Source: Acidobacteriota bacterium (GTDB taxonomy: Bacteria > Acidobacteriota > Terriglobia > Acidiferrales > UBA7541). Taken from it: DNA of 57,408 bases. How positions within the stretch are numbered: the stretch's first letter is position 1; the number at the start of each line of letters is the position of its first letter. Positions 1-57,408 of the stretch are shown in pieces. The position numbers were made by a program, and so were the translations under genes. The stretch is taken from contig QHYM01000101.1 in the NCBI GenBank assembly GCA_003223295.1, positions 1 through 57,408 on the forward strand. Direction: 5' to 3'. The notes below the pieces were generated by a model. That model did no database searches, was not told where the DNA came from, and saw only the letters and a program-made list of their open reading frames with translations.

Positions 1-3000
1 AACGGGGCAAACATCTCCGGCGCCACATCCTCGAGCTACACCACGCCGGCAACAGCGACTTCCGACAGCGGCTCGACTTTTCGTGCAGTGATCACCAATT
101 CGGCGGGCACAACAAACAGCAATGCCGCCACCCTGACGGTAAACGCAGCAGCGGTGGCGCCGGCGATCACCACGCAGCCTGCGAACCAGACAGTGACCAC
201 GGGGCAGACGGCGACATTTAGCGTTGTGGCGAGTGGCACAGCGCCGCTGAGCTATCAGTGGCAGAGGAACGGGACGCCGATCACCAGCGCGACTGCAGCC
301 ACCTACACGACTCCTGTGACAACCATCGCTGACATTGGGGAGCAGTTCACCGTAGTCATCAGCAATAGTGCCGGGAGCGTGACCAGCTCCGCCGCATCAT
401 TGACTGTCACCCCTGCGCTGGCTGTGGCATATGCCTTCAACGAAGGGAGCGGAAGCACCGCGGCCGATGCCTCTGGAAACGGGAATACAGGAACCTTGTC
501 CGGTCCCTCCTGGACAACCACGGCGCGCTACGGAGACGCCCTTTCCTTCAATGGAAGCAGCGGGGACGTCGAGGCCGTCAATTCCACCTCTTTAAATCCG
601 GGAACGGCAGCGACCTTCTCGGCCTGGGTGAATTTGCTAGGCGCCAACAGCGACATTTCCTCGGTCATCAACAAATGGAGCCAAACCGCCGATGATGAGT
701 ACTTGTTCGGGCTCGACTCAGGCAATCGGCTGACCTTTGCCTGGCAGACAACAGGCGGGAATGTTTGGGGCCAGCCATCCTACAACATCGTCACCGGTAA
801 CGCCCAAATTCCCCTAGGCACATGGACCTACATCAGCGTCGTTAGGAATGGCCCCGCGATCACGTTTTACATCAACGGAAATACGGATGCGACTTTCAGT
901 GCTGCGGCGGATAGCAATCCCTTCCGCAGCGGGATCAATTCGTTGCGGATCGGTGGGCAGAGCCGAGGCAGCCTGGCGCGCGTTTTGAATGGGACGATTG
1001 ACGAAGTGCGTATGTACAACCAGGCGCTGACCGCAGCGCAGATTCAAAGCGACATGAACACGCCCATCGCCGGTAGCGCCTTGCCCGTCCCACCCTCAAT
1101 TATCATGCAACCGGCGAGCCAGACGGTCGCGGCCGGGCAGACGGCAACCTTTTCTGTCACCGCAACGGGCACTGCTCCCCTTGCTTATCAATGGCAGAGG
1201 AGCGGCACAGCAATCAGTGGGGCAACGTCAGCGAGTTACACAACCCCAGCCACTACCACCGCAGACAACGGCACACAGTTCGCCGTCGCGGTCAGCAACT
1301 CGGCGGGTAGCGTCACCAGCAGCGCTGCCACCCTGAGCGTGAATACCCCTACCTACCTGCTCAGCGCCAGCCCAACAAGCTTGAGCTTTGGCAGCGTAAA
1401 TACGGGTGCCAGTAGCACTCTTGCTGTGACACTCACGAACTCCGGCAATTCCAACATCACGATTTCCACCGTCAGCGTTTCCGGCGCAAGTTTCAATGCC
1501 AGCGGCGTGCCCGCCGGAACGATTCTAAGTGTCGGCCAAACCGCGACTTTGCATGTGACCTTTGCTCCCTCTACTGCGGGAAGTGTGACAGGCAGCGTGT
1601 CAGTTGCGAGCAGCGCCACGAACTCTCCAGCGACGATTGCTCTCAGCGGCGTTGGCGTCACACCAACGAAAGCCCCGTATCCGGTTTGGGTACAATCCAG
1701 CTTGCTCCGCGCGGGCAAGACCGATGCCCCTGGCACCACCTCCTCGATTGTGCTGTCCGGCGCGCGTGGGGAAACTGTGGATACGCAGGTCATCGTTCAG
1801 GGGCCGTCTGGTGGCCTGACCAACGTGAATGTCAGCGCCTCCGCTCTGACTGGTCCCGCCGGGGCAAGGATTCCAGCATCCAACGTTACTCTGTATCGCG
1901 AGTACTACATCACCATCACCGGTACCGCCAGCTACGGCGGCGGCAGCAACCCGCCCTTGGGCTCCGGCACCTACGCCGAACCACTCATTCCTTTCAATGA
2001 TCCCGAGACAGGAGCGTCGCTGTGTGCAACCACTGCAGTCCTCAAGGCCTGTAATGCCACAGTTGGCGCGGGCCAGAATCAACCTTACTGGATCGACATT
2101 TCCGTCCCGCACGGGGCTACGACCACTCCGCCGGGAACCTATACGGGGACCATCTCTGTCACTGCGGACCAGGGCACGGCCACGATCCCGGTCACCGTGA
2201 CGGTGTGGAACTTTGGGCTTCCGGCGCAGCCTTCGGAACTGTCGCTGTGGACGCTGTGGCCACCAGCTGCCGGCACCTTAACCACCTTGGACCAAGCACT
2301 TATGCGCAACAAAGTCATGGGCTGGTACGATGTTGCCGCCAATGCAGCTTCAGACGTCAGCAACTTCGGACTCAACCGCTCTGGCCTGGACGGTTACTAC
2401 TACCTAGGCATTCAGTGCAACGGCTCTTACAGCAGCCTACCTACCACAAGCCAAATCAATGCCGCAGCCGCCAATTTCCCAGCGGGGCTTGGGTTGGACT
2501 TCTACGTTGCGGACGAATTGAGCGGTTGCACCGCTGATTACACGCCCCTCAAAACCATGGGTCTCAACGCTCACGCCGCCAATCGAAGCGTCAAGACCAT
2601 GATTAGTGTTAACGCTCCCGACCCCAATCTTTACAATGAAGGTGACGGCCGCAGCGCCATCGACCATTGGGTGGTACTGGATTCTATGCAGCAGTGGCCC
2701 AGTCTGCCATTTAGTGGTGGCGGAAGCGACCTGTGGAGCTACGTCAGTTGCAACACCGGCTTCGGCAACACTCCGGAATGGATGGTCGACTATCCGCCAG
2801 TCAACGAGCGCATTCAGGCAGGATTCTTGAACTGGACGCAAGGTGCCACAGGGATCCTGTACTATCGTGCCGACGGCTGGACCGCCGGAAACGCGATCGG
2901 CAGTTGGAACAATGTGGATACCACCGCGTGTGGTGCCGGCCTTGGCAGACCAGGCGACGGAATCTTCGTTTATCCGCCTGCTCCGATCGCTTCGACGGAA

Positions 3001-3219
3001 TCTGCTCCCGGGATTCGTCTGAAAGCCATTCGTGCCGGCATTCAGGACTACGAATACGCCCAGATTCTTAGGAACCTTGGCCAAGTAACGTTCTTGAATT
3101 CCATCATCGTGCCCATCGCCACAAGCTGGACCAATTGGACCCACAATCCAGCTGCTCTGGAAAGCGTGCGATTGCAGCTGGGCCAAAAACTCGATCAAGT
3201 TGCGCCACCTGGCTTCTGA
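1..3219 (+). CDS. Large secreted multidomain protein with Ig-like, LamG and DUF4091-type domains (5' partial)
   Basis: The frame is open from base 1, so the true start and signal peptide lie outside the window; 1072 codons remain. Visible order: end of one Ig-like repeat (residues 1-48), a full Ig-like repeat (about 49-137), a LamG/concanavalin-like domain (about 138-357, beginning AYAFNEGSGS), another Ig-like repeat (about 360-450), an ASPM/SPD-2/Hydin 'choice-of-anchor' repeat (about 452-555), then a 510-residue C-terminal module of the DUF4091 type (WTLWPP, then YVADEL, then GILYYR). DUF4091 proteins are predicted glycoside-hydrolase-like and no activity can be read off the sequence. The C-terminal module closely matches the protein at 7099-8763. 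The 3' end overlaps the convergent deacetylase gene by 25 bases. Likely role (inference): extracellular glycan binding or processing linked to the adjacent EPS cluster. Confidence 0.85.
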   Translation, partial: NGANISGATSSSYTTPATATSDSGSTFRAVITNSAGTTNSNAATLTVNAAAVAPAITTQPANQTVTTGQTATFSVVASGTAPLSYQWQRNGTPITSATAATYTTPVTTIADIGEQFTVVISNSAGSVTSSAASLTVTPALAVAYAFNEGSGSTAADASGNGNTGTLSGPSWTTTARYGDALSFNGSSGDVEAVNSTSLNPGTAATFSAWVNLLGANSDISSVINKWSQTADDEYLFGLDSGNRLTFAWQTTGGNVWGQPSYNIVTGNAQIPLGTWTYISVVRNGPAITFYINGNTDATFSAAADSNPFRSGINSLRIGGQSRGSLARVLNGTIDEVRMYNQALTAAQIQSDMNTPIAGSALPVPPSIIMQPASQTVAAGQTATFSVTATGTAPLAYQWQRSGTAISGATSASYTTPATTTADNGTQFAVAVSNSAGSVTSSAATLSVNTPTYLLSASPTSLSFGSVNTGASSTLAVTLTNSGNSNITISTVSVSGASFNASGVPAGTILSVGQTATLHVTFAPSTAGSVTGSVSVASSATNSPATIALSGVGVTPTKAPYPVWVQSSLLRAGKTDAPGTTSSIVLSGARGETVDTQVIVQGPSGGLTNVNVSASALTGPAGARIPASNVTLYREYYITITGTASYGGGSNPPLGSGTYAEPLIPFNDPETGASLCATTAVLKACNATVGAGQNQPYWIDISVPHGATTTPPGTYTGTISVTADQGTATIPVTVTVWNFGLPAQPSELSLWTLWPPAAGTLTTLDQALMRNKVMGWYDVAANAASDVSNFGLNRSGLDGYYYLGIQCNGSYSSLPTTSQINAAAANFPAGLGLDFYVADELSGCTADYTPLKTMGLNAHAANRSVKTMISVNAPDPNLYNEGDGRSAIDHWVVLDSMQQWPSLPFSGGGSDLWSYVSCNTGFGNTPEWMVDYPPVNERIQAGFLNWTQGATGILYYRADGWTAGNAIGSWNNVDTTACGAGLGRPGDGIFVYPPAPIASTESAPGIRLKAIRAGIQDYEYAQILRNLGQVTFLNSIIVPIATSWTNWTHNPAALESVRLQLGQKLDQVAPPGF

Positions 3220-4310
3220 GAAATTGAAGAAGCCAGGATCGGCGTAAGTCGTAGCGGCACGAGATCAGCTTGCTTCGTGACCTGCGCACCAAAATCTTGT
3301 CGCGAATCTCGCTTGCGTGGGCTCGGTGTATTTTCGAGCTTTGAATCGCATACATCTTCAACAGCCAGTTGGCTTCGGAATTCTTTGGCAAGCTGACCCA
3401 TAGTCAAGCATTTCACCTCTCCATTGCGTACCAAATTGCCGAGTTCCTGGAGAAAACGCGCTACCACATTTTCAAGTCGCGGCCACTGAGCGTAAAGATT
3501 CTCCGGGTGAAACCAGACATGAAAGACTCCACCGCTTCGACGGACCCGCTCTAGCCCTTTTGTGAGCCGCCGCAAACGGCTCGCGTCAGGTATGTACTTA
3601 CGCCAGCCAGCAGCATAGCGGATCATGAGAGAACCCGGAATGGAGACGAGCCCTTCTTTCAACGAAGGTTCGATCATGCGCGGCCACAGTCCGATGAAAT
3701 CTGCCCACACCATCGCAATAGATGTAAGCGTCCTGTTTGTACAGCGTAGAGGGGTTTCATCGACATCGCGGAAGCAATCGAAACCCGCATCCCGCAGCTC
3801 ACGGAGATAAGCGACTAAGTTGCGCGGGAATACGAAACTCGCTGGCGCAATACCAAGCTCTCGCGCCACCTTCGCACAATAACGGTATTCCGCAACTGCG
3901 CGTTCCCGTGTCATAGCGCGCAGGCCAAAGGGGGCGTGCGAAAAGGAATGAAAACCGATTTCCTGCTCCGGTTCAGCTTTCCTAATCATTTCGACCAGGC
4001 TCGCGCCGAACCACTCGGGATGAGTCTCTTCATTGCCTTGTTTGGGAACATAGCTAAACCACGGCTTGGAAAAGTGAGGATAATTGACTTCTGGCAACCC
4101 GGAAACGTCAGGTAACGAGGACCTCATCATTGCACCAACCACAGCCCAAGTTGCAGATAGTCTATTGCTCGTGAGGTGATTCAACAAACGTGGTGCGCCG
4201 ACGTCGTGGGTCCAGCGCGCCATTTTCACCACATCGGCATCGTAAGCGAGGTCGAAGGTGCCCCAGCTAAGCTCGAGATCCAAGCTAATCACGACCGTGG
4301 GGGTGGTCAT
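3195..4310 (-). CDS. Polysaccharide deacetylase family protein (NodB-like)
   Basis: A 371-residue protein with the start of a NodB/carbohydrate-esterase-4 fold: VVISLDLELSWG at the N-terminus gives the first catalytic-type Asp, and GFHSFSHAPFG near residue 130 gives the HxxxH metal-binding pair. The family removes N-acetyl groups from glycans in a metal-dependent way. No signal peptide is visible, so cytoplasmic action on a lipid-linked or precursor glycan is possible. It is the last gene of the leftward EPS series, 65 bases after the ATP-grasp gene, and its stop runs into the end of the convergent DUF4091 gene. The C-terminal 50 residues are basic and show no domain. Family call is confident; substrate is unknown. 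Confidence 0.85.
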   Translation of the reverse strand: MTTPTVVISLDLELSWGTFDLAYDADVVKMARWTHDVGAPRLLNHLTSNRLSATWAVVGAMMRSSLPDVSGLPEVNYPHFSKPWFSYVPKQGNEETHPEWFGASLVEMIRKAEPEQEIGFHSFSHAPFGLRAMTRERAVAEYRYCAKVARELGIAPASFVFPRNLVAYLRELRDAGFDCFRDVDETPLRCTNRTLTSIAMVWADFIGLWPRMIEPSLKEGLVSIPGSLMIRYAAGWRKYIPDASRLRRLTKGLERVRRSGGVFHVWFHPENLYAQWPRLENVVARFLQELGNLVRNGEVKCLTMGQLAKEFRSQLAVEDVCDSKLENTPSPRKRDSRQDFGAQVTKQADLVPLRLTPILASSISQKPGGAT

Positions 4311-4375
4311 CTGCGTTCCAATTTTAGTTTTCGTGGAGTGTCAGGGATATTGAATGAATGGCGTCCCGCGGATGC

Positions 4376-5611
4376 TTATCGAGTTGCGCCTGAATTGCTA
4401 CTCAGCTTTTCAGCTCTTAGGGCGATAACGCCGCGTAGAGCCTTATATCTGTTGTGAAGATGTTTGTAGAGAAATAAAGGAAGATCCGAAAGTCCGGGCA
4501 GAGGATCATCTAAAGCCATGACGGCAAACTCGATTGGTCTATGCAGGGAGCTCAAATACGCTCGCAAGCTCAGACGACCGCGAAGAATTTCCTGAATCGC
4601 GGAAGGAACATCCGTGCTCATGCGGACCCAGCGAACGCCCATGCGACCTGTTTGTCTCTGCACTGGCTTGCCTTTCATCATTTGCCACAGCAGATAGGGA
4701 AAATCTACGCCTGCGCGGGTGCCTAGTGTCGCCCAGGTCCAAAGCCTCGGATTGATGTCGAGAAGCTTGTAGCGCCCGTTTCTGGCGTCAAATTTGTACT
4801 CCACTTCAACCAATCCGGTGTATCGAATGGCGGCCAAGAGACGCCGCGAAGGCCCTACGATTTCAGGGAGGTCGAGCGTTTCAACAAAGGAACTCGAATA
4901 GCCAAAGTCGATGGGAAACTGGCGCGTGCGACGCGCCGTGAGAGAAGCGATAGGTTCTCCGTCGCAGCAGAGCGCCGCGTAGGAGAATTGAGATTCGCCC
5001 CCGCCCGGAATCAACTCCTGAACAACAATCAAATCGGGAGGGACCAGTTCTACGGCTTCATAGTAACGTGCGAAGAGTTCCTCGCGATTTGCCGCTGGCC
5101 AAGCCTTGTCCGCGGTAAACCGGTTCATGATCTCGTGAGTGGCAGGCTTAAGAATGACCGGAAAGTTCAGCGCATCCACATTTACGCTGACCTCTTTTCC
5201 GGGATAGAAAGTCAGCGGGAAATCAACCTCTTGTTCGGCCGCCAACTGATAGGTGAGACGCTTATCGTAGGCCCAGCGCAGGACATCCCACGCTGGTGTC
5301 GATACTCGGAATCGGCGCGAGAGCACAGAATGGAACTTTGAGAGTAAAGCGGCTGACTCGTCGCTGGTGGGAAATAAGACCCATCCGTCAAGCTGATACC
5401 GTTCGGCGAGTTCCAGTAAATACGCCGCTTGTGCTTGGCCATCTCCGGTAAGCCAAGGAAGGGTTCGCTGGGTATAACGGGAGCAGCTGGCGAGCCTTAT
5501 GTTCGCCGGGGTCGTAACCCAAACTGGTATGCCGTGACGCCCCAAGCTTCTCGCGATCGAGAGACCGTTGAGGTTTCCCCCGATTACCAGTGCGCCTGTA
5601 GCTTCAGTCAT
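4376..5611 (-). CDS. ATP-grasp carboxylate-amine ligase-like protein
   Basis: 411 residues. An N-terminal Rossmann-like segment (ALVIGGNLNGLSIARSLGRHG) precedes an ATP-grasp core: FPVILKPA around residue 150 is the ATP-binding lysine strand, VVQELIPGGGE around 200 is the hinge, and VEVEYKFD...YKLLDINPRLW around 275-290 supplies acidic and Asn metal ligands. ATP-grasp enzymes join a carboxylate to an amine, thiol or carbon nucleophile through an acyl-phosphate. It sits between a flavin monooxygenase-like gene (62-base gap) and a polysaccharide deacetylase gene (65-base gap). The context suggests attachment of an acyl or amino-acid group to an amino sugar freed by deacetylation, which is inference only. 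No clear Shine-Dalgarno is seen before this ATG. Confidence 0.8.
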   Translation of the reverse strand: MTEATGALVIGGNLNGLSIARSLGRHGIPVWVTTPANIRLASCSRYTQRTLPWLTGDGQAQAAYLLELAERYQLDGWVLFPTSDESAALLSKFHSVLSRRFRVSTPAWDVLRWAYDKRLTYQLAAEQEVDFPLTFYPGKEVSVNVDALNFPVILKPATHEIMNRFTADKAWPAANREELFARYYEAVELVPPDLIVVQELIPGGGESQFSYAALCCDGEPIASLTARRTRQFPIDFGYSSSFVETLDLPEIVGPSRRLLAAIRYTGLVEVEYKFDARNGRYKLLDINPRLWTWATLGTRAGVDFPYLLWQMMKGKPVQRQTGRMGVRWVRMSTDVPSAIQEILRGRLSLRAYLSSLHRPIEFAVMALDDPLPGLSDLPLFLYKHLHNRYKALRGVIALRAEKLSSNSGATR

Positions 5612-5673
5612 TTGAAGGAGACTCGAGAGCAGCGAAGAACAAAGGGCTACGCTTTGTTTGCATCCAGAGGGAG

Positions 5674-6906
5674 TTATCCGGCCTCAGCGATGAGTGAACC
5701 AGTGACGGGAACTTGATTAACAGCCGCTTTTCCGGCAATAGAACGAAGCAATGAACGGGAAGTGTAATGTGTGCCGACGACGAATTGCATCAAAGGGCCG
5801 AAGCTCCAAATGGATGGCGCTCCAAGAATATGCAAACCCGGTACGGACGTTTCGAATCCTTCGCGCAGCCGGGGATATCCTTCAAAGCGACTGATGGAAC
5901 GCGCCAATTCCGGAGAGAAGAAGCTGTATTTGGTGACATCCACGCGATACCCAGTTCCCAGAAGAACGTGGTCGACGGTCCGCTCGCTCCCGATATCAAG
6001 CTTTACCCTCACTCGCTCCCCAACCGCGGCAGCGGAAACAACGGAGCGTCCTAGTTTTATCGGCACATTCTGAAGCCTCGCGACCAGCCAGCGAGCGCCG
6101 GCCGGCCGGATAGACCTTTTCCGGAGCCAGTCCTGAACCGCGCGAGGAAAGCGTCTAACCAAGTCAGGCCGTGCCACAACCTGGCTAATGCCTGCGGGAC
6201 CAACGTCAGTAGATGCGTAGAGGATCTTCGACAGCTTAGGGCCCAGTCCGGCATGAATCGTTCTGGAAACCAATCCCCCAAGCCAGTTAATCCCATGTGC
6301 GCGAGTTACGACCTCGACTTCAGCCCCCACTTCGTGCAACAACGCAGCAGATTCCAATGCGCTTTGACCACTTCCGACTACAAGCACGCGTTTTCCTACA
6401 AACTTGTTTAATTGGCGGTGTTCCGACGTGTGTGACACCAGCGAACTCGCAAGGCCCGCAAATTCAGGCGGGCGCCAAACAAACGAACTGATTCCTGCCG
6501 CAACGACCACCCTTCGGGCTAAGATCGTCTCACCCTTCTCAAGGATTAGTCGGAAACCCTTTGAGTCGGATTCGATGCAGACGATCTTCCTGCGATCTAC
6601 GTCGGGTACCACCCGACGTTGATACCACAGCCCATAGTCGATAAAGCGATCGAGTGGAACTGGGCTGGAGAGATGATTGGACGATGCGGCCTTGTAAGCG
6701 TCCAGCGTTAGTGACTGATTGGGGTCAGCAATGTGCGTTGCCGCCCAGCCCGAGCGGAGCAACATGCCCGCGGGCATGTGGCGTTCCCAAAAGGACATGG
6801 GCTCGCCGAACGTGCGCACGTCCAGCCCTTTGATCTTGCGCAGGTGGGCCGTCGCTGATAATCCATACGGGCCAGCACCGAGGATTGCTACGTCGCACTT
6901 AGTCAT
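5674..6906 (-). CDS. FAD/NAD(P)-dependent oxidoreductase, flavin monooxygenase-like
   Basis: 410 residues with two dinucleotide-binding motifs: ILGAGPYGLSATAHL at residues 9-23 (FAD) and VLVVGSGQSALESA near 170 (NADPH, GxGxSA type). Between them, FWERHMPAGMLLRSGW resembles the substrate-side segment of SidA/IucD-like N-hydroxylating monooxygenases and related FAD oxidoreductases. LGTGYRVDVTKY near residue 315 fits the C-terminal FAD-binding ATG/D motif region. The ATG has AGGAG seven bases upstream. The family typically oxygenates or oxidises small amines, ketones or thioethers; the substrate here is unknown. It is followed after 62 bases by the ATP-grasp gene, and together with the deacetylase it may form a modification cassette for the EPS or an associated small molecule. 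Confidence 0.82.
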   Translation of the reverse strand: MTKCDVAILGAGPYGLSATAHLRKIKGLDVRTFGEPMSFWERHMPAGMLLRSGWAATHIADPNQSLTLDAYKAASSNHLSSPVPLDRFIDYGLWYQRRVVPDVDRRKIVCIESDSKGFRLILEKGETILARRVVVAAGISSFVWRPPEFAGLASSLVSHTSEHRQLNKFVGKRVLVVGSGQSALESAALLHEVGAEVEVVTRAHGINWLGGLVSRTIHAGLGPKLSKILYASTDVGPAGISQVVARPDLVRRFPRAVQDWLRKRSIRPAGARWLVARLQNVPIKLGRSVVSAAAVGERVRVKLDIGSERTVDHVLLGTGYRVDVTKYSFFSPELARSISRFEGYPRLREGFETSVPGLHILGAPSIWSFGPLMQFVVGTHYTSRSLLRSIAGKAAVNQVPVTGSLIAEAG

Positions 6907-7098
6907 TCTTCGCTCCTATGGAACCGTTGTTTTGCGATTTGGCTTAAGAGGCTGACTGCCTTGAAATTTGTTCCTCAAAGCTTTCCAAAGCGGTTCTTGA
7001 CAGGCTTTCGTCCACCTGAGGAATACAATTACCCTTCGACGCTGGCTAAAAGCAGCTCGGCAAGAACTAGGAACGAGCCTCTACAAAGAATCGTTTGC

Positions 7099-8763
7099 CT
7101 ATGGGGGTGAAAGCTTGTTGAGTTGTTGGCCTAATTGCAGCCGTGCATTTTCCAGCGCGCTAGGATTTTGACTCCAATTGGTCCAGCTTGTGGCAATCGG
7201 TTGGATCACAGCGTTGAGAAAATTGCTCTGTCCCAGGTTCTTGAGAATCTGGGCATACTCGTAGTCTTGGATGCCATCGCGAATGGCCTTCAGTCGGATT
7301 CCCGGGGCGGACTCCGTCGAGCTGATTGGCCCTGGCGGATAGAGAAAGATTCCATCTCCTGGCCTTGCAAGGCCGTCGCCACAACCTGTCTTATCTACGT
7401 TGTTCCAACTACTGAGGGTGTTCCCGGCCGTCCACCCATCGGAACGATAGTAGAGAATGCCCGTCGCCCCTTGTGTCCAGTTCAAGAATCCCGCCTGAAT
7501 GCGCTCGTTGACTGGCGGATAGTCGACCAGCCATTCCGGAGTGTTGCCGGAACCCGTGTCGCAGCTGGTATAGCTCCAAAGGTCGCCCCCGCCTGTGAAC
7601 GGCAGAGCGGGCCACTGCTCCTTCGAATCGAGTAGCACCCAATGGTCAATAGCGGTGCGTCCATCGCCCTCGTCATTGAGGCTTGTGTCTGGAGCATTAG
7701 TGGTCATCATGGTCTTGACGCTGGGAGTGGCAGCGTGGGCGTTCAGGCCCATGGTCTTAAGGGCCTGATAGGCGCCGGTGCAGCCGTTCAATTCGTCAGC
7801 AACGTAAAAGTTCAGCGGTAGGCCTGCGGGAAGATTGGCAGTCACGGCATTGATTTGGCTTGTCGAAGGAAGGTTGCTATAGGAACCGTCGCACTGAATT
7901 CCGATGGAGTAATAAATGTTCAGACCAAAGCGGTTGAGACCGAAGTTGGCAATGTCTGAGGCTGCGTTAGTGGCCAAACCGTGGCCCATGACTTTGTTGC
8001 GCATCAGAGCTTGTGCCAATGTCGTGAGTGTATTACCAGGAGCAGGGGGCCAGAGCGTCCAGAGAGAAAACTCCGAAGGCTGTACAGGCAGCTCAAAGTT
8101 CCACACCGTCAAGGTGACGGGGATCGAGGCAGAGCCCTGGTCGGCAGTAAGAGAGATCGTCCCCGAATAAGTCCCAGGCGGGCTGTTGGAGGCTCCGTGC
8201 GGCACGGAAATGTCGATCCAGTAGGGTTGATTCTGGGCGGCGCTAACCGTGGCGTTGCAAGCTTTCAGCACTGCTGAGCTAGAGCAAAGAGGTAGACCTG
8301 TTTCGGGATCGACGAAGGGGATGAGCGGCTCGGGGTAGGTGCCTGAGCCTGAAGGCGGATTGCTGCCGCCGCCATAGCTGGCGGTGCCGGTAACGGAGAC
8401 GTAATACTCGCGGTAGAGAGTGATGTTTGATGCTGGAATGGTCGCACCGCCGGGGCCGGTGAGCGCGGAGGGACTCAAGTTCACGTTGGTCAAGCCACCC
8501 GCAGGAGCCTGCACAATGACCTGCGTGTCCACGGTTTCCCCACGTGCCCCGGACAGAATGATCGAGGAATTGGGTCCAGGCACATCGGTATTACCTACGC
8601 GCAGCAGACCGGATTGCACCCAAACGGGGAACGCCGGGCTCGCTTGCGTCTGCTGTACTCGTGTATTCAGTATTGTCAGCGCAAAGACAAAGAGCACCGC
8701 CGTCGCTATCACCAGGCCCTTGCGGCTCAGGAAAGTAGTGCGAACATTGTCGATGATGTGCAT
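7099..8763 (-). CDS. Secreted DUF4091-type protein (short homologue of the gene at 1-3219)
   Basis: About 554 residues from an ATG at 8763; a TTG 18 bases upstream in frame is a less likely start. The N-terminus has a membrane or signal segment (GLVIATAVLFVFALTI), after which the protein goes straight into the DUF4091-type module (PVWVQSGLLR, WTLWPP, YVADEL, GILYYRSDGW, GIQDYEYAQI). It has none of the Ig, LamG or choice-of-anchor domains of its homologue but matches that protein's last 510 residues almost without gaps. It lies in the leftward EPS series, 128-146 bases below a glycosyltransferase and 192 bases above the flavoprotein gene. DUF4091 proteins are predicted glycosidase-like; the target is unknown and may be the polymer made here. 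Confidence 0.85.
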   Translation of the reverse strand: MHIIDNVRTTFLSRKGLVIATAVLFVFALTILNTRVQQTQASPAFPVWVQSGLLRVGNTDVPGPNSSIILSGARGETVDTQVIVQAPAGGLTNVNLSPSALTGPGGATIPASNITLYREYYVSVTGTASYGGGSNPPSGSGTYPEPLIPFVDPETGLPLCSSSAVLKACNATVSAAQNQPYWIDISVPHGASNSPPGTYSGTISLTADQGSASIPVTLTVWNFELPVQPSEFSLWTLWPPAPGNTLTTLAQALMRNKVMGHGLATNAASDIANFGLNRFGLNIYYSIGIQCDGSYSNLPSTSQINAVTANLPAGLPLNFYVADELNGCTGAYQALKTMGLNAHAATPSVKTMMTTNAPDTSLNDEGDGRTAIDHWVLLDSKEQWPALPFTGGGDLWSYTSCDTGSGNTPEWLVDYPPVNERIQAGFLNWTQGATGILYYRSDGWTAGNTLSSWNNVDKTGCGDGLARPGDGIFLYPPGPISSTESAPGIRLKAIRDGIQDYEYAQILKNLGQSNFLNAVIQPIATSWTNWSQNPSALENARLQLGQQLNKLSPP

Positions 8764-8909
8764 GAGGTTGCCCCCCAACAATTTGGTTTCGGGCTGGAAA
8801 GAGCGAGTCCGTCAAACGTTCGATCCCCTGGGCAGGGGAATAGCGGCGTCCTGATTATCGCCGAGAAAGCTTCATCCTTTTCGTTTCCTGCGGTAACTGT
8901 GAGGCGCAA

Positions 8910-10148
8910 CTACTCATTGGATCTAACAATCAGGCCCCTTCTGTTATGGTCGTCAGGTACGAAGGACGGTGTCAGTTCGTTCTCCCGCAAGACTGCAAGA
9001 TACTCCCGGCAGAGCGCATCCCAGATCGTCCATTGCTGAAATTCTCGTTGGACTTGCTGCTGACCGGCGAGTTCAAGTTTGCGGACAAAAGCTTTGTCAG
9101 TGATAAGTCTTGCTAATGCATTGGCAAGTGCTACCACATCGCCGACAGGGAAAAGAAGGCCAGTGTGGCCGTCGGAGATGACGTCCACGGTCCCAGTGGC
9201 GCGGGCACCGACCACCGGTTTTCCAGCCGCGTGCGCTTCCAAAATGACCGTCGGCAAGCCTTCGCGATGACTTGGAAGAGCCACTATATCGGCCGCAGCA
9301 TACAGGCTGGGTGTATCTTTCACCGGGCCCGCAAAAATTACGTGCGGACATATGGCTATTTGCCTGCGAGTCTCGACAGGTAAGGGGTCTTCTGACTCAA
9401 AACATCCCGCCAATAACAGTCTGATGTCTGGGAATTGCTCATCGAGGCGCGTAAAAGCTTCCACCAGTTCGGGAATGCCCTTGTCCCGGGTTAAGCGTCC
9501 AACAAATAGGACGACCCTGGCTCTCTCAGGGATTCCCAACTGTCGCCGTAACGCTGCAGCTCGCTGTATTAATTTCGGGTTAGGCGCAAAGCGTGAAGCA
9601 TCTACACCATTGCAGCTGCCAGACCCGAGAAGTACAGTTCGCTCTCGAGTTGTGAGCCCGCAAGCAAGCGCCTTTTCCCGAACGCTGTGGCTAACACACA
9701 AGACGCGATGCGCAAATTGGCAGGCCAAGCGCTCTGCCCAGATGAGGAGTCGGCGCTTCAAGCCCTTAGTGGTCTCAAACCGCAGACCGTGCAGTGTGTA
9801 GAACCGACAAGGAACGCGGTTCAACCAAGCCGCAAAGCCCCCCAGCAACGCTGCCTTTGGCGTCCCGACATTGATTACCGCCGGACGAAGGGCTCGCATC
9901 GTGCGCCATAGACGCCAAAGGGATATGAGATCTCGCCACGGCGCGATTTTTCGTTCCATGGGTATTTCGATGGTGGAAATTCCCTCGGGTAGAACCACTT
10001 CCCATTCTCCCTCACGCCGCCCCGGACAGAGGACCGTCACATCAAATCCCCTACCCTGAAAATACTGCGGCTGACCTTGGAGATAGGCCAAGGCAATCGG
10101 AGAATTCAACACAAAGACAAGGCGACGCGGACGCGAATTCGAAATCAT
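8910..10148 (-). CDS. Glycosyltransferase family 4 protein
   Basis: 412 residues with a GT-B fold. The N-terminal acceptor half includes YTLHGLRFETT and VLCVSHSVREKAL. The C-terminal donor half has RVVLFVGRLTRDKGIPELVEA around residue 200, then ALPSHREGLPTVILEAHAAGKPVV around 285-310, the EX7E-type nucleotide-sugar site of retaining GT4 enzymes. It should transfer a sugar from a nucleotide donor to the lipid-linked EPS repeat unit in the cytoplasm. It starts 10 bases after the stop of the preceding glycosyltransferase gene, so the two are almost certainly co-transcribed. It most resembles PglA/capM-like enzymes; the exact sugar cannot be told. Confidence 0.9.
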   Translation of the reverse strand: MISNSRPRRLVFVLNSPIALAYLQGQPQYFQGRGFDVTVLCPGRREGEWEVVLPEGISTIEIPMERKIAPWRDLISLWRLWRTMRALRPAVINVGTPKAALLGGFAAWLNRVPCRFYTLHGLRFETTKGLKRRLLIWAERLACQFAHRVLCVSHSVREKALACGLTTRERTVLLGSGSCNGVDASRFAPNPKLIQRAAALRRQLGIPERARVVLFVGRLTRDKGIPELVEAFTRLDEQFPDIRLLLAGCFESEDPLPVETRRQIAICPHVIFAGPVKDTPSLYAAADIVALPSHREGLPTVILEAHAAGKPVVGARATGTVDVISDGHTGLLFPVGDVVALANALARLITDKAFVRKLELAGQQQVQREFQQWTIWDALCREYLAVLRENELTPSFVPDDHNRRGLIVRSNE

Positions 10149-10158
10149 TTTTCTGTTT

Positions 10159-11349
10159 TTACTGAGGATCTACCGAACACACCGGGGGAAAAGTGTGGGA
10201 AAGCTCGCCGTGTAACGTCCCTGTAGCCAACTGCGTGTAGATTGCTTGATAGCGCGCAACGATGTTTGAGATTGCGAAGTGCTCTTGGACTCGCCGCCTC
10301 GCGGCCACTCCCAGGCGGCCCCTTATTTCGGGTCCCGCATCGATGAGTTTCCACCATGCATTGGCCAAGGCGTTTGGATCGCCAGGAGCCACTACAATTC
10401 CAGTCTGTCCAACGATAATGGCGGAGTCTCCCACGTCAGTGACGACACAAGGCGTTCCACACGCCATGGCTTCACCGATAACGATGGGAAAGGCTTCACT
10501 GCGAGAAGCAGTCGTGGCGATATCTATCCCAGCAAAGACGCGCGGCATATCCTGGCGCACGCCTAAGAGATGACAGCAGTCGCGTAACCCCGCTGCGTCA
10601 ATCCATTCCGCCAATTGTGAGTTCTGCCACCTAATATCGAGACCGCAGAGCAAGAACTGAATTTCCGGTTTTTGTTCGTGCAATAGCGCTGCTGCCTGGA
10701 GGAAGTTGCAATGATCCTTATGGGGATGGAAGCGGGCAGCCATGCCAATGAGAAGAGTATCTTTGGGAATGCCTAGCTCCTCACGCAGCGAGGCTCGAGC
10801 TATTGGATCGGGTTTGACCTGTTCGAGATCGAAGCCGTTAGGGACAACCTCCAGTTTCTCCGAGGCGTAACCAAGTTCCTTATGAAGGCGCAGCGACGCC
10901 TGTGAGCAACATACAATTCTGGCCGACAGTCTTCGCGACAAGAGAGCGCACGCGCGATTGACGAGCATGGTGCGGCGCTTGTCCACAAGAGGGTCTAGTA
11001 CGCTGTGGTGGATGCCCCACACAACGGGCACGTCACTTGCTAAGTGAGCAGCAAAGGCGCCGACCAAGTTTGCGTGGTACATCCAGGTGTGAACGACATG
11101 CGGTCTCGACTCGCGGATCCATTTTGCGAGGCGCACTACGAGGAACGGGTTAGGAACACTCGCTTTCATCCCGAGTGTGCGCACGCGCACACCGATTCCT
11201 TGCATGCTCTCCGCCAAATCCAATATACCGGTAAGCGAAACGATTTCGTTTTCAAACCGCGCCCCATCCATCCCAGACACCATTCTGCAGAGCATGGTTT
11301 CCGCGCCGGCTGGGCCGAGCGTGGTGATGATATGCATGATTTTGATCAT
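10159..11349 (-). CDS. Glycosyltransferase family 4 protein
   Basis: About 396 residues. The open frame reaches 11358, where a TTG overlaps the upstream stop; the ATG at 11349 is preferred. The N-terminus IMHIITTLGPAGAETMLCRM is the glycine-rich acceptor-side loop typical of GT4 enzymes. TLLIGMAARFHPHKDHCNFL around residue 200 and EAFPIVIGEAMACGTPCVV around 290 form the donor site with paired glutamates. No signal peptide or membrane segment, so it is cytoplasmic or peripheral. It is translationally linked to its neighbours: the upstream gene ends at 11355 and the next starts at 10148. Expected role: one sugar transfer in assembly of the EPS repeat unit. Confidence 0.9.
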   Translation of the reverse strand: MIKIMHIITTLGPAGAETMLCRMVSGMDGARFENEIVSLTGILDLAESMQGIGVRVRTLGMKASVPNPFLVVRLAKWIRESRPHVVHTWMYHANLVGAFAAHLASDVPVVWGIHHSVLDPLVDKRRTMLVNRACALLSRRLSARIVCCSQASLRLHKELGYASEKLEVVPNGFDLEQVKPDPIARASLREELGIPKDTLLIGMAARFHPHKDHCNFLQAAALLHEQKPEIQFLLCGLDIRWQNSQLAEWIDAAGLRDCCHLLGVRQDMPRVFAGIDIATTASRSEAFPIVIGEAMACGTPCVVTDVGDSAIIVGQTGIVVAPGDPNALANAWWKLIDAGPEIRGRLGVAARRRVQEHFAISNIVARYQAIYTQLATGTLHGELSHTFPPVCSVDPQ

Positions 11350-11354
11350 ATCCT

Positions 11355-12530
11355 TCAAGTTTCCCGAAGTGACATGGCTTGCTGTCGATCAACGTTTTCG
11401 GTCTTGAGGCGATGCGAATGATCGATCAAATTGTCGTACAACTGCTCGTATTCCTGGACCATCTTCGAAACGTCAAGGTCTTTTGTGGCGCGCCGCGCCG
11501 CTGCCGCGCCCATTGTTTGCCTAGTTTCTGGTTTGCTTAAGAGAGAGCACATGCAGTCAGCGAGACCCCGCGCATCTCCCTGCCGCACCAGGAAACCTTC
11601 GCTTCCATCTGCGAAAAGGTCAGGCACGCCGCCGACCGCAGTGCTCACGATGGGGAGCCCGGCAGCCATTGCTTCCATAACCGAGAGCGGATTGCCTTCC
11701 CAGTCCGAGCTCAATACGAAGACATCCATGGCGTTTAATACGTCTGGTATATCAGTCCGCACTCCAAGGAAATGGACTTGCCCAGCCAGGCCGAGACTCT
11801 TTACTTCTTCTTTGAGTTGTTCCCTCAGAGGGCCTTCTCCAACCAGGACCAAATGGGAGTTCGGACCGGAAGCGGGGCCTTGCGCGAACGCTTTCAACAG
11901 CAGCGCGTGATTTTTCTGTGGGGCAAAACGCGCCACACACACAAAGAGAACTTGATCGTCGCCGAAACCCTCCTTTGCCCTCCATTCGTTTCGTGAGATC
12001 TTCGGCTGGGCATAAGCGGCCGTTGCAATACCGTTGGGGACAACGCGGCACTGTGGTATCCCATACAGACGCTTCAGGCTGAGTGCCACTTCTTCGGAAA
12101 CAGCTACAGGGACTACCCCGTGCTTGAATGCGTAGCGCTGAATAAACCGCGCTCTCGGTTCGATCTCTCGTTCCGCCAAATTGTGGACTGTGTGCAACAA
12201 GGATGTGTACTTTAGAAGTAACAGAGATGGTAAGGCGTACCGAAGCACGTGCAGATGGGTGTGAACAATATCCGGGCGATAATCGCTTAACACGCGATGC
12301 AGCCGGAGGTACGTCCGGCCGTCAAATCCCCACCCCTTTCCAAGGTAGCTAACCGGCACGCCAAGATCATCGAGAAAATGTTCGAGGTCACATCCGGTTC
12401 GGCGCCAGATCGAGACCAACGCCGTTTCGAACCGCTCCGAGTTCAATCCTCTGGCTATGTCAACGGCAACGCGTTCGGCGCCACCGGGTCCCATCATGGG
12501 AACGATATGGACTACTTTAATCTTCTTCAT
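11355..12530 (-). CDS. Glycosyltransferase family 4 protein
   Basis: 391 residues with N-terminal VVHIVPMMGPGGAERVAVDI (acceptor-side glycine loop) and C-terminal VLFVCVARFAPQKNHALLLKA plus LSSDWEGNPLSVMEAMAAGLPIVST, the donor site with the EX7E pattern. It is similar in architecture to the following gene at 10159-11349, and the two probably arose from one family though they are clearly diverged. It lies 70 bases after the ligase/polymerase gene and overlaps the start region of the next gene, as expected in a tightly packed operon. It adds one sugar to the lipid-linked precursor; linkage and sugar are unknown. Confidence 0.9.
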   Translation of the reverse strand: MKKIKVVHIVPMMGPGGAERVAVDIARGLNSERFETALVSIWRRTGCDLEHFLDDLGVPVSYLGKGWGFDGRTYLRLHRVLSDYRPDIVHTHLHVLRYALPSLLLLKYTSLLHTVHNLAEREIEPRARFIQRYAFKHGVVPVAVSEEVALSLKRLYGIPQCRVVPNGIATAAYAQPKISRNEWRAKEGFGDDQVLFVCVARFAPQKNHALLLKAFAQGPASGPNSHLVLVGEGPLREQLKEEVKSLGLAGQVHFLGVRTDIPDVLNAMDVFVLSSDWEGNPLSVMEAMAAGLPIVSTAVGGVPDLFADGSEGFLVRQGDARGLADCMCSLLSKPETRQTMGAAAARRATKDLDVSKMVQEYEQLYDNLIDHSHRLKTENVDRQQAMSLRET

Positions 12531-12600
12531 GGCGTCAGTTTGTCTAGTCGGTGGAAATTCCTCTTCGTGGACCTAGGCGCGGCTCACGAGAGCACGATTC

Positions 12601-13950
12601 TCACGACCACGATAAGTGCAAAGCCGGTGCTTGACTCTCCTCAATGTCGAAAGCGCCCGCCTGTGCGGTGAAGCGCTTCTTGCCCATGGCGCCGTATTGC
12701 GCCAACAGTAGGCCGAAGAAGAACCACGTTGGTTTCCGCATTTCCCAAGTCAGACTGGACACCCCAACCAGCCACACTGCCAAACAGACAAACCACAGTT
12801 TGCGGGGAAGGGAAGGCAGGGCCATCATTGACAGCACCAAGACGCCTAGTAAGGCGCAAAAGACAGCAAGACCGATCACTCCCTGCTCTACAAGGACCGA
12901 CAAGAACGTATTGTGGGCGGGGGGCGCGGGCGAGTCCGGGTCGTCGAGGCGAATCGGTTCTGCCAAGACACGGCAAACGACGAGCCGGAATGCGTTCGAT
13001 CCAATACCGAGAAATGGATGCTCGCGGAAAATTTCCCAGCCTGCGCTCCAGATAACCCTGCGCCCGGAGAGCGTCCCATGTTCCAATGCGTCGGGCACGG
13101 TCGAAAGGCGTTCCCAGGAGGTCGCGGGTACGAAGACAAGAACACCAGTAACCAGGAGTGACCCCGTCAATAGAACACCGATTCTCTGGCGCCCGGTGAG
13201 GCGCGCACTGGTAAGCGGCACGATGGCCAGCGCCACAAGACACGCAAGCGTGGCGCCCCTTGAGGCTGTAAGCAATACCGTGGTTCCTGCCAAGGCTAGT
13301 TGCAACCTGTAGACCCACGCCATTAGGCCTTTGCCTTGAATAAGCAGGCAGTAAGAGACAGGGATGCTTAACGCCATCATGAGTCCAAGATCGTTCGCAT
13401 CTAACCGTGCACCCGCGTAGCGCTGGTAAGAGGACTCCTGATGAGAAAGAAACATATATATCGTGTCTATTCCCGAAACGAAGGTTCCCAAGATGTAAGC
13501 CTGCATTAATCGCTTCTGTGCTTCAGCGGTTGGGGCGAGTTCCCATATCAGCCACACGAGCACCAAGAGCTGAATGTAGGTAACCGTTTGAGTGAGAGTG
13601 CCCTCCGGATAAAGACTCCAGAGGTAGCTTCCCGCTGCCGATATGACAAACAGAGCCATCATAAAGTGGCCAGCTGCGGGGCGTCTTAGACTCCCCTTTT
13701 CGAGGATTGCCATGAACCCGAGAACAACCGCCCCTGTTCCGATCAAGCGTGCGCTTGTGCCAAAGCCAGAAATCGTGATGGCATCTTCCCAGGGAATAGC
13801 GAACAGCAGTAACCAAAGAGAAGTGAATGCTAGCTTGCCGAGGCCCGTCAGCTCTTCTGCCCTCGCGAAAGGGCGGGTGCCAACATTCCTAGCAGGTTTG
13901 ATTGCGGCCCAATCCCCCGGTGGTGCCGCCAGTGGTGCGGACAGCGTCAT
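12601..13950 (-). CDS. O-antigen ligase / Wzy-type polymerase family membrane protein
   Basis: 449 residues with about ten to twelve hydrophobic segments, beginning after a 35-residue cytoplasmic N-terminus. The Wzy_C (O-antigen ligase) hallmark is near residue 340-375: a large periplasmic loop including GIGSNAF followed by HNTFLSVLVEQGVIGLAVF. Proteins of this family either polymerise EPS repeat units or ligate glycan to a lipid or protein, and sequence alone does not separate these. As it sits beside Wzx-, Wza- and Wzc-like genes, a polymerase role (Wzy) is the simplest reading. Its ATG overlaps the flippase stop by four bases (ATGA type), indicating translational coupling. Confidence 0.85.
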   Translation of the reverse strand: MTLSAPLAAPPGDWAAIKPARNVGTRPFARAEELTGLGKLAFTSLWLLLFAIPWEDAITISGFGTSARLIGTGAVVLGFMAILEKGSLRRPAAGHFMMALFVISAAGSYLWSLYPEGTLTQTVTYIQLLVLVWLIWELAPTAEAQKRLMQAYILGTFVSGIDTIYMFLSHQESSYQRYAGARLDANDLGLMMALSIPVSYCLLIQGKGLMAWVYRLQLALAGTTVLLTASRGATLACLVALAIVPLTSARLTGRQRIGVLLTGSLLVTGVLVFVPATSWERLSTVPDALEHGTLSGRRVIWSAGWEIFREHPFLGIGSNAFRLVVCRVLAEPIRLDDPDSPAPPAHNTFLSVLVEQGVIGLAVFCALLGVLVLSMMALPSLPRKLWFVCLAVWLVGVSSLTWEMRKPTWFFFGLLLAQYGAMGKKRFTAQAGAFDIEESQAPALHLSWS

Positions 13951-15272
13951 GCCGGTTCAGCCCTTTGGGTATACAGGCGAGTCTGCAATTGCACGCCTCT
14001 CAGCAAAACGATGATGCTCCCGGCAAGCTGCACGATTGTAGCGACGAGCATCGCAAAAACCGCCCCGAGCAGGCCGCGCTGCGGAACCAGCCAATAACAG
14101 GTGAGGAAAAGGCTTAGAATAGAGGCTGCATTCAGTCCAATCTGCGGCTTATACAGATTGGCTGCGGTCATCCCGAATCCCAAGAACTGAGCCATAAACG
14201 AAACGCCACCGGCCACCATGATCCAGGGCAGGAGGTCTGCTCGTTGAGCGTACTCGGGCCGAAACACCATGGTAAGGATCTCGCGCCCCGCTAGTTTGGA
14301 GACGAGCATGCCGCACAGTCCGATCGCCATCCCAAGAGCAAGTAGCTTTCCGAGGAGCGACCAGAACACCGCAAGATTGCCGGCGGCGTACGATCTTGCC
14401 AACCGAGTGAAGGCCGACTGACCCAGCGAAACCACGGCCATGTTTCCTATCGACACTACAAGTCCAATTGCCGCGAAAACGCCGACAGACCGGTCTCCTA
14501 GCGCACTCTTGATGAAGAAATTGGGGATGCTCGAATTCAAACAGCCCAAGAGCATTACCACTCCGAGGGGGAGGCTGACCCAGAGCACTTTGCGTTGCAC
14601 GGCAAAGTCGAACCGCGGGGTTAGCGGCTCGCTTCGAGAGAACCATTTGGACTGTGCGGTCAGACCTTGGGTGCGCCCGCCCATGTCATAGCTGAAGAGA
14701 ATGACCCCGCGTGCCAAGGCTACACCTGCGATTCCCCACAGAACACTCCGGCTTACATAAGTGGCGAATACCAGGCTGAGCACGGAAAGCAGCGACCTTG
14801 CAATGAGTGATTTAGAGATCTCCGCCATTCTGTCGTGTAGTTGCAGGCGCGCGTAATACACATCGCTGATGGTTTCAACGCCGTACGCCACGCCCACCAT
14901 TAAAACTACTGTCGTCAGGTTCCGGTCGTAGGAAAGGATTTGCGTAATGGCGAAAACAATCGCGAGCGCCAGCGATGTAGTAAGGAGCCGAAGACCGAGG
15001 TAATGGCCGAAAACAGCATGCTGATGGCTGTTAGAGATCAGGACCGCCCGTAGTTGCAGGTTCGTGAACAACATCACCGGGTACACGAGAGCCAGACCTA
15101 AGGCGTACTGTCCTACCATTTCCGGCCGAACCAGCTTCGCCAAGAGCATCAGCGTCACAAACTGTCCGCCTGCATAGATGGCATTCCCGACAAACATCCA
15201 GCTGAAATCCGCGCCCAAGGACGCGGGTTTTTCTTGAGCGATGGCAAGCGCAGTTGGAGATTCGACATTCAT
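13947..15272 (-). CDS. Oligosaccharide flippase family protein (Wzx/MATE-type)
   Basis: 441 residues with a regular series of about twelve to fourteen hydrophobic helices (FVGNAIYAGGQFVTLMLLAKLV at the start, through LLGAVFAMLVATIVQLAGSIIVLL at the end), the pattern of polysaccharide biosynthesis proteins in the MOP/MATE superfamily. It should move undecaprenyl-linked repeat units from the inner to the outer leaflet of the cytoplasmic membrane. Start ATG 15272 lies three bases after the SGNH gene stop, and the end overlaps the polymerase gene, so it sits inside one transcription unit. No unusual insertions. Confidence 0.87.
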   Translation of the reverse strand: MNVESPTALAIAQEKPASLGADFSWMFVGNAIYAGGQFVTLMLLAKLVRPEMVGQYALGLALVYPVMLFTNLQLRAVLISNSHQHAVFGHYLGLRLLTTSLALAIVFAITQILSYDRNLTTVVLMVGVAYGVETISDVYYARLQLHDRMAEISKSLIARSLLSVLSLVFATYVSRSVLWGIAGVALARGVILFSYDMGGRTQGLTAQSKWFSRSEPLTPRFDFAVQRKVLWVSLPLGVVMLLGCLNSSIPNFFIKSALGDRSVGVFAAIGLVVSIGNMAVVSLGQSAFTRLARSYAAGNLAVFWSLLGKLLALGMAIGLCGMLVSKLAGREILTMVFRPEYAQRADLLPWIMVAGGVSFMAQFLGFGMTAANLYKPQIGLNAASILSLFLTCYWLVPQRGLLGAVFAMLVATIVQLAGSIIVLLRGVQLQTRLYTQRAEPA

Positions 15273-15275
15273 AGG

Positions 15276-16310
15276 TCAGCGATCGGAGCCAATAAGGGAT
15301 CTCTGTGTACTTAGGGATGAAAGCGCAGAAACCGGATCTGGAGCACGACGTTGAACCCGGGACACCAGCGAATTACCAGTCGCAACCCGCTCGGGGAGGT
15401 CTTTCGCCAGCGCAGACGTGAAAAGCAGCGCGCCCTCCGAATTCAGATGCATGCCATCATGATCGTAAAACTTTGCCGATAGCGCCGCTGGATCAATCGG
15501 CACAGACACATCCACTCCCACCCGGTGCGCGGCACTTGCCATTTGGCCGACGGCATTCTCTGAAGAGAGAGTCGGAGGGACCAAAAGAATCAGCTTTGCT
15601 CCGTACGATTCGCATAGGTCACGCAGCCTCTGCAAACGGGGAATGGCGATCGCATCAAACTCGCGACCCTGAGGAATGGATGGCGCCGGTCTTATGAGTG
15701 AGAAAAGATCTTGAAGATGCGGCACTACGCGGCTAAGAACCTGGGTTCGAATTGCGCTCCGCGTATCCCAGAACGTGCTCAAATGTGCCAGCAAAAGATT
15801 GCTCGTTGCCGTGTGATCTAGATTTAGGTCGGAAGCCACGGCGAGCGTATCTCGGGCGTCCAAGAACAACATGGGAACATAATCCTGGCGCACGCCGCTC
15901 TCCAGGAAGTAATTCACGCCTACGCCCACAACAATCACTTCGGGCCTTACCCCCCGACGGAAAAGTCGTTCCAGACCGTAAAGCCAATCGTAATAACCGG
16001 TTGCCTCAAGAAAGATGGGATAGATGCGCATCCTCGAGGAAGTCAACGCCTTCAGACGATCCATCTCAACTCCTCGCAGCAGTAAGGAATTGCCAACCAT
16101 CAGGACAGACGCCGGTTCTCTGGTTCCAGCGGGACGGATTTTGAGGGCTTGCTCATACTGTTGAGAAATGCGCGCATAGGTGGGTGAATCATGCTTTAAA
16201 AGGTAGTCGGACGAGACCTCCAAGCCGATAATGAGAATGGCGCAGATCCAGGCCAGGCCTTTTGCATAGGCCACGGCCGCAGGTTCAGAAGCGGAAATAG
16301 ATGAACGCAT
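15276..16310 (-). CDS. Membrane-anchored SGNH-type esterase/acetyltransferase partner of the MBOAT protein
   Basis: 344 residues. One N-terminal membrane helix (GLAWICAILIIGLEVSSDYL) is followed by an SGNH-fold domain: VLMVGNSLLLRGVE near residue 70 carries the nucleophile serine in a G-N-S block, and DHDGMHLNSEGALLF near 285 carries the D-x-x-H catalytic pair. Proteins of this shape beside an MBOAT gene act like AlgJ/AlgX/DltD-type partners, taking the acyl group passed across the membrane and placing it on the exported polymer (family knowledge; specificity inferred). The start lies inside the MBOAT gene (26-base overlap), which supports tight coupling. Catalytic residues look intact, so it is unlikely to be a dead homologue. 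Confidence 0.78.
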   Translation of the reverse strand: MRSSISASEPAAVAYAKGLAWICAILIIGLEVSSDYLLKHDSPTYARISQQYEQALKIRPAGTREPASVLMVGNSLLLRGVEMDRLKALTSSRMRIYPIFLEATGYYDWLYGLERLFRRGVRPEVIVVGVGVNYFLESGVRQDYVPMLFLDARDTLAVASDLNLDHTATSNLLLAHLSTFWDTRSAIRTQVLSRVVPHLQDLFSLIRPAPSIPQGREFDAIAIPRLQRLRDLCESYGAKLILLVPPTLSSENAVGQMASAAHRVGVDVSVPIDPAALSAKFYDHDGMHLNSEGALLFTSALAKDLPERVATGNSLVSRVQRRAPDPVSALSSLSTQRSLIGSDR

Positions 16311-17715
16311 TGAATGTGTTTCCTGAGAAAAGCGCTAACAGAACGATAGCCGCAGTCGCGAGCCCAGTCCTAAAGGCGTAGGAAGCGCGGGCAAAAGGGT
16401 ATTCCTGGTTAGAAGCTTCCAGCAGCAAATCCACGAGGAACAACGGTACGGAGAAGAGGCTCAACATAAGAAACGCCGATGCGTACTCGCTGCGCCAGGC
16501 GAAATTAGACAGTCCAGCCAAGAACTCTATCGCTGAATTGAGGGAGGTCGATCGGAAGAAAGCTAAGCTCAAGCAAAAGATGTTAAAAGTGAGAATACGC
16601 TGTGCCCAGAGCGAGAGAAAAGCCGCGAAGGGTTTGGGCTGCGCCGCACCGTCGGGCTTTGAGGCCGGCCACAGGTGTCGCTCAATTGCCAAGACAACGC
16701 CATGAATAGCGCCAAAGATGACGAACGTCCAGTTTGCGCCATGCCAAAGTCCCGCCAGAACCATCGTGACCAGGAGGTTCCAGAATGTTTTCCATTTCCC
16801 GCCGGCGCTGCCACCCAAGGGGATGTACAAGTAGTCTCGCAGCCAGGTGCTCAAACTAATGTGCCAGCGACGCCAAAGATCTTGCAGCCGGGGAGCCAGA
16901 AACGGCTGCCGGAAATTAACCATGAAATGGAAACCCATCAGTTGAGCGCTGCCACGCGCGATATCGCTATAGCCGCTGAAGTCACCATACACTTGCCACG
17001 CAAACGCGTAGGTCCCGATCAAAACAATCCAGAAGTTTGGCGGGCCAAATTGCCCGCCAAACGCAGCATTTGCCAGCAGCGCGCAGTTGTCTGCAACCAC
17101 GCACTTACGCACGAGACCGGAAAAAATCAGCATCAGACCGTCGAAAAACCGGTCGGCATCAAAGGTGCGTTCCTTCTGGACTTGAGGGAGTAAGTGCCCC
17201 GGTCTTTGAATTGGGCCTGCGATCAGGTGTGGAAACAAGCTGACGAATAGGCCGTATTCGAAGAAGGATTTCGCAGGCTCAAGTCTGCCCTTATAGACAT
17301 CTACGATGTAGGCCACTTCCTGAAATGTATAGAAAGAGATGCCGGGCGGAAGAATGACGCGGATGAGGGGCAAAGGAATATTGTGGATGCCCATAGTGTT
17401 CAAGGCCGCTGAAAAGGAGTCAACGAAAAAGTTAAAGTACTTGAATGTTCCGAGAATGGAGAAATTCAGCAGCAGGGAGAAGATAAACCACTTTTTACGA
17501 TTCGCATTTTCGCCAATCGGCGCGATCTTCTGCGCGATTACGAAATCCATCGTTGTGCTGCAGATCATGAGCGCAAGAAAGCGCCAATCCCACCAACCAT
17601 AGAAGACGTAGCTCGCCAGCAACAGAAAGATGTTTTGCCCGCGGCGATCCAAACACCAATAGGCCAGCACGACAGGGATCAAGAAAACAAAATATGCGGG
17701 AGAATCGAAAAGCAT
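16285..17715 (-). CDS. MBOAT family O-acyltransferase (AlgI/DltB-like)
   Basis: 476 residues with about eleven membrane helices. The N-terminus MLFDSPAYFVFLIPVVLAYW is typical of the AlgI-type family. The invariant catalytic histidine region is LAGLWHGANWTFVIFGAIHG around residues 305-325, preceded by the family block RRWHISLSTWLRDYLYIPLGG. These enzymes pass acetyl groups from a cytoplasmic donor across the membrane for O-acylation of an exported polymer. It directly overlaps the SGNH gene, which probably finishes the transfer. In this cluster it indicates that the exopolysaccharide is O-acetylated. A 134-base gap separates it from the tyrosine kinase gene upstream, the largest gap inside the core cluster. 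Confidence 0.92.
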   Translation of the reverse strand: MLFDSPAYFVFLIPVVLAYWCLDRRGQNIFLLLASYVFYGWWDWRFLALMICSTTMDFVIAQKIAPIGENANRKKWFIFSLLLNFSILGTFKYFNFFVDSFSAALNTMGIHNIPLPLIRVILPPGISFYTFQEVAYIVDVYKGRLEPAKSFFEYGLFVSLFPHLIAGPIQRPGHLLPQVQKERTFDADRFFDGLMLIFSGLVRKCVVADNCALLANAAFGGQFGPPNFWIVLIGTYAFAWQVYGDFSGYSDIARGSAQLMGFHFMVNFRQPFLAPRLQDLWRRWHISLSTWLRDYLYIPLGGSAGGKWKTFWNLLVTMVLAGLWHGANWTFVIFGAIHGVVLAIERHLWPASKPDGAAQPKPFAAFLSLWAQRILTFNIFCLSLAFFRSTSLNSAIEFLAGLSNFAWRSEYASAFLMLSLFSVPLFLVDLLLEASNQEYPFARASYAFRTGLATAAIVLLALFSGNTFNAFIYFRF

Positions 17716-17849
17716 GCTGATACGTGAAGTGCGACGCTTATCCTTAGAAGGAAGCCTCAGAATATGGCTTGGAGAGGTTCCTTGAAACTTACCTTCATTT
17801 GAAGCATTTGGAGACCGATTGCGCGACCGACGACGATCACCAGATTGGC

Positions 17850-20162
17850 CTACTGTCCGACATAATCCTTGTAAACGCCATAGCCTCCGTAGCCATAGCG
17901 CATAGTCCTGGGATCCCAGCTGTTCAGAACGGTACCTAGCACGCGCGTTCCATCTTCGGTGAAGCGCTGAATGGCAAATCGCGCGCTTTCCGTAGTGGTT
18001 TGCCCGGCACGGACAACCAGAATTACCCCGTCAGCCAAACGGCCAAGGACGCGCGCATCCGCCAATTGGATCATGGGTGGCGCATCGATCAAGACCATGT
18101 CAAATTCACGTCGCAGACGTGCCAAAAGCTTGGACATCCGCGGAGAATAAAAGAGATTCGTAGGAGTTACGCCGCAATTGCCACTAGGCAGAACGGAAAG
18201 ACCAGCCACCTCGGTCTTCCGAGCAAGGTGGGACATGGGAAATTCTTCAAAGGGCGTGTCCGACAACAGTACATCGTTCAGCCCCCACCGGTTCGTCATA
18301 CCAAAAACCTGATGTATCCTTGGCCTGCGCAAATCGCCGTCAATCAGCAGAACCTTGCGACCTATCTCCGCCATCGCGATACTGAGATTGCAAGCAACGG
18401 TTGTTTTGCCATCGCCCAAGCATGGACTTGTCAGGAGCACAACTTGGGGAGGATCTCCATCTTGGTTTGGCAAGAGAATCGAAGTTAGCGTAGTGCGGAC
18501 ACATTCAGCAATCAACGATGGCTTGCGCTTCCATGTAGCTAGCTCTGGACTCTTGTCACTCGAGTCTGACTCAACGCCCGACGGAACGGATGGAGTTAAT
18601 CGACGCATATTGAGAAGGTTGGCCCCGTGCCGCGAAACGGCGGTGTCGTCTAACGGGATGACGCCCAGCTCCGGCAGGTCCAAATAGATCTGTGCCTCGC
18701 CCGGGGCGCTTATCCTGCGGTCAAGTCGTTCGCGGAGCAGCACAAAACCAAGTCCCAGGAACATACCGCCCAACAGCCCAATTGCAGAATTCATTGGAAG
18801 ACTAGGACGGTAGGGGAGCTTAGGTGGTCTGGCCCGGTCAATGACCATGACATTGCTGTCCCGCATTGCAGCAGCCAGGCTGGCTTCCTTAACTCTCTGC
18901 AACATCGTTTCGTAGAGTCGGCGGTTCGAATCGACATCTCGCTTTAAGGTGTCATAGTGGATTGCCTTGCTGGACTGGTCGGCCACTACCTTCTGCTGCG
19001 CGTCGTGCGCTTCGGTCAATAGCTTTTCACGGCGAAGCGCGGCTTCATACTCGTTTCGCATGCGGCCTAGGACGTTGCCGCGTTCCTTTTCTATCTGAGC
19101 CTTCAGCTCATCAATCTGGGCTTGCACGCGCAGCACCTTGTAATGCTCAGGCGTAAGCGTTGCGCTCAGCTCGGCGTATTGCCGCTGCAATTCGGTCAGC
19201 TTTTGGCGGTAGTCGCGCATCGTGGGATCTTCCAGAATTTCTGGCAGCGAGTCCGCCGATTTGCCGGCGGCCTCGGCGTATTTTGCCTGGTTGGCGATGC
19301 GGTCGGCTTGCGCCTTAGAGAGCTCGTCCTGTATTTCTTTAAGGCGCGCCTCCGCTAAACTCTCCTTCTCTGACGTAAACGATAGTCCGGTGATGCGCGC
19401 GTAATCTTGGAGTTGTGCCTCCGAGGCTTCTAGCTGGGTCTTCATTTCATCTAGATGGTTCGTTAGCCACTCAGCTGTCCCTTGGGCTGATTTCCAGTGA
19501 GCCTCTTGCGATAGTTCCGTAAATTCGCTGACGAGTGTATTGGCGAAATCGGCCGCTTGTTTGGGGTCCGGAGACTCATAAAGGACCTCCAACAGTCGCG
19601 AGCTGCCCGAACTCTGCACCGTCAGGTTGCGTTCCACCTGCCGGATCATTTGCTCTCGTTCTGAGAGGCGACCAGTCCTGGAAAATGCGAAGAGGCGATG
19701 CACGCGCGACGCGAAGATTCCCCACGCCGTTGTCGGCTGTTCTTTGTGGAGCTTCATCTTGTCGATTACGTGTTCGATGAGAGATTCGCTTTGCAGAAGC
19801 TTGACTTGCGTCTCCACGTACGATTCCTGCGACACATAATTCCCGTTGGAATCAATTCCTTTCATTTCCTGGAAATTCGTGCCCTGGATCTCGAGGGAAG
19901 TTCTCACGCGGTAAATGGGCGTCTGAACCAAGCTGATCATGATCGATGCAAGCAGGCCCACGACAGCAAACCCCAGCAGCGTCATCCTATGACGAAACAG
20001 GATGTGCCAATAGTCCCGGAGACTGTCGTATTCTTGCCCCGGCCCTGTCCCCGCGCCACGTGATTCTAAGTACTTGCAGGGTACGCGGCGCGATTCCCTC
20101 CGCGGACTCAGCTCCGTCTGACGTTGGTTTGATCTCTCGATTGGCAATTCAGAAAAGTCCAC
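17850..20162 (-). CDS. Polysaccharide chain-length regulator / bacterial tyrosine autokinase (Wzc-type)
   Basis: 770 residues. Wzz domain with first membrane helix near residue 57-77 (TLLGFAVVGLLASIMISLV), a long periplasmic coiled coil (about 200-420, rich in Glu, Gln and Lys), a second membrane helix near 455-475 (AIGLLGGMFLGLGFVLL), then a cytoplasmic BY-kinase domain. The kinase has Walker A CLGDGKTTVACNL, Walker A' VLLIDGDLRRPRIHQ and Walker B MVLIDAPPM. The tail YGYGGYGVYKDY is a tyrosine cluster, the autophosphorylation site in this family. It controls polymer length and couples synthesis to export with the outer-membrane partner encoded just upstream (22-base gap). Single-chain organisation, as in Proteobacteria, not split as in Firmicutes. 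Confidence 0.93.
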   Translation of the reverse strand: MDFSELPIERSNQRQTELSPRRESRRVPCKYLESRGAGTGPGQEYDSLRDYWHILFRHRMTLLGFAVVGLLASIMISLVQTPIYRVRTSLEIQGTNFQEMKGIDSNGNYVSQESYVETQVKLLQSESLIEHVIDKMKLHKEQPTTAWGIFASRVHRLFAFSRTGRLSEREQMIRQVERNLTVQSSGSSRLLEVLYESPDPKQAADFANTLVSEFTELSQEAHWKSAQGTAEWLTNHLDEMKTQLEASEAQLQDYARITGLSFTSEKESLAEARLKEIQDELSKAQADRIANQAKYAEAAGKSADSLPEILEDPTMRDYRQKLTELQRQYAELSATLTPEHYKVLRVQAQIDELKAQIEKERGNVLGRMRNEYEAALRREKLLTEAHDAQQKVVADQSSKAIHYDTLKRDVDSNRRLYETMLQRVKEASLAAAMRDSNVMVIDRARPPKLPYRPSLPMNSAIGLLGGMFLGLGFVLLRERLDRRISAPGEAQIYLDLPELGVIPLDDTAVSRHGANLLNMRRLTPSVPSGVESDSSDKSPELATWKRKPSLIAECVRTTLTSILLPNQDGDPPQVVLLTSPCLGDGKTTVACNLSIAMAEIGRKVLLIDGDLRRPRIHQVFGMTNRWGLNDVLLSDTPFEEFPMSHLARKTEVAGLSVLPSGNCGVTPTNLFYSPRMSKLLARLRREFDMVLIDAPPMIQLADARVLGRLADGVILVVRAGQTTTESARFAIQRFTEDGTRVLGTVLNSWDPRTMRYGYGGYGVYKDYVGQ

Positions 20163-20184
20163 GCGGTATTCCTTTTTAGCAGCT

Positions 20185-21180
20185 TTATGGTGTACGCCAG
20201 ATCGCCAGGCCCGTTCCCGTCTGAACGGCGGCTTCCAAGGCCCGTAAGGCCGCTTTCTTGCCTGTGCTGCCGGGAATGAACAGAATATCGTCGCCTTGTA
20301 GTGCGACGTCTTGCTTCTTTCCCTTGAGGAGGTCCTTCACATCTACCAGCAATTCTTCACGCTGATCGGCCTCGCGCTTCAGCCGCAGGATCTTGGCATG
20401 CCGTGCGTCGGCTGTTCCGTTGAGCCCCTCAGCGAGCGAAAGCGCCTGCAGCACGGAGATGGATTGATGCTCGCCAAGAACAAATCCTCCCGAGCGCTTG
20501 ACCTCTCCGATGACGTAGACCATCTCGGCCTTTGGAACAGAGATAACATCATGCGGGAGAATCCGGATATTCTCTGCGGGGTCCTTGGCTTCCATGATCT
20601 TCTTCAGGTTCACCTCAGCCACAGTGAACTGAGCAGACGCGTCCGGCACTGCTCCAGGCAAGGGAATGCAACCCCACTCGAGTTGCCGTGTGATGCGCAC
20701 GCTGTATCCTGCGTCCGGCCGAATTCCACCGGCTGATGCCAGCATCTCCAGAAGTGTCTTGTATCCCTGCACCTGGTGGACACCCGGCGTGTTCACTGCA
20801 CCCAGGATTGAGACTGGCTGACTGCGCACCTCGGAGACGTTGACGACCACTTGCGGATCGCGAATGTACGTTCGCAGAACTTTGTCGAGCTCCTTCTCGG
20901 CCTGCTGCGCCGTTAGACCTGCCAAATGGACGCGCCCCACCAACGGCACTTGAACGTCCCCATCGCCGTCGATGCGGGCAGGCTTGTTGCCGAACTCGCT
21001 CAACTCCGGCGCAGAAATCTCCACCTGGTCATCAGGTCCAAGCAAATACGTGGAGTGAACGCGGTCATCACATTTTATTTTCTGAACATCGGACCCTGTT
21101 GCCGAAGGAGTCTGCCCGGCAGCATGGGCGCCGAAGAAAAGGATCGCCACACCGACCGGCACGACTCTTGTAGTCTTCAT
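20185..21180 (-). CDS. Polysaccharide export protein (Wza-like, SLBB domains)
   Basis: 331 residues: signal peptide (VVPVGVAILFFGAHAAGQ), a Poly_export domain opening with YLLGPDDQVEISAPEL near residue 45, then two SLBB-type beta-grasp regions (about 125-200 and 220-300; VSILGAVNTPGVHQVQ and VYVIGEVKRSGGFVLGE). It should form the outer-membrane exit channel working with the Wzc-type kinase. Classical Wza is a lipoprotein, but here the signal peptide has no cysteine at a lipobox position; the first cysteine, in KIKCDD, is outside such a context. Anchoring must therefore be different, or the protein is a periplasmic adaptor. It is 62 bases after the sugar transferase gene. Confidence 0.9.
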   Translation of the reverse strand: MKTTRVVPVGVAILFFGAHAAGQTPSATGSDVQKIKCDDRVHSTYLLGPDDQVEISAPELSEFGNKPARIDGDGDVQVPLVGRVHLAGLTAQQAEKELDKVLRTYIRDPQVVVNVSEVRSQPVSILGAVNTPGVHQVQGYKTLLEMLASAGGIRPDAGYSVRITRQLEWGCIPLPGAVPDASAQFTVAEVNLKKIMEAKDPAENIRILPHDVISVPKAEMVYVIGEVKRSGGFVLGEHQSISVLQALSLAEGLNGTADARHAKILRLKREADQREELLVDVKDLLKGKKQDVALQGDDILFIPGSTGKKAALRALEAAVQTGTGLAIWRTP

Positions 21181-21242
21181 CGTCTAAGCACTCCAGAATT
21201 CGGGACTGCGGAGTAGAGCGGCAAGATATTTCTGGCCAACCA

Positions 21243-22634
21243 TCAATGTGCTCCGCGACCTAAGAGCACTACCTTGGCGGTTTCGAACAGGATTGCGAAA
21301 TCGACCATGAGCGATAAATTCTTCACATAGAACAAATCGAGGGCCAATTTTTCCCTCGCGTCGTCAAGACTGGCACTGTATCGAAATTTCACCTGTGCCC
21401 ATCCCGTAAGGCCCGGACGGACGGAATGCCGAAGATTAAAGTAAGGAATCTTTGCTTCCAGCATTGAACAAAAGCATGGACGCTCGGGTCGCGGACCTAC
21501 CAGACTCATTTCTCCGCGTAACACATTAAACAACTGAGGAATCTCATCCAATCGAGTGTTGCGCAAGAACCTGCCCACTTTCGTGACTCGGCTGTCTTCG
21601 CGTGAGGCCCAGCGCGGCCCATCTTTTTCAGCATCTTGAACCATCGAGCGGAATTTCAGCAATTCGAATTCAGCGCCCTTATACCCGATGCGACTCTGAC
21701 GAAAGAAGATTGGTCGTCCTGTTTCTATGTAAATGGCTAGTGCGATCCCGGGGAGAAACGGCAATACGCACAAGAGGATGAAAGAAGAAATCATAATATC
21801 GATTGCTCGCTTGGCCGCGAGCAGGACCGCTGATTTTTCGAAACCATCTGAGAGGATGAACCAACTGGGTGAGAGATGTTCCAACGTGATCTGCCCGGAG
21901 AGTCGCTCACGGCAGCTGTGAACGTCCTCCACCTTGACGCCTGTCAGTTTAAGACTCAGCAATTGCTCGACTGGCGTGCTGCCCCTCCGTTCCTTTAGGG
22001 AAAGAACGACTCTGTCGACCTTTTCGCGGGCAACGATCTCCTCCACATCCGAGGCAGCACCAATAATTCCTGGGTTAACCAGAGATTTCCCAATGTCCAT
22101 CCCCTGCTCATCCAGAAATCCGACTACCTTCATGTTGTGTTCCGGATGTTTAAGAATGTGCCGGACGAGCGATATTCCCGCCTCGCCTGTTCCAACTACC
22201 AAGACCCGTTCGTCTCCGCGGGCGAGTAGCCTCGCGGTATCCGCCGAAAATCGCCAACTCAGCAGGACGACGAAAAGCACGGGGACAGTGATAAGCATGA
22301 CGCCGCGACCGACGTTCGCTTGCGGAATCGCGAAGTAGCTGAGTCCCAGAACGACGCAGCCAGCTCCGAGAGCCCGCATGATCCGTATGACCAGGCTGGC
22401 ACGACTCCGGACGGCGTGAGAGTCGTACAAATCATTAAAATACAGCGAGAGCCAGTAAATGACGGTTACCAGTGCTATCCTAGCCCAAACCACAACATCG
22501 GACAGTACACGGGGAGTGTCCCTGGAAAAGCGCAGCCCAACCGCCGCCGTCAAAGCCAATACGATAGCGGCCGTATCCACACTTGCCAGCAGCAACGTCT
22601 GTGCTGGAATTTGATGAGACCCGATCCTAAACAT
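21243..22634 (-). CDS. Undecaprenyl-phosphate sugar-1-phosphate transferase (EPS initiating enzyme)
   Basis: 463 residues. Four to five N-terminal membrane helices, a central Rossmann-like domain (VLVVGTGEAGISLVRHILKH, about 145-165), one more membrane helix (IMISSFILLCVLPFLPGIAL), then the bacterial sugar transferase domain: FFRQSRIGYKGAEFELLKFR, then RNTRLDEIPQLFNVLRGEMS and LVGPRPERP, then RPGLTGWAQV. This is the polyisoprenylphosphate hexose-1-phosphate transferase family. It starts synthesis by loading the first sugar phosphate on undecaprenyl phosphate at the inner membrane. It lies 47 bases after the PEP-CTERM-like gene. The sugar (glucose or galactose) cannot be told. Confidence 0.93.
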   Translation of the reverse strand: MFRIGSHQIPAQTLLLASVDTAAIVLALTAAVGLRFSRDTPRVLSDVVVWARIALVTVIYWLSLYFNDLYDSHAVRSRASLVIRIMRALGAGCVVLGLSYFAIPQANVGRGVMLITVPVLFVVLLSWRFSADTARLLARGDERVLVVGTGEAGISLVRHILKHPEHNMKVVGFLDEQGMDIGKSLVNPGIIGAASDVEEIVAREKVDRVVLSLKERRGSTPVEQLLSLKLTGVKVEDVHSCRERLSGQITLEHLSPSWFILSDGFEKSAVLLAAKRAIDIMISSFILLCVLPFLPGIALAIYIETGRPIFFRQSRIGYKGAEFELLKFRSMVQDAEKDGPRWASREDSRVTKVGRFLRNTRLDEIPQLFNVLRGEMSLVGPRPERPCFCSMLEAKIPYFNLRHSVRPGLTGWAQVKFRYSASLDDAREKLALDLFYVKNLSLMVDFAILFETAKVVLLGRGAH

Positions 22635-22681
22635 TCTTACTAGTTGTAGAACTCAAAAGAGCTTTGCGATGCAGTCGTTAA

Positions 22682-23134
22682 TCATCTGTTGCTCGATAGC
22701 TGCTGTAGTTGCCGAATTGCTACCTGCTTCATGGAAGCTGTTGCGCTTTTTGACTTCATCGACATTCGTGGGATCACCGGCTTGGATGGCCCGTGGAGAT
22801 TTCGGGCTGGACTCGAGTGTACGGCCATTCCCTGAGTGTCTTCTCCTTCCTCGACTGAATCGGACCGTCCCATCTTCAAGGCAATGAGCGATGCCCCGAC
22901 AATTAATCCGATTCCGGTCAAAAGCAGCAGTCCAGTAGACGGTTCAGTCGCAAAAGGCCCAGTCGTCGCTGCGCTAATTAGGCCCGCAGAATCTTCAACA
23001 TCTGTGTTGGCGATAGTAGCGGAAAAGGATGCTCCCCGTCCCGCATCTGCAGAGTCTGCTCTGTCCGCACGATCTGCGGGAGGCAAACACAACAGAATAA
23101 GCGCCCAGAGCATGGCAATCCACTTCAGTCTCAT
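22682..23134 (-). CDS. Small exported protein with a PEP-CTERM-like segment
   Basis: The start is set at the ATG at 23134 because GAGGAG lies seven bases upstream; the open frame extends five codons further to a TTG. Product 150 residues: signal peptide (WIAMLWALILLCLPP), a short linker with an ADR/ADS repeat, a low-complexity Ser/Thr/Ala stretch, then TEPSTGLLLLTGIGLIVG at 63-80 and KMGR at 87-90. Motif, hydrophobic helix and basic stop mimic a PEP-CTERM sorting signal (normally PEP then helix then Arg-rich end), with Thr replacing the first Pro. Unlike true PEP-CTERM proteins, about 60 residues follow the basic patch. It is the second gene of the EPS series. No exosortase gene is seen in this window. 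Function unknown. Confidence 0.6.
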   Translation of the reverse strand: MRLKWIAMLWALILLCLPPADRADRADSADAGRGASFSATIANTDVEDSAGLISAATTGPFATEPSTGLLLLTGIGLIVGASLIALKMGRSDSVEEGEDTQGMAVHSSPARNLHGPSKPVIPRMSMKSKSATASMKQVAIRQLQQLSSNR

Positions 23135-23349
23135 TTTCGTTCTCCTCAAGCGAGAATCCCTGGTTAGTATGTCAGTGGCCGAGATGAGTAATTATGACTG
23201 GCAAGAATGGGCCACAGCGTGAATGCAGCCAATAGCAAAAGGCACGCCAACAAAAACTGTACCGGGAAAGGCTGGCACAACTTGCTTGATCTCCAGCTGT
23301 TGCCTAATCGCTCTAAGCTTCGGGCTGATTCTGCTAAGTTTGAGCGCGA

Positions 23350-23919
23350 CTACGCCGCGGGTCGTGGCGAGACGTGCTCAGATGCAACTTGTTTGCTCGA
23401 AGACGGCTTCGCTGGGGAAAGCGGTCGGACCCATTCCTCATCAATCTGCACCGCTACCGACCGCTGCAAGAGCGTTATCGACAACACGAGCCTTTGATGT
23501 CCTCTGTGACCCAACAAAATTCCTTCTAGGCCACAAAGAGGACCAAACTCAATTTTCACTTTGTTCCCAATTTGTAAAAACGGCCAGGGCTGCCTGGGAA
23601 CCTCGGATTTGACGGCCGCTTGAATAGCGTCAATTTCAGTTTTGTCGACCGGCAGCAGTTTTTTACCAGTCCCTACAATGTGCACAACTCCTGGGACTGT
23701 GAGAACGGGTAGGCGATTCAGGGGGTTGAACTGACAGAACACGTATCCAGGGAAAAGCGGAACGTCGATTTCCACAAAGCGGTCCGACCACCTGTGCCGT
23801 TCCTTGTACAAAGGCAGGAACGCTTCCATCCCCCTTACTCGCAAATGCCTTGCCACCAGATCTTCGTGTTGGCTTCTGACTTGCACTGCGTACCACTGAA
23901 AGTCATCTTGCTGATCCAT
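23350..23919 (-). CDS. NusG/RfaH/UpxY-type transcription antiterminator
   Basis: 189 residues with an NGN domain (QWYAVQVRSQHEDLVARHLR, then LPLYKERHRWSDRFVEIDVPLFPGYVFCQF) and a C-terminal KOW-like segment (GNKVKIEFGPLCGLEGILLGH). The GGAGGAA ribosome site is seven bases before the ATG. Size, placement as the first gene of a polysaccharide operon, and divergence from housekeeping NusG fit the specialised paralogues UpxY/RfaH/LoaP, which join RNA polymerase at a leader signal and prevent termination in long operons. A perfect ops-consensus match lies 58 bases before the start codon on the transcribed strand (23977-23987). Predicted role: allow transcription through the roughly 20-kb leftward EPS gene series. 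Confidence 0.88.
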   Translation of the reverse strand: MDQQDDFQWYAVQVRSQHEDLVARHLRVRGMEAFLPLYKERHRWSDRFVEIDVPLFPGYVFCQFNPLNRLPVLTVPGVVHIVGTGKKLLPVDKTEIDAIQAAVKSEVPRQPWPFLQIGNKVKIEFGPLCGLEGILLGHRGHQRLVLSITLLQRSVAVQIDEEWVRPLSPAKPSSSKQVASEHVSPRPAA

Positions 23920-23976
23920 CGCGCGTTCCTCCGCTTGCCTTGGACGCCCTTGGAAACGGTGTAATTTTCAAAGGGT

Positions 23977-23987
23977 AGGCTACCGCC
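23977..23987 (-). promoter_or_regulatory. ops-like (operon polarity suppressor / JUMPstart core) element
   Basis: Minus-strand GGCGGTAGCCT fits the ops consensus GGCGGTAGCNT at every fixed position, and with the two preceding bases reads GGGGCGGTAGC as in enterobacterial JUMPstart sequences. It lies 58 bases upstream of the antiterminator ATG, inside the expected transcript leader. In Escherichia coli the non-template ops strand pauses RNA polymerase and recruits RfaH. GC-GGTA-GC can form the small hairpin described for ops, and here GGTA-GCC-TACC offers an alternative four-base-pair hairpin. The sequence match is direct; recruitment of the adjacent NusG paralogue is inference. Confidence 0.6.
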
Positions 23988-24389
23988 CCTTGAGTCCCAT
24001 TTTCGGGGTACCTAATGCGTATCTGATCGGCATATACTTCGCTTCGCGTCCCGGTTTCTCGCTTAAGACTGCATGCTGCGTGTTTTTCTTACCCGCTAAA
24101 ATGACCGTATCAACACCAGCGATTCTCGCAATCCAGCTATTCCTCCATTTCTTCTGGGAATAACACTGTAGTACAGAACATTTACTATCGATGTCTAGCT
24201 TCCAAGGCTACCCATTTCGATTAATCAAATGAGCTAGCCCTGCTGTGTCCATAATTGGTGACCGGGAGCGCCGACAGGTTGGCTTTTGGCAAGAGGCGGT
24301 TTCGGGCGTAAAAAATAAATCAGAGAACAGTGGCCGATCAGTTGTTTGAGCGATGGTTCACGCTCATCCTCATCTTGTAGGAAGCGAGC

Positions 24390-24416
24390 CCCAACCCAGC
24401 AGACGTCGGGGTTGGG
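24390..24416 (-). terminator. Hairpin after the post-COAP-1-like gene
   Basis: CCCAACCC and GGGTTGGG form an eight-base-pair perfect stem with an 11-base loop, 18 bases beyond the stop codon of the gene at 24434-25129. No T tract follows on the minus strand, so it would be a weak or factor-dependent terminator, or just an mRNA 3' end stabiliser. It would insulate this gene from the EPS leader. Confidence 0.35.
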
Positions 24417-24433
24417 ATTACCGGTGACTAGGA

Positions 24434-25129
24434 TCAGTATCCCAAGTCGTCGGCGCCGCACGCGGCTGTGACCTGTTGCTCGCTGAGACTCGGCCCGGTG
24501 TTCGACGGATTATGCTTGTGCAACTCGATGTCACCGCCGCCGGGGTTCACGGCGCTACACGTCCTGGCGTTACCCGTTGGGCTGTCGCTCGCCAAACAGC
24601 GCGTCTGTACAAGGTAGAGGGTATTCCCTGCATTCCCGGAGGAGTCCAATTGATGTATATGGATGCCAAATTTGTCCTTGGGCGGTGGCGAGGATTGTTG
24701 CTCCGCGTCAATCGTCCTCACTCGAAACGCAAAGGTCCCGACGGGTGAACCTTGAATGCTTACGTCGGCTGCGCCACAAATGTCCCGGGCATTGTTTGCT
24801 GCAGGAGGAGCGCACCCGGGGCAAGGGTTAACGTACGCAGTGATGGTGTCGCTGCTCACATGAAGCCCATTGTTGTTGTCCACGTAGTTGAGGTGACCGA
24901 AGAAGCCGCCATTTTTGCACCCGCCCACCAAGCCGAAGTTCGCCTTCTGCCCTGTCTCTGGCGGCGGGGATGATGCCGTCCCTGGCGCGATAAGGATAAA
25001 TCCGCCCCCAGTCGTGAAGTCGCACGGACTCGGAACTTCGTGCGAGTAAACTGGCGTTGGCCTGGACGCCTGCAGACCAAGGAGAAGCCCGCCTGCTAAA
25101 AGGGTCGCTGCTAGCAAACCATTCGGCAA
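24434..25129 (-). CDS. Secreted protein of the post-COAP-1 domain type
   Basis: About 231 residues. A signal peptide (LLAATLLAGGLLLGLQAS) is followed by a domain with CDFTTGGGFI, ANFGLVGGCKNGGFFGHLNYVD and LHVSSDTITAYV, the pattern of 'post-COAP-1' proteins that often occur as secreted proteins in Acidobacteriota and Actinobacteria. Eight or more cysteines after the signal peptide suggest disulfides. The C-terminus has GGDIELHKHNPSN, close to the GIHIHQLD segment in style. No function is known. The start is a problem: the frame has no ATG or GTG before the signal peptide, so TTG at 25129 is the best candidate, without a good ribosome site. It is not clearly part of the EPS operon but lies just upstream in the same direction. 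Confidence 0.65.
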   Translation of the reverse strand: MPNGLLAATLLAGGLLLGLQASRPTPVYSHEVPSPCDFTTGGGFILIAPGTASSPPPETGQKANFGLVGGCKNGGFFGHLNYVDNNNGLHVSSDTITAYVNPCPGCAPPAANNARDICGAADVSIQGSPVGTFAFRVRTIDAEQQSSPPPKDKFGIHIHQLDSSGNAGNTLYLVQTRCLASDSPTGNARTCSAVNPGGGDIELHKHNPSNTGPSLSEQQVTAACGADDLGY

Positions 25130-25374
25130 AGGAGAAATTGATCCCCCGCTCCTCGTCCAAAGTTTACTTCTTTGGGATCAGCTTCTGCTCAATTCCTTTC
25201 CGATCATGCCAGTTGACGCTAACTAACCAGCACAGCAGCGACACACAATCCGGTGGTCACTCCAATTGGCGCGAGCAGAGGTCTCGCGTACCAACGAGTT
25301 GGCTATTTGGATTAGTCTCTTGACTACATCAACTCGCCATGTGAATTGACTTAGGTCTTTTCGTCACGGACTCG

Positions 25375-25389
25375 ACAAGGTGAGTGCCA
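25375..25389 (-). promoter_or_regulatory. Possible sigma-54 promoter
   Basis: Minus-strand TGGCACTCACCTTGT matches the sigma-54 pattern TGGCAC-N5-TTGC with correct GG-to-G spacing, but the final C of the -12 element is T. It points left, about 245 bases before the post-COAP-1-like gene. Sigma-54 control is known for several PEP-CTERM/EPS-linked genes in other bacteria. One mismatch falls at a critical base, so this is only a candidate. Confidence 0.3.
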
Positions 25390-25476
25390 GTTTCCAAACG
25401 TTGGTGACAATACCGCGGACAGGACTGGCTCGAGGTCGTCCAGGAATGCAACGGAGGGGAAATGACCATCTAAGGC

Positions 25477-26088
25477 CTATCGCTGCGTCATGACAATTTT
25501 TCCGACGATCGCCGAACGGGAAGAGACTCCCGTTTTGATCATGATCAATCGCAGAAAGGCCCTCACCGTATTGGGACTAAGATTCATCCGGTTTGCAATT
25601 TCCTTGCTTTTCATCCCTTGCAACAAATACTCCAGCACTTCTTGTTCGCGTTGCGTGAGGTTGAATTGCTTGCCGACCTGCGACAAAAGAACCAATGCAG
25701 AGGGTCCTCTTTCAAACAGAACCGCAATGCCGGGCCGATCCGGACCTCCCGTGTGCGTATCTATTTGAAAGGCTCGGCAAAAGTAACGTCGCCTGCCGGA
25801 CTGAAACTGCGTAACGAAAAGCGAATCATCTGAGGACCGTTCCGTTTTCAATCTCGACCGAATTTCTTTAGTCAGAAGTGATTGAGATCCTGCTAGGCTT
25901 TCTATGTTGTCGGGATAGCCAAGGATCTGGATGGCCTCGCCATTGAACGAGACGGGGCTTAGCGAGCGATCAACCAGGAGAAATCCTACTCGCAACTTCG
26001 GCGGAGATGCCCTCCTATTCGCCGGTGATTGCTTCGATTCGAAAGCCGAAATTCTCTCCACGGTCTCGACTTGTTCAGCGGTTTTCAC
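25477..26088 (-). CDS. LuxR-family transcriptional regulator with N-terminal PAS-like domain
   Basis: 203 residues. After a 30-residue basic N-terminus, residues about 32-125 look like a PAS fold (VGFLLVDRSLSPVSFNGEAIQILGYPD, then RRYFCRAFQID). Residues about 138-195 form a LuxR/GerE helix-turn-helix: FNLTQREQEVLEYLLQGMKS, KEIANRMNLSPNTVRAFLRL. It has no phosphoacceptor receiver domain, so it is not a classical response regulator; the PAS-like part probably senses a ligand or partner. It is transcribed toward the post-COAP-1-like and EPS genes with a 347-base gap, and may be their local regulator (inference). Most close relatives of this layout are orphan regulators. Confidence 0.85.
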   Translation of the reverse strand: MKTAEQVETVERISAFESKQSPANRRASPPKLRVGFLLVDRSLSPVSFNGEAIQILGYPDNIESLAGSQSLLTKEIRSRLKTERSSDDSLFVTQFQSGRRRYFCRAFQIDTHTGGPDRPGIAVLFERGPSALVLLSQVGKQFNLTQREQEVLEYLLQGMKSKEIANRMNLSPNTVRAFLRLIMIKTGVSSRSAIVGKIVMTQR

Positions 26089-26236
26089 GTTGCTTCACCC
26101 CGATCGTACGGCAACGAGCGCGCCTCATAATCTGGGTGTTGCGGGGACGACGCCCAGGAAAGCCTCATTGGCGTTGCGGCTTCGCGATTGAAACTCATTG
26201 GACCATACCTTTCTTTTCTTGGGGTCGGTGAGTAAT

Positions 26237-26575
26237 TCATATGCCGTCAAACCTTTTCAAAACGGCCCAAGGGACCTTCCCTTTCGGGAACTTCAGACCA
26301 ATGAAAAAACGCTTATCGTCAAGCCTCTGGCAATAAACCACCTCGGCGCGCACGGGAGACTCTTCGCTCAATGGAGCAATCTCTGCCTGTTCGCCAGGGT
26401 GCCAAGGGTGCGTGGACTTGACGCGAGCTCCATGCGCACTAAGATTATCCGAGTATGTCTTTTCGTATTCTCTTTCGCATTCTATGGCACCCTCTCGCTC
26501 TAACACTTTGAGCCGCACTACAGCGGCAATCGGAAGTCTTCTTTCCCTTCTGCCGCTCAGATTATCCAAACGCAT
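26237..26575 (-). CDS. PilZ domain protein (c-di-GMP binding candidate)
   Basis: The frame opens at 26635, but the ATG at 26575 is preferred: the PilZ motif begins just after it and AAGG is eight bases upstream. Product 112 residues. GRRERRLPIAAVVRL supplies the RxxxR arginines and DNLSAHGARV the (D/N)xSxxG element that together bind c-di-GMP. The rest (EVVYCQRLDDKRFFIGLKFP) closes the beta barrel. It has no other domain, as in small adaptor PilZ proteins. It is closely similar to the protein at 36525-36893. Being beside EPS genes it could connect c-di-GMP to polymer production, which is inference. Confidence 0.85.
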   Translation of the reverse strand: MRLDNLSGRRERRLPIAAVVRLKVLEREGAIECEREYEKTYSDNLSAHGARVKSTHPWHPGEQAEIAPLSEESPVRAEVVYCQRLDDKRFFIGLKFPKGKVPWAVLKRFDGI

Positions 26576-26672
26576 CCTCAGAGCCTTAGCCACGCAAGAC
26601 CAACGTGCTGGTCTTCGCGGATCGGCGGACGGCACTGAACTAGATGTCTGGCTGGGGACAGGTCAGCGTGTG

Positions 26673-26685
26673 CGCATAATATGCG
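26673..26685. promoter_or_regulatory. Palindromic operator candidate
   Basis: CGCATAATATGCG is a perfect inverted repeat of six bases around one central base, roughly 100 bases upstream of the preferred start of the PilZ gene at 26575. It has the form of a binding site for a dimeric regulator. No second copy was noticed in the window. Confidence 0.3.
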
Positions 26686-27135
26686 TCTTAGCGTGGGCTT
26701 ATCACTTTCTGGTCGTCCTTTAAGGAGCCCCGGCTCGTTCACCTATTATTGGAATGCAAATCGGTTGGAATTAGCAATCCGGGAAATACCGTAGTACTCG
26801 TACATATTAAATAGTAATGAGCTGCTACCGAAATAGAATCGCATTCAAACCTCAAAACAACGCGAATTCTCTGAGATGGTCGCGGTCGGACATTATCTAT
26901 ACAATATAGAAGAAACTAAGCACAGGCAGGGGTGTGGAGTCTACATCGACTGCAGAGTATTTCGGCTAGGAGGTATGGGGCGCGAGTGGCAAGGACGCGA
27001 TCGAGGGGGTGGGACATTGCAGCAGTGAACGTGCCGGGTGGCGCCGCAACATGGGAAGTCGCTAAGACGGCCCAAAAATAAGCTTCAAAGCCTGTTGCGA
27101 GTATGGAGATCAGTGATATAGAGAAGCCGTGATGG

Positions 27136-27179
27136 CCTCCGGTGGTAATCCAATACAGGATTCTCCTGATGGCCGGAGG
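27136..27179 (+). repeat. Nested inverted repeat before the PSCyt gene
   Basis: CCTCCGG (27136-27142) pairs with CCGGAGG (27173-27179), and inside it AATCC (27147-27151) pairs with GGATT (27158-27162). It ends 60 bases before the ATG at 27240, so it would lie in the mRNA leader if transcription starts upstream. A short T run (GGTTTTTGG) follows at about 27185. It could be an attenuator-like hairpin or protein site. Confidence 0.35.
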
Positions 27180-27239
27180 GCATTGGTTTTTGGTACTCTC
27201 GTGTCCTGCTGACGTAGGCGTGGTGGAAGGAACGGGTAC

Positions 27240-30200
27240 ATGAATATGAGTTGGTTGGATTCGCCGTTAAGTGATGCAAAACGGTGGAGGGGCTTCTTAA
27301 TCCAACCGACCGTGCGCCGATGGTTGCCGATTGCTGCAGTAGGCCTGTGCCTTACTTCCTTGCGCGCCGGGCAAGCGCCGCAGAACCCTCCAGAAAAGCC
27401 GGTAGACTTCAACCGAGATATTCGCCCAATTCTCTCGGACAACTGCTTTAAATGTCATGGCCCGGAGGAAGACAGCCGCCAGGGGAACTTGCGTCTCGAC
27501 AGCAAGGAAAACTTATTTGCCGATCGCGGCGGGTACCGGATCGTCGTGCCGGGCAGCAGCGCAACCAGCCGGCTGTATCAGCGGGTCAGTTCGAAAGAAA
27601 GACGTATGCCGCCGGCGTCCTCAGGAATAAGTTTGACGCCCAGGCAGGTCGAACTGCTCCGCGAGTGGATCGATCAAGGCGCGAAATGGCAATCTCACTG
27701 GGCGTTTGATCCGCCAAAGCGTCCCGCAACCCCGGAGATTAAAGACAAAACGTGGCCGAAAAGTCCTATCGACTATTTCACACTCGCCCGCCTGGAGGCC
27801 GAGGGACTGAAACCTTCGGCCGAGGCAGATAAAGCTACTCTGCTGCGACGTGTCTCCTTGGACCTCACCGGCCTACCGCCTACTCTCGCCGAAGTGGATT
27901 CATTTATGGCCGACCATTCTCCGGATGCTTACGAAAAGAGAGTGGACCAGTTGCTGAAGTCACCACACTACGGCGAGCGAATGGCGACGCAATGGCTTGA
28001 TCTTGCGCGCTACTCCGATACCCATGGCTTTCACATCGACAGCTTGCGCGAGATGTGGCCGTGGCGCGATTGGGTGATTGGCGCGTTCAACCGTAACATG
28101 CCGTTCGATGAGTTTACGATCGAGCAGCTAGCCGGTGACCTCCTTCCTAACGCGACGCTCGAACAGAAAATCGCCAGCGGATTCAACCGCAACAACATGA
28201 TCAACTTCGAAGGCGGTGCGATCCCCGAGGAGTATCACGTGGAGTATGTGGTCGATCGCGCGAGCACCACGGGAACGACCTGGCTCGGACTCACTATGGG
28301 ATGCGCGCGCTGCCATGACCACAAGTACGATCCGATCAAACAGAAGGACTTTTATCGGTTCTATGCGTTTTTCAACACCGTCCCCGAGCGCGGCCTTGAT
28401 GGCTATGAGGGAAATGCCGACCCCGTGCTGCCGTTACCCACGCCCGAACAAAAGCGGCAGATGGACGACCTCAATCGGCAGATTGCCAGTGTTTTGACGG
28501 CCATGCCGGAGAAAGAGGTTTTGGCGCTGCGGAACGAATGGCAAAAAACAAGGATAACAACTTTGCCGGAGCCGCCGAGCGAAGGCCTGGCGGCGCACTA
28601 TGCCTTCAACGGCAACCTTTCGGACGCCGTTTCGCACCACGAAGGAAAACTCGTGCGAGGGGAAGTCGTCTATGAGGATGGGCCGGCCGGCAAAGCCGCT
28701 GAATTCAGCGGTGAAACGGAAGTCACCCTCGGCCAGGCTGGTGATTTCGACGTACGCGCGCCGTTTGCTCTCGGCTTGTGGGTGAATCTCTACGGATTGA
28801 AGAGTAGCGAGGTTCTTCAGAGAAAAGACGCCTCCGAGCACTGGGCCGGCTATCAGCTCGGTTTTGGCGACGTCGCCTATACGGGCAGGCACCAACGGAA
28901 TCTTCGCGTCATCGTACAGCTCGCAGCGCGCTGGCCTGATAGCGCTATTGAAGTGCGAACCAAGGATCGTGTGCCCATGGATGGCGCGCACCACGTGCTT
29001 GTTGACTATGACGGGTCGGGCAAGGCTACCGGCTTGAAGATTCATATTGATGGGAAGCCGTGGGAAATCGAGAGAGTCAGAGATACGCTTCAGGGCGCTT
29101 TCCGTATCTCCTCTTCACTACAGATTGGAAACAAAAACATTGGCGGCCTATTTCAAGGACAAGTGGCTGACCTCCGCATTTACACTCGCACGCTGACGGA
29201 CACCGAGGCTGAGAATCTCGCCGTGCATTTTCCGGCGCGCGTGTTGCTGACCAACATTGCAGGCGCTCCTGCCACCGAGATCGCGACGTTGCAGCCCGCT
29301 AAGCCGCCGCAAGAGGCCGATATCGGAGAACTGGCGAAGGCGGAGAGCAAGGAGCAGAAACAAGAGCGACTCGAAAAGCAGCACCAGGCTCGCCTTACTG
29401 AATATTTTCTAAAGCACGACGCACCCGAGAAATACAGACAGCTTTACTCCCGGTTGGCAGAAGTCAGAAAAGAACGCGACAAGCTCGAAAAGTCGATTAC
29501 CACGACCATGGTCATGGCGGAGATGTCGAAGCCGCGCGACACGTTCGTGCTGGGCCGCGGTCAGTACGACAATAAGGGTGAGAAGGTCACCGCGGGTGTC
29601 CCCTCGTTTTTGCCTCCCATGTCGAGCGACCTGCCGCCCAACCGTTTGGGGCTCGCAAAGTGGATCCTCGACCCCTCGAACCCGCTCACCGCGCGCGTTG
29701 TGGTGAACCAGTATTGGCAACAGTACTTCGGGATTGGGATCGTCAAGACCGCCGAGGACTTCGGCTCGCAGGGTGAATCGCCGAGCCATCCAGAGTTGCT
29801 CGACTGGCTGGCCACCGAGTTCGTGCGCAGCCACTGGGACATCAAGGCGCTGCAGCGGCTGATTGTGACGTCAGCGACCTACCGCCAATCTTCACATGCC
29901 TCCCGCGAACTCATTGAGCGCGATCCCGAAAACCGGCTTTTGGCGCGAGGTCCGCGATTCCGCCTGCCGGCCGAGATTGTGCGCGACAATGCGCTCGCCA
30001 TCAGCGGATTGCTGAACGATAAAATCGGCGGACCGAGCGTCTATCCATACCAGCCAAATGGCCTGTGGGAAGAGATGGCTTTCGGCGAAGGCTATTCGGG
30101 GCAGAGTTACACACAATCTTCGGGCTCCGATCTATACCGGCGCGGTTTGTATACCGTGTGGAAGCGCACTGTCCCGCCGCCCTCGCTGACTCTGTTCGAC

Positions 30201-30593
30201 GCGCCCGACCGTGAAAAATGCACAGCGAGGCGAGCGGTGACCAATACGCCGTTACAGGCGCTCGTACTTCTAAACGACCCCGCGTACGTCGAAGCTTCGC
30301 GTGCGTTGGCGGAGCGCACATTGCGCAATGGCGGCAAGTCCGATGGCGCGCGAATTGATTTTGCTTTCAAGCTGGCGACGGCACGGACGCCCGACCAGCA
30401 GGAACGCGCCGTCCTTCTCAGCTCACTCAGGGAATTTCGCTCCACTTACAGGCAAGACCAGGCGAACGCAAGCAAACTGCTATCCGTTGGCGAGAGGAAA
30501 CCGGATTCGCGCCTGGGACCTGGTGAACTCGCTGCATGGACGACGGTGGCGGGCATGATCCTCAATCTTGATGAAACGATTACGAAGCAGTAG
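27240..30593 (+). CDS. Large PSCyt1/DUF1549/LamG/DUF1553 cytochrome-like protein
   Basis: 1117 residues, ATG with AAGGAA about eight bases upstream. A hydrophobic N-terminal stretch (WLPIAAVGLCLTSLRAG) suggests export. PSCyt1 (about 55-135) has a heme c motif CFKCHG. DUF1549 (about 165-380) has a second CxxCH, CARCHDHKYDPI. A LamG-type domain (about 440-640) begins HYAFNGNLSDAVSHHEGK. After a helical segment (690-750), DUF1553 runs about 770-1080 (NRLGLAKWILDPSNPLTARV, ANGLWEEMAFGEG). Such proteins are abundant in Planctomycetes and Acidobacteriota, and are usually encoded beside a DUF1501 gene, as here 18 bases downstream. Their reaction is unknown; roles in degrading complex carbohydrates have been proposed. 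All expected domains are present and unbroken. Confidence 0.9.
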   Translation: MNMSWLDSPLSDAKRWRGFLIQPTVRRWLPIAAVGLCLTSLRAGQAPQNPPEKPVDFNRDIRPILSDNCFKCHGPEEDSRQGNLRLDSKENLFADRGGYRIVVPGSSATSRLYQRVSSKERRMPPASSGISLTPRQVELLREWIDQGAKWQSHWAFDPPKRPATPEIKDKTWPKSPIDYFTLARLEAEGLKPSAEADKATLLRRVSLDLTGLPPTLAEVDSFMADHSPDAYEKRVDQLLKSPHYGERMATQWLDLARYSDTHGFHIDSLREMWPWRDWVIGAFNRNMPFDEFTIEQLAGDLLPNATLEQKIASGFNRNNMINFEGGAIPEEYHVEYVVDRASTTGTTWLGLTMGCARCHDHKYDPIKQKDFYRFYAFFNTVPERGLDGYEGNADPVLPLPTPEQKRQMDDLNRQIASVLTAMPEKEVLALRNEWQKTRITTLPEPPSEGLAAHYAFNGNLSDAVSHHEGKLVRGEVVYEDGPAGKAAEFSGETEVTLGQAGDFDVRAPFALGLWVNLYGLKSSEVLQRKDASEHWAGYQLGFGDVAYTGRHQRNLRVIVQLAARWPDSAIEVRTKDRVPMDGAHHVLVDYDGSGKATGLKIHIDGKPWEIERVRDTLQGAFRISSSLQIGNKNIGGLFQGQVADLRIYTRTLTDTEAENLAVHFPARVLLTNIAGAPATEIATLQPAKPPQEADIGELAKAESKEQKQERLEKQHQARLTEYFLKHDAPEKYRQLYSRLAEVRKERDKLEKSITTTMVMAEMSKPRDTFVLGRGQYDNKGEKVTAGVPSFLPPMSSDLPPNRLGLAKWILDPSNPLTARVVVNQYWQQYFGIGIVKTAEDFGSQGESPSHPELLDWLATEFVRSHWDIKALQRLIVTSATYRQSSHASRELIERDPENRLLARGPRFRLPAEIVRDNALAISGLLNDKIGGPSVYPYQPNGLWEEMAFGEGYSGQSYTQSSGSDLYRRGLYTVWKRTVPPPSLTLFDAPDREKCTARRAVTNTPLQALVLLNDPAYVEASRALAERTLRNGGKSDGARIDFAFKLATARTPDQQERAVLLSSLREFRSTYRQDQANASKLLSVGERKPDSRLGPGELAAWTTVAGMILNLDETITKQ

Positions 30594-30611
30594 CAGAAGG
30601 CGAGGCCAAGT

Positions 30612-32087
30612 ATGGCGGAATCGTTGACTCCGGAAATTAGCGCTGCAATGACGCGCCGCCAGTTTTTCCGGCGAAGCACGGCCGGAATCGCCATCGGAAT
30701 CCCCGCACTGGCCACACTGCTCGCGACCGATGGCTTTGCTGCAGATGACGCTACGAATCCAAAAACTGGCGGACTGGTTGGGCTGCCGCATTTCCCGCCA
30801 AAGGCCCGGCGTGTCATCTTTCTGCACCAATCCGGAGCGCCCTCGCAGATGGAGTTATTCGACTACAAGCCGAACTTGGTCAATTTGCAAGGCTCGGAGT
30901 TACCTGATTCCGTTCGAATGGGCCAGCGCATTACCGGCATGACCTCCGGCCAGTCGTCGTTCCCGGTGGCGCCATCAATCTTCAAATTCAGCCAATACGG
31001 AAAGTCAGGCGCGTGGATCAGCGAGCTGCTCCCCCATCACACGAAGATCGTCGACGACATCACCATCATCAAGACGGTCTATTCGGAAGCCATCAATCAC
31101 GATCCGGCGATTACCTTTCTCCAGACCGGCTTCCAGCAGCCTGGGCGTCCGAGTATGGGTGCATGGACCACCTATGGCCTGGGTAGCGAGAACCAGAATC
31201 TGCCGGCCTTCGTGGTCCTCATTTCGCAGGCCAATGCCTTGAATCCGGACCAGCCGCTATTTTCACGCCTGTGGGGGAGCGGATTCCTGCCATCGCGGTA
31301 TCAGGGAGTGAAATTTCGTGCGAGTGGCGACCCTGTGCTGTATTTGTCCAATCCGCCGGGTGTGCCGGACGCGACACGGCGCCGCATGTTGGACGGCATC
31401 GCAAAGCTGAATCGCTTGCTGGCGGAGAAATATGCCGATCCAGAGATTGACACGCGAGTCGCTCAATACGAAATGGCGTATCGCATGCAGACCTCGGTGC
31501 CTGATCTGATGGATCTTTCGAAAGAACCCGAGTCCACGTTCGACTTGTACGGGCCGGATTCTCGGAAGCCGGGAACCTACGCGTCCAATTGCCTCCTCGC
31601 GCGCCGGCTTGCCGAGCACGGAGTACGCTTCATTCAGCTCTATCATCGCGGCTGGGATCAGCATAACGACTTGCCGCGAGATATTGCGCTGCAGTGCAAA
31701 GGCGTCGATCAGCCCTCGGCCGGCCTGATTCTCGATCTCAAGCAGCGCGGCATGTTGGATGACACGCTGGTTGTGTGGGCGGGCGAGTTTGGCCGAACCG
31801 TGTATTGTCAGGGCAAACTTACCGGAACCAATTATGGCCGTGACCATCATCCCCGGTGTTTTGCGATATGGATGGCGGGCGGGGGCATCCAACGCGGCTT
31901 GACCATCGGCAAAACGGACGATTATTGCTACAACATTGTCGAAGATCCGGTACACGTTCACGATTTGCAGGCGACCATCCTGCATTGCCTCGGAATTGAT
32001 CACCTGAAGCTGACTTATAAGTTCCAAGGAAGATACTTCCGGCTGACCGATGTGGGCGGCTTCGTTGTGAAAAAAGCACTCGCCTGA
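30612..32087 (+). CDS. DUF1501 family protein, Tat-exported
   Basis: 491 residues. The twin-arginine signal [18 protein letters not shown] lies at residues 14-31; an alternative ATG at 30648 would start right at that motif. The mature part has DUF1501 features of an alkaline-phosphatase/sulfatase-like fold: [20 protein letters not shown], then GWDQHNDL, then [10 protein letters not shown] and NYGRDHHPR, residues that in the superfamily bind metal. It is the standard partner of PSCyt/DUF1549/DUF1553 proteins and is separated from that gene by 18 bases, so one transcript is near certain. The Tat signal suggests a cofactor or metal is inserted before export. No activity is established for the family. 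Confidence 0.92.
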
Positions 32088-32135
32088 CGTTAGAAATTCC
32101 CGCGGGCATCTGCTTCCCAATTCCGAAATTCAAGG

Positions 32136-32141
32136 TATAAT
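32136..32141 (+). promoter_or_regulatory. Consensus -10 box for a possibly leaderless ferredoxin mRNA
   Basis: TATAAT occurs seven bases before the ATG at 32149, so transcription would start at or next to the start codon. No ribosome-binding sequence is present in the gap (TCGTCGT). A weak TTCCCA 16 bases upstream could be a -35. This fits a leaderless transcript. Confidence 0.4.
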
Positions 32142-32148
32142 TCGTCGT

Positions 32149-32526
32149 ATGGCCCCTCCAACCGAAGTGAAAGCTCCGGGGATGGTTCCCGACGAGCTGA
32201 AGCACGAGCCGCGGTCCAAGGGCATCGCCACCGCGCGCAAGAAAAAACCGAAAGAGCTCGCCGTCATCACCGAATGCTGCACCGGTTGCGCCGGCTCTCC
32301 CGCCTGCGTTGAATATTGCCCCGTGGAAGATTGCATGTTCTGGGTTCCCGACGAGGACCATCCGCCGTTTGGGCGCATTCAGATCGATCCAATTCTCTGC
32401 ATCGGTTGCAAGAAGTGCCTCAGCAAGGGCCCTGACGGCTGCTTCCTCGATGGCTGCCCGTGGGATGCCATCGTCATGGTGGACATCGCCGAAGTGGAAA
32501 AAGAAGTCGGGCCAATGGCTTATTAA
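32149..32526 (+). CDS. Dicluster 4Fe-4S ferredoxin
   Basis: 125 residues, cytoplasmic (no signal). Two cysteine sets: CTGCAGSPACVEYCP (CxxC-x5-C-x3-CP) and CIGCKKC followed by CFLDGCP, enough for two iron-sulfur clusters. The first set has a five-residue spacer in place of the usual two, as in 7Fe/8Fe-type ferredoxins with an insertion. A 40-residue Lys/Arg/Pro-rich N-terminus precedes it. It carries electrons between unknown partners. It lies 61 bases after the DUF1501 gene, but a consensus -10 box just before its ATG suggests its own promoter, so it may not belong to that operon. Conserved 'ferredoxin family protein' of similar size is the likely annotation. Confidence 0.88.
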   Translation: MAPPTEVKAPGMVPDELKHEPRSKGIATARKKKPKELAVITECCTGCAGSPACVEYCPVEDCMFWVPDEDHPPFGRIQIDPILCIGCKKCLSKGPDGCFLDGCPWDAIVMVDIAEVEKEVGPMAY

Positions 32527-32755
32527 ATGGCTTATTGATTGGCCTGTCGATGGGCTACTGAGTTTTCGCTTCCGATAATCCTACACTTTCGAAATCCTAC
32601 GATTGCTAGCGGCCCCACGTCGTACTGAAATTCGGTCTCATCATGAACCCTCCTCAGTGCTTCCCAAGAGATGAGCCCAGTTATTGCTTGCCCCCTTGCC
32701 TATTCTCCTCGCCCCTTTTTCCCAAACATTTCCAGTCGTTGCCTGCTAAGGCCAG

Positions 32756-34549
32756 CTACTGCCGCTGCGGCTTTTGCGGATCTGGTCCGGGCAGGCCGGG
32801 CAGCGCTTCCTGACTGATCTGCGGCTTTGGCGGAGCATCGATCCTCGCGGTGGCTTCGATGTTCTGGGGCGCCGCCGTTGGAGCGTCTATCACACGAGTC
32901 AGGTAAAACATGAACGGCGTAATCTGAAACGGCGTGTTCTCCGCTTTGGCCACGGTGCCAACGGGTTTGGACTTGAGCATGTGCAACTGATCATTCCACG
33001 GGTCGACTTTGATGCGTCCGCCGAGCGGCAACGCGGCAATCACATTCGCCGCTGGCTTCTCGGCTGGCGCAGTCTGGCCGCCGGCCGCAGATTTGTCTTC
33101 CGTCGACGACGCGCCAAACACCGCGGATGCGACCGCCCAGTTTGAGGAAACGCGATCGCCCAGGTGCGGGCTAATCAGGTTCGGGATTTCCTTCGAGCGA
33201 GTCCTGACCGCCTGCAAGAAGAGTTGCGCGCTTTTGGCGTTGTCCTTATAAGGAGAATTCTTCAGCAGCTCTATGCCTTTCTGCTTCGCGGCTTCTTCCT
33301 CTTCCGGAGTGCGGGCAAAATCAAAATGTTTAAAGGTGTCTTTCTCGTCGAAACGCACGCGACTGAAGAACGCGAACTGCGAGTCGATGCGATGTCCAAG
33401 AACCACGTGGCCTAGCTCGTGCGCCAGGATAGCGGCGAGGCTGGCCTCGTCCGGCAGCGTGTCAATCAGCCCGCGGCTTAAAACGATGGTGTGACCCACG
33501 GTGAAGGATTCGAGCGTGGACATCATGAGCACGCGGCAGCGCACTTCCGGCGTGATGTCCAGATTATTGGTGACCTCCAAGTTGTTGACGACAGTCTCGA
33601 GCACTTTATCCACTTCGCCGTACGGAGCCAGCAAACCCTGGCGCTCGAGGCGGTCGGTGACGTTGTCTTCCGCCTGATGGTCCCAGGAGCGCTCCGCTTG
33701 CAGCGGGGAATAGTCATTGGCGTTCTCTGACTGATCCCGCACTCCTGTCGACGCCTCCACCAGCACCTTGCTTAGCTCTTGCTCTTGCCGGGCATGGCCC
33801 AGGGCGTAGCCCCAAAGGCGCGTGTGCGCGCGGAACACCTTGTAAGCGATGTTCAGCGACTTCTTGTCGTGGAGGCTTCCTTGTTCGCTGTAGATGAACG
33901 ACGGGAGCCAGAGATTCTTCCCGACGTTGGTCCGCCAGCTATCGAAATTGAAATAGTTGCTGGTCAACGATGACCCACCATACGCGCCGTTGAAGCGCAC
34001 GATGTGAAAATCCTGATCCTCCACCCAGATACGCCCGACGAAGCGTCCCTTGTCGCCCTTCTTCGCAGGGTCGATGTCAAAAACCAGGCAGCGGACTTCG
34101 CCTAAAAACTCGCGGCGCACATACTCGATGTGGTAATGCTGCTGGTCGAAGCCGTTCGCATCCAGAAAAATCATTTGCAGGAAGCCGCGGGGAAGAAATT
34201 CTGAAGTAAAGAACTCCGCCCAGCTTCCGAGCACCTTGTGCTTAAGGCCAGCGTCTTTGTCCAGCGGCTCCAGCTCGACGCCCCGCGATAGCGCGGCGCG
34301 GCCCAGGAAGTATTTGTCGCCGCTGGGGGCTGCCCCCGTCTGATTGTCCGGGCGGAGATACTGGATATAGGTCTCGACCAAGGGGGAGTACTGGCGGAGC
34401 AGGCCGACCTCGGCTTGTTCTTGCGCCACAAGCTTCTCGATCACGGCTTCTGGGGTTAACGCCTGCTGAGGCTGCTGGGCCGCTGCAGGGAATGAAGCGA
34501 GCGGCAAAGCACCGAGGGCCACGGCAAGCACGATCTTGGGGCTGCGCAT
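32756..34549 (-). CDS. M48 family metalloprotease, exported
   Basis: 597 residues from the ATG at 34549, chosen because GGGAGG lies four bases before it; the frame extends six codons to a TTG. Signal peptide: IVLAVALGALPLASFPAAAQQ. The centre (about 120-260) has an uncharacterised domain with YIEYVRREFLGEVRCLVFDI-like strands. The Zn-binding HELGH is at about residue 378 (AAILAHELGHVVLGH), with a downstream acidic stretch that should supply the third ligand. The C-terminal 130 residues are Pro/Ala-rich. M48 peptidases of this shape act in the periplasm on envelope proteins. It converges with the ferredoxin gene (229-base gap with no clear terminator). Confidence 0.88.
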   Translation of the reverse strand: MRSPKIVLAVALGALPLASFPAAAQQPQQALTPEAVIEKLVAQEQAEVGLLRQYSPLVETYIQYLRPDNQTGAAPSGDKYFLGRAALSRGVELEPLDKDAGLKHKVLGSWAEFFTSEFLPRGFLQMIFLDANGFDQQHYHIEYVRREFLGEVRCLVFDIDPAKKGDKGRFVGRIWVEDQDFHIVRFNGAYGGSSLTSNYFNFDSWRTNVGKNLWLPSFIYSEQGSLHDKKSLNIAYKVFRAHTRLWGYALGHARQEQELSKVLVEASTGVRDQSENANDYSPLQAERSWDHQAEDNVTDRLERQGLLAPYGEVDKVLETVVNNLEVTNNLDITPEVRCRVLMMSTLESFTVGHTIVLSRGLIDTLPDEASLAAILAHELGHVVLGHRIDSQFAFFSRVRFDEKDTFKHFDFARTPEEEEAAKQKGIELLKNSPYKDNAKSAQLFLQAVRTRSKEIPNLISPHLGDRVSSNWAVASAVFGASSTEDKSAAGGQTAPAEKPAANVIAALPLGGRIKVDPWNDQLHMLKSKPVGTVAKAENTPFQITPFMFYLTRVIDAPTAAPQNIEATARIDAPPKPQISQEALPGLPGPDPQKPQRQ

Positions 34550-35331
34550 TACGCCTCCCAAACTCAAACATTGGAAATAGGGCGGTAGGCTGCAGCGTAA
34601 CTCCTGGGGCAGCGCATGCCAGCTGTCCTGAAGAGCAGTTTCCGAACAGCCGTCCGCGCGGTTGGGGGGAGCGGGGCTGCGTTTGTAGAGGCGGGGCTTC
34701 AGAGGAAGTAATGAAGTACGGATGTAAAGACGTCAGAAGAAAATGAACGAAGCTCGAGCGGAGGGGGTCCACCCTCCACCCACCCCCCGTCCTGTTGGAT
34801 CGTCATCAAAACAGAGGACTTGCAAATTGGGGAGTTCGTAATTGATTGAAAAGAAAGGGAGAGCAATGGGGTGACTCGCGGTCAGTGACACCTGGAAGCT
34901 CTGGGTAAACTGCTAGCGGGGAGTTTTTGGGGACCGCGGGGCGGGGACACATAAAATGCAGGCCTTGGGCCTGGGCAACAGGGGGAGAATAGCATGGCGA
35001 TATCGTTTAGTTAAGTCATTTCCAAGGAAGGTCGAAATCGAGGGTTGAATGGTTTCGGATGGCGAGGTGAATGGCGCGAGGGATATAAGCCAGACAGGGA
35101 ATGGCAATTCAAAACCCGCACCCTCATAACCGAGAGTGCGGCACCCAAAACAAATCGGGCGGAGCGACTCCTAGCTGTTTCGCCTAACGGGCCTGTCACC
35201 GCCCATGGCTCAGCGCAACGCGTCAGGCGGTGGCGGAAATCTTCCCTTGTTTTCCACAGATTTGAGGAGTAGTTTTCCAGCAGCCTGCAATCTCAGTTCG
35301 TCCTCCAGCCGTGCAAGGCCCAGGGTGCGTT
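34550..35331. other. Intergenic region without recognisable gene
   Basis: About 780 bases between the M48 gene and a PilZ gene reading the other way. It has G-rich patches (for example near 34760 and 34925) and short open frames with no recognisable protein. No insertion sequence ends, tRNA or clear promoter was seen. Confidence 0.5.
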
Positions 35332-35685
35332 GTGAAGTCCCCTCCGCAAACACCTTCCTATTCGCGGCGGCATACCTCTCGGGTCGAGTCGCCGGACGGC
35401 GTGTGGGTCTATTGGCGTTGTGACGGTATCGATGATGTCGCACGCGTCCGGGACCTGAGCACGGGAGGTTTGTTCATTGCTACCGCAAGTCCAAAGCCTG
35501 TAGGCACGAAAGCCAGGCTCGATTTTCTGGTCCAGGAAGGCCAAATCCGGGTCGAGGGCATCGTGCGGCATAGTGAGCCGGGCCACGGACTGGGATTGAA
35601 ATTCACGGCCCTGACGGAGCAAGACTCGCCGCATCTCGCGGCTTTGCTTACGCGGCTTCGGAGCCTGTCTCGTTCCCCGCGGTGA
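35332..35685 (+). CDS. PilZ domain protein
   Basis: About 117 residues from GTG at 35332; GTG at 35311 is the alternative. SRRHTSRVESPDGVWVYW carries an RRxxxR-type motif and VRDLSTGGLFIA the (D/N)xSxxG motif, so c-di-GMP binding is plausible. VEGIVRHSEPGHGLGLKFTAL closes the barrel. The remaining C-terminal residues are basic. It is only distantly similar to the PilZ proteins at 26237 and 36525. No partner gene: neighbours are a DUF1905 gene and unrelated sequence. Start codon choice is uncertain because neither GTG has a strong ribosome site. Confidence 0.7.
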   Translation: MKSPPQTPSYSRRHTSRVESPDGVWVYWRCDGIDDVARVRDLSTGGLFIATASPKPVGTKARLDFLVQEGQIRVEGIVRHSEPGHGLGLKFTALTEQDSPHLAALLTRLRSLSRSPR

Positions 35686-35856
35686 GGCGCACCTTTTGTG
35701 TACAAGCCCAGAAAGGGATGAGGCGCCAAGAAGATCTTGCCTGGATCAAAGGACGGCCACCGACCAGCAACTCAAGAAATGGCGCTAGGTGAAGGGATGT
35801 CTAGAACCTAAGTCGCGTGCGTATGCTGGGACGTAGATTCTCGGAGCGTCTGAAGG

Positions 35857-36180
35857 ATGGCGAACATGTTGAACAAATTGTTTTCTGCCAGATTGCAGAA
35901 GAGCCACAAGGGCGGATGGACGTATATGGTCTGGCCAAATTCCGTCAAGTTTTTCGGGACACGCGGCCTGGTCCGGGTCAAAGGCACGATTGACGGCCAT
36001 CCCTTCAAAAGCTCGTTCATGGCTATAGGCGATGGCAGACACATGCTGCCTGTAAAGGGAGAGATACGCCGAGCTATTGGAAAGGACGCCGGTGAAACGG
36101 TAAAGGTGCCAGCGCACGAATGCTCGCGAGGTCCGGCTTTTCTTGCGCCACGTCACGAACAGCGAAGCATCCAGCTTTGA
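35857..36180 (+). CDS. DUF1905 family protein with divergent C-terminus
   Basis: 107 residues; the second methionine at residue 4 is an alternative start. [20 protein letters not shown], then [20 protein letters not shown] and [20 protein letters not shown] match the small beta-barrel DUF1905 family (found alone or fused to OmdA-like domains). After GETVKV the family normally ends in a short charged strand, but here a Cys/Pro/Arg-rich 28-residue tail follows ([14 protein letters not shown]), as if a frameshift or decay replaced the natural end. Function unknown. Sits alone between two PilZ genes. Confidence 0.7.
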
Positions 36181-36524
36181 CCTCAAGACAGTAGAAAGGG
36201 CGCAGCAGTGCTGTGCCCCTACAAAAAGTGGCGTGCAAATGCATGATTGTCGTGGAGCCGGGCGGAGGTACCAGCCGGGTATTACGGAATCGAGTACTAC
36301 GAGGTACTAAGGTTTTTACTGGATTGCTATCTCACAGGACGATGTTTAAAGTTTGTGCAACAGCCCGGAGATCTCTAGAACACCAAGAGAAAGAGATAAG
36401 ACGCAACATTACGAAACCAGCCGCCCGCGCAGGAAGTCAGGCGCCGGGCGAAACCTCACTGTAAGAGATCCAGCCCGGTTTGCGCAGACCAACAACGCAG
36501 CTTGCGCAGCAAGGCGCGCACAGC
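36181..36524. other. Intergenic region, nothing recognised
   Basis: 344 bases between the DUF1905 and PilZ genes. Short frames here have no family resemblance. No repeats or promoter of note. Confidence 0.5.
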
Positions 36525-36893
36525 ATGGAAACGAATACCCGATTGAACGGCAGGGAAGAACGAAGGCTACCCATCATGATGGAGGTGAACCTCGTGCCGA
36601 TGGGGCGCGAGAGTGGCGAGAGTGGCGAGAGTGAAAGAACCTATACGGACAACGTCAGCGCGCACGGCGTTCGCGTACACTCGACGAGCGCCTGGCAGCG
36701 TGGCGAGCAGGTCGAGGTGATTCCGATGAAGGAGGAAATGTCCGTGCGGGGCGAGGTGGTGTATTGCCAAAGAGTCGGCAAAGAGCGCTTCTTTGTAGGC
36801 TTCAAGTTTCCCCACGAACACGTCTCATGGTCCATTCTGAAGAGGTTTAACGGCCTCGTGTTCACGAACATTCTTTGCGCGATGCGCTGGTGA
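36525..36893 (+). CDS. PilZ domain protein (close homologue of the one at 26237)
   Basis: 122 residues from the ATG at 36525, which is just before the PilZ region; the frame extends upstream to 36480. NGREERRLPIMMEVNLVPMG gives the RxxxR site and TDNVSAHGVRVHS the (D/N)xSxxG site. EVVYCQRVGKERFFVGFKFP is nearly the same as in the protein at 26237-26575. A short GESGESGES insert lies between the first strands. Likely c-di-GMP-binding adaptor. It converges with the respiratory cluster, 29 bases from the stop of the HEAT-repeat gene. The last residues (TNILCAMRW) are unlike its homologue. Confidence 0.83.
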   Translation: METNTRLNGREERRLPIMMEVNLVPMGRESGESGESERTYTDNVSAHGVRVHSTSAWQRGEQVEVIPMKEEMSVRGEVVYCQRVGKERFFVGFKFPHEHVSWSILKRFNGLVFTNILCAMRW

Positions 36894-36922
36894 GAGGTTC
36901 TTCTTCGACGCGTCTTGACTAA

Positions 36923-37873
36923 TTACGGTTGGGCGGAGGCGCGGGAGCGGATGGCTTGGTCGGCGAGCAAGGCTTGCTGGCGGACGCGATCGGGAATGTC
37001 GCGCGCTTCGCGTTCATAAGGACGAATCGCGGGCAGATCGTCAGCGCGGCCGATGATATACAGCGCGCGCAAAGCTTCCCAGACCTGTTCGTCGCCGGGA
37101 TCGACGGTGGCGATTTCGGCGCCAGTGGCAACGACGGCACCAGTTGGGGCGCTGATCGCGTGGACGCGGCCGCTGATCGGCGAGCGGACTTCGAGCGACG
37201 ATTCGCCGTTCGGCGAATTGGCGGCGGACGGCGGCGTGGGTTGAAGTTTGGCGACGATGCCGCCCTGGCGGATGGCGGTCCCCGCGCGGGCCGTGTCGAT
37301 GACGCGGCCCGCGCGGGGCGCGAGGATGTGGGCAGGCTGCAAGAGCGCGACGATTTGGGAGCGCCCGGAGTCGTCCTTGAAGCGCACGAGCGAGAGCGCG
37401 GCGTTGCCCCGCACCATGGGCGAGGAATCCTGCAACATTTTTAGTAGGGCGTCATGGAAGCCGGCGCCTGCGGTGTCTTGGCCCATCACCCAGGCGTCCG
37501 TGTTGCGCACTTCTTCGACGGGATGCGTGGCGAGGCGAATAAGTTCGGGATACCATCGCGCGGCGAGCGCGTCGCGGCGCGCGATGCGCTCGCCAATTTG
37601 CACGAGCGCATGTTGGATGTGGCGCGGGTGCTTGTCGTCCGTCAGGTATTGCGTGACTTGTTGATCGGAAAGCTGGCGGCCGAACCAGGTGTTCCACCAA
37701 AAAAGGAAGGGAAGCAGCACGATGAGCCACGCAGTGAGATAAAAGAGCAGGCGCGTGCGCGTGGACATGCGGTGGGGGGATTTGTCCAGCGGCGAGCCGG
37801 CTTGCGCGGCGGAGTTTTCGGTCACGGATGCTTCCGTGCCACCGTTGCTGGAAGAGCGCGAAGAAATGGCCAT
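36923..37873 (-). CDS. Membrane-anchored HEAT-repeat protein with an inserted barrel-sandwich (lipoyl-like) domain
   Basis: 316 residues. A 38-residue cytoplasmic N-terminus precedes one membrane helix (LLFYLTAWLIVLLPFLFWW). Then come HEAT-like helices (VTQYLTDDKHPRHIQHALVQ to GNAALSLVRF, about 70-175), a barrel-sandwich segment (about 180-255, with VRSPISGRVHAISAPTG and IATVDPG), and a last helical pair (EQVWEALRALYIIG). The barrel lacks the lysine hairpin of biotinylated or lipoylated proteins and is closer to HlyD-type barrels. It is the last gene of the leftward cytochrome bc operon, 109 bases after the small membrane protein. A scaffold or assembly role for the complex is plausible but unproven. 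Confidence 0.65.
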   Translation of the reverse strand: MAISSRSSSNGGTEASVTENSAAQAGSPLDKSPHRMSTRTRLLFYLTAWLIVLLPFLFWWNTWFGRQLSDQQVTQYLTDDKHPRHIQHALVQIGERIARRDALAARWYPELIRLATHPVEEVRNTDAWVMGQDTAGAGFHDALLKMLQDSSPMVRGNAALSLVRFKDDSGRSQIVALLQPAHILAPRAGRVIDTARAGTAIRQGGIVAKLQPTPPSAANSPNGESSLEVRSPISGRVHAISAPTGAVVATGAEIATVDPGDEQVWEALRALYIIGRADDLPAIRPYEREARDIPDRVRQQALLADQAIRSRASAQP

Positions 37874-37982
37874 GTTTACTCGAGGGATTGGTTAGAGACG
37901 CCAACCAAATAGAAAAGCAGATCGCCCTCTTCGATCGGGATGACAAATTGTCCGCAAGCGCGGCTTTCTGCAAGCAAGATGC

Positions 37983-38207
37983 TTAACCTTCGTCGGAGGG
38001 CCCACCGGGCTTTGCTGGCCCGCTTGGCTTCTTCCCACGCAGCTCCAAAAAGGTGTTGAGAAAGAAAACGCCGGAGAGGCTGAGCATGATGAGAATTTCG
38101 AACAGGCCGTCGACCGTCCTCCACGTATCGGAGAGAAAAATCCAGGCAATGCCCGCGAGCGGAATCAGGCCGAGCACGATGGAGATCAAGAGCATCACGG
38201 CAACCAA
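37983..38207 (-). CDS. Small two-helix membrane protein of the bc-type operon
   Basis: 74 residues, TTG start at 38207 supported by GAGGAGG four bases upstream. Two hydrophobic helices (VMLLISIVLGLIPLAGIAWIFL and LFEILIMLSLSGVFFLNTFL) and a Lys/Gly/Pro-rich tail. No recognised family. Its place inside the operon, between the cupredoxin-like lipoprotein and the HEAT-type gene, suggests a small accessory subunit of the respiratory complex. Confidence 0.65.
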   Translation of the reverse strand: MVAVMLLISIVLGLIPLAGIAWIFLSDTWRTVDGLFEILIMLSLSGVFFLNTFLELRGKKPSGPAKPGGPSDEG

Positions 38208-38255
38208 GGCGCCTCCTCACACACGCACTGGGAAACTGGTGCGGAGAATCTCATG

Positions 38256-39029
38256 CTATGGCTTGAACGTCTCGTCGACGGTCTTGCTGTCTTTGGCCGC
38301 GAGCGTCACTTTTTCGTCTTTCTCGCCGAGCTTTTCGTGGACGAAGGCCAGCGTGTAGTCGCCCGGCGGAAGACCCTTGATTTCAAACTTGCCGTCCGCG
38401 CCGGTGACTGCGTAGAAGGGGCTCTTCACCACGTTGACGTACATCTTCATCCAGGGATGCTGGTTGCACTTCACGGGAAGAAGAATTTCTTCGCGCGCGA
38501 AGTTCTTTTCTAGGGGAGCTGTCTTCGGCGCCTGCGATTCGTTCCACTCCCGGTTGTCCTTTGGCGTGGGATGGATATTGTGGGTAGTCGGATCGCTGTT
38601 GACGATCTTGACCGTCTGGCCGGTCATCACGCCGAGCACGTGCGGATGGTACCGGCAGCCGCTCTGATCGAGCGTGGCGGCTTCCTTCGGGATGTCGAAG
38701 GTGCGGCCGCCGAGGCCTTCCTTCACGTAAACGAAGACGTTGGCGAGATGGCCGCCGCTGGCGACCACGGCTTCGGCCGTGTTCGCGCCTTTGCAGGCGG
38801 GATCCTGGCTCATGTCGATCTTCTGGGCAGCCGGCGCGGCCCCTTCAAATTTGACGGTGCCGCTGACGGTGGCAGCCGTCGCGGGATCGATCGGCGTGGC
38901 GGCTGGAGCTGCGGCGGGCGTGGCCGCAGGCTGCTCCGCAGTTTCCTCTTTCTTGCCGCAGCCCGCGAGGAGGACGAGTCCGCACAGCGCGGGGATGCTG
39001 AGAATTGTCGTCCAGGTTTTTGTTTTCAT
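38256..39029 (-). CDS. Lipoprotein with cupredoxin-like and carboxypeptidase regulatory-like features
   Basis: 257 residues. Lipobox at LVLLAGCGKKEE (Cys about 24) after a signal peptide. An Ala/Pro-rich linker leads to VSGTVKFEGAAPAAQ. Then PTTHNIHP (about 150) and VKCNQHPWMKMYV (about 185) supply His, Cys, His and Met in the order and spacing of a type 1 copper site. The end, YAVTGADGKFEIKGLPPGDY, is the beta-sandwich common to carboxypeptidase regulatory-like domains. So it is probably an envelope-anchored blue-copper electron carrier serving the adjacent octaheme cytochrome/Rieske-cytochrome b complex and the divergently encoded oxidase. Copper binding is inferred from these residues. Gap of 46 bases to the cytochrome gene. 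Confidence 0.72.
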   Translation of the reverse strand: MKTKTWTTILSIPALCGLVLLAGCGKKEETAEQPAATPAAAPAATPIDPATAATVSGTVKFEGAAPAAQKIDMSQDPACKGANTAEAVVASGGHLANVFVYVKEGLGGRTFDIPKEAATLDQSGCRYHPHVLGVMTGQTVKIVNSDPTTHNIHPTPKDNREWNESQAPKTAPLEKNFAREEILLPVKCNQHPWMKMYVNVVKSPFYAVTGADGKFEIKGLPPGDYTLAFVHEKLGEKDEKVTLAAKDSKTVDETFKP

Positions 39030-39075
39030 TTTTGCTCTCTCTCCTGAGAATTAAAATCTCACAGAAATTGAAAAT

Positions 39076-42000
39076 CTATTTGCCGGCTCCGTGACCGCCA
39101 TTGCCGCTTGCGTTGGCGGTAGGCGATCGTTGGCTGTTGGCGGCAGACGCACGGCCCATCGCCGAGGCGACGCGCCGCTGCTCCTCGGGCGTGAGCTGCA
39201 AAATGTAATCCACGAGAAGCCGCGTATGGTCCTTATCATAGCCCTGGAACGAGGGCGGCGTCGGGCCGGAAAAGACCCAGTGATTGTTTTGGCGCTTGAA
39301 CAAACCTGACGGCATGGATGTGCCAGGGCTGATGGCTTGCGGATCAATCATCCAGCGCTCCATCCAATCGGGCTTCAGGCGGCCGCGTGCCTGGAGGAAA
39401 TTCGGCGCGGTCGCGATGCGATCATGCGACGGGTCGCCAGTGGCGTGGCACTTCAAGCATGGCGCGGCGGTACTGCTGAAAAGGCTCCGCGCCATTTCCG
39501 TTTCCTTGGCGGTGAGCACGGGAACTTCTTCCGGAATGTAAGGGAACGGCTGGCGCGAAAGCGCCTGGAAGAAGCGCACGAGTTTGCCGAGCTCGTTTTC
39601 AGAGAACGAGAACGTGGGCATGCGCACCTGAAGGTACGAGCGAATGCCATTGCGATTCGTATCTTTGTCATTGAGCGCTGGATTTTTCAGGAAGCGCAGC
39701 AACCAGTCGGGATCGACACGCGCGCCCTCGGTGAGGAGCTTCGGCGGTAACTGTTCCTGCGCGTCCTGATAGCGGGCCATCCCCATCAGGATGGTTTTTT
39801 GCCCAGGAATGAGTTGGTGGCAGCCTAGGCAGTTGTATTTCTTGACCACCCACCAGCCTTCCTGAATATCCTTACGATAGTCGAGCGGACGGTATTGATA
39901 GCTGGGAGGAAGCGGATTCTCCTGGCTGCCAAGAAGGAACGTTGTGAGGGCGCGAACCTGCTCTTTGGTGAGGTGCAGATTGGGCATGCGCAACTGTTCG
40001 GAAGGCGGCTTGATTTTGCCCTGGTCCCAAATATTGGGTTCGGCGAGTTTGTGTTCGAAGAAGCCTTTGTGGTCGTACCAGGGTTCCTTCGCGGGACCTT
40101 CGGGCAAACGCGCGAGATCTTCGGAATCGGTGATGGGTTCTTTGCCGCCGCGCTCGGCGACTTCGGTGAGCAATGCGAAATCGAGGCGCTCGACAGGCTT
40201 GCTGCCTTCGGTGGTCAGCTCGGTGCCGATGCGGCCTTCCTCTTCGAGGCCAGAAATCTCATGGCAGCCGGCGCAACCGAAGAATTGAATCCATTTCTTG
40301 CCTTCCGCCTTGAGCTTCGGATCGTCCATGAAGGAAGCGTCGGCATACGCGGAAGGATTCTGCTTCTTGAGCGTGATGAGATAACTTGCGATGTCCTCAG
40401 CATCCGAAACGGCAAGGCGAAGGCTCGGCATCACCGTCATGTTTTGGACTTGGAGCTCGTGGCCGTCGTTCGGGCACTTGCTGTGGTCGAGGTCGAAAAC
40501 GAAAGGCAATCCCTTCTTCTTGTAATCCTCGGGGCCAATATCCTTCTTCTCGTAGGGGCAATAGGGGCGCGTACGCTCCCGCGCATTGTGGACCCAGCGA
40601 ACGAGATAGTCGTAATTCGCTTTTTCACCGACGCGCGTAAGATTTGCCGCGAAAGTGCCACCCTGCATCTGGTCGCCTTCGCCGATGGAATGGCAGGCGA
40701 GGCAGCCGCGCGTTTCGAACAATTCCTTGCCGTGAGCGGCGTTGCCGGGCTTGTGCTTTGGCAGCGGATCGGTCAGCCCCGATTGCCAGACGTAGGCCGA
40801 AATGGCCTTAATCTGGTCATCGTTTAAGCGAAAATTCGGCATCTTGGTGGTGGGGCGGAAGTCGGTGGGCTTTTTCAACCAGACAGGAATCCAGTTCTTG
40901 TTCAGCTTCAGGCGAATGTCTTTGAGGTTGGGCCCGACCTTCTTCATGTCCTGGAACAGGCTCTTCGTCGTGCGGTCGAGTTGCATGATGCGGAGATCGA
41001 CCTTGCTGTTGGTGACCTTAAGCGCGACGGCGCGATCGTTCAGGCGGTTGGCTTCTTCATTCGATTGCGCCTTGTCCGCCTGCCGCATGAAGTCGCCGGC
41101 AGTTTTGAGATTGTCCTTCTTTTGCTGTTCGAGGAGCTTGATCTCTTGACCGATGGAAAGCAGGTCCTCGGGTTCCTTATCGTAACCTTCGTAGCGATGA
41201 CAGCCCATGCAGCCGCGCTGGCGGAAAAGATCTTTGCCTTCGCTGACCACCCAGCCGACATCATTCGTCACCAGGACCATGTCCGCGGAGTGGCAAATCT
41301 GGCAGCCTGACTCGTAGTTTTGCGCCGTGAAGATCGGCCACAGCCAGTGCTCGTAGTTGCCGTGCGCCTTCTCGACGCTAGTGGTGGCACGGCCATTCCC
41401 CTGGTGGCAAGGCGAGCAGCCGAATTTTTCCGGATCGTGGATCTTCAATAAGTCTGGCTCTGGATGGCTGGTGAAGGCGCGCGCGAATTCGTCGGGTTTT
41501 TTGCCTTTCAAGGACATTGCAGCGGCCGTGAGCTTGACGGGTTCGCGAATGCCGAGATGGCAGGATTCGCAGCGGTCGACGATCTGCGCGCTGTCTTCTC
41601 TTTCCAGGTTTGCGGCGTGCTCGTTTACGTTGATCTGGCGGACTTGCGGCGTCAGGGATTCTACGCCGTTCTGCAAATTCTGCAACTGGGAGGGCGTGAG
41701 GTTCACCATGTGATCGGTGAGGTAGGAATCCATCAATTCTTTCTTTGCATTGACGGGTTTGAGCAGTTCGCCCAGTTCCGCGCTCAGTTGCGTGCGCTCG
41801 TTGCGAAGTTCGTTGTAAGTTTCTTCCAGCTCGTCGAAGTTCTTGAAGGTGCGTTTCTTTCCGTCGGGCATTTCCACTGCGCTGGACCTACTCTTGTATT
41901 CATCCAAGTCCCGCTGCTTGCTCTGTTTGGAAGAGGCGCTGCTTGTGGTTTCGATGTCGTAGGTGGAGGCGTTCACGTACGCGCGGCGATCGGTGAAGAC

Positions 42001-42354
42001 GTTTTGTACTGCCAGAAGCTCTGCGCCCAAATTGCGGAGCCGGTCATTGATTTCCTTGATGCGCGGGGCGGCGCTTTGGCTGGCGGCCTCAGAGTCTTGC
42101 TTGAGCTTCTGATATTCGGCGCTGCTTTCAATTTCCTTTTGAGATTCGGCGGACTGCGTGCGCGCGCTCTTCAGAAACGTGGAATAGCGGTCTTTCCATT
42201 CATGCTGAAACGCTTTCCAGGGACGCTGGCCGAAATCCTCATCCCATAGCGCCCAGAAGAGCGTGGCCATGAGGATGATCATGGAGATTAGGTAATGCGG
42301 CGCGAGCGATTTGCTGACGATCGGGTCGTTTTCGGGGATGGGCTTCTCGGGCAC
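39076..42354 (-). CDS. Octaheme c-type cytochrome, membrane anchored
   Basis: About 1092 residues from a GTG at 42354, chosen because AGGAGG ends five bases before it; the frame continues 24 codons upstream to an ATG without such support. One N-terminal membrane helix (PHYLISMIILMATLFWALW), a long coiled coil (about 55-220), then eight CxxCH heme sites: CESCH, CSPCH, CQICH, CMGCH, CLACH, CAGCH, CLGCH and CLKCH (coding near 41560, 41410, 41300, 41205, 40695, 40270, 39830 and 39455). Several resemble mono-heme cytochrome c folds with distal methionines. It follows the cytochrome b C-half gene and so is the predicted cytochrome c subunit of the complex. It replaces the usual one- or two-heme cytochrome c1. 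Confidence 0.9.
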   Translation of the reverse strand: MPEKPIPENDPIVSKSLAPHYLISMIILMATLFWALWDEDFGQRPWKAFQHEWKDRYSTFLKSARTQSAESQKEIESSAEYQKLKQDSEAASQSAAPRIKEINDRLRNLGAELLAVQNVFTDRRAYVNASTYDIETTSSASSKQSKQRDLDEYKSRSSAVEMPDGKKRTFKNFDELEETYNELRNERTQLSAELGELLKPVNAKKELMDSYLTDHMVNLTPSQLQNLQNGVESLTPQVRQINVNEHAANLEREDSAQIVDRCESCHLGIREPVKLTAAAMSLKGKKPDEFARAFTSHPEPDLLKIHDPEKFGCSPCHQGNGRATTSVEKAHGNYEHWLWPIFTAQNYESGCQICHSADMVLVTNDVGWVVSEGKDLFRQRGCMGCHRYEGYDKEPEDLLSIGQEIKLLEQQKKDNLKTAGDFMRQADKAQSNEEANRLNDRAVALKVTNSKVDLRIMQLDRTTKSLFQDMKKVGPNLKDIRLKLNKNWIPVWLKKPTDFRPTTKMPNFRLNDDQIKAISAYVWQSGLTDPLPKHKPGNAAHGKELFETRGCLACHSIGEGDQMQGGTFAANLTRVGEKANYDYLVRWVHNARERTRPYCPYEKKDIGPEDYKKKGLPFVFDLDHSKCPNDGHELQVQNMTVMPSLRLAVSDAEDIASYLITLKKQNPSAYADASFMDDPKLKAEGKKWIQFFGCAGCHEISGLEEEGRIGTELTTEGSKPVERLDFALLTEVAERGGKEPITDSEDLARLPEGPAKEPWYDHKGFFEHKLAEPNIWDQGKIKPPSEQLRMPNLHLTKEQVRALTTFLLGSQENPLPPSYQYRPLDYRKDIQEGWWVVKKYNCLGCHQLIPGQKTILMGMARYQDAQEQLPPKLLTEGARVDPDWLLRFLKNPALNDKDTNRNGIRSYLQVRMPTFSFSENELGKLVRFFQALSRQPFPYIPEEVPVLTAKETEMARSLFSSTAAPCLKCHATGDPSHDRIATAPNFLQARGRLKPDWMERWMIDPQAISPGTSMPSGLFKRQNNHWVFSGPTPPSFQGYDKDHTRLLVDYILQLTPEEQRRVASAMGRASAANSQRSPTANASGNGGHGAGK

Positions 42355-42440
42355 CAGTTCCTCCTGATAACTTGCGGACGGAGCCGCAACCGATACCAAA
42401 CACCGCAACTTCGGGCCACCCGCCACCGGCGGGCGAGCCC

Positions 42441-43370
42441 CTACACGTTAAACCAGGGCGTAATCCAAACGTACTTGATGTGAAAGAGCAGGCGCAGAAG
42501 CATTTTGATCGGCAGGCCCACCATGGTGAGGAAAAAAGTCATCATGATGGAGTACTGCAGCAGGCTCATGCGCTTGTAATCCTTGGGGTTGCTGCGGCGG
42601 AACAAGCCATTCACGATCATCCCGCCAATGGCGAAATAGCCACCGACGACGACCGCGCCGAAGATGCCTTTGGCCCAATTCGAAGTAATTCCGAAAAGAT
42701 CCGGCAAGTCGCGGTTCACTTCATAAATGAGGCGGTTGTGGTCCCAGTTCTGTCCGGGCCAAAACCACTGCCAGCCGGGTCCTCGAATGAAAGTGCCGAT
42801 GAAAATCATGGAAACCCACAAAATCACAAAACCGAAAAGAAAAGTGCCGATGGCAAACTTACGTTGCTTCCAAGTGTAGTAGCCCGCGCCCAGCGGGTTC
42901 GTATCAATATAAGGAATCACCATCAAGCCGATGATGATGAGCGTGGGCATTACCACGCCGGCGATCCAGGGGTCGAAATAAACCAGCATTTCCTGGAGGC
43001 CGAGGAAGTACCAAGGCGCTTTCGCCGGGTTCATGGTCAGGTTGGGATTGGCCGGCTCTTCCAGCGGCGCGTTTAAGGTGATAGACCAGATCATAAGGAT
43101 GATCGTGACGATGATGGCGGCTAGGAATTCCACACGCAGGAGAAACGGCCAGACGTGGACTTCTTTCTGCCATCCGGGGCGGAAAGGCCAGCTCTTGCGG
43201 TGATGCGTCTTGGCGAGGGCGGCGTCACCGGCGAGCTGTTCGATCAAGACATCATTGGCGTGCGCCTGCTTCCAGGCGAGATACATATAGAACGCCAGCA
43301 ACGGGATCATGGCGATGATCGGAACGTTGTCCGCGGCGGAGAGGATTTCCCAGAGTTGCTTCCAATCCAT
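42441..43370 (-). CDS. Cytochrome b C-terminal half (subunit IV-like)
   Basis: 309 residues with about six membrane helices. PAKAPWYFLGLQEMLVYF near residue 120 is the quinol-oxidation (Qo) segment; standard enzymes have PEWY here, whereas this has APWY, so the Glu is missing. Additional helices (VVMPTLIIIGLMVIPYI, FLFGFVILWVSMIFIGTF) and an extra C-terminal pair extend beyond b6f subunit IV. It starts two bases after the N-half gene ends, so the two halves are co-translated, as in a split cytochrome b of the b6f-like type. The complex would oxidise quinol (menaquinol likely) and pass electrons to Rieske and cytochrome c. Confidence 0.9.
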   Translation of the reverse strand: MDWKQLWEILSAADNVPIIAMIPLLAFYMYLAWKQAHANDVLIEQLAGDAALAKTHHRKSWPFRPGWQKEVHVWPFLLRVEFLAAIIVTIILMIWSITLNAPLEEPANPNLTMNPAKAPWYFLGLQEMLVYFDPWIAGVVMPTLIIIGLMVIPYIDTNPLGAGYYTWKQRKFAIGTFLFGFVILWVSMIFIGTFIRGPGWQWFWPGQNWDHNRLIYEVNRDLPDLFGITSNWAKGIFGAVVVGGYFAIGGMIVNGLFRRSNPKDYKRMSLLQYSIMMTFFLTMVGLPIKMLLRLLFHIKYVWITPWFNV

Positions 43371-43372
43371 GG

Positions 43373-44299
43373 CTATTTCTTCGCCTCCTTGATTTCGGAG
43401 TCGAGGACCACCGGAGCTGGCCCGGAAATGCCGCCATCCTTTCGCACACGCCAGAAGTGCACCATCATGAAGACCGAGGCGATGATCGGGATGCCGATGC
43501 AGTGCCAGATGTAAGAACGGAGAAGGGCGTTGGCGTCGACAATCGAGCCGCCCAGCAGCCCGAAACGCACATCATTATAAGGGGTCATGCCCAATTGCGA
43601 ACCGAAGGGGCCTTCATGGCCCAGCAGGGGAGTGGCACGCGCCATGTTGGTGCCGACGGTAACGGCCCAGAAGCCGAGCTGATCGTCCGGCAGGAGGTAT
43701 CCGGTGAAGGAGAGCAGCAACGTCAGCACGAGGAGAATCACGCCAACGGTCCAGTTGAATTCGCGAGGTTTCTTATAGGAACCGGTGAGAAAAACGCGGA
43801 ACATGTGCAGCTCCACAGCTATGACCATCAAGTGCGCGGCCCAGCGGTGCATGTTGCGCAACAATTTACCGTAGGGGACGTCATGTTCGAGGTAGAGCAC
43901 GTCGCGGAAGGCCTGTACTTTGCTCGGGTGGTAGTAGAACATCAGCAGCACACCGGTCAGCGTCAGCACGAAAAACAAATAAAAGGTAATGCCGCCCATG
44001 CCCCAGGTGTAGCTGTAGCGAACCGCATCTCGATTGATTTTGGCGGGATGCAAATGGAGAAAGACGTTGGAGAGGACACCCAGCGCGCGGTTGCGCGGCG
44101 TGTCGTCGTGCTTGTGGCGGAAGATGGAAGTATAGACTTGAGTCTTTGTGGGCTTGCTCAGAATCTCAACCTGCTCTTTGGCTTTGGCGGGCAGATCGGT
44201 CTTAAGGGACTCGAGGTCTTCCTTGACGCCCGTCGTGACACGCTTGAGCAGGCCTTCCGACTTGCCATTGTTGGCGTTTCCCTTGTTCTCTTCAGGCAT
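43373..44299 (-). CDS. Cytochrome b N-terminal half (b6-like)
   Basis: 308 residues. A charged 95-residue N-terminal extension (many Lys/Glu) precedes the four-helix core. Heme ligands: RNMHRWAAHLMVIAVELHMF has the first histidine pair region and RSYIWHCIGIPIIASVFMMV followed by HFWRVRKDGG the second pair, 14 residues apart, as in b6-type proteins. SFTGYLLPDDQLGFWAVTV is the conserved Qo-side block. It should hold two b hemes across the membrane. It lies between Rieske (92-base gap) and the C-half. The N-terminal extension is unusual and might contact the octaheme subunit. Confidence 0.92.
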   Translation of the reverse strand: MPEENKGNANNGKSEGLLKRVTTGVKEDLESLKTDLPAKAKEQVEILSKPTKTQVYTSIFRHKHDDTPRNRALGVLSNVFLHLHPAKINRDAVRYSYTWGMGGITFYLFFVLTLTGVLLMFYYHPSKVQAFRDVLYLEHDVPYGKLLRNMHRWAAHLMVIAVELHMFRVFLTGSYKKPREFNWTVGVILLVLTLLLSFTGYLLPDDQLGFWAVTVGTNMARATPLLGHEGPFGSQLGMTPYNDVRFGLLGGSIVDANALLRSYIWHCIGIPIIASVFMMVHFWRVRKDGGISGPAPVVLDSEIKEAKK

Positions 44300-44391
44300 C
44301 TCTGCGCTCCCGTTTCTCGACGCTCAAGAATCCTTTCGTGTTCCCACAAGACGAGCCGGGCCAATCCCGTCCTTAGCTTCCACATCCATAG

Positions 44392-45027
44392 CTACACCGG
44401 CAGATAAGATCCCGGATCACTAAAATGGCTGGGCTGGCCCTTGGGCCACTGATAGAGGCGCGAAGTATCCACGATAATCTGGCCGTCGGGGGCGAGTTGC
44501 ACGTTGGCGCGGTCCATTGGACGCGGCGCGGGGCCCTCGAAGTTCACGCCTTCGTTGTCATAGCCGCTGCCGTGGCAGGGGCACTTGAATTTGTTTTCGC
44601 TGGCCTTCCAGTCCGGTGTGCAGCCAAGGTGCGTGCAACGTGCATAAATAACGAAGATGCGATCCGGAGTGCGGTCTACCCAGATGCGGTATTTCTGCTG
44701 CCACTTGGTATCCACTCCGAGCGCGTAGTCGGAGGGATAGCCGATTTTGAAAATCGTGGGAGGCTCAAAAAGTGTGCGCGGGAGGAAAAAGCGGAGGAAA
44801 GCAATGAACCAGGCGCCGAGGAAGCCAGTGACGGAAACCCAAACCAAGCGGCGTCGTCCTTCGTTCGCGGCGCTCGGCTCGGGCCCCACGGTTGCCACGC
44901 CGGCTGCGGCCGCCGCTTTGGACGTTCCCACGGCAGGAGTGCCGACGTACTTGGTCGCGTCCACTCCACCGGCCGGCTTTGCCGCCTCCGGTTTAGGTTT
45001 GACCGTTTCCGAATCCGGGGCCGCCAT
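44392..45027 (-). CDS. Rieske 2Fe-2S protein
   Basis: About 211 residues from the ATG at 45027, which has GAGGAGG six bases upstream; the open frame starts five codons earlier. A Pro/Ala-rich N-terminus is followed by one membrane helix (LVWVSVTGFLGAWFIAFL), then the Rieske fold: CTHLGCTPDW and CPCHGSGYDNEG supply the two Cys and two His cluster ligands plus the disulfide pair. It oxidises quinol bound in cytochrome b and passes electrons to the c-type carrier. First gene of the leftward bc-type operon, divergent from the oxidase operon. Confidence 0.93.
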   Translation of the reverse strand: MAAPDSETVKPKPEAAKPAGGVDATKYVGTPAVGTSKAAAAAGVATVGPEPSAANEGRRRLVWVSVTGFLGAWFIAFLRFFLPRTLFEPPTIFKIGYPSDYALGVDTKWQQKYRIWVDRTPDRIFVIYARCTHLGCTPDWKASENKFKCPCHGSGYDNEGVNFEGPAPRPMDRANVQLAPDGQIIVDTSRLYQWPKGQPSHFSDPGSYLPV

Positions 45028-45611
45028 GCAGAACCTCCTCAATAGTGACGCTCGAAATTCTTGCGCGGCAGCCGCTTGCGCCGCCGTGTTCCCCTTACGA
45101 TCTGAGTTCTTAACCCTCGAGCCCGTGGTCCGTATTCAAACTGTAAAAAGAGCGGAGCCCTGCACGGAAGCAAGCGAGCATGCGCCGCTCTCCCTGATAT
45201 CGCGAAAAGTTTTTGAAATTTGTCGACCGATGAATAGAAGAATCACACCCGAAGGGCCAATCAGCTTCCAGCGCCGGCTGCCCATCGAGTTGGAAAGGCA
45301 TTTTCAGAAAACATCGCGAGGCCCCAAACATTTCACTGGCCCCCCAGGATTCGACCCGGATATTACTCAAATCGAAAAAATTCGTCAATGCAAGTTTGCG
45401 TTGAGAAGATTTGTCCTTGTAGGACAGAAAAATCAGTGCCTGGAATAGAGTAGAGCTGCGCAGCAGAAACAAGATGTATGCAAGAACTTGCTTGCTTCGA
45501 GAAAAACCTGTGATATATTCGCCCCGTTTTGGATTCCCACTGTGAGTGGCGGGAAATTCGGTGTGCTCGGTGGGAAATGCTGAGAGATAAAACTGGGGGA
45601 GGTTCCGCTTA
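45028..45611. promoter_or_regulatory. Shared control region of the bc-type and cytochrome oxidase operons
   Basis: 584 bases without a convincing gene between divergent starts. The rightward side holds a promoter candidate close to 45492-45519. No leftward promoter with good match was found, although the region before 45027 has a strong ribosome site. Because both operons begin here, coordinated regulation is likely. Confidence 0.5.
45492..45519 (+). promoter_or_regulatory. Promoter candidate for the cytochrome oxidase operon
   Basis: TTGCTT at 45492-45497, a 16-base spacer, then TATATT at 45514-45519 preceded by TGA, i.e. an extended -10 pattern (TGnTATATT). A start near 45526 would leave an untranslated leader of about 86 bases before the subunit II ATG. 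The -35 match is only partial. Confidence 0.45.
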
Positions 45612-46421
45612 ATGGGCCTCGCATTGCTGGTTGTCATCTGGCTGATCACTCTGATCGGCTCGTATTTCATCATTGCAAAAACTTGGTGGCTGCCAGTAGG
45701 AGCCTCCGCTGCGGCTGCGGGAATCGATCACCATTTCACCACCACGTACATTCTTATGGGCACGGTGTTCATCGCCGCGCAGCTGGCCTTGGGATGGTTT
45801 GCGTGGAAGTACCGCGACCGCGGCGCGGGCTCCAAGGCTGCAGAGTATTCGCACGGCAACACCAAGCTCGAGGTCGTATGGACCATCCTCACGATCATTT
45901 TGTTTGTCGGTCTGAACCTGGCGAGTAAATCCATCTGGGCGTCCGAGCGGTTCGATGCCGCCAAACCTGGCGCCGTGCAGGTGGAAGTTACGGGAATGCA
46001 GTTTGCGTGGTATTTCCGTTACGCGGGGCCGGACGGAAAATTTGGCGCAACGAAACCGGAGCTGGAGGACGCTTCGTTGGGCGGAGCGGGGGCACTGGGA
46101 TTGGACACGGTGGATCCCGCTTCGAAAGATGACGTGATTACTGGAGTTATGGTGGTGCCGGTGAATCGCGAGGTGGAAGTAATTCTGCGGTCGCACGATG
46201 TGATTCACAGTTTCTTTGTGCCGGCGATGCGCTTCAAGCAGGACGCTGTGCCGGGGCTGGCGATCCACATGCATTTCACGCCGATTCAAACCGGGGAATT
46301 TGAACTTGCCTGCGCCGAGCTTTGCGGTCTCGGCCATTACAAGATGCACGGAATTGTGAAAGTCGTCAGCGATGAAGAGTTCAGTCAATGGCTGGCGGCA
46401 CGGGAGGCGGAGAAGCAATAA
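45612..46421 (+). CDS. coxB: Cytochrome c oxidase subunit II
   Basis: 269 residues. GGGGGAGG precedes the ATG by nine bases. Two membrane hairpin helices (LLVVIWLITLIGSYFIIAKT and ILMGTVFIAAQLALGWFAWK), then the periplasmic cupredoxin domain with the CuA site: HDVIHSFFVPAMRFKQ, then CAELCGLGHYKMHG with both Cys, the His, the Met and the bridging Glu. There is no CxxCH at the end, so this is a plain CuA subunit, not a caa3 fusion. It takes electrons from cytochrome c or the copper carrier and delivers them to subunit I, whose gene follows immediately. Confidence 0.93.
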   Translation: MGLALLVVIWLITLIGSYFIIAKTWWLPVGASAAAAGIDHHFTTTYILMGTVFIAAQLALGWFAWKYRDRGAGSKAAEYSHGNTKLEVVWTILTIILFVGLNLASKSIWASERFDAAKPGAVQVEVTGMQFAWYFRYAGPDGKFGATKPELEDASLGGAGALGLDTVDPASKDDVITGVMVVPVNREVEVILRSHDVIHSFFVPAMRFKQDAVPGLAIHMHFTPIQTGEFELACAELCGLGHYKMHGIVKVVSDEEFSQWLAAREAEKQ

Positions 46422-46422
46422 C

Positions 46423-48153
46423 ATGGTTAGCCACGACGCTCACGCGCACGCAGCCCCGCAAGGTTTCATTCGAAAATGGGTTTTCAGCCTGGACCATAAA
46501 GTCATCGGCTTGCAGTATTTCTTCTTGGCGCTGGCGGCCGTACTCACCGGCATGTTTCTCTCGCTGTTGATGCGCATTCATTTGGTCTGGCCCAACGCGT
46601 CGCTGCCATTTTTCGGGGAGATCAAGCCGGAGACGTATCTCAGCCTGCTGACCATGCACGGCACGATCATGGTGTTCTTCGTGCTGACCACTGCGCCGCA
46701 GGGAGGATTCGGAAATTATTTCCTGCCAATTCAAATTGGCGCGCCGGACATGGCGTTTCCGGTGCTGAACATGCTCTCGTTCTGGACAACGTTCCTCGGG
46801 TTCCTGGTCCTGATTGCTGCGTTCTTTGTGACCGGCGGGGCGCCGTTGCACGGCTGGACCGGTTACGCGCCGCTGAGCGCGCTGCCATCGGCTGGACCAG
46901 GCGAGGGCTTGGGAGCGGACCTCTGGATCATCAGCATCGCGATTTTCTGCATCGGCGCGCTGATGGGCGCGCTGAATTTCATCACCACGACGCTGGACAT
47001 GCGCGCGAAGGGAATGACCTTGATGCGCATGCCGTTGACCTGCTGGGCGTGGTTCATCACCGCAATTTTGGGATTGCTGGCGTTCGGCGTGCTGCTCTCG
47101 GCCGGCATTCTTTTGTTGATGGATCGCAACCTGGGCACGAGCTTTTTTGTGCCGCTGGGCACAGTGAACGGAGTACTCACGGGACATAAAGGCGGCTCGC
47201 CACTTTTGTGGCAGCACCTGTTCTGGTTCTTTGGGCATCCCGAGGTGTACATCGCGATTTTGCCGGCAATGGGACTGTGCTCGCAGTTGCTGTCCGTGTT
47301 TTCGCGCAAGCCCATTTTCGGCTACAAAGCGATGGTGTACGCCATACTCTCGATCGGGTTCCTCGGCTTCATGGTGTGGGGCCACCACATGTTCATGAGC
47401 GGGATGAGCCCGTACAGTGCGTTTGCGTTCTCCATCATGACCATGGGCATCGGCGTGCCGTCGGCGATCAAGACGTTTAACTGGCTGGGAACATTGTGGC
47501 GAGGAAAGATCCGTTTTTCGTCGCCGATGTTGTTCGCCATTGGATTCGTGTCGCTTTTCGTTGTAGGTGGAATCAGCGGCCCGTTCCTGGCGCAACCGGT
47601 GCTGGACATTTATTTGCACGAAACATATTTCGTGATCGCGCACTTCCACTTGATCATGGGCGTGGCGTCGATTTTCGGGATTTTTGCCGCAACCTATTAT
47701 TGGTTCCCGAAAATGTTCGGGCGCATGATGAATGAGCCACTGGCGAAAGCGCACTTCTGGCTTACCTTCATTGGTGCGTACGCCATTTTCATGCCGATGC
47801 ATTATTACGGCATGGCCGCGGGTTTGCGGCGCTATTCCCAAGGCACGGAAGTGGCTTGGATTAACGCCCTGGCCCCGGTACAGAAATTCATCTCCATTGC
47901 GGCGTTCGTGACCATTGCCAGCCAGTTGATTTTCGTCATCAACCTTTTCTGGAGCATGAAAAAGGGCGAGAAGGCCGCCGACAATCCGTGGGAGGCGACC
48001 ACTCTTGAATGGATTACCGCCACGCCGCCTCCGCATGACAATTTCGGCGGTGTGACACCGGTGGTGCACAACGGTCCTTATGAATACAGCGTGCCGGGAA
48101 CGTCGAAGGATTTCGTAATGCAGACGGATGCGGCGGTCGAGGCGAAACATTAA
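46423..48153 (+). CDS. coxA: Cytochrome c oxidase subunit I
   Basis: 576 residues from the ATG at 46423, one base after the subunit II stop codon; the frame opens upstream inside that gene. Twelve or more helices. WFFGHPEVYIAILPAMGLCS holds the Cu-B histidine and the D-channel-end Glu of A-type heme-copper oxidases; WGHHMFMSGM has the other Cu-B histidines; PSAIKTFNW keeps the K-channel lysine; HETYFVIAHFHLIMG has heme a3 and a ligands. It reduces oxygen to water and pumps protons. Motifs are complete. Antisense of this gene is open over 600 codons, but without protein features. Confidence 0.95.
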   Translation: MVSHDAHAHAAPQGFIRKWVFSLDHKVIGLQYFFLALAAVLTGMFLSLLMRIHLVWPNASLPFFGEIKPETYLSLLTMHGTIMVFFVLTTAPQGGFGNYFLPIQIGAPDMAFPVLNMLSFWTTFLGFLVLIAAFFVTGGAPLHGWTGYAPLSALPSAGPGEGLGADLWIISIAIFCIGALMGALNFITTTLDMRAKGMTLMRMPLTCWAWFITAILGLLAFGVLLSAGILLLMDRNLGTSFFVPLGTVNGVLTGHKGGSPLLWQHLFWFFGHPEVYIAILPAMGLCSQLLSVFSRKPIFGYKAMVYAILSIGFLGFMVWGHHMFMSGMSPYSAFAFSIMTMGIGVPSAIKTFNWLGTLWRGKIRFSSPMLFAIGFVSLFVVGGISGPFLAQPVLDIYLHETYFVIAHFHLIMGVASIFGIFAATYYWFPKMFGRMMNEPLAKAHFWLTFIGAYAIFMPMHYYGMAAGLRRYSQGTEVAWINALAPVQKFISIAAFVTIASQLIFVINLFWSMKKGEKAADNPWEATTLEWITATPPPHDNFGGVTPVVHNGPYEYSVPGTSKDFVMQTDAAVEAKH

Positions 48154-48160
48154 TCCGGTC

Positions 48161-48904
48161 ATGGCCAGCTTCAGCACAACCGCGACGTTGGATGAACCCC
48201 AGGTTTCCCGGGGCAAGGACGGCGGGGCGCCACCGATTTTTGGAGGCGGTGGCGACGGCCGGCCTGGACGAAGATTGCCCGATTACCCCACGCGATTGCG
48301 GCGGGCGCGGCTCGGATTGCTGGTTGCGCTGACGCCAGTCTTCATGTTGTTCGTTTCGTTCACCAGCGCGTACGTGGTGCGGCAAGGGCTGCCAACACTG
48401 GACCCGCGGACGAATCAACTTGTACATGACTGGATTCCTGTAAAACTGCCGGCGCTGCTGCTGGTCAATACCGTTGTTTTGCTGCTGAGCAGTGTGGGAA
48501 TGGAACTGGCTCGGCGGCAGAGCAAGTTTGCGGCCGCGGCCGCTACCACGAAATCGCCGCAAGGCGTTCCCGCGAACGCAGAAGGAAGCACGCCGTGGCT
48601 GGCGATGACCATCGCGCTCGGGCTGCTGTTTTTGTTCGGGCAATGGATGGCGTGGAAGCAACTGGCGGCCAATGGCTTTTACGTCGCAACGACGCCGAGC
48701 AGTTCGTTTGTTTATTTGCTGACGGGAGCGCATGCGGTTCACCTGATGGGCGGCGTCCTGGCGCTTTTGGTGGCGGGCCTGTTTGTGGCGCTGCAGCGGT
48801 CCGTAACAACGCGAAGCATCGTCGTGGATGTCACCGGATGGTACTGGCATTTCATGGCGGCCCTGTGGGTCTATATTTTGTGTCTTCTGGAGTTTGCCGG
48901 ATAA
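48161..48904 (+). CDS. Cytochrome c oxidase subunit III-type protein (first of two)
   Basis: 247 residues from the ATG at 48161, eight bases after the subunit I stop. A 45-residue Gly/Pro-rich N-terminus is followed by five helices: LLVALTPVFMLFVSFTSAYV, LLLVNTVVLLLSSVGMEL, WLAMTIALGLLFLFGQWMAW, YLLTGAHAVHLMGGVLALLV, and YWHFMAALWVYILCLLEFAG. The last two match the conserved subunit III blocks. It probably combines with subunits I and II to stabilise the oxidase or to guide lipid and oxygen. A second, more typical subunit III gene follows. Confidence 0.85.
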   Translation: MASFSTTATLDEPQVSRGKDGGAPPIFGGGGDGRPGRRLPDYPTRLRRARLGLLVALTPVFMLFVSFTSAYVVRQGLPTLDPRTNQLVHDWIPVKLPALLLVNTVVLLLSSVGMELARRQSKFAAAAATTKSPQGVPANAEGSTPWLAMTIALGLLFLFGQWMAWKQLAANGFYVATTPSSSFVYLLTGAHAVHLMGGVLALLVAGLFVALQRSVTTRSIVVDVTGWYWHFMAALWVYILCLLEFAG

Positions 48905-48940
48905 GCGGAGTAAGCGAAGGTTCACGAGGAGGCCTCGAGC

Positions 48941-49735
48941 ATGGCTGAAACCGTGGTTCGGCACGACATCCCGTCGGTGTACGAGCCGTCGCTGTTTGGA
49001 ACCTATTCGAAGAAGATCGGGATGTGGCTGTTCCTGATGTCGGACTCGCTGACGTTCGGGGCGCTGCTGTATGCCTATAGTTACGGGCGCATTTCCACGG
49101 CGGGCTGGCCGACGCCGTTCCACTCCGAGAGCATCGTCAACGCCACGATTATGACGGCTTTCCTGCTGACGAGTTCGCTGACCATGGTGCTGGCGGTGCG
49201 CGCGTCGGTTCAGAAAGACGCGAAGATGCAAACGCTGTGGCTGCTGGCGACGATCGCGTGCGGGGCCGGGTTCGTGATTCTGCATGGACGAGAGTGGAGC
49301 AACCTGATCGCCGAAGGCCTGACGCTGCCGATGTTCCCTCCGGTTCCCGGTCATGAAGTGAACGCGGAGTTCGCCAATGTGGCGAAGAGCGTGCCGCAAT
49401 TTCCTTCGACCTTTTTCACCTTGACCGGCATGCACATGCTGCATGTGACCCTGGGCATCGTATATCTCGGTGTGGTCGCGCTGCGGAAGAAGTTCATTCC
49501 GATTCTGCTGGCGCTCTGGCTGATCGCCTGGCTGGGAACTCCGGCTTACAGCCCCTTCCACTACGGCGCGCACGTGCTGCTGCTCTCGGCGATTGTGTGC
49601 GCAATTATTTTATGGCTGAAGCCGAAGGTTTACGATGCGTCGGACGTGGAAGTGGCTGGGCTGTACTGGCATTTCGTGGACCTGGTGTGGATGTTCATTT
49701 TCCCGTTGGTGTATTTGATGTCCGCAAGGATTTAG
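48941..49735 (+). CDS. coxC: Cytochrome c oxidase subunit III (second)
   Basis: 264 residues; AGGAGG lies about seven to eight bases before the ATG. Helices include KKIGMWLFLMSDSLTFGALL, a five-helix arrangement after it, TGMHMLHVTLGIVYLGVVAL, and GLYWHFVDLVWMFIFPLVYL, the typical subunit III signature (YWHFVDxVW). Gap of 36 bases to the preceding subunit III-type gene. The two are related but clearly diverged (the first has an extended N-terminus), so this is not a recent duplication. Confidence 0.9.
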   Translation: MAETVVRHDIPSVYEPSLFGTYSKKIGMWLFLMSDSLTFGALLYAYSYGRISTAGWPTPFHSESIVNATIMTAFLLTSSLTMVLAVRASVQKDAKMQTLWLLATIACGAGFVILHGREWSNLIAEGLTLPMFPPVPGHEVNAEFANVAKSVPQFPSTFFTLTGMHMLHVTLGIVYLGVVALRKKFIPILLALWLIAWLGTPAYSPFHYGAHVLLLSAIVCAIILWLKPKVYDASDVEVAGLYWHFVDLVWMFIFPLVYLMSARI

Positions 49736-49747
49736 GAGGCGCAAGGA

Positions 49748-50086
49748 ATGGACGCTACTCAAATCGCTCTCGCGGAACGCGTTGCGGAAGAGCAACGGCA
49801 TCACAAGAAGGCGCAGTTCTTTTGGGTTTGGGCGGCGCTGCTGGTGATGACGGCGATTGAAGTGTATTTGACGTATCAGAACATGGCGCCGACGAAGATG
49901 CTGACGATTCTGATGGGGTTGTCGCTGATCAAGGCAGCGCTGATCATCGGGTTCTTCATGCACCTGCGGTATGAAATTTCGCGGATGAAGTGGATTACGA
50001 TGTGCTCGGTGGTGGCGTGCCTCATCCTGATGACCATCTTCTTCTTTCCGGACGCAGAGCGTATTATTACGCTGGGAGTTAAGTGA
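49748..50086 (+). CDS. Cytochrome c oxidase subunit IV (bacterial type)
   Basis: 112 residues; AGGAGG and AAGGA precede the ATG. Three helices: FFWVWAALLVMTAIEVYLTY, MLTILMGLSLIKAALIIGFF, and MCSVVACLILMTIFFFPDAE. Matches the bacterial COX4/CtaF small-subunit form. It follows subunit III by 12 bases, so it is the last typical oxidase gene. Role: assembly or stability of the oxidase. Confidence 0.88.
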   Translation: MDATQIALAERVAEEQRHHKKAQFFWVWAALLVMTAIEVYLTYQNMAPTKMLTILMGLSLIKAALIIGFFMHLRYEISRMKWITMCSVVACLILMTIFFFPDAERIITLGVK

Positions 50087-50137
50087 GGACTCTGGAGTGA
50101 AGGAAGGGTCGCGAGTAAAATGGACTGCGGTAACACA

Positions 50138-50380
50138 ATGAAACTCCACACTGCATTTCTGGCCGCGTTTGTTTTCCTGTGCGGGTTGTGCGCGGTGCCG
50201 CCCGCGTTCAGCCAAGGATGCACCTTGTGTTCGAGCTACGTGGAGGCCAGCTCCAAGGGCGGACAGCGAGCGGTCAACAAGGGAGTTCTGCTGCTCTTGC
50301 TGCCTACTGCCGGGTTCATGAGCGGGGGCCTGGCGCTGGCCTACCGCTACAGCCGGAAACGTGATCTGGAACAGAGCTGA
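50138..50380 (+). CDS. Small exported protein at the end of the oxidase operon
   Basis: 80 residues from ATG 50138 (an ATG at 50120 is an alternative). Signal peptide MKLHTAFLAAFVFLCGLCAV, a short CTLCSSYVEASSKGG segment with two Cys, and a C-terminal helix LLLLLPTAGFMSGGLALAY ending in basic residues. A C-x2-C pair just outside the membrane might take part in copper or redox handling for oxidase assembly, but this is only a guess. No family recognised. Gap of 51 bases to subunit IV. Confidence 0.6.
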   Translation: MKLHTAFLAAFVFLCGLCAVPPAFSQGCTLCSSYVEASSKGGQRAVNKGVLLLLLPTAGFMSGGLALAYRYSRKRDLEQS

Positions 50381-50446
50381 AGCTAGAAACTCGAAATTGG
50401 AAATTCGAAATTCCAGAACCAGAAGCTGAGCCCTCCCCCCACGTAT

Positions 50447-50540
50447 TCTTGTAACTGCGCATTCTAGAGGAATTAGCATTTGGCATAAGTCTTTTAGAAT
50501 GAACAGCTGTGCGGGCGTCTTGTAAGTGCGCATTCTAAAG
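50447..50540. repeat. Pair of imperfect 23-base direct repeats
   Basis: The copies at 50447-50469 and 50518-50540 share TCTTGTAA and TGCGCATTCTA, with two mismatches in 23 bases; their starts are 71 bases apart. Between them TTTTAGAATG (about 50492) carries the reverse complement of the ATTCTA half. They lie just before the permease remnant and may be an operator pair or a trace of a mobile element. Confidence 0.5.
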
Positions 50541-50597
50541 CACTTGCGGGGTCGACAGTCTACAGCTCAAAGTTGCAAGTGAACCGCGGAGAGAGGA

Positions 50598-50948
50598 ATG
50601 CGAATGTCTCCGAGAGGATCGGAGTCTGCGACCGCACGCGCGTTCCGGAGATGCGGAGTCCAAGGCCAGATGACACGGGGGGACATCGACAGAGACCAGC
50701 CCGTGGGCAACGTTGTGACCTTGCGGGAACTTATTAACGATAAGTTGGAAGCTCGACGATGGAATACGCTCGTGATTACCCTATTCGGCGTGCTCGCCAT
50801 TTCACTAACCAAGGTCGGAGTGTTTGGGCTTGTATCTTATTCCATCACCTCTCGTTTTGCCGAGACCGGCGTACGTATGGCAGTCGGCGCATGTCCATCT
50901 AGCATCTTGCTTATGTTTCTCCGGGAGACGCTGACCTTCCGGTCGTAG
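50598..50948 (+). pseudogene. Remnant of a MacB/FtsX-type ABC transporter permease
   Basis: A 116-codon frame with the tail part of acidobacterial 'ADOP' permeases: DQPVGNVVTLRELINDKLEA, then RRWNTLVITLFGVLAISLTK, VGVFGLVSYSITSRFAETGV, RMAVGACPSSILLMFLRETL. The full protein is about 800 residues; here only about 95 residues of the second membrane domain remain, and the first part is replaced by unrelated residues. The last helices of the permease are missing too. It is a dead fragment, most likely of a larger gene lost by deletion. Confidence 0.7.
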
Positions 50949-51545
50949 CTTGCGCCGTGAATAATGTGCTGTACACGATGTATCTTGCTCGTCGTAGACA
51001 GCCGAAGGAACGTTGTAATACTGGCAGACTTCATCGCGGGAAAACTGGATTTCGAGAGTCTCAGAATCTTCCTGGTAACCAATTTGGGTAATATCAACCG
51101 AGGAAAACCAGGATCCGATGCATTGCAGAAGAGCCCCCTTTCTGAGGAACGACGGTGCCAGGGAAGACTGCCCACTTCGAGCAAGTGACGGCAGGCTTTA
51201 CGTTGTCGCGGATGGTCAAGCCCCTTGGGGTTGGCCAAGCGCGGGGCACGCTCTCCGGACGTCGCCCTTTGGTAACGGCTCAATGGCCGGATTCTAGCCT
51301 GAAAATGAATGCCCTGAATCAATGGGAATGATTGAAAAGGGTGAACAAAAGGAACGGGTTAGTCTCAAGCAGAGTACTAGGCCGGCATTGATAAGGCTAC
51401 TCCTCGCCCTCCGTGAAACGGTTTGTAAGCGGGAGTACGTCTAACAATTACGCGTCACGTCGATGTGCAGCGCGTAAGCCGGGAGCGAAGACCCCAAACC
51501 GTCGCGCCGGGTCATCTGAAAAATCCAGGAGGAGTGGACATTCCG

Positions 51546-52784
51546 ATGGTGTTTTGTAGCCCGAAGTGCACAAGGGGCTTCCTATTCCTAGCGATGTTTG
51601 TGGTCGCGTGCGCGGCGGCTGCCGCGGCTCGGCGAGCGTCGGCATTCGGAGCGCAAGCTGCGGCTGCGCAAGCTCCGAATGCGGCGCGCCCCGTGGGAAC
51701 AATTAAGTCGGTTTCCGGGAACAACATTATATTGACGACCGACGCGGGAGGCGACGTAACCGTCGTGGTGCAAGATGCGGCAAAGCTGGTTCGCGTGGAG
51801 CCCGGGCAAAAGGATTTGAAGGAAGCTGTGCCCATTGAGTTGAAGGAGTTGCTCGCGGGAGACCGCATTCTCGTGCGCGGACAGCTTGCCGAAGACGGAA
51901 AAACCGTGCTGGGGACGGCCGTGATCGCAATGAAAAAGGCGAGCATTGCGGAGAAACAGGCCCGCGAGCGCGAAGAATGGCGGAGGCAAGGCACGTCAGG
52001 GCTGGTGAGCGGCGTGGATCCGGCGGCAAACAAGATTTTGATTGTGCAGCAGGGAACGGGCGAAAAGAAGACGGTGACCGTCCACATTTCGAAGGACACG
52101 ATCCTGCGGCGGTATGCGCCGGACTCGGTGAAGTTCGACGATGCCAAGCCCGTCGGGCTCGAGCAAATCAAGCCGGGCGATCAGCTTCGCGCGCGTGGCA
52201 CCCGCAGCGCAGAGGGAAGCGAATTGACGGCTGCCGAAATTGTTAGCGGCACCTTCCGGAATATCGCGGGAACGATTTCTTCGATCGATGCTTCGGCGAA
52301 CAGCGTCACCGTGCAGGACCTGACGACGAAGAAACCCGTCACCGTGCGCATTACGGCGGATTCGCAAGTTCGCAAGCTGCCGCTGCCGATGGCCCAGGGC
52401 ATTGCCGCACGCTTGAAAAGGGCAGGGGCAGATTCACCGGCTCCCGGAGGTTCGAACGCGAGCGCGACGCAAGCGGCGCGAACCGGCGAGGCGCAAACCG
52501 GCGGTGCCGGGGCCGCTGGTCCCGGTGGACCGGGCAGAAACGGCGGCGCAGGCGGAGACTTCCAACAATTCCTCAGTCGCATGCCCCAGGCGACCCTCGC
52601 GGAATTGCAAAAGGGTGACGCAGTGATGATTGTCGCTACCGAGGGCGGCCCCAACGGCGCTCCGACAGCAATCACGCTGCTGGGCGGAGTGGAACCCATT
52701 CTTGAAGCTTCGCCGAATACCAGCGCCTCGATCCTCTCGCCGTGGAGCCTTAGCGGTGCGCCCAGCGAGGCAGGGAACCCATAA
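51546..52784 (+). CDS. Secreted protein with three DUF5666-like repeats
   Basis: About 412 residues from ATG 51546; a GTG at 51534 and a further upstream frame are alternatives, since AGGAGG (51527-51532) sits 13 bases before the ATG. A signal peptide (GFLFLAMFVVACAAAAAA) leads to three similar beta-rich repeats: GTIKSVSGNNIILTTDAGGD (about 45-130), GLVSGVDPAANKILIVQQGT (about 155-235) and GTISSIDASANSVTVQDLTT (about 240-300), each ending with a property/limit block like LLAGDRILVRGQ. A Gly/Ala/Pro-rich linker follows and a final block resembles the same repeat. DUF5666 is of unknown function, OB-like. It is paired with the TonB receptor gene 43 bases downstream. Confidence 0.72.
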   Translation: MVFCSPKCTRGFLFLAMFVVACAAAAAARRASAFGAQAAAAQAPNAARPVGTIKSVSGNNIILTTDAGGDVTVVVQDAAKLVRVEPGQKDLKEAVPIELKELLAGDRILVRGQLAEDGKTVLGTAVIAMKKASIAEKQAREREEWRRQGTSGLVSGVDPAANKILIVQQGTGEKKTVTVHISKDTILRRYAPDSVKFDDAKPVGLEQIKPGDQLRARGTRSAEGSELTAAEIVSGTFRNIAGTISSIDASANSVTVQDLTTKKPVTVRITADSQVRKLPLPMAQGIAARLKRAGADSPAPGGSNASATQAARTGEAQTGGAGAAGPGGPGRNGGAGGDFQQFLSRMPQATLAELQKGDAVMIVATEGGPNGAPTAITLLGGVEPILEASPNTSASILSPWSLSGAPSEAGNP

Positions 52785-52827
52785 TGGGGCGCAATTGAAA
52801 CGCAATCTCACAGAGTTAGGAGATTTG

Positions 52828-55800
52828 ATGAGCTTTCCGCTGTTTCGAACTATAAGTGCATTTTTCTTATCTTTTTTCCTGCTTCCTCTCTATGCGCAGC
52901 GTTCCTACGCGCAGGCGCCCGCGACCGGGCCCACAGGGACACAGGCCTCTGGCGGTACGGGAGGATTGACGGGAGCAGTGAGCGATCCCTCGGGCGCAGG
53001 GATTCCCAAAGCCTCCGTGCGCTTGACCGACGCGAACGGGGTTTCCTATGACGCAACTACGAACAAAGAAGGAATCTATGAGTTCAAAGCACTTGCACCG
53101 GGTGCCTACACGCTGAAATCTGTCGCGAAAGGATTCGCTCTTTTCACGCAAGAAAATGTTGAGGTCACGGCGGGCCAAGTGCAGCAGGTGAACATCAGCC
53201 TGACCATCCAGATTGAGGAACAAAAAGTTGAGGTGACCGACGAGACCACGAAAGTGGATGTGGATCCCTCGAACAATGTTGGCACGGTCGTGATGAAAGG
53301 GAAGGATCTCGAGGCGCTTTCGGACGATCCGGATGAGTTGCAATCCGAATTGCAGGCGCTGGCGGGACCATCGGCCGGACCGAACGGCGGACAGATTTAT
53401 ATTGATGGATTTACCGCAGGACAGCTCCCGCCGAAGGCTTCGATTCGCGAGATTCGCATCAATCAGAACCCGTTCTCTTCGGAGTACGACAAACTGGGCT
53501 ACGGGCGCGTAGAGATTTTGACCAAGCCGGGAACGGACCAGCTCCACGGACAGTTCTGGGTGATGGGCAACACCACGGCGTTCAACTCGAAAAACCCGTT
53601 CGAGGGCGGCGGACCGCCGCCGAGCTACTATTCGACGCAGTACAACGGAAATCTCGGCGGTGCGCTGGGCAAGAAGGTGTCATTTTTCTTCAACATCGAA
53701 CGGCGAAATCTCAACGAGCTCTCGGTGGTGAACACACCCTTTGTGGATCCCACGACATTGCAAGAGACGCAGTTTACCGGCGCGTTTCCCAATCCGCGCA
53801 CGCGCACGAACGTGAGCCAGCGTTTCGATTTTCAAGTCACTCCGAACAACACGTTGACCGCGCGTTACCAATATTGGCGCAACAACGAAAGCGGCAACGG
53901 CATCGGCTCCTTCAACTTGCCGTCCTTGGGATACAACTCACTCGAAACCGAGCATACATTTCAGATGACAGACACGCAGGTTCTGGGTCCTCGCACTATT
54001 AACGAAACGCGGTTTCAATTCGTTCGCGAGGGAAACAATCAGAATCCGCTGAATACGACGCCCACGATCTCGATTCAGGGGGCTTTTACGACCGGGGGCA
54101 ACAGCGGAGGCTTGTACAACGACATCCTGAACCGGTACGAGCTGCAGAACATCACGTATGTGACTGCGGGCAAGCACGCGATCAAGTATGGAGGCCGTTT
54201 GCGTGCATCGACGGAAGACAATGCGTCGGACGCGAAGTTTAACGGGTCGTACGTTTTCGGGGCCCGGCCCGATCCTACTGTGACGGGCTGCAATGTGCCG
54301 AACCCGCCCAGCTCCTGCCCGGTGATTTCGGGGCTGCAAGCTTACATGATCACGCTGACCAATCAGCAGAACGGCAATCCGGTCACTGCGAATGGCGGCG
54401 GTGCAAGTTATTATTCGCTGAATTCGAATGCGAGCGGGATGGCCGTTGCGGGCGTCACCTGGTTTGACGGCGCTCTGTTTCTCCAGGATGACTGGCGCAT
54501 TCGGCCCAACGTGACGCTGAGCACCGGGCTGCGCTATGAAACGCAAAATAATCTTGGGGATCATGCGGATTTCGCGCCGCGCATTGGCATTGCGTGGGCG
54601 ATAGGTGGCAAGGGGAAAAATAAATCGCCCAAAACAGTTCTGCGCGCAGGCTACGGCATTTTCTACGACCGCTTTGCTTCCGACCTCGTCTTGGAGCAGA
54701 AACTGCAAAATGGATTGATTCAGCAGCAATTTCTCGTTCAGAACCCTGCGTTTTTTGACGCCAACCAAACAACACCAATTCAGCAGTCCAGTTCTCAGCC
54801 CCAGATCGTCTACACCGTGAATCCCGTTCTGCGGACCCCGTACATCATGCAGGCTGGGGCCACCATCGAGCGTCAGTTGGGTAAATACGCGAATCTTTCC
54901 GTCACCTACCTCAATTCACGCGGAGTGCACCAGTTCTTCACGAATTTCGTAAATGCGCAGCCGCCGGGCCAGCCGCCTCTCTCCCCGATTCAGTACGAAT
55001 ATACGTCCGGGGGAATCTTCAAGCAGAACCAGGTCATCGTGAACAGTCGCGTGCAGGCGGGAACCAGACTATCGCTATGGGGCTATTACACTTTGAGCTA
55101 TGCGAACAGCAATACTTCCGGCGCGGGCTACATTCCTTCGGACCCGTGTGTTTCCGGAGCGAGCCCGAGCGCCGGGCCCTGTGGCATAGCAGAAGACTAC
55201 GGCCGCGCATCGTTCGATGTGCGCCATCGAGTGTTTGTCGGCGGCACGATCAGCATGCCGGCGGGCATTCGCTTGAGCCCGTTCATGATCGCCAGTTCGG
55301 GCTCGCCTTTTAATATCGTTACCGGGCAGACGCCCTTGTTCGGGAATGGAGTGTTCAATACGCGCCCGACCGCTGGCACGTGCGGTGACTCGGGCGTGAT
55401 GTCCACTGTGTATGGTTGCTTCAACCTGGTGACGCAGCCCGGGCAAACCGTCATTCCCATCAATGAGGCGACGGGGCCGGGGCGGTTCACGCTGAATCTG
55501 CGCGTGAGCAAGACATTTGGGTTTGGCGAGAAAAAAGAAACAGCGGCGAGAGGCGGCGGACCCGGTGGAGGCACGTTTGGCCGCGGGCCGGGCGGGCACG
55601 GCGGCGGTGGTGGCGGCGGGGAACATGGCGGAGGAATGTTTGGAGGGAACCCTTCGAACAATCGCTATAACTTGACGTTCAGCGTCAACGCGCGAAACCT
55701 CTTTAATAATGTGAACGTTTCGAATCCCATCGGCAATTTGAGTTCGCCGCTGTTTGGCGAGTCCAATGGTCTGGCGGGTGGACCATTTTCTTCATCGACA

Positions 55801-55842
55801 GCGAACCGCCGCATTGATTTACAGCTCATGCTCAACTTTTAG
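52828..55842 (+). CDS. TonB-dependent receptor with N-terminal carboxypeptidase-like domain
   Basis: 1004 residues from the ATG at 52828 (TTAGGAG upstream). Signal peptide: ISAFFLSFFLLPLYAQRSYA. Carboxypeptidase regulatory-like domain at about 50-135 (GGLTGAVSDPSGAGIPKASV). A plug domain follows (IYIDGFTAGQLPPKASIREI, then GYGRVEILTKPGTDQLHGQF), then a long beta barrel with many aromatic strand ends and a terminal strand RRIDLQLMLNF. This is the 'Oar-like' group common in Acidobacteriota, whose ligands are mostly unknown but probably oligosaccharides or peptides. No TonB box was recognised. A Gly-rich loop, about 910-945 (GGGPGGGTFGRGPGGHGGGG), lies close to the end and is probably extracellular. 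It would act with the DUF5666-like secreted protein encoded just before. Confidence 0.9.
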   Translation: MSFPLFRTISAFFLSFFLLPLYAQRSYAQAPATGPTGTQASGGTGGLTGAVSDPSGAGIPKASVRLTDANGVSYDATTNKEGIYEFKALAPGAYTLKSVAKGFALFTQENVEVTAGQVQQVNISLTIQIEEQKVEVTDETTKVDVDPSNNVGTVVMKGKDLEALSDDPDELQSELQALAGPSAGPNGGQIYIDGFTAGQLPPKASIREIRINQNPFSSEYDKLGYGRVEILTKPGTDQLHGQFWVMGNTTAFNSKNPFEGGGPPPSYYSTQYNGNLGGALGKKVSFFFNIERRNLNELSVVNTPFVDPTTLQETQFTGAFPNPRTRTNVSQRFDFQVTPNNTLTARYQYWRNNESGNGIGSFNLPSLGYNSLETEHTFQMTDTQVLGPRTINETRFQFVREGNNQNPLNTTPTISIQGAFTTGGNSGGLYNDILNRYELQNITYVTAGKHAIKYGGRLRASTEDNASDAKFNGSYVFGARPDPTVTGCNVPNPPSSCPVISGLQAYMITLTNQQNGNPVTANGGGASYYSLNSNASGMAVAGVTWFDGALFLQDDWRIRPNVTLSTGLRYETQNNLGDHADFAPRIGIAWAIGGKGKNKSPKTVLRAGYGIFYDRFASDLVLEQKLQNGLIQQQFLVQNPAFFDANQTTPIQQSSSQPQIVYTVNPVLRTPYIMQAGATIERQLGKYANLSVTYLNSRGVHQFFTNFVNAQPPGQPPLSPIQYEYTSGGIFKQNQVIVNSRVQAGTRLSLWGYYTLSYANSNTSGAGYIPSDPCVSGASPSAGPCGIAEDYGRASFDVRHRVFVGGTISMPAGIRLSPFMIASSGSPFNIVTGQTPLFGNGVFNTRPTAGTCGDSGVMSTVYGCFNLVTQPGQTVIPINEATGPGRFTLNLRVSKTFGFGEKKETAARGGGPGGGTFGRGPGGHGGGGGGGEHGGGMFGGNPSNNRYNLTFSVNARNLFNNVNVSNPIGNLSSPLFGESNGLAGGPFSSSTANRRIDLQLMLNF

Positions 55843-55946
55843 AGCCTCAACATAGTTCCAGTGACGCGTGGAGCCACGCCGTTGGCGGCAGCTGCGCTTT
55901 TGCCTGCTTCCTTCTGCCGCGCGGGTGCGTTAACCTTGCCGGCGAA

Positions 55947-56105
55947 ATGAAAAGGCGGAAGAAGAAGGTAATCGACGTGGGAAAAGAGGCGCGTCGCGTG
56001 GCGCGCAAATCTGGCGTTGCGCCGGCGGTGACGCGCGTGATTCCCGACAAACGCAAGCGGCCGCCAAAGCACAAGAAAGATTGGCTTGAGGGGCAATTGG
56101 ATTGA
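55947..56105 (+). CDS. Small, very basic protein (52 residues)
   Basis: The frame starts ATG-AAA-AGG and ends TGA at 56105. The product begins MKRRKKKVIDVGKEARRVAR, continues with GVAPAVTRVIPDKRKRPP, and ends KKDWLEGQLD. It is rich in Lys/Arg with a Pro-rich middle and no membrane segment; it could bind nucleic acid. Similar short basic proteins with 'VIPDKRKRPPKHK'-like tracts occur next to unrelated genes in many genomes; no function is known. Its codon use is sensible and the region has no other use. Confidence 0.6.
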   Translation: MKRRKKKVIDVGKEARRVARKSGVAPAVTRVIPDKRKRPPKHKKDWLEGQLD

Positions 56106-56182
56106 GCCTGGAATTCTTTGCTGGGTGAGACCGCGGAGACGCGGTGCCGAACAGGTCCGGACCGGACCTAGTTCTTGGAGCT

Positions 56183-56677
56183 TCAGCCAGGCTTGTTGGC
56201 GGGAACGACTTCGTCCGGGCGAAACAGGGGCGCGAGCGCAATCTTGCGACGTTCAGCGAGTTGTGCGGCAATGGTTTCCAAATCCTTTTTGTCAAAACCC
56301 ATGGAGCTGAGTTTTACTTTTCCGTCGGGTTCGATCAGAAAAATCGTCGGGACATTGGTGAGGCCATAGGCGTTAGAGACGGGATACCCGTCTGAGTCGA
56401 GAACCAGAGGGAATGTGACGCCGTACTCGGAGGCAAAGCTTTTCGTGGCGCGCGGGTCGTCCTGGGAGATGCCCAGAAAGGTGGCGCTGCTGGAGCCGTA
56501 GCGTTGGTGGAGACGCTCCAGGAACGGGAAGGTGAACTGGCAGACCGGACAGGAGATTTTGAAGAAGGCGGCGACGACCGGGCCGCGCTCGAGAAGTGCG
56601 CGAAGTGAATACTCCTTTTGGTCGAGAGATTTGAGAGAAAAATCAGGAGCCGTATTGCCAGCAACAATGTGAGTCAT
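56183..56677 (-). CDS. Thioredoxin-fold peroxiredoxin/TlpA-like protein
   Basis: About 164 residues from ATG 56677, with AGGA four bases upstream; ATG 56695 is an alternative. No signal peptide, hence cytoplasmic. APDFSLKSLDQKEYSLRALL is the AhpC/TSA-type opening, and VVAAFFKISCPVCQFTFPFL carries the CxxC (CPVC) site at about residue 44-47. FPLVLDSDGYPVSNAYGLTN and VPTIFLIEPDGKV (cis-Pro segment) complete the fold. Both cysteines suggest disulfide exchange or peroxide reduction. The last 25 residues are a basic tail (ALAPLFRPDEVVPANKPG). It stands alone, convergent with the small basic protein gene. Confidence 0.87.
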   Translation of the reverse strand: MTHIVAGNTAPDFSLKSLDQKEYSLRALLERGPVVAAFFKISCPVCQFTFPFLERLHQRYGSSSATFLGISQDDPRATKSFASEYGVTFPLVLDSDGYPVSNAYGLTNVPTIFLIEPDGKVKLSSMGFDKKDLETIAAQLAERRKIALAPLFRPDEVVPANKPG

Positions 56678-56877
56678 GTCGTCCTGTGATCCCATCCAGC
56701 GTCAAAGCCGCCACAAAATACCGATCAATAAATTATAGCGCAAAAGGGAAAAGGCGACATTCCCCGATGCACGTGAAGCGAGCTGGATGCAGGTCGCGGT
56801 TAAGTTTCAAAAAAGGCGAAGGATTCTCTAGGTGGCTGAACGCGAGGTGCATCTGTACGAGCGTATCCGTTGTTGGG

Positions 56878-56883
56878 TATAAT
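56878..56883 (+). promoter_or_regulatory. -10 box of the tRNA-Gly gene
   Basis: TATAAT perfect consensus, 20 bases before the first base of the tRNA. No good -35 was found at the normal distance. Confidence 0.45.
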
Positions 56884-56902
56884 GGCAAAGTACTGGAAAA
56901 GA

Positions 56903-56976
56903 GCGGGCGTCGTACAATGGCAGTATAGAAGCTTCCCAAGCTTCGGACGTGGGTTCGATCCCCATCGCCCGCTCCA
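56903..56976 (+). tRNA. tRNA-Gly (anticodon CCC)
   Basis: 74 bases with encoded CCA. The acceptor stem GCGGGCG (56903-56909) pairs with CGCCCGC (56966-56972), followed by T and CCA. The D arm has GG in its loop; the anticodon stem GAAGC/GCTTC encloses the loop TTCCCAA, so the anticodon is CCC and reads GGG glycine codons. The T arm is GTGGG-TTCGATC-CCCAT. All stems are intact, and it is preceded by a consensus -10 box, so it should be functional. Confidence 0.96.
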
Positions 56977-57408
56977 GATTCTAAAAGACTTAGGCCGCTG
57001 CCTCATTTTCCATTTTTTCCAAATCCACCCAAAGCCGTGCCTTTTTTCGAGAAGCGTCGATTGCGCTTTTTCGGTCGAATCTCGTAAGCATTGCAAACAA
57101 GCGAGTTAAGCAAATTCTTCGAAGATTCGATCCCTGGTCGTCGTCTAGATCAGAAGCCCGCGAGGCTTCAGATGTAGGACTCAACCGTCACCTCTAGGTT
57201 AGACCTCACAGCGTCGAGCTCTAGACGAAACGAAAACCATCGCTTCTTTGAACAACCCAAAGTGCTTCTTGGCATCCGATAGATGCACGGATCGAATCAC
57301 GAGCGTCCTTCACTGTATCCAAAACGCCAAAGAGTTGGCTGGCTGGCGTTCAATGCAAACTCACGGCGTGACTGCCGCGATACACACCTAGCCGCAACCC
57401 TTTCCACC
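56977..57408. other. Right edge after the tRNA, no clear gene
   Basis: 432 bases. Two short minus-strand open stretches exist: one ending at 56990 and a 42-codon one at 57221-57349 containing VVQRSDGFRFV just before its stop; both are too short and lack good starts to be called genes. No copy of the tRNA 3' end (as left by an integrated element) was seen. A small six-base-pair hairpin (GAAGCC/GGCTTC) lies at 57153-57169. Confidence 0.5.

Follow-up and report, generated by a model that had tools for sequence, protein, structure and literature searches.

The leader of a NusG paralogue gene in an Acidobacteriota bacterium contains a match to the ops consensus, which raises the question of whether the motif serves the paralogue as a signal or stands there by chance. 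The window, by which we mean the whole stretch of 57,408 nucleotides that was analysed, contains the motif, GGCGGTAGCCT, at 23977-23987 on the minus strand, as a preliminary description of this DNA had reported; the ATG of the paralogue gene starts 58 bases after its last base, with 57 bases between the two. Taken alone, GGCGGTAGCCT in the window proves nothing because the number of matches with one mismatch allowed (four, with 3.6 expected) is no excess over chance.

The paralogue gene, its leader and the source genome

The features of the leader and of the genes that follow it are listed here in the order of transcription.

23993-24012, minus strand: possible weak stem-loop whose 3' arm is the upstream box; imperfect in the window leader, with a permutation signal at the family level
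23992-23999, minus strand: upstream box TGGGACTC, which spans -23 to -16 when counted from the RNA 3' end at the predicted pause
23977-23987, minus strand: ops-like half GGCGGTAGCCT, a predicted pause with T11 (23977) as the RNA 3' end; conserved in the clade
23350-23919, minus strand: NusG paralogue (NGN and KOW domains), UpxY class, 189 aa, first gene of the putative operon
22682-23149, minus strand: second ORF, a small protein in the place that upxZ occupies in Bacteroides
21243-22634, minus strand: sugar-phosphate transferase of the EpsB_2/XrtA type (TIGR03013, 446 bits, cut-off 393)
20185-21180, minus strand: polysaccharide export protein (Poly_export, SLBB; Wza-like)
17850-20162, minus strand: chain-length regulator with a tyrosine autokinase domain (Wzc-like)
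3195-17715, minus strand: rest of the putative operon, with an MBOAT acyltransferase, a flippase-like protein (Wzx-like), a Wzy/ligase, three GT4 glycosyltransferases, a GH123-like protein, an FAD/NAD oxidoreductase, an ATP-grasp protein and family-less ORFs

Among the NCBIfam models matched by the NGN protein, UpxY (NF033644) is the only one whose cut-off is passed, and this marginally (103.8 bits, cut-off 100); the scores for RfaH (TIGR01955, 77.8 bits, equivalog cut-off 144.5) and LoaP (59.9 bits, curated cut-off 125) lie below theirs. The gene heads 16 same-strand ORFs that extend down to 3195 over 20.7 kb and include sugar-coat genes. With respect to gene order, this agrees with the preliminary description, which placed the paralogue at the head of an exopolysaccharide operon of about 20 kb; that the ORFs form a single transcript is what we infer. 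A upxZ neighbour was not found, the second ORF having no Pfam or NCBIfam match at E 0.001. A sigma-70-like promoter was looked for at the window leader and none was found, and the RNA of this leader folds no more stably than shuffled sequences (z 0.37). A gene for a LuxR-type regulator is located upstream of the operon on the same strand (25477-26088).

The source genome has seven NGN genes, namely the housekeeping nusG and six paralogues. Exact copies of GGCGGTAGCNT number 15 genome-wide, of which five lie 55-114 bases upstream of the start of an NGN domain, at five of the six paralogues; the reversed pattern has 37 copies, which were counted only, their positions relative to genes not being assigned. 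The leader of the sixth paralogue contains a variant class II element (see below), GGCGAAGC, and the leader of the housekeeping nusG contains neither ops nor the class II element. The combined pattern TGKGAC-N6-GGCGGTAGCNT occurs in four exact copies, each ahead of a paralogue. At the scale of the genome, the motif is not a chance occurrence. The other 10 exact copies were considered as trans targets and rejected, as the box was at its spacing in 0 of the 10, and a relaxed two-part search of the genome (2 mismatches) yielded 12 sites compared with 15 in the control, from which only the five known sites were accepted.

A two-part element in the leaders of related paralogues

The first sample of relatives comprised 65 paralogue loci from 41 genomes (its own, the same genus, order and class). 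A tree was built from 63 of them, leaving out L007 and L110, which are short fragments; G029:C85, at a contig end, was not included. In this tree, ops (one mismatch allowed, 300 bases searched) was found in 28 of the 33 rows of the clade of the window protein (support 91/94), referred to here as the ops clade, and in 0 of the 30 rows outside it. A protein-only search of GTDB genomes provided the best 80 of 296 relatives, all of which are titled Acidobacteriota or groups within them and at least 10 of which repeat earlier loci. In the master set, proteins with identical first 80 residues are represented by a single row, and a leader was counted if it had 140 bases or more; some of the loci behind its class counts (110 ops-clade, 50 sister and 39 housekeeping leaders) had been fetched because of the two-part pattern or came from genomes selected by that pattern. 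The leader-blind counts, out of 99 and 54, and the alignment of 70 leaders are based on loci fetched irrespective of their leader.

Among the leader-blind loci, ops with at most one mismatch is present in 70 of 99 ops-clade leaders and in 0 of 54 other leaders, which belong to 29 sister paralogues and otherwise to housekeeping nusG (Fisher 3e-20, uncorrected for relatedness); shuffled ops-clade leaders contained the motif in 17 of 1980 cases. None of the 50 sister leaders and none of the 39 housekeeping leaders in the whole master set contains it. The preliminary description had proposed an ops consensus in cis at a UpxY-type first gene outside the Proteobacteria, with an alignment of related leaders as the check, and the motif is indeed conserved in these relatives. 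Its single ops site is present but incomplete, in that ops is one half of a two-part element, TGKGACT-N5-GGCGGTAGCTT, which we call class I. The box TGGGACTC and the sister-paralogue variant GGCGRAGC are two features that were absent from that description.

In the 70 leader-blind leaders, columns -12 to -6 read TGKGACT with 1.2-1.7 bits each, and the four columns before them (-16 to -13) carry 0.01-0.18 bits. Five weaker columns follow (-2 is mostly A), and then GGCGGTAGC(T/C)T. The TGKGAC box, which was outside the selection, is at spacing N6 in 51 of the 70 leaders, at N5 in one (L173) and at N7 in none. T11 is present in 66 of the 70 and position 12 is a purine in 61; the sites were chosen with at most one mismatch and T11 is part of the selection word, so the near-invariance, including that of T11, is partly by construction. 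The mismatch affects one of the four stem bases in a single case out of 21 single-mismatch sites, where it leaves a G-T wobble at position 9; an even distribution would put about eight there.

The consensus of sigma-54 promoters is TGGCAC-N5-TTGC, with GG and GC 12 bases apart. TGGGAC-N6-GGC resembles it, has the same 12-base distance and keeps its spacing almost fixed, both in the leader-blind alignment and in the phylum, where the N5-spaced pattern was found in 0 of 199 genomes; the element might accordingly serve as a promoter or be bound by a regulator of initiation. We regard this as very unlikely. T replaces the second G in 12 of the 70 leaders, there is no TT ahead of GC, and the GGTAGC past the presumed -12 box is near invariant. 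In addition, one subfamily has its ATG mostly 16-17 bases past the element, which leaves little room for a transcription start and a ribosome site, and what the sister clade has in common with E. coli ops is mainly the downstream half.

The element is missing in 32 of the 110 ops-clade leaders, some of which perhaps use other signals. In an ops-clade subfamily of the R-T/S-RWE type, five leaders without the element (L094, L101, L107, L266 and L296) share GATTG, possibly another signal. The relatives L098, L142 and L190 retain ops but have an altered box, and in L173 the spacing to the box is one base shorter. The leader of a divergent paralogue from the same class (L100 in G034) contains a degenerate TGGGACCTTCAT-AGCGATAGCTC, which is beyond the one-mismatch limit.

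A search for the exact N6 two-part pattern in 95 genomes of the order gave 43 sites in 31 genomes. An NGN paralogue gene follows 35 of these sites (28 from fetched loci and seven by coordinate match, one with a gap of 178 bases), and the other eight are located elsewhere in polysaccharide clusters. Seven of the eight have no nearby paralogue gene on their contig, and the eighth, a second site, lies 2.7 kb after a paralogue. Their first genes encode an ABC-2 permease (Wzt next), an asparagine synthase (glycosyltransferase next), an export protein (Wzz next), a DegT aminotransferase and, twice, a bacterial sugar transferase, once at the second site behind the same-cluster paralogue; at the remaining two sites, the first gene has a weak pectate-lyase-type match or no match, and a GT2 glycosyltransferase lies ~3 kb on. 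All eight genomes encode at least one ops-clade factor, the factor of G294 having no recognisable site of its own. Because 8 of the 43 exact sites lie elsewhere in polysaccharide clusters, the two-part element likely acts in trans too; the regulator site in cis that was originally described is the arrangement at 35 of the 43 sites, but the element is not confined to it. In one polysaccharide cluster (G290, L287:1135-1157 and 4198-4220), two exact elements lie 3 kb apart; the paralogue gene follows one of them and a sugar transferase the other, which would suit a reloading of polymerase.

These positions also bear on the direction of control. RfaH bound at ops is described as delaying escape (PMC5995543), and a factor that loads at the leader pause might hold polymerase there and thereby repress its own operon in a negative feedback, which would suit the fact that most sites precede the factor's own gene. 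Nevertheless, we consider such repression highly improbable: the sites elsewhere in polysaccharide clusters and the place atop a 20.7-kb gene run fit activation, and the known relatives RfaH and UpxY are described as activators.

In 198 other genomes drawn evenly over the phylum, one exact N6 site was found, with no paralogue beside it. The exact element is therefore frequent only in some lineages of the phylum. The site in question (L192 in G058) overlaps long open frames and was rejected as chance.

A second element class in the sister paralogues

Two words, GGCGAAGC and GGCGGAGC, rank among the most frequent ones in sister-paralogue leaders. Of the 50 sister leaders, 40 contain GGCGRAGC, the core of the class II element (25 of 29 in one batch, 15 of 21 in the other); the core also occurs in 2 of 110 ops-clade and 1 of 39 housekeeping leaders. 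Since the pooled sister leaders were themselves the source of this word, their count is descriptive and not an independent test. A pyrimidine at R was seen in none of the 50 sister leaders, and the element is missing in 10. The typical class II form is CCTGTAAGTCACAG-GGCGRAGCT, in which a stem-loop is set against the core. Exact TGTAAGTSACRG-GGCGRAGC occurs in 25 copies in 20 of the 95 genomes, the reversed control giving 0, and all 25 are upstream of an NGN gene, 24 of them at 34-134 bases and one at 895. Five unused genomes (G242, G245, G246, G297 and G298) served as an independent test, and 7 of 7 exact class II sites in them precede an NGN gene.

The class II loop is one base shorter than that of class I. 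Among 39 class II leaders, 35 have T at position 11 and 34 a purine at position 12, both positions lying outside the search word. Because T11 and purine 12 are kept despite the shorter loop, the frame from G2 to T11 is held while the displayed loop differs. A box of the TGKGAC or AGGGAC type precedes the class II core in 9 of 41 listed leaders, at a spacing of 6-7, and since these boxes are like those of class I, the element halves look exchangeable. Overall, the comparisons show that both elements exist with a conserved register, that each paralogue clade has its own form, and that the sites are found ahead of a paralogue gene or within polysaccharide clusters. As the element class follows the protein clade, the link between the two may represent one or a few evolutionary events. 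Hybrid leaders that combine the box TGGGACTGAGA or its variants with the GGCGRAGC core are L052, L055, L074, L239, L246, L276, L277, L281 and one L053.

A possible loading mechanism and its relation to known systems

From the sequence comparisons, we think it probable that the element is a co-transcriptional pause-and-load site for cognate NusG paralogues. We infer pausing, hairpin formation, binding, recruitment, antitermination and autoinduction in the following scheme. RNA polymerase would pause in the leader with T11 of GGCGGTAGCCT at the active site (G2 at -10, T11 at -1), and the exposed non-template GC-GGTA-GC would fold into a small hairpin, with the box TGGGACTC predicted to be in the upstream duplex DNA or in the RNA just leaving the enzyme. 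The NGN domain of the operon's own paralogue, or of a like one from elsewhere, would read the loop and the box, and the paralogue would stay on the polymerase and carry it through the 20.7-kb operon, of which its own gene is the first. Sister-clade paralogues would act likewise at GC-GRA-GC sites. A self-reinforcing switch of this kind fits the gene order.

The closest known systems are Bacteroides UpxY and E. coli RfaH with ops. According to Saba et al. 2024 (Nat Commun 15:10862), UpxY-type factors of Bacteroides reportedly use DNA signals in their own leaders and are said to be recruited to paused polymerase via exposed non-template and upstream duplex DNA, nascent RNA hairpins helping; a cis DNA signal of a UpxY-type factor, as proposed in the preliminary description, is thus already reported for Bacteroides. 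The two systems share a first-gene NusG paralogue of the same NCBIfam class, and the layout reported for Bacteroides is that of the two-part element. They differ in that the system described here belongs to another phylum, has the E. coli ops consensus as its non-template half, has a second loop class in sister paralogues and exact sites away from a paralogue, and gave no upxZ. UpxY is described as preventing termination within leaders that precede its own gene (PMC7819879), and two UpxY genes of B. fragilis are also described without upxZ (PMC7593976).

With E. coli RfaH and ops, the locus has in common the core GGCGGTAGC-N-T, the pause frame, the NGN fold and polysaccharide targets, which are presumed ones here, and in both cases the presence of sites distant from the gene of the factor implies that it acts in trans. 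The window protein differs from RfaH in having 22% identity to it, a score below the RfaH cut-off, a gene beside its presumed target, and a predicted beta-barrel KOW rather than an alpha-hairpin. The 300-base leader of E. coli rfaH itself contains no ops at one mismatch or fewer. The AlphaFold2 model (mean pLDDT 83, pTM 0.58; no RfaH control was run) has an NGN domain and a beta-barrel KOW, and in the model we see no sign of RfaH-type KOW autoinhibition. Among the PDB matches listed by Foldseek, the top target TM-score, 0.84 (1.7 Å, 96 columns), is for RfaH on the ops-paused complex 8pen.

RfaH is described as contacting ops through the side chains of K10, H20, R23 and R73 (PMC5995543). In 78 ops-bearing relatives, the K10 position is R or K in 69, the H20 position is L in 23, Q in 13 and H in 13, the R23 position is G in 34 and N in 24, and the R73 position, near which the alignment has a gap, is P in 74; the window protein has R15, H25, V28 and P76. 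The search for ops-reading NGN residues that had been suggested at the outset thus finds three of the four RfaH readers (H20, R23 and R73) not conserved. Because the ops-reading residues of RfaH are mostly absent, the system is not simply RfaH moved into cis, and the reading of similar DNA by different residues suggests convergence or strong drift.

Two other systems involve leader elements. JUMPstart (Rfam RF01707), described as a conserved stem-loop in polysaccharide leaders (PMC2864571), likewise combines a stem-loop with ops in such leaders; it differs in being listed for gamma-Proteobacteria, and its covariance model gave no match in the window leader (E up to 10), nor did Rfam in 19 related loci (E up to 1). 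LoaP of Bacillus is also a NusG paralogue with a leader element, described as needed for antitermination (PMC12691694), but it reads an RNA hairpin, and the window protein scores below the LoaP cut-off as given above. Among the open-licence PubMed Central titles listed, we found none on ops or GCGRAGC elements in Acidobacteriota.

An element read in the LoaP manner would be a nascent-RNA stem-loop, with the 3' arm GKGACTC, or CTGTAAGTCACAG in the sister clade, that is followed by a conserved single strand and would bind the paralogue. In 68 representatives, pairing with the box is stronger for a leader's own 5' flank than for permuted flanks (-4.24 compared with -3.62, sd 0.18), 1 of 2000 permutations being as low, and the 5' arm contains GGTCAC in four of five rows with the box TGTGACTC. 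However, the signal is absent in the 17 representatives with a deviating box (187 of 2000), and the box sequence is kept in leaders without a convincing 5' arm, that of the window included. Two class II sequences fold as stem-loops of 5-6 bp at -5.6 and -7.5 kcal/mol, which were matched by 22 and 17 of 200 shuffles. The ops half, moreover, keeps the E. coli pause frame. We therefore consider it unlikely that an RNA element is the main signal. The upstream stem-loop effect is modest, with relatedness partly removed in the 68 dissimilar leaders and the window leader folding weakly, and we hold the stem-loop to be a helper; it is compatible with DNA reading, and both could be true, as with Bacteroides UpxY.

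For the pause-and-load reading, the displayed loop suggests a further step. GNA and GNNA loops are described as a rule for unusually stable DNA mini-hairpins (PMC4686876). GC-GGTA-GC is a GNNA loop and GC-GRA-GC a GNA loop, each on two G-C pairs. With the DNA energies of ViennaRNA, the GGTA loop has a stable fold at -0.7 kcal/mol, and the class II hairpin has no stable fold and is unsupported by this calculation. It is conceivable, and we propose it tentatively with somewhat more doubt than belief, that the NusG paralogues of Acidobacteriota use a single-stranded DNA mini-hairpin code at paused polymerase, in which a GGTA tetraloop, that of E. coli ops read by other residues through convergence, would be set against a GRA triloop in the sister clade, with one pause frame, an exchangeable box, and action both in cis and in trans. 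For factors outside the phylum, we looked at 12 loci chosen from 97 plasmid records: ops at 0-1 mismatch was found in none, and GNA or GNNA in 4, with shuffles summing to ~1.9, which is too few to tell. GCGATAGC and GCGCGAGC lie in front of the RfaH-like genes L332 (Agrobacterium plasmid) and L335 (Marinobacter plasmid), respectively; they may be chance, and GCGATAGC may fit a wider GNNA rule.

What would be new is the ops consensus outside the Proteobacteria together with a two-form loop code tied to paralogue lineage. Here the consensus belongs to a different phylum and precedes UpxY-class factors encoded in cis, in which most of the RfaH readers are missing; a second loop, matched to lineage, accompanies it. 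If the loop-code reading is true, the very stable GNA and GNNA DNA mini-hairpins known from chemistry would have a natural job. The two loop classes could be used to separate the pause frame from the recognition loop, and elements for the predictable control of long operons might come of this. In these soil bacteria, gene sets for sugar coats often start with a short signal, at which the first protein probably boards the passing RNA polymerase.
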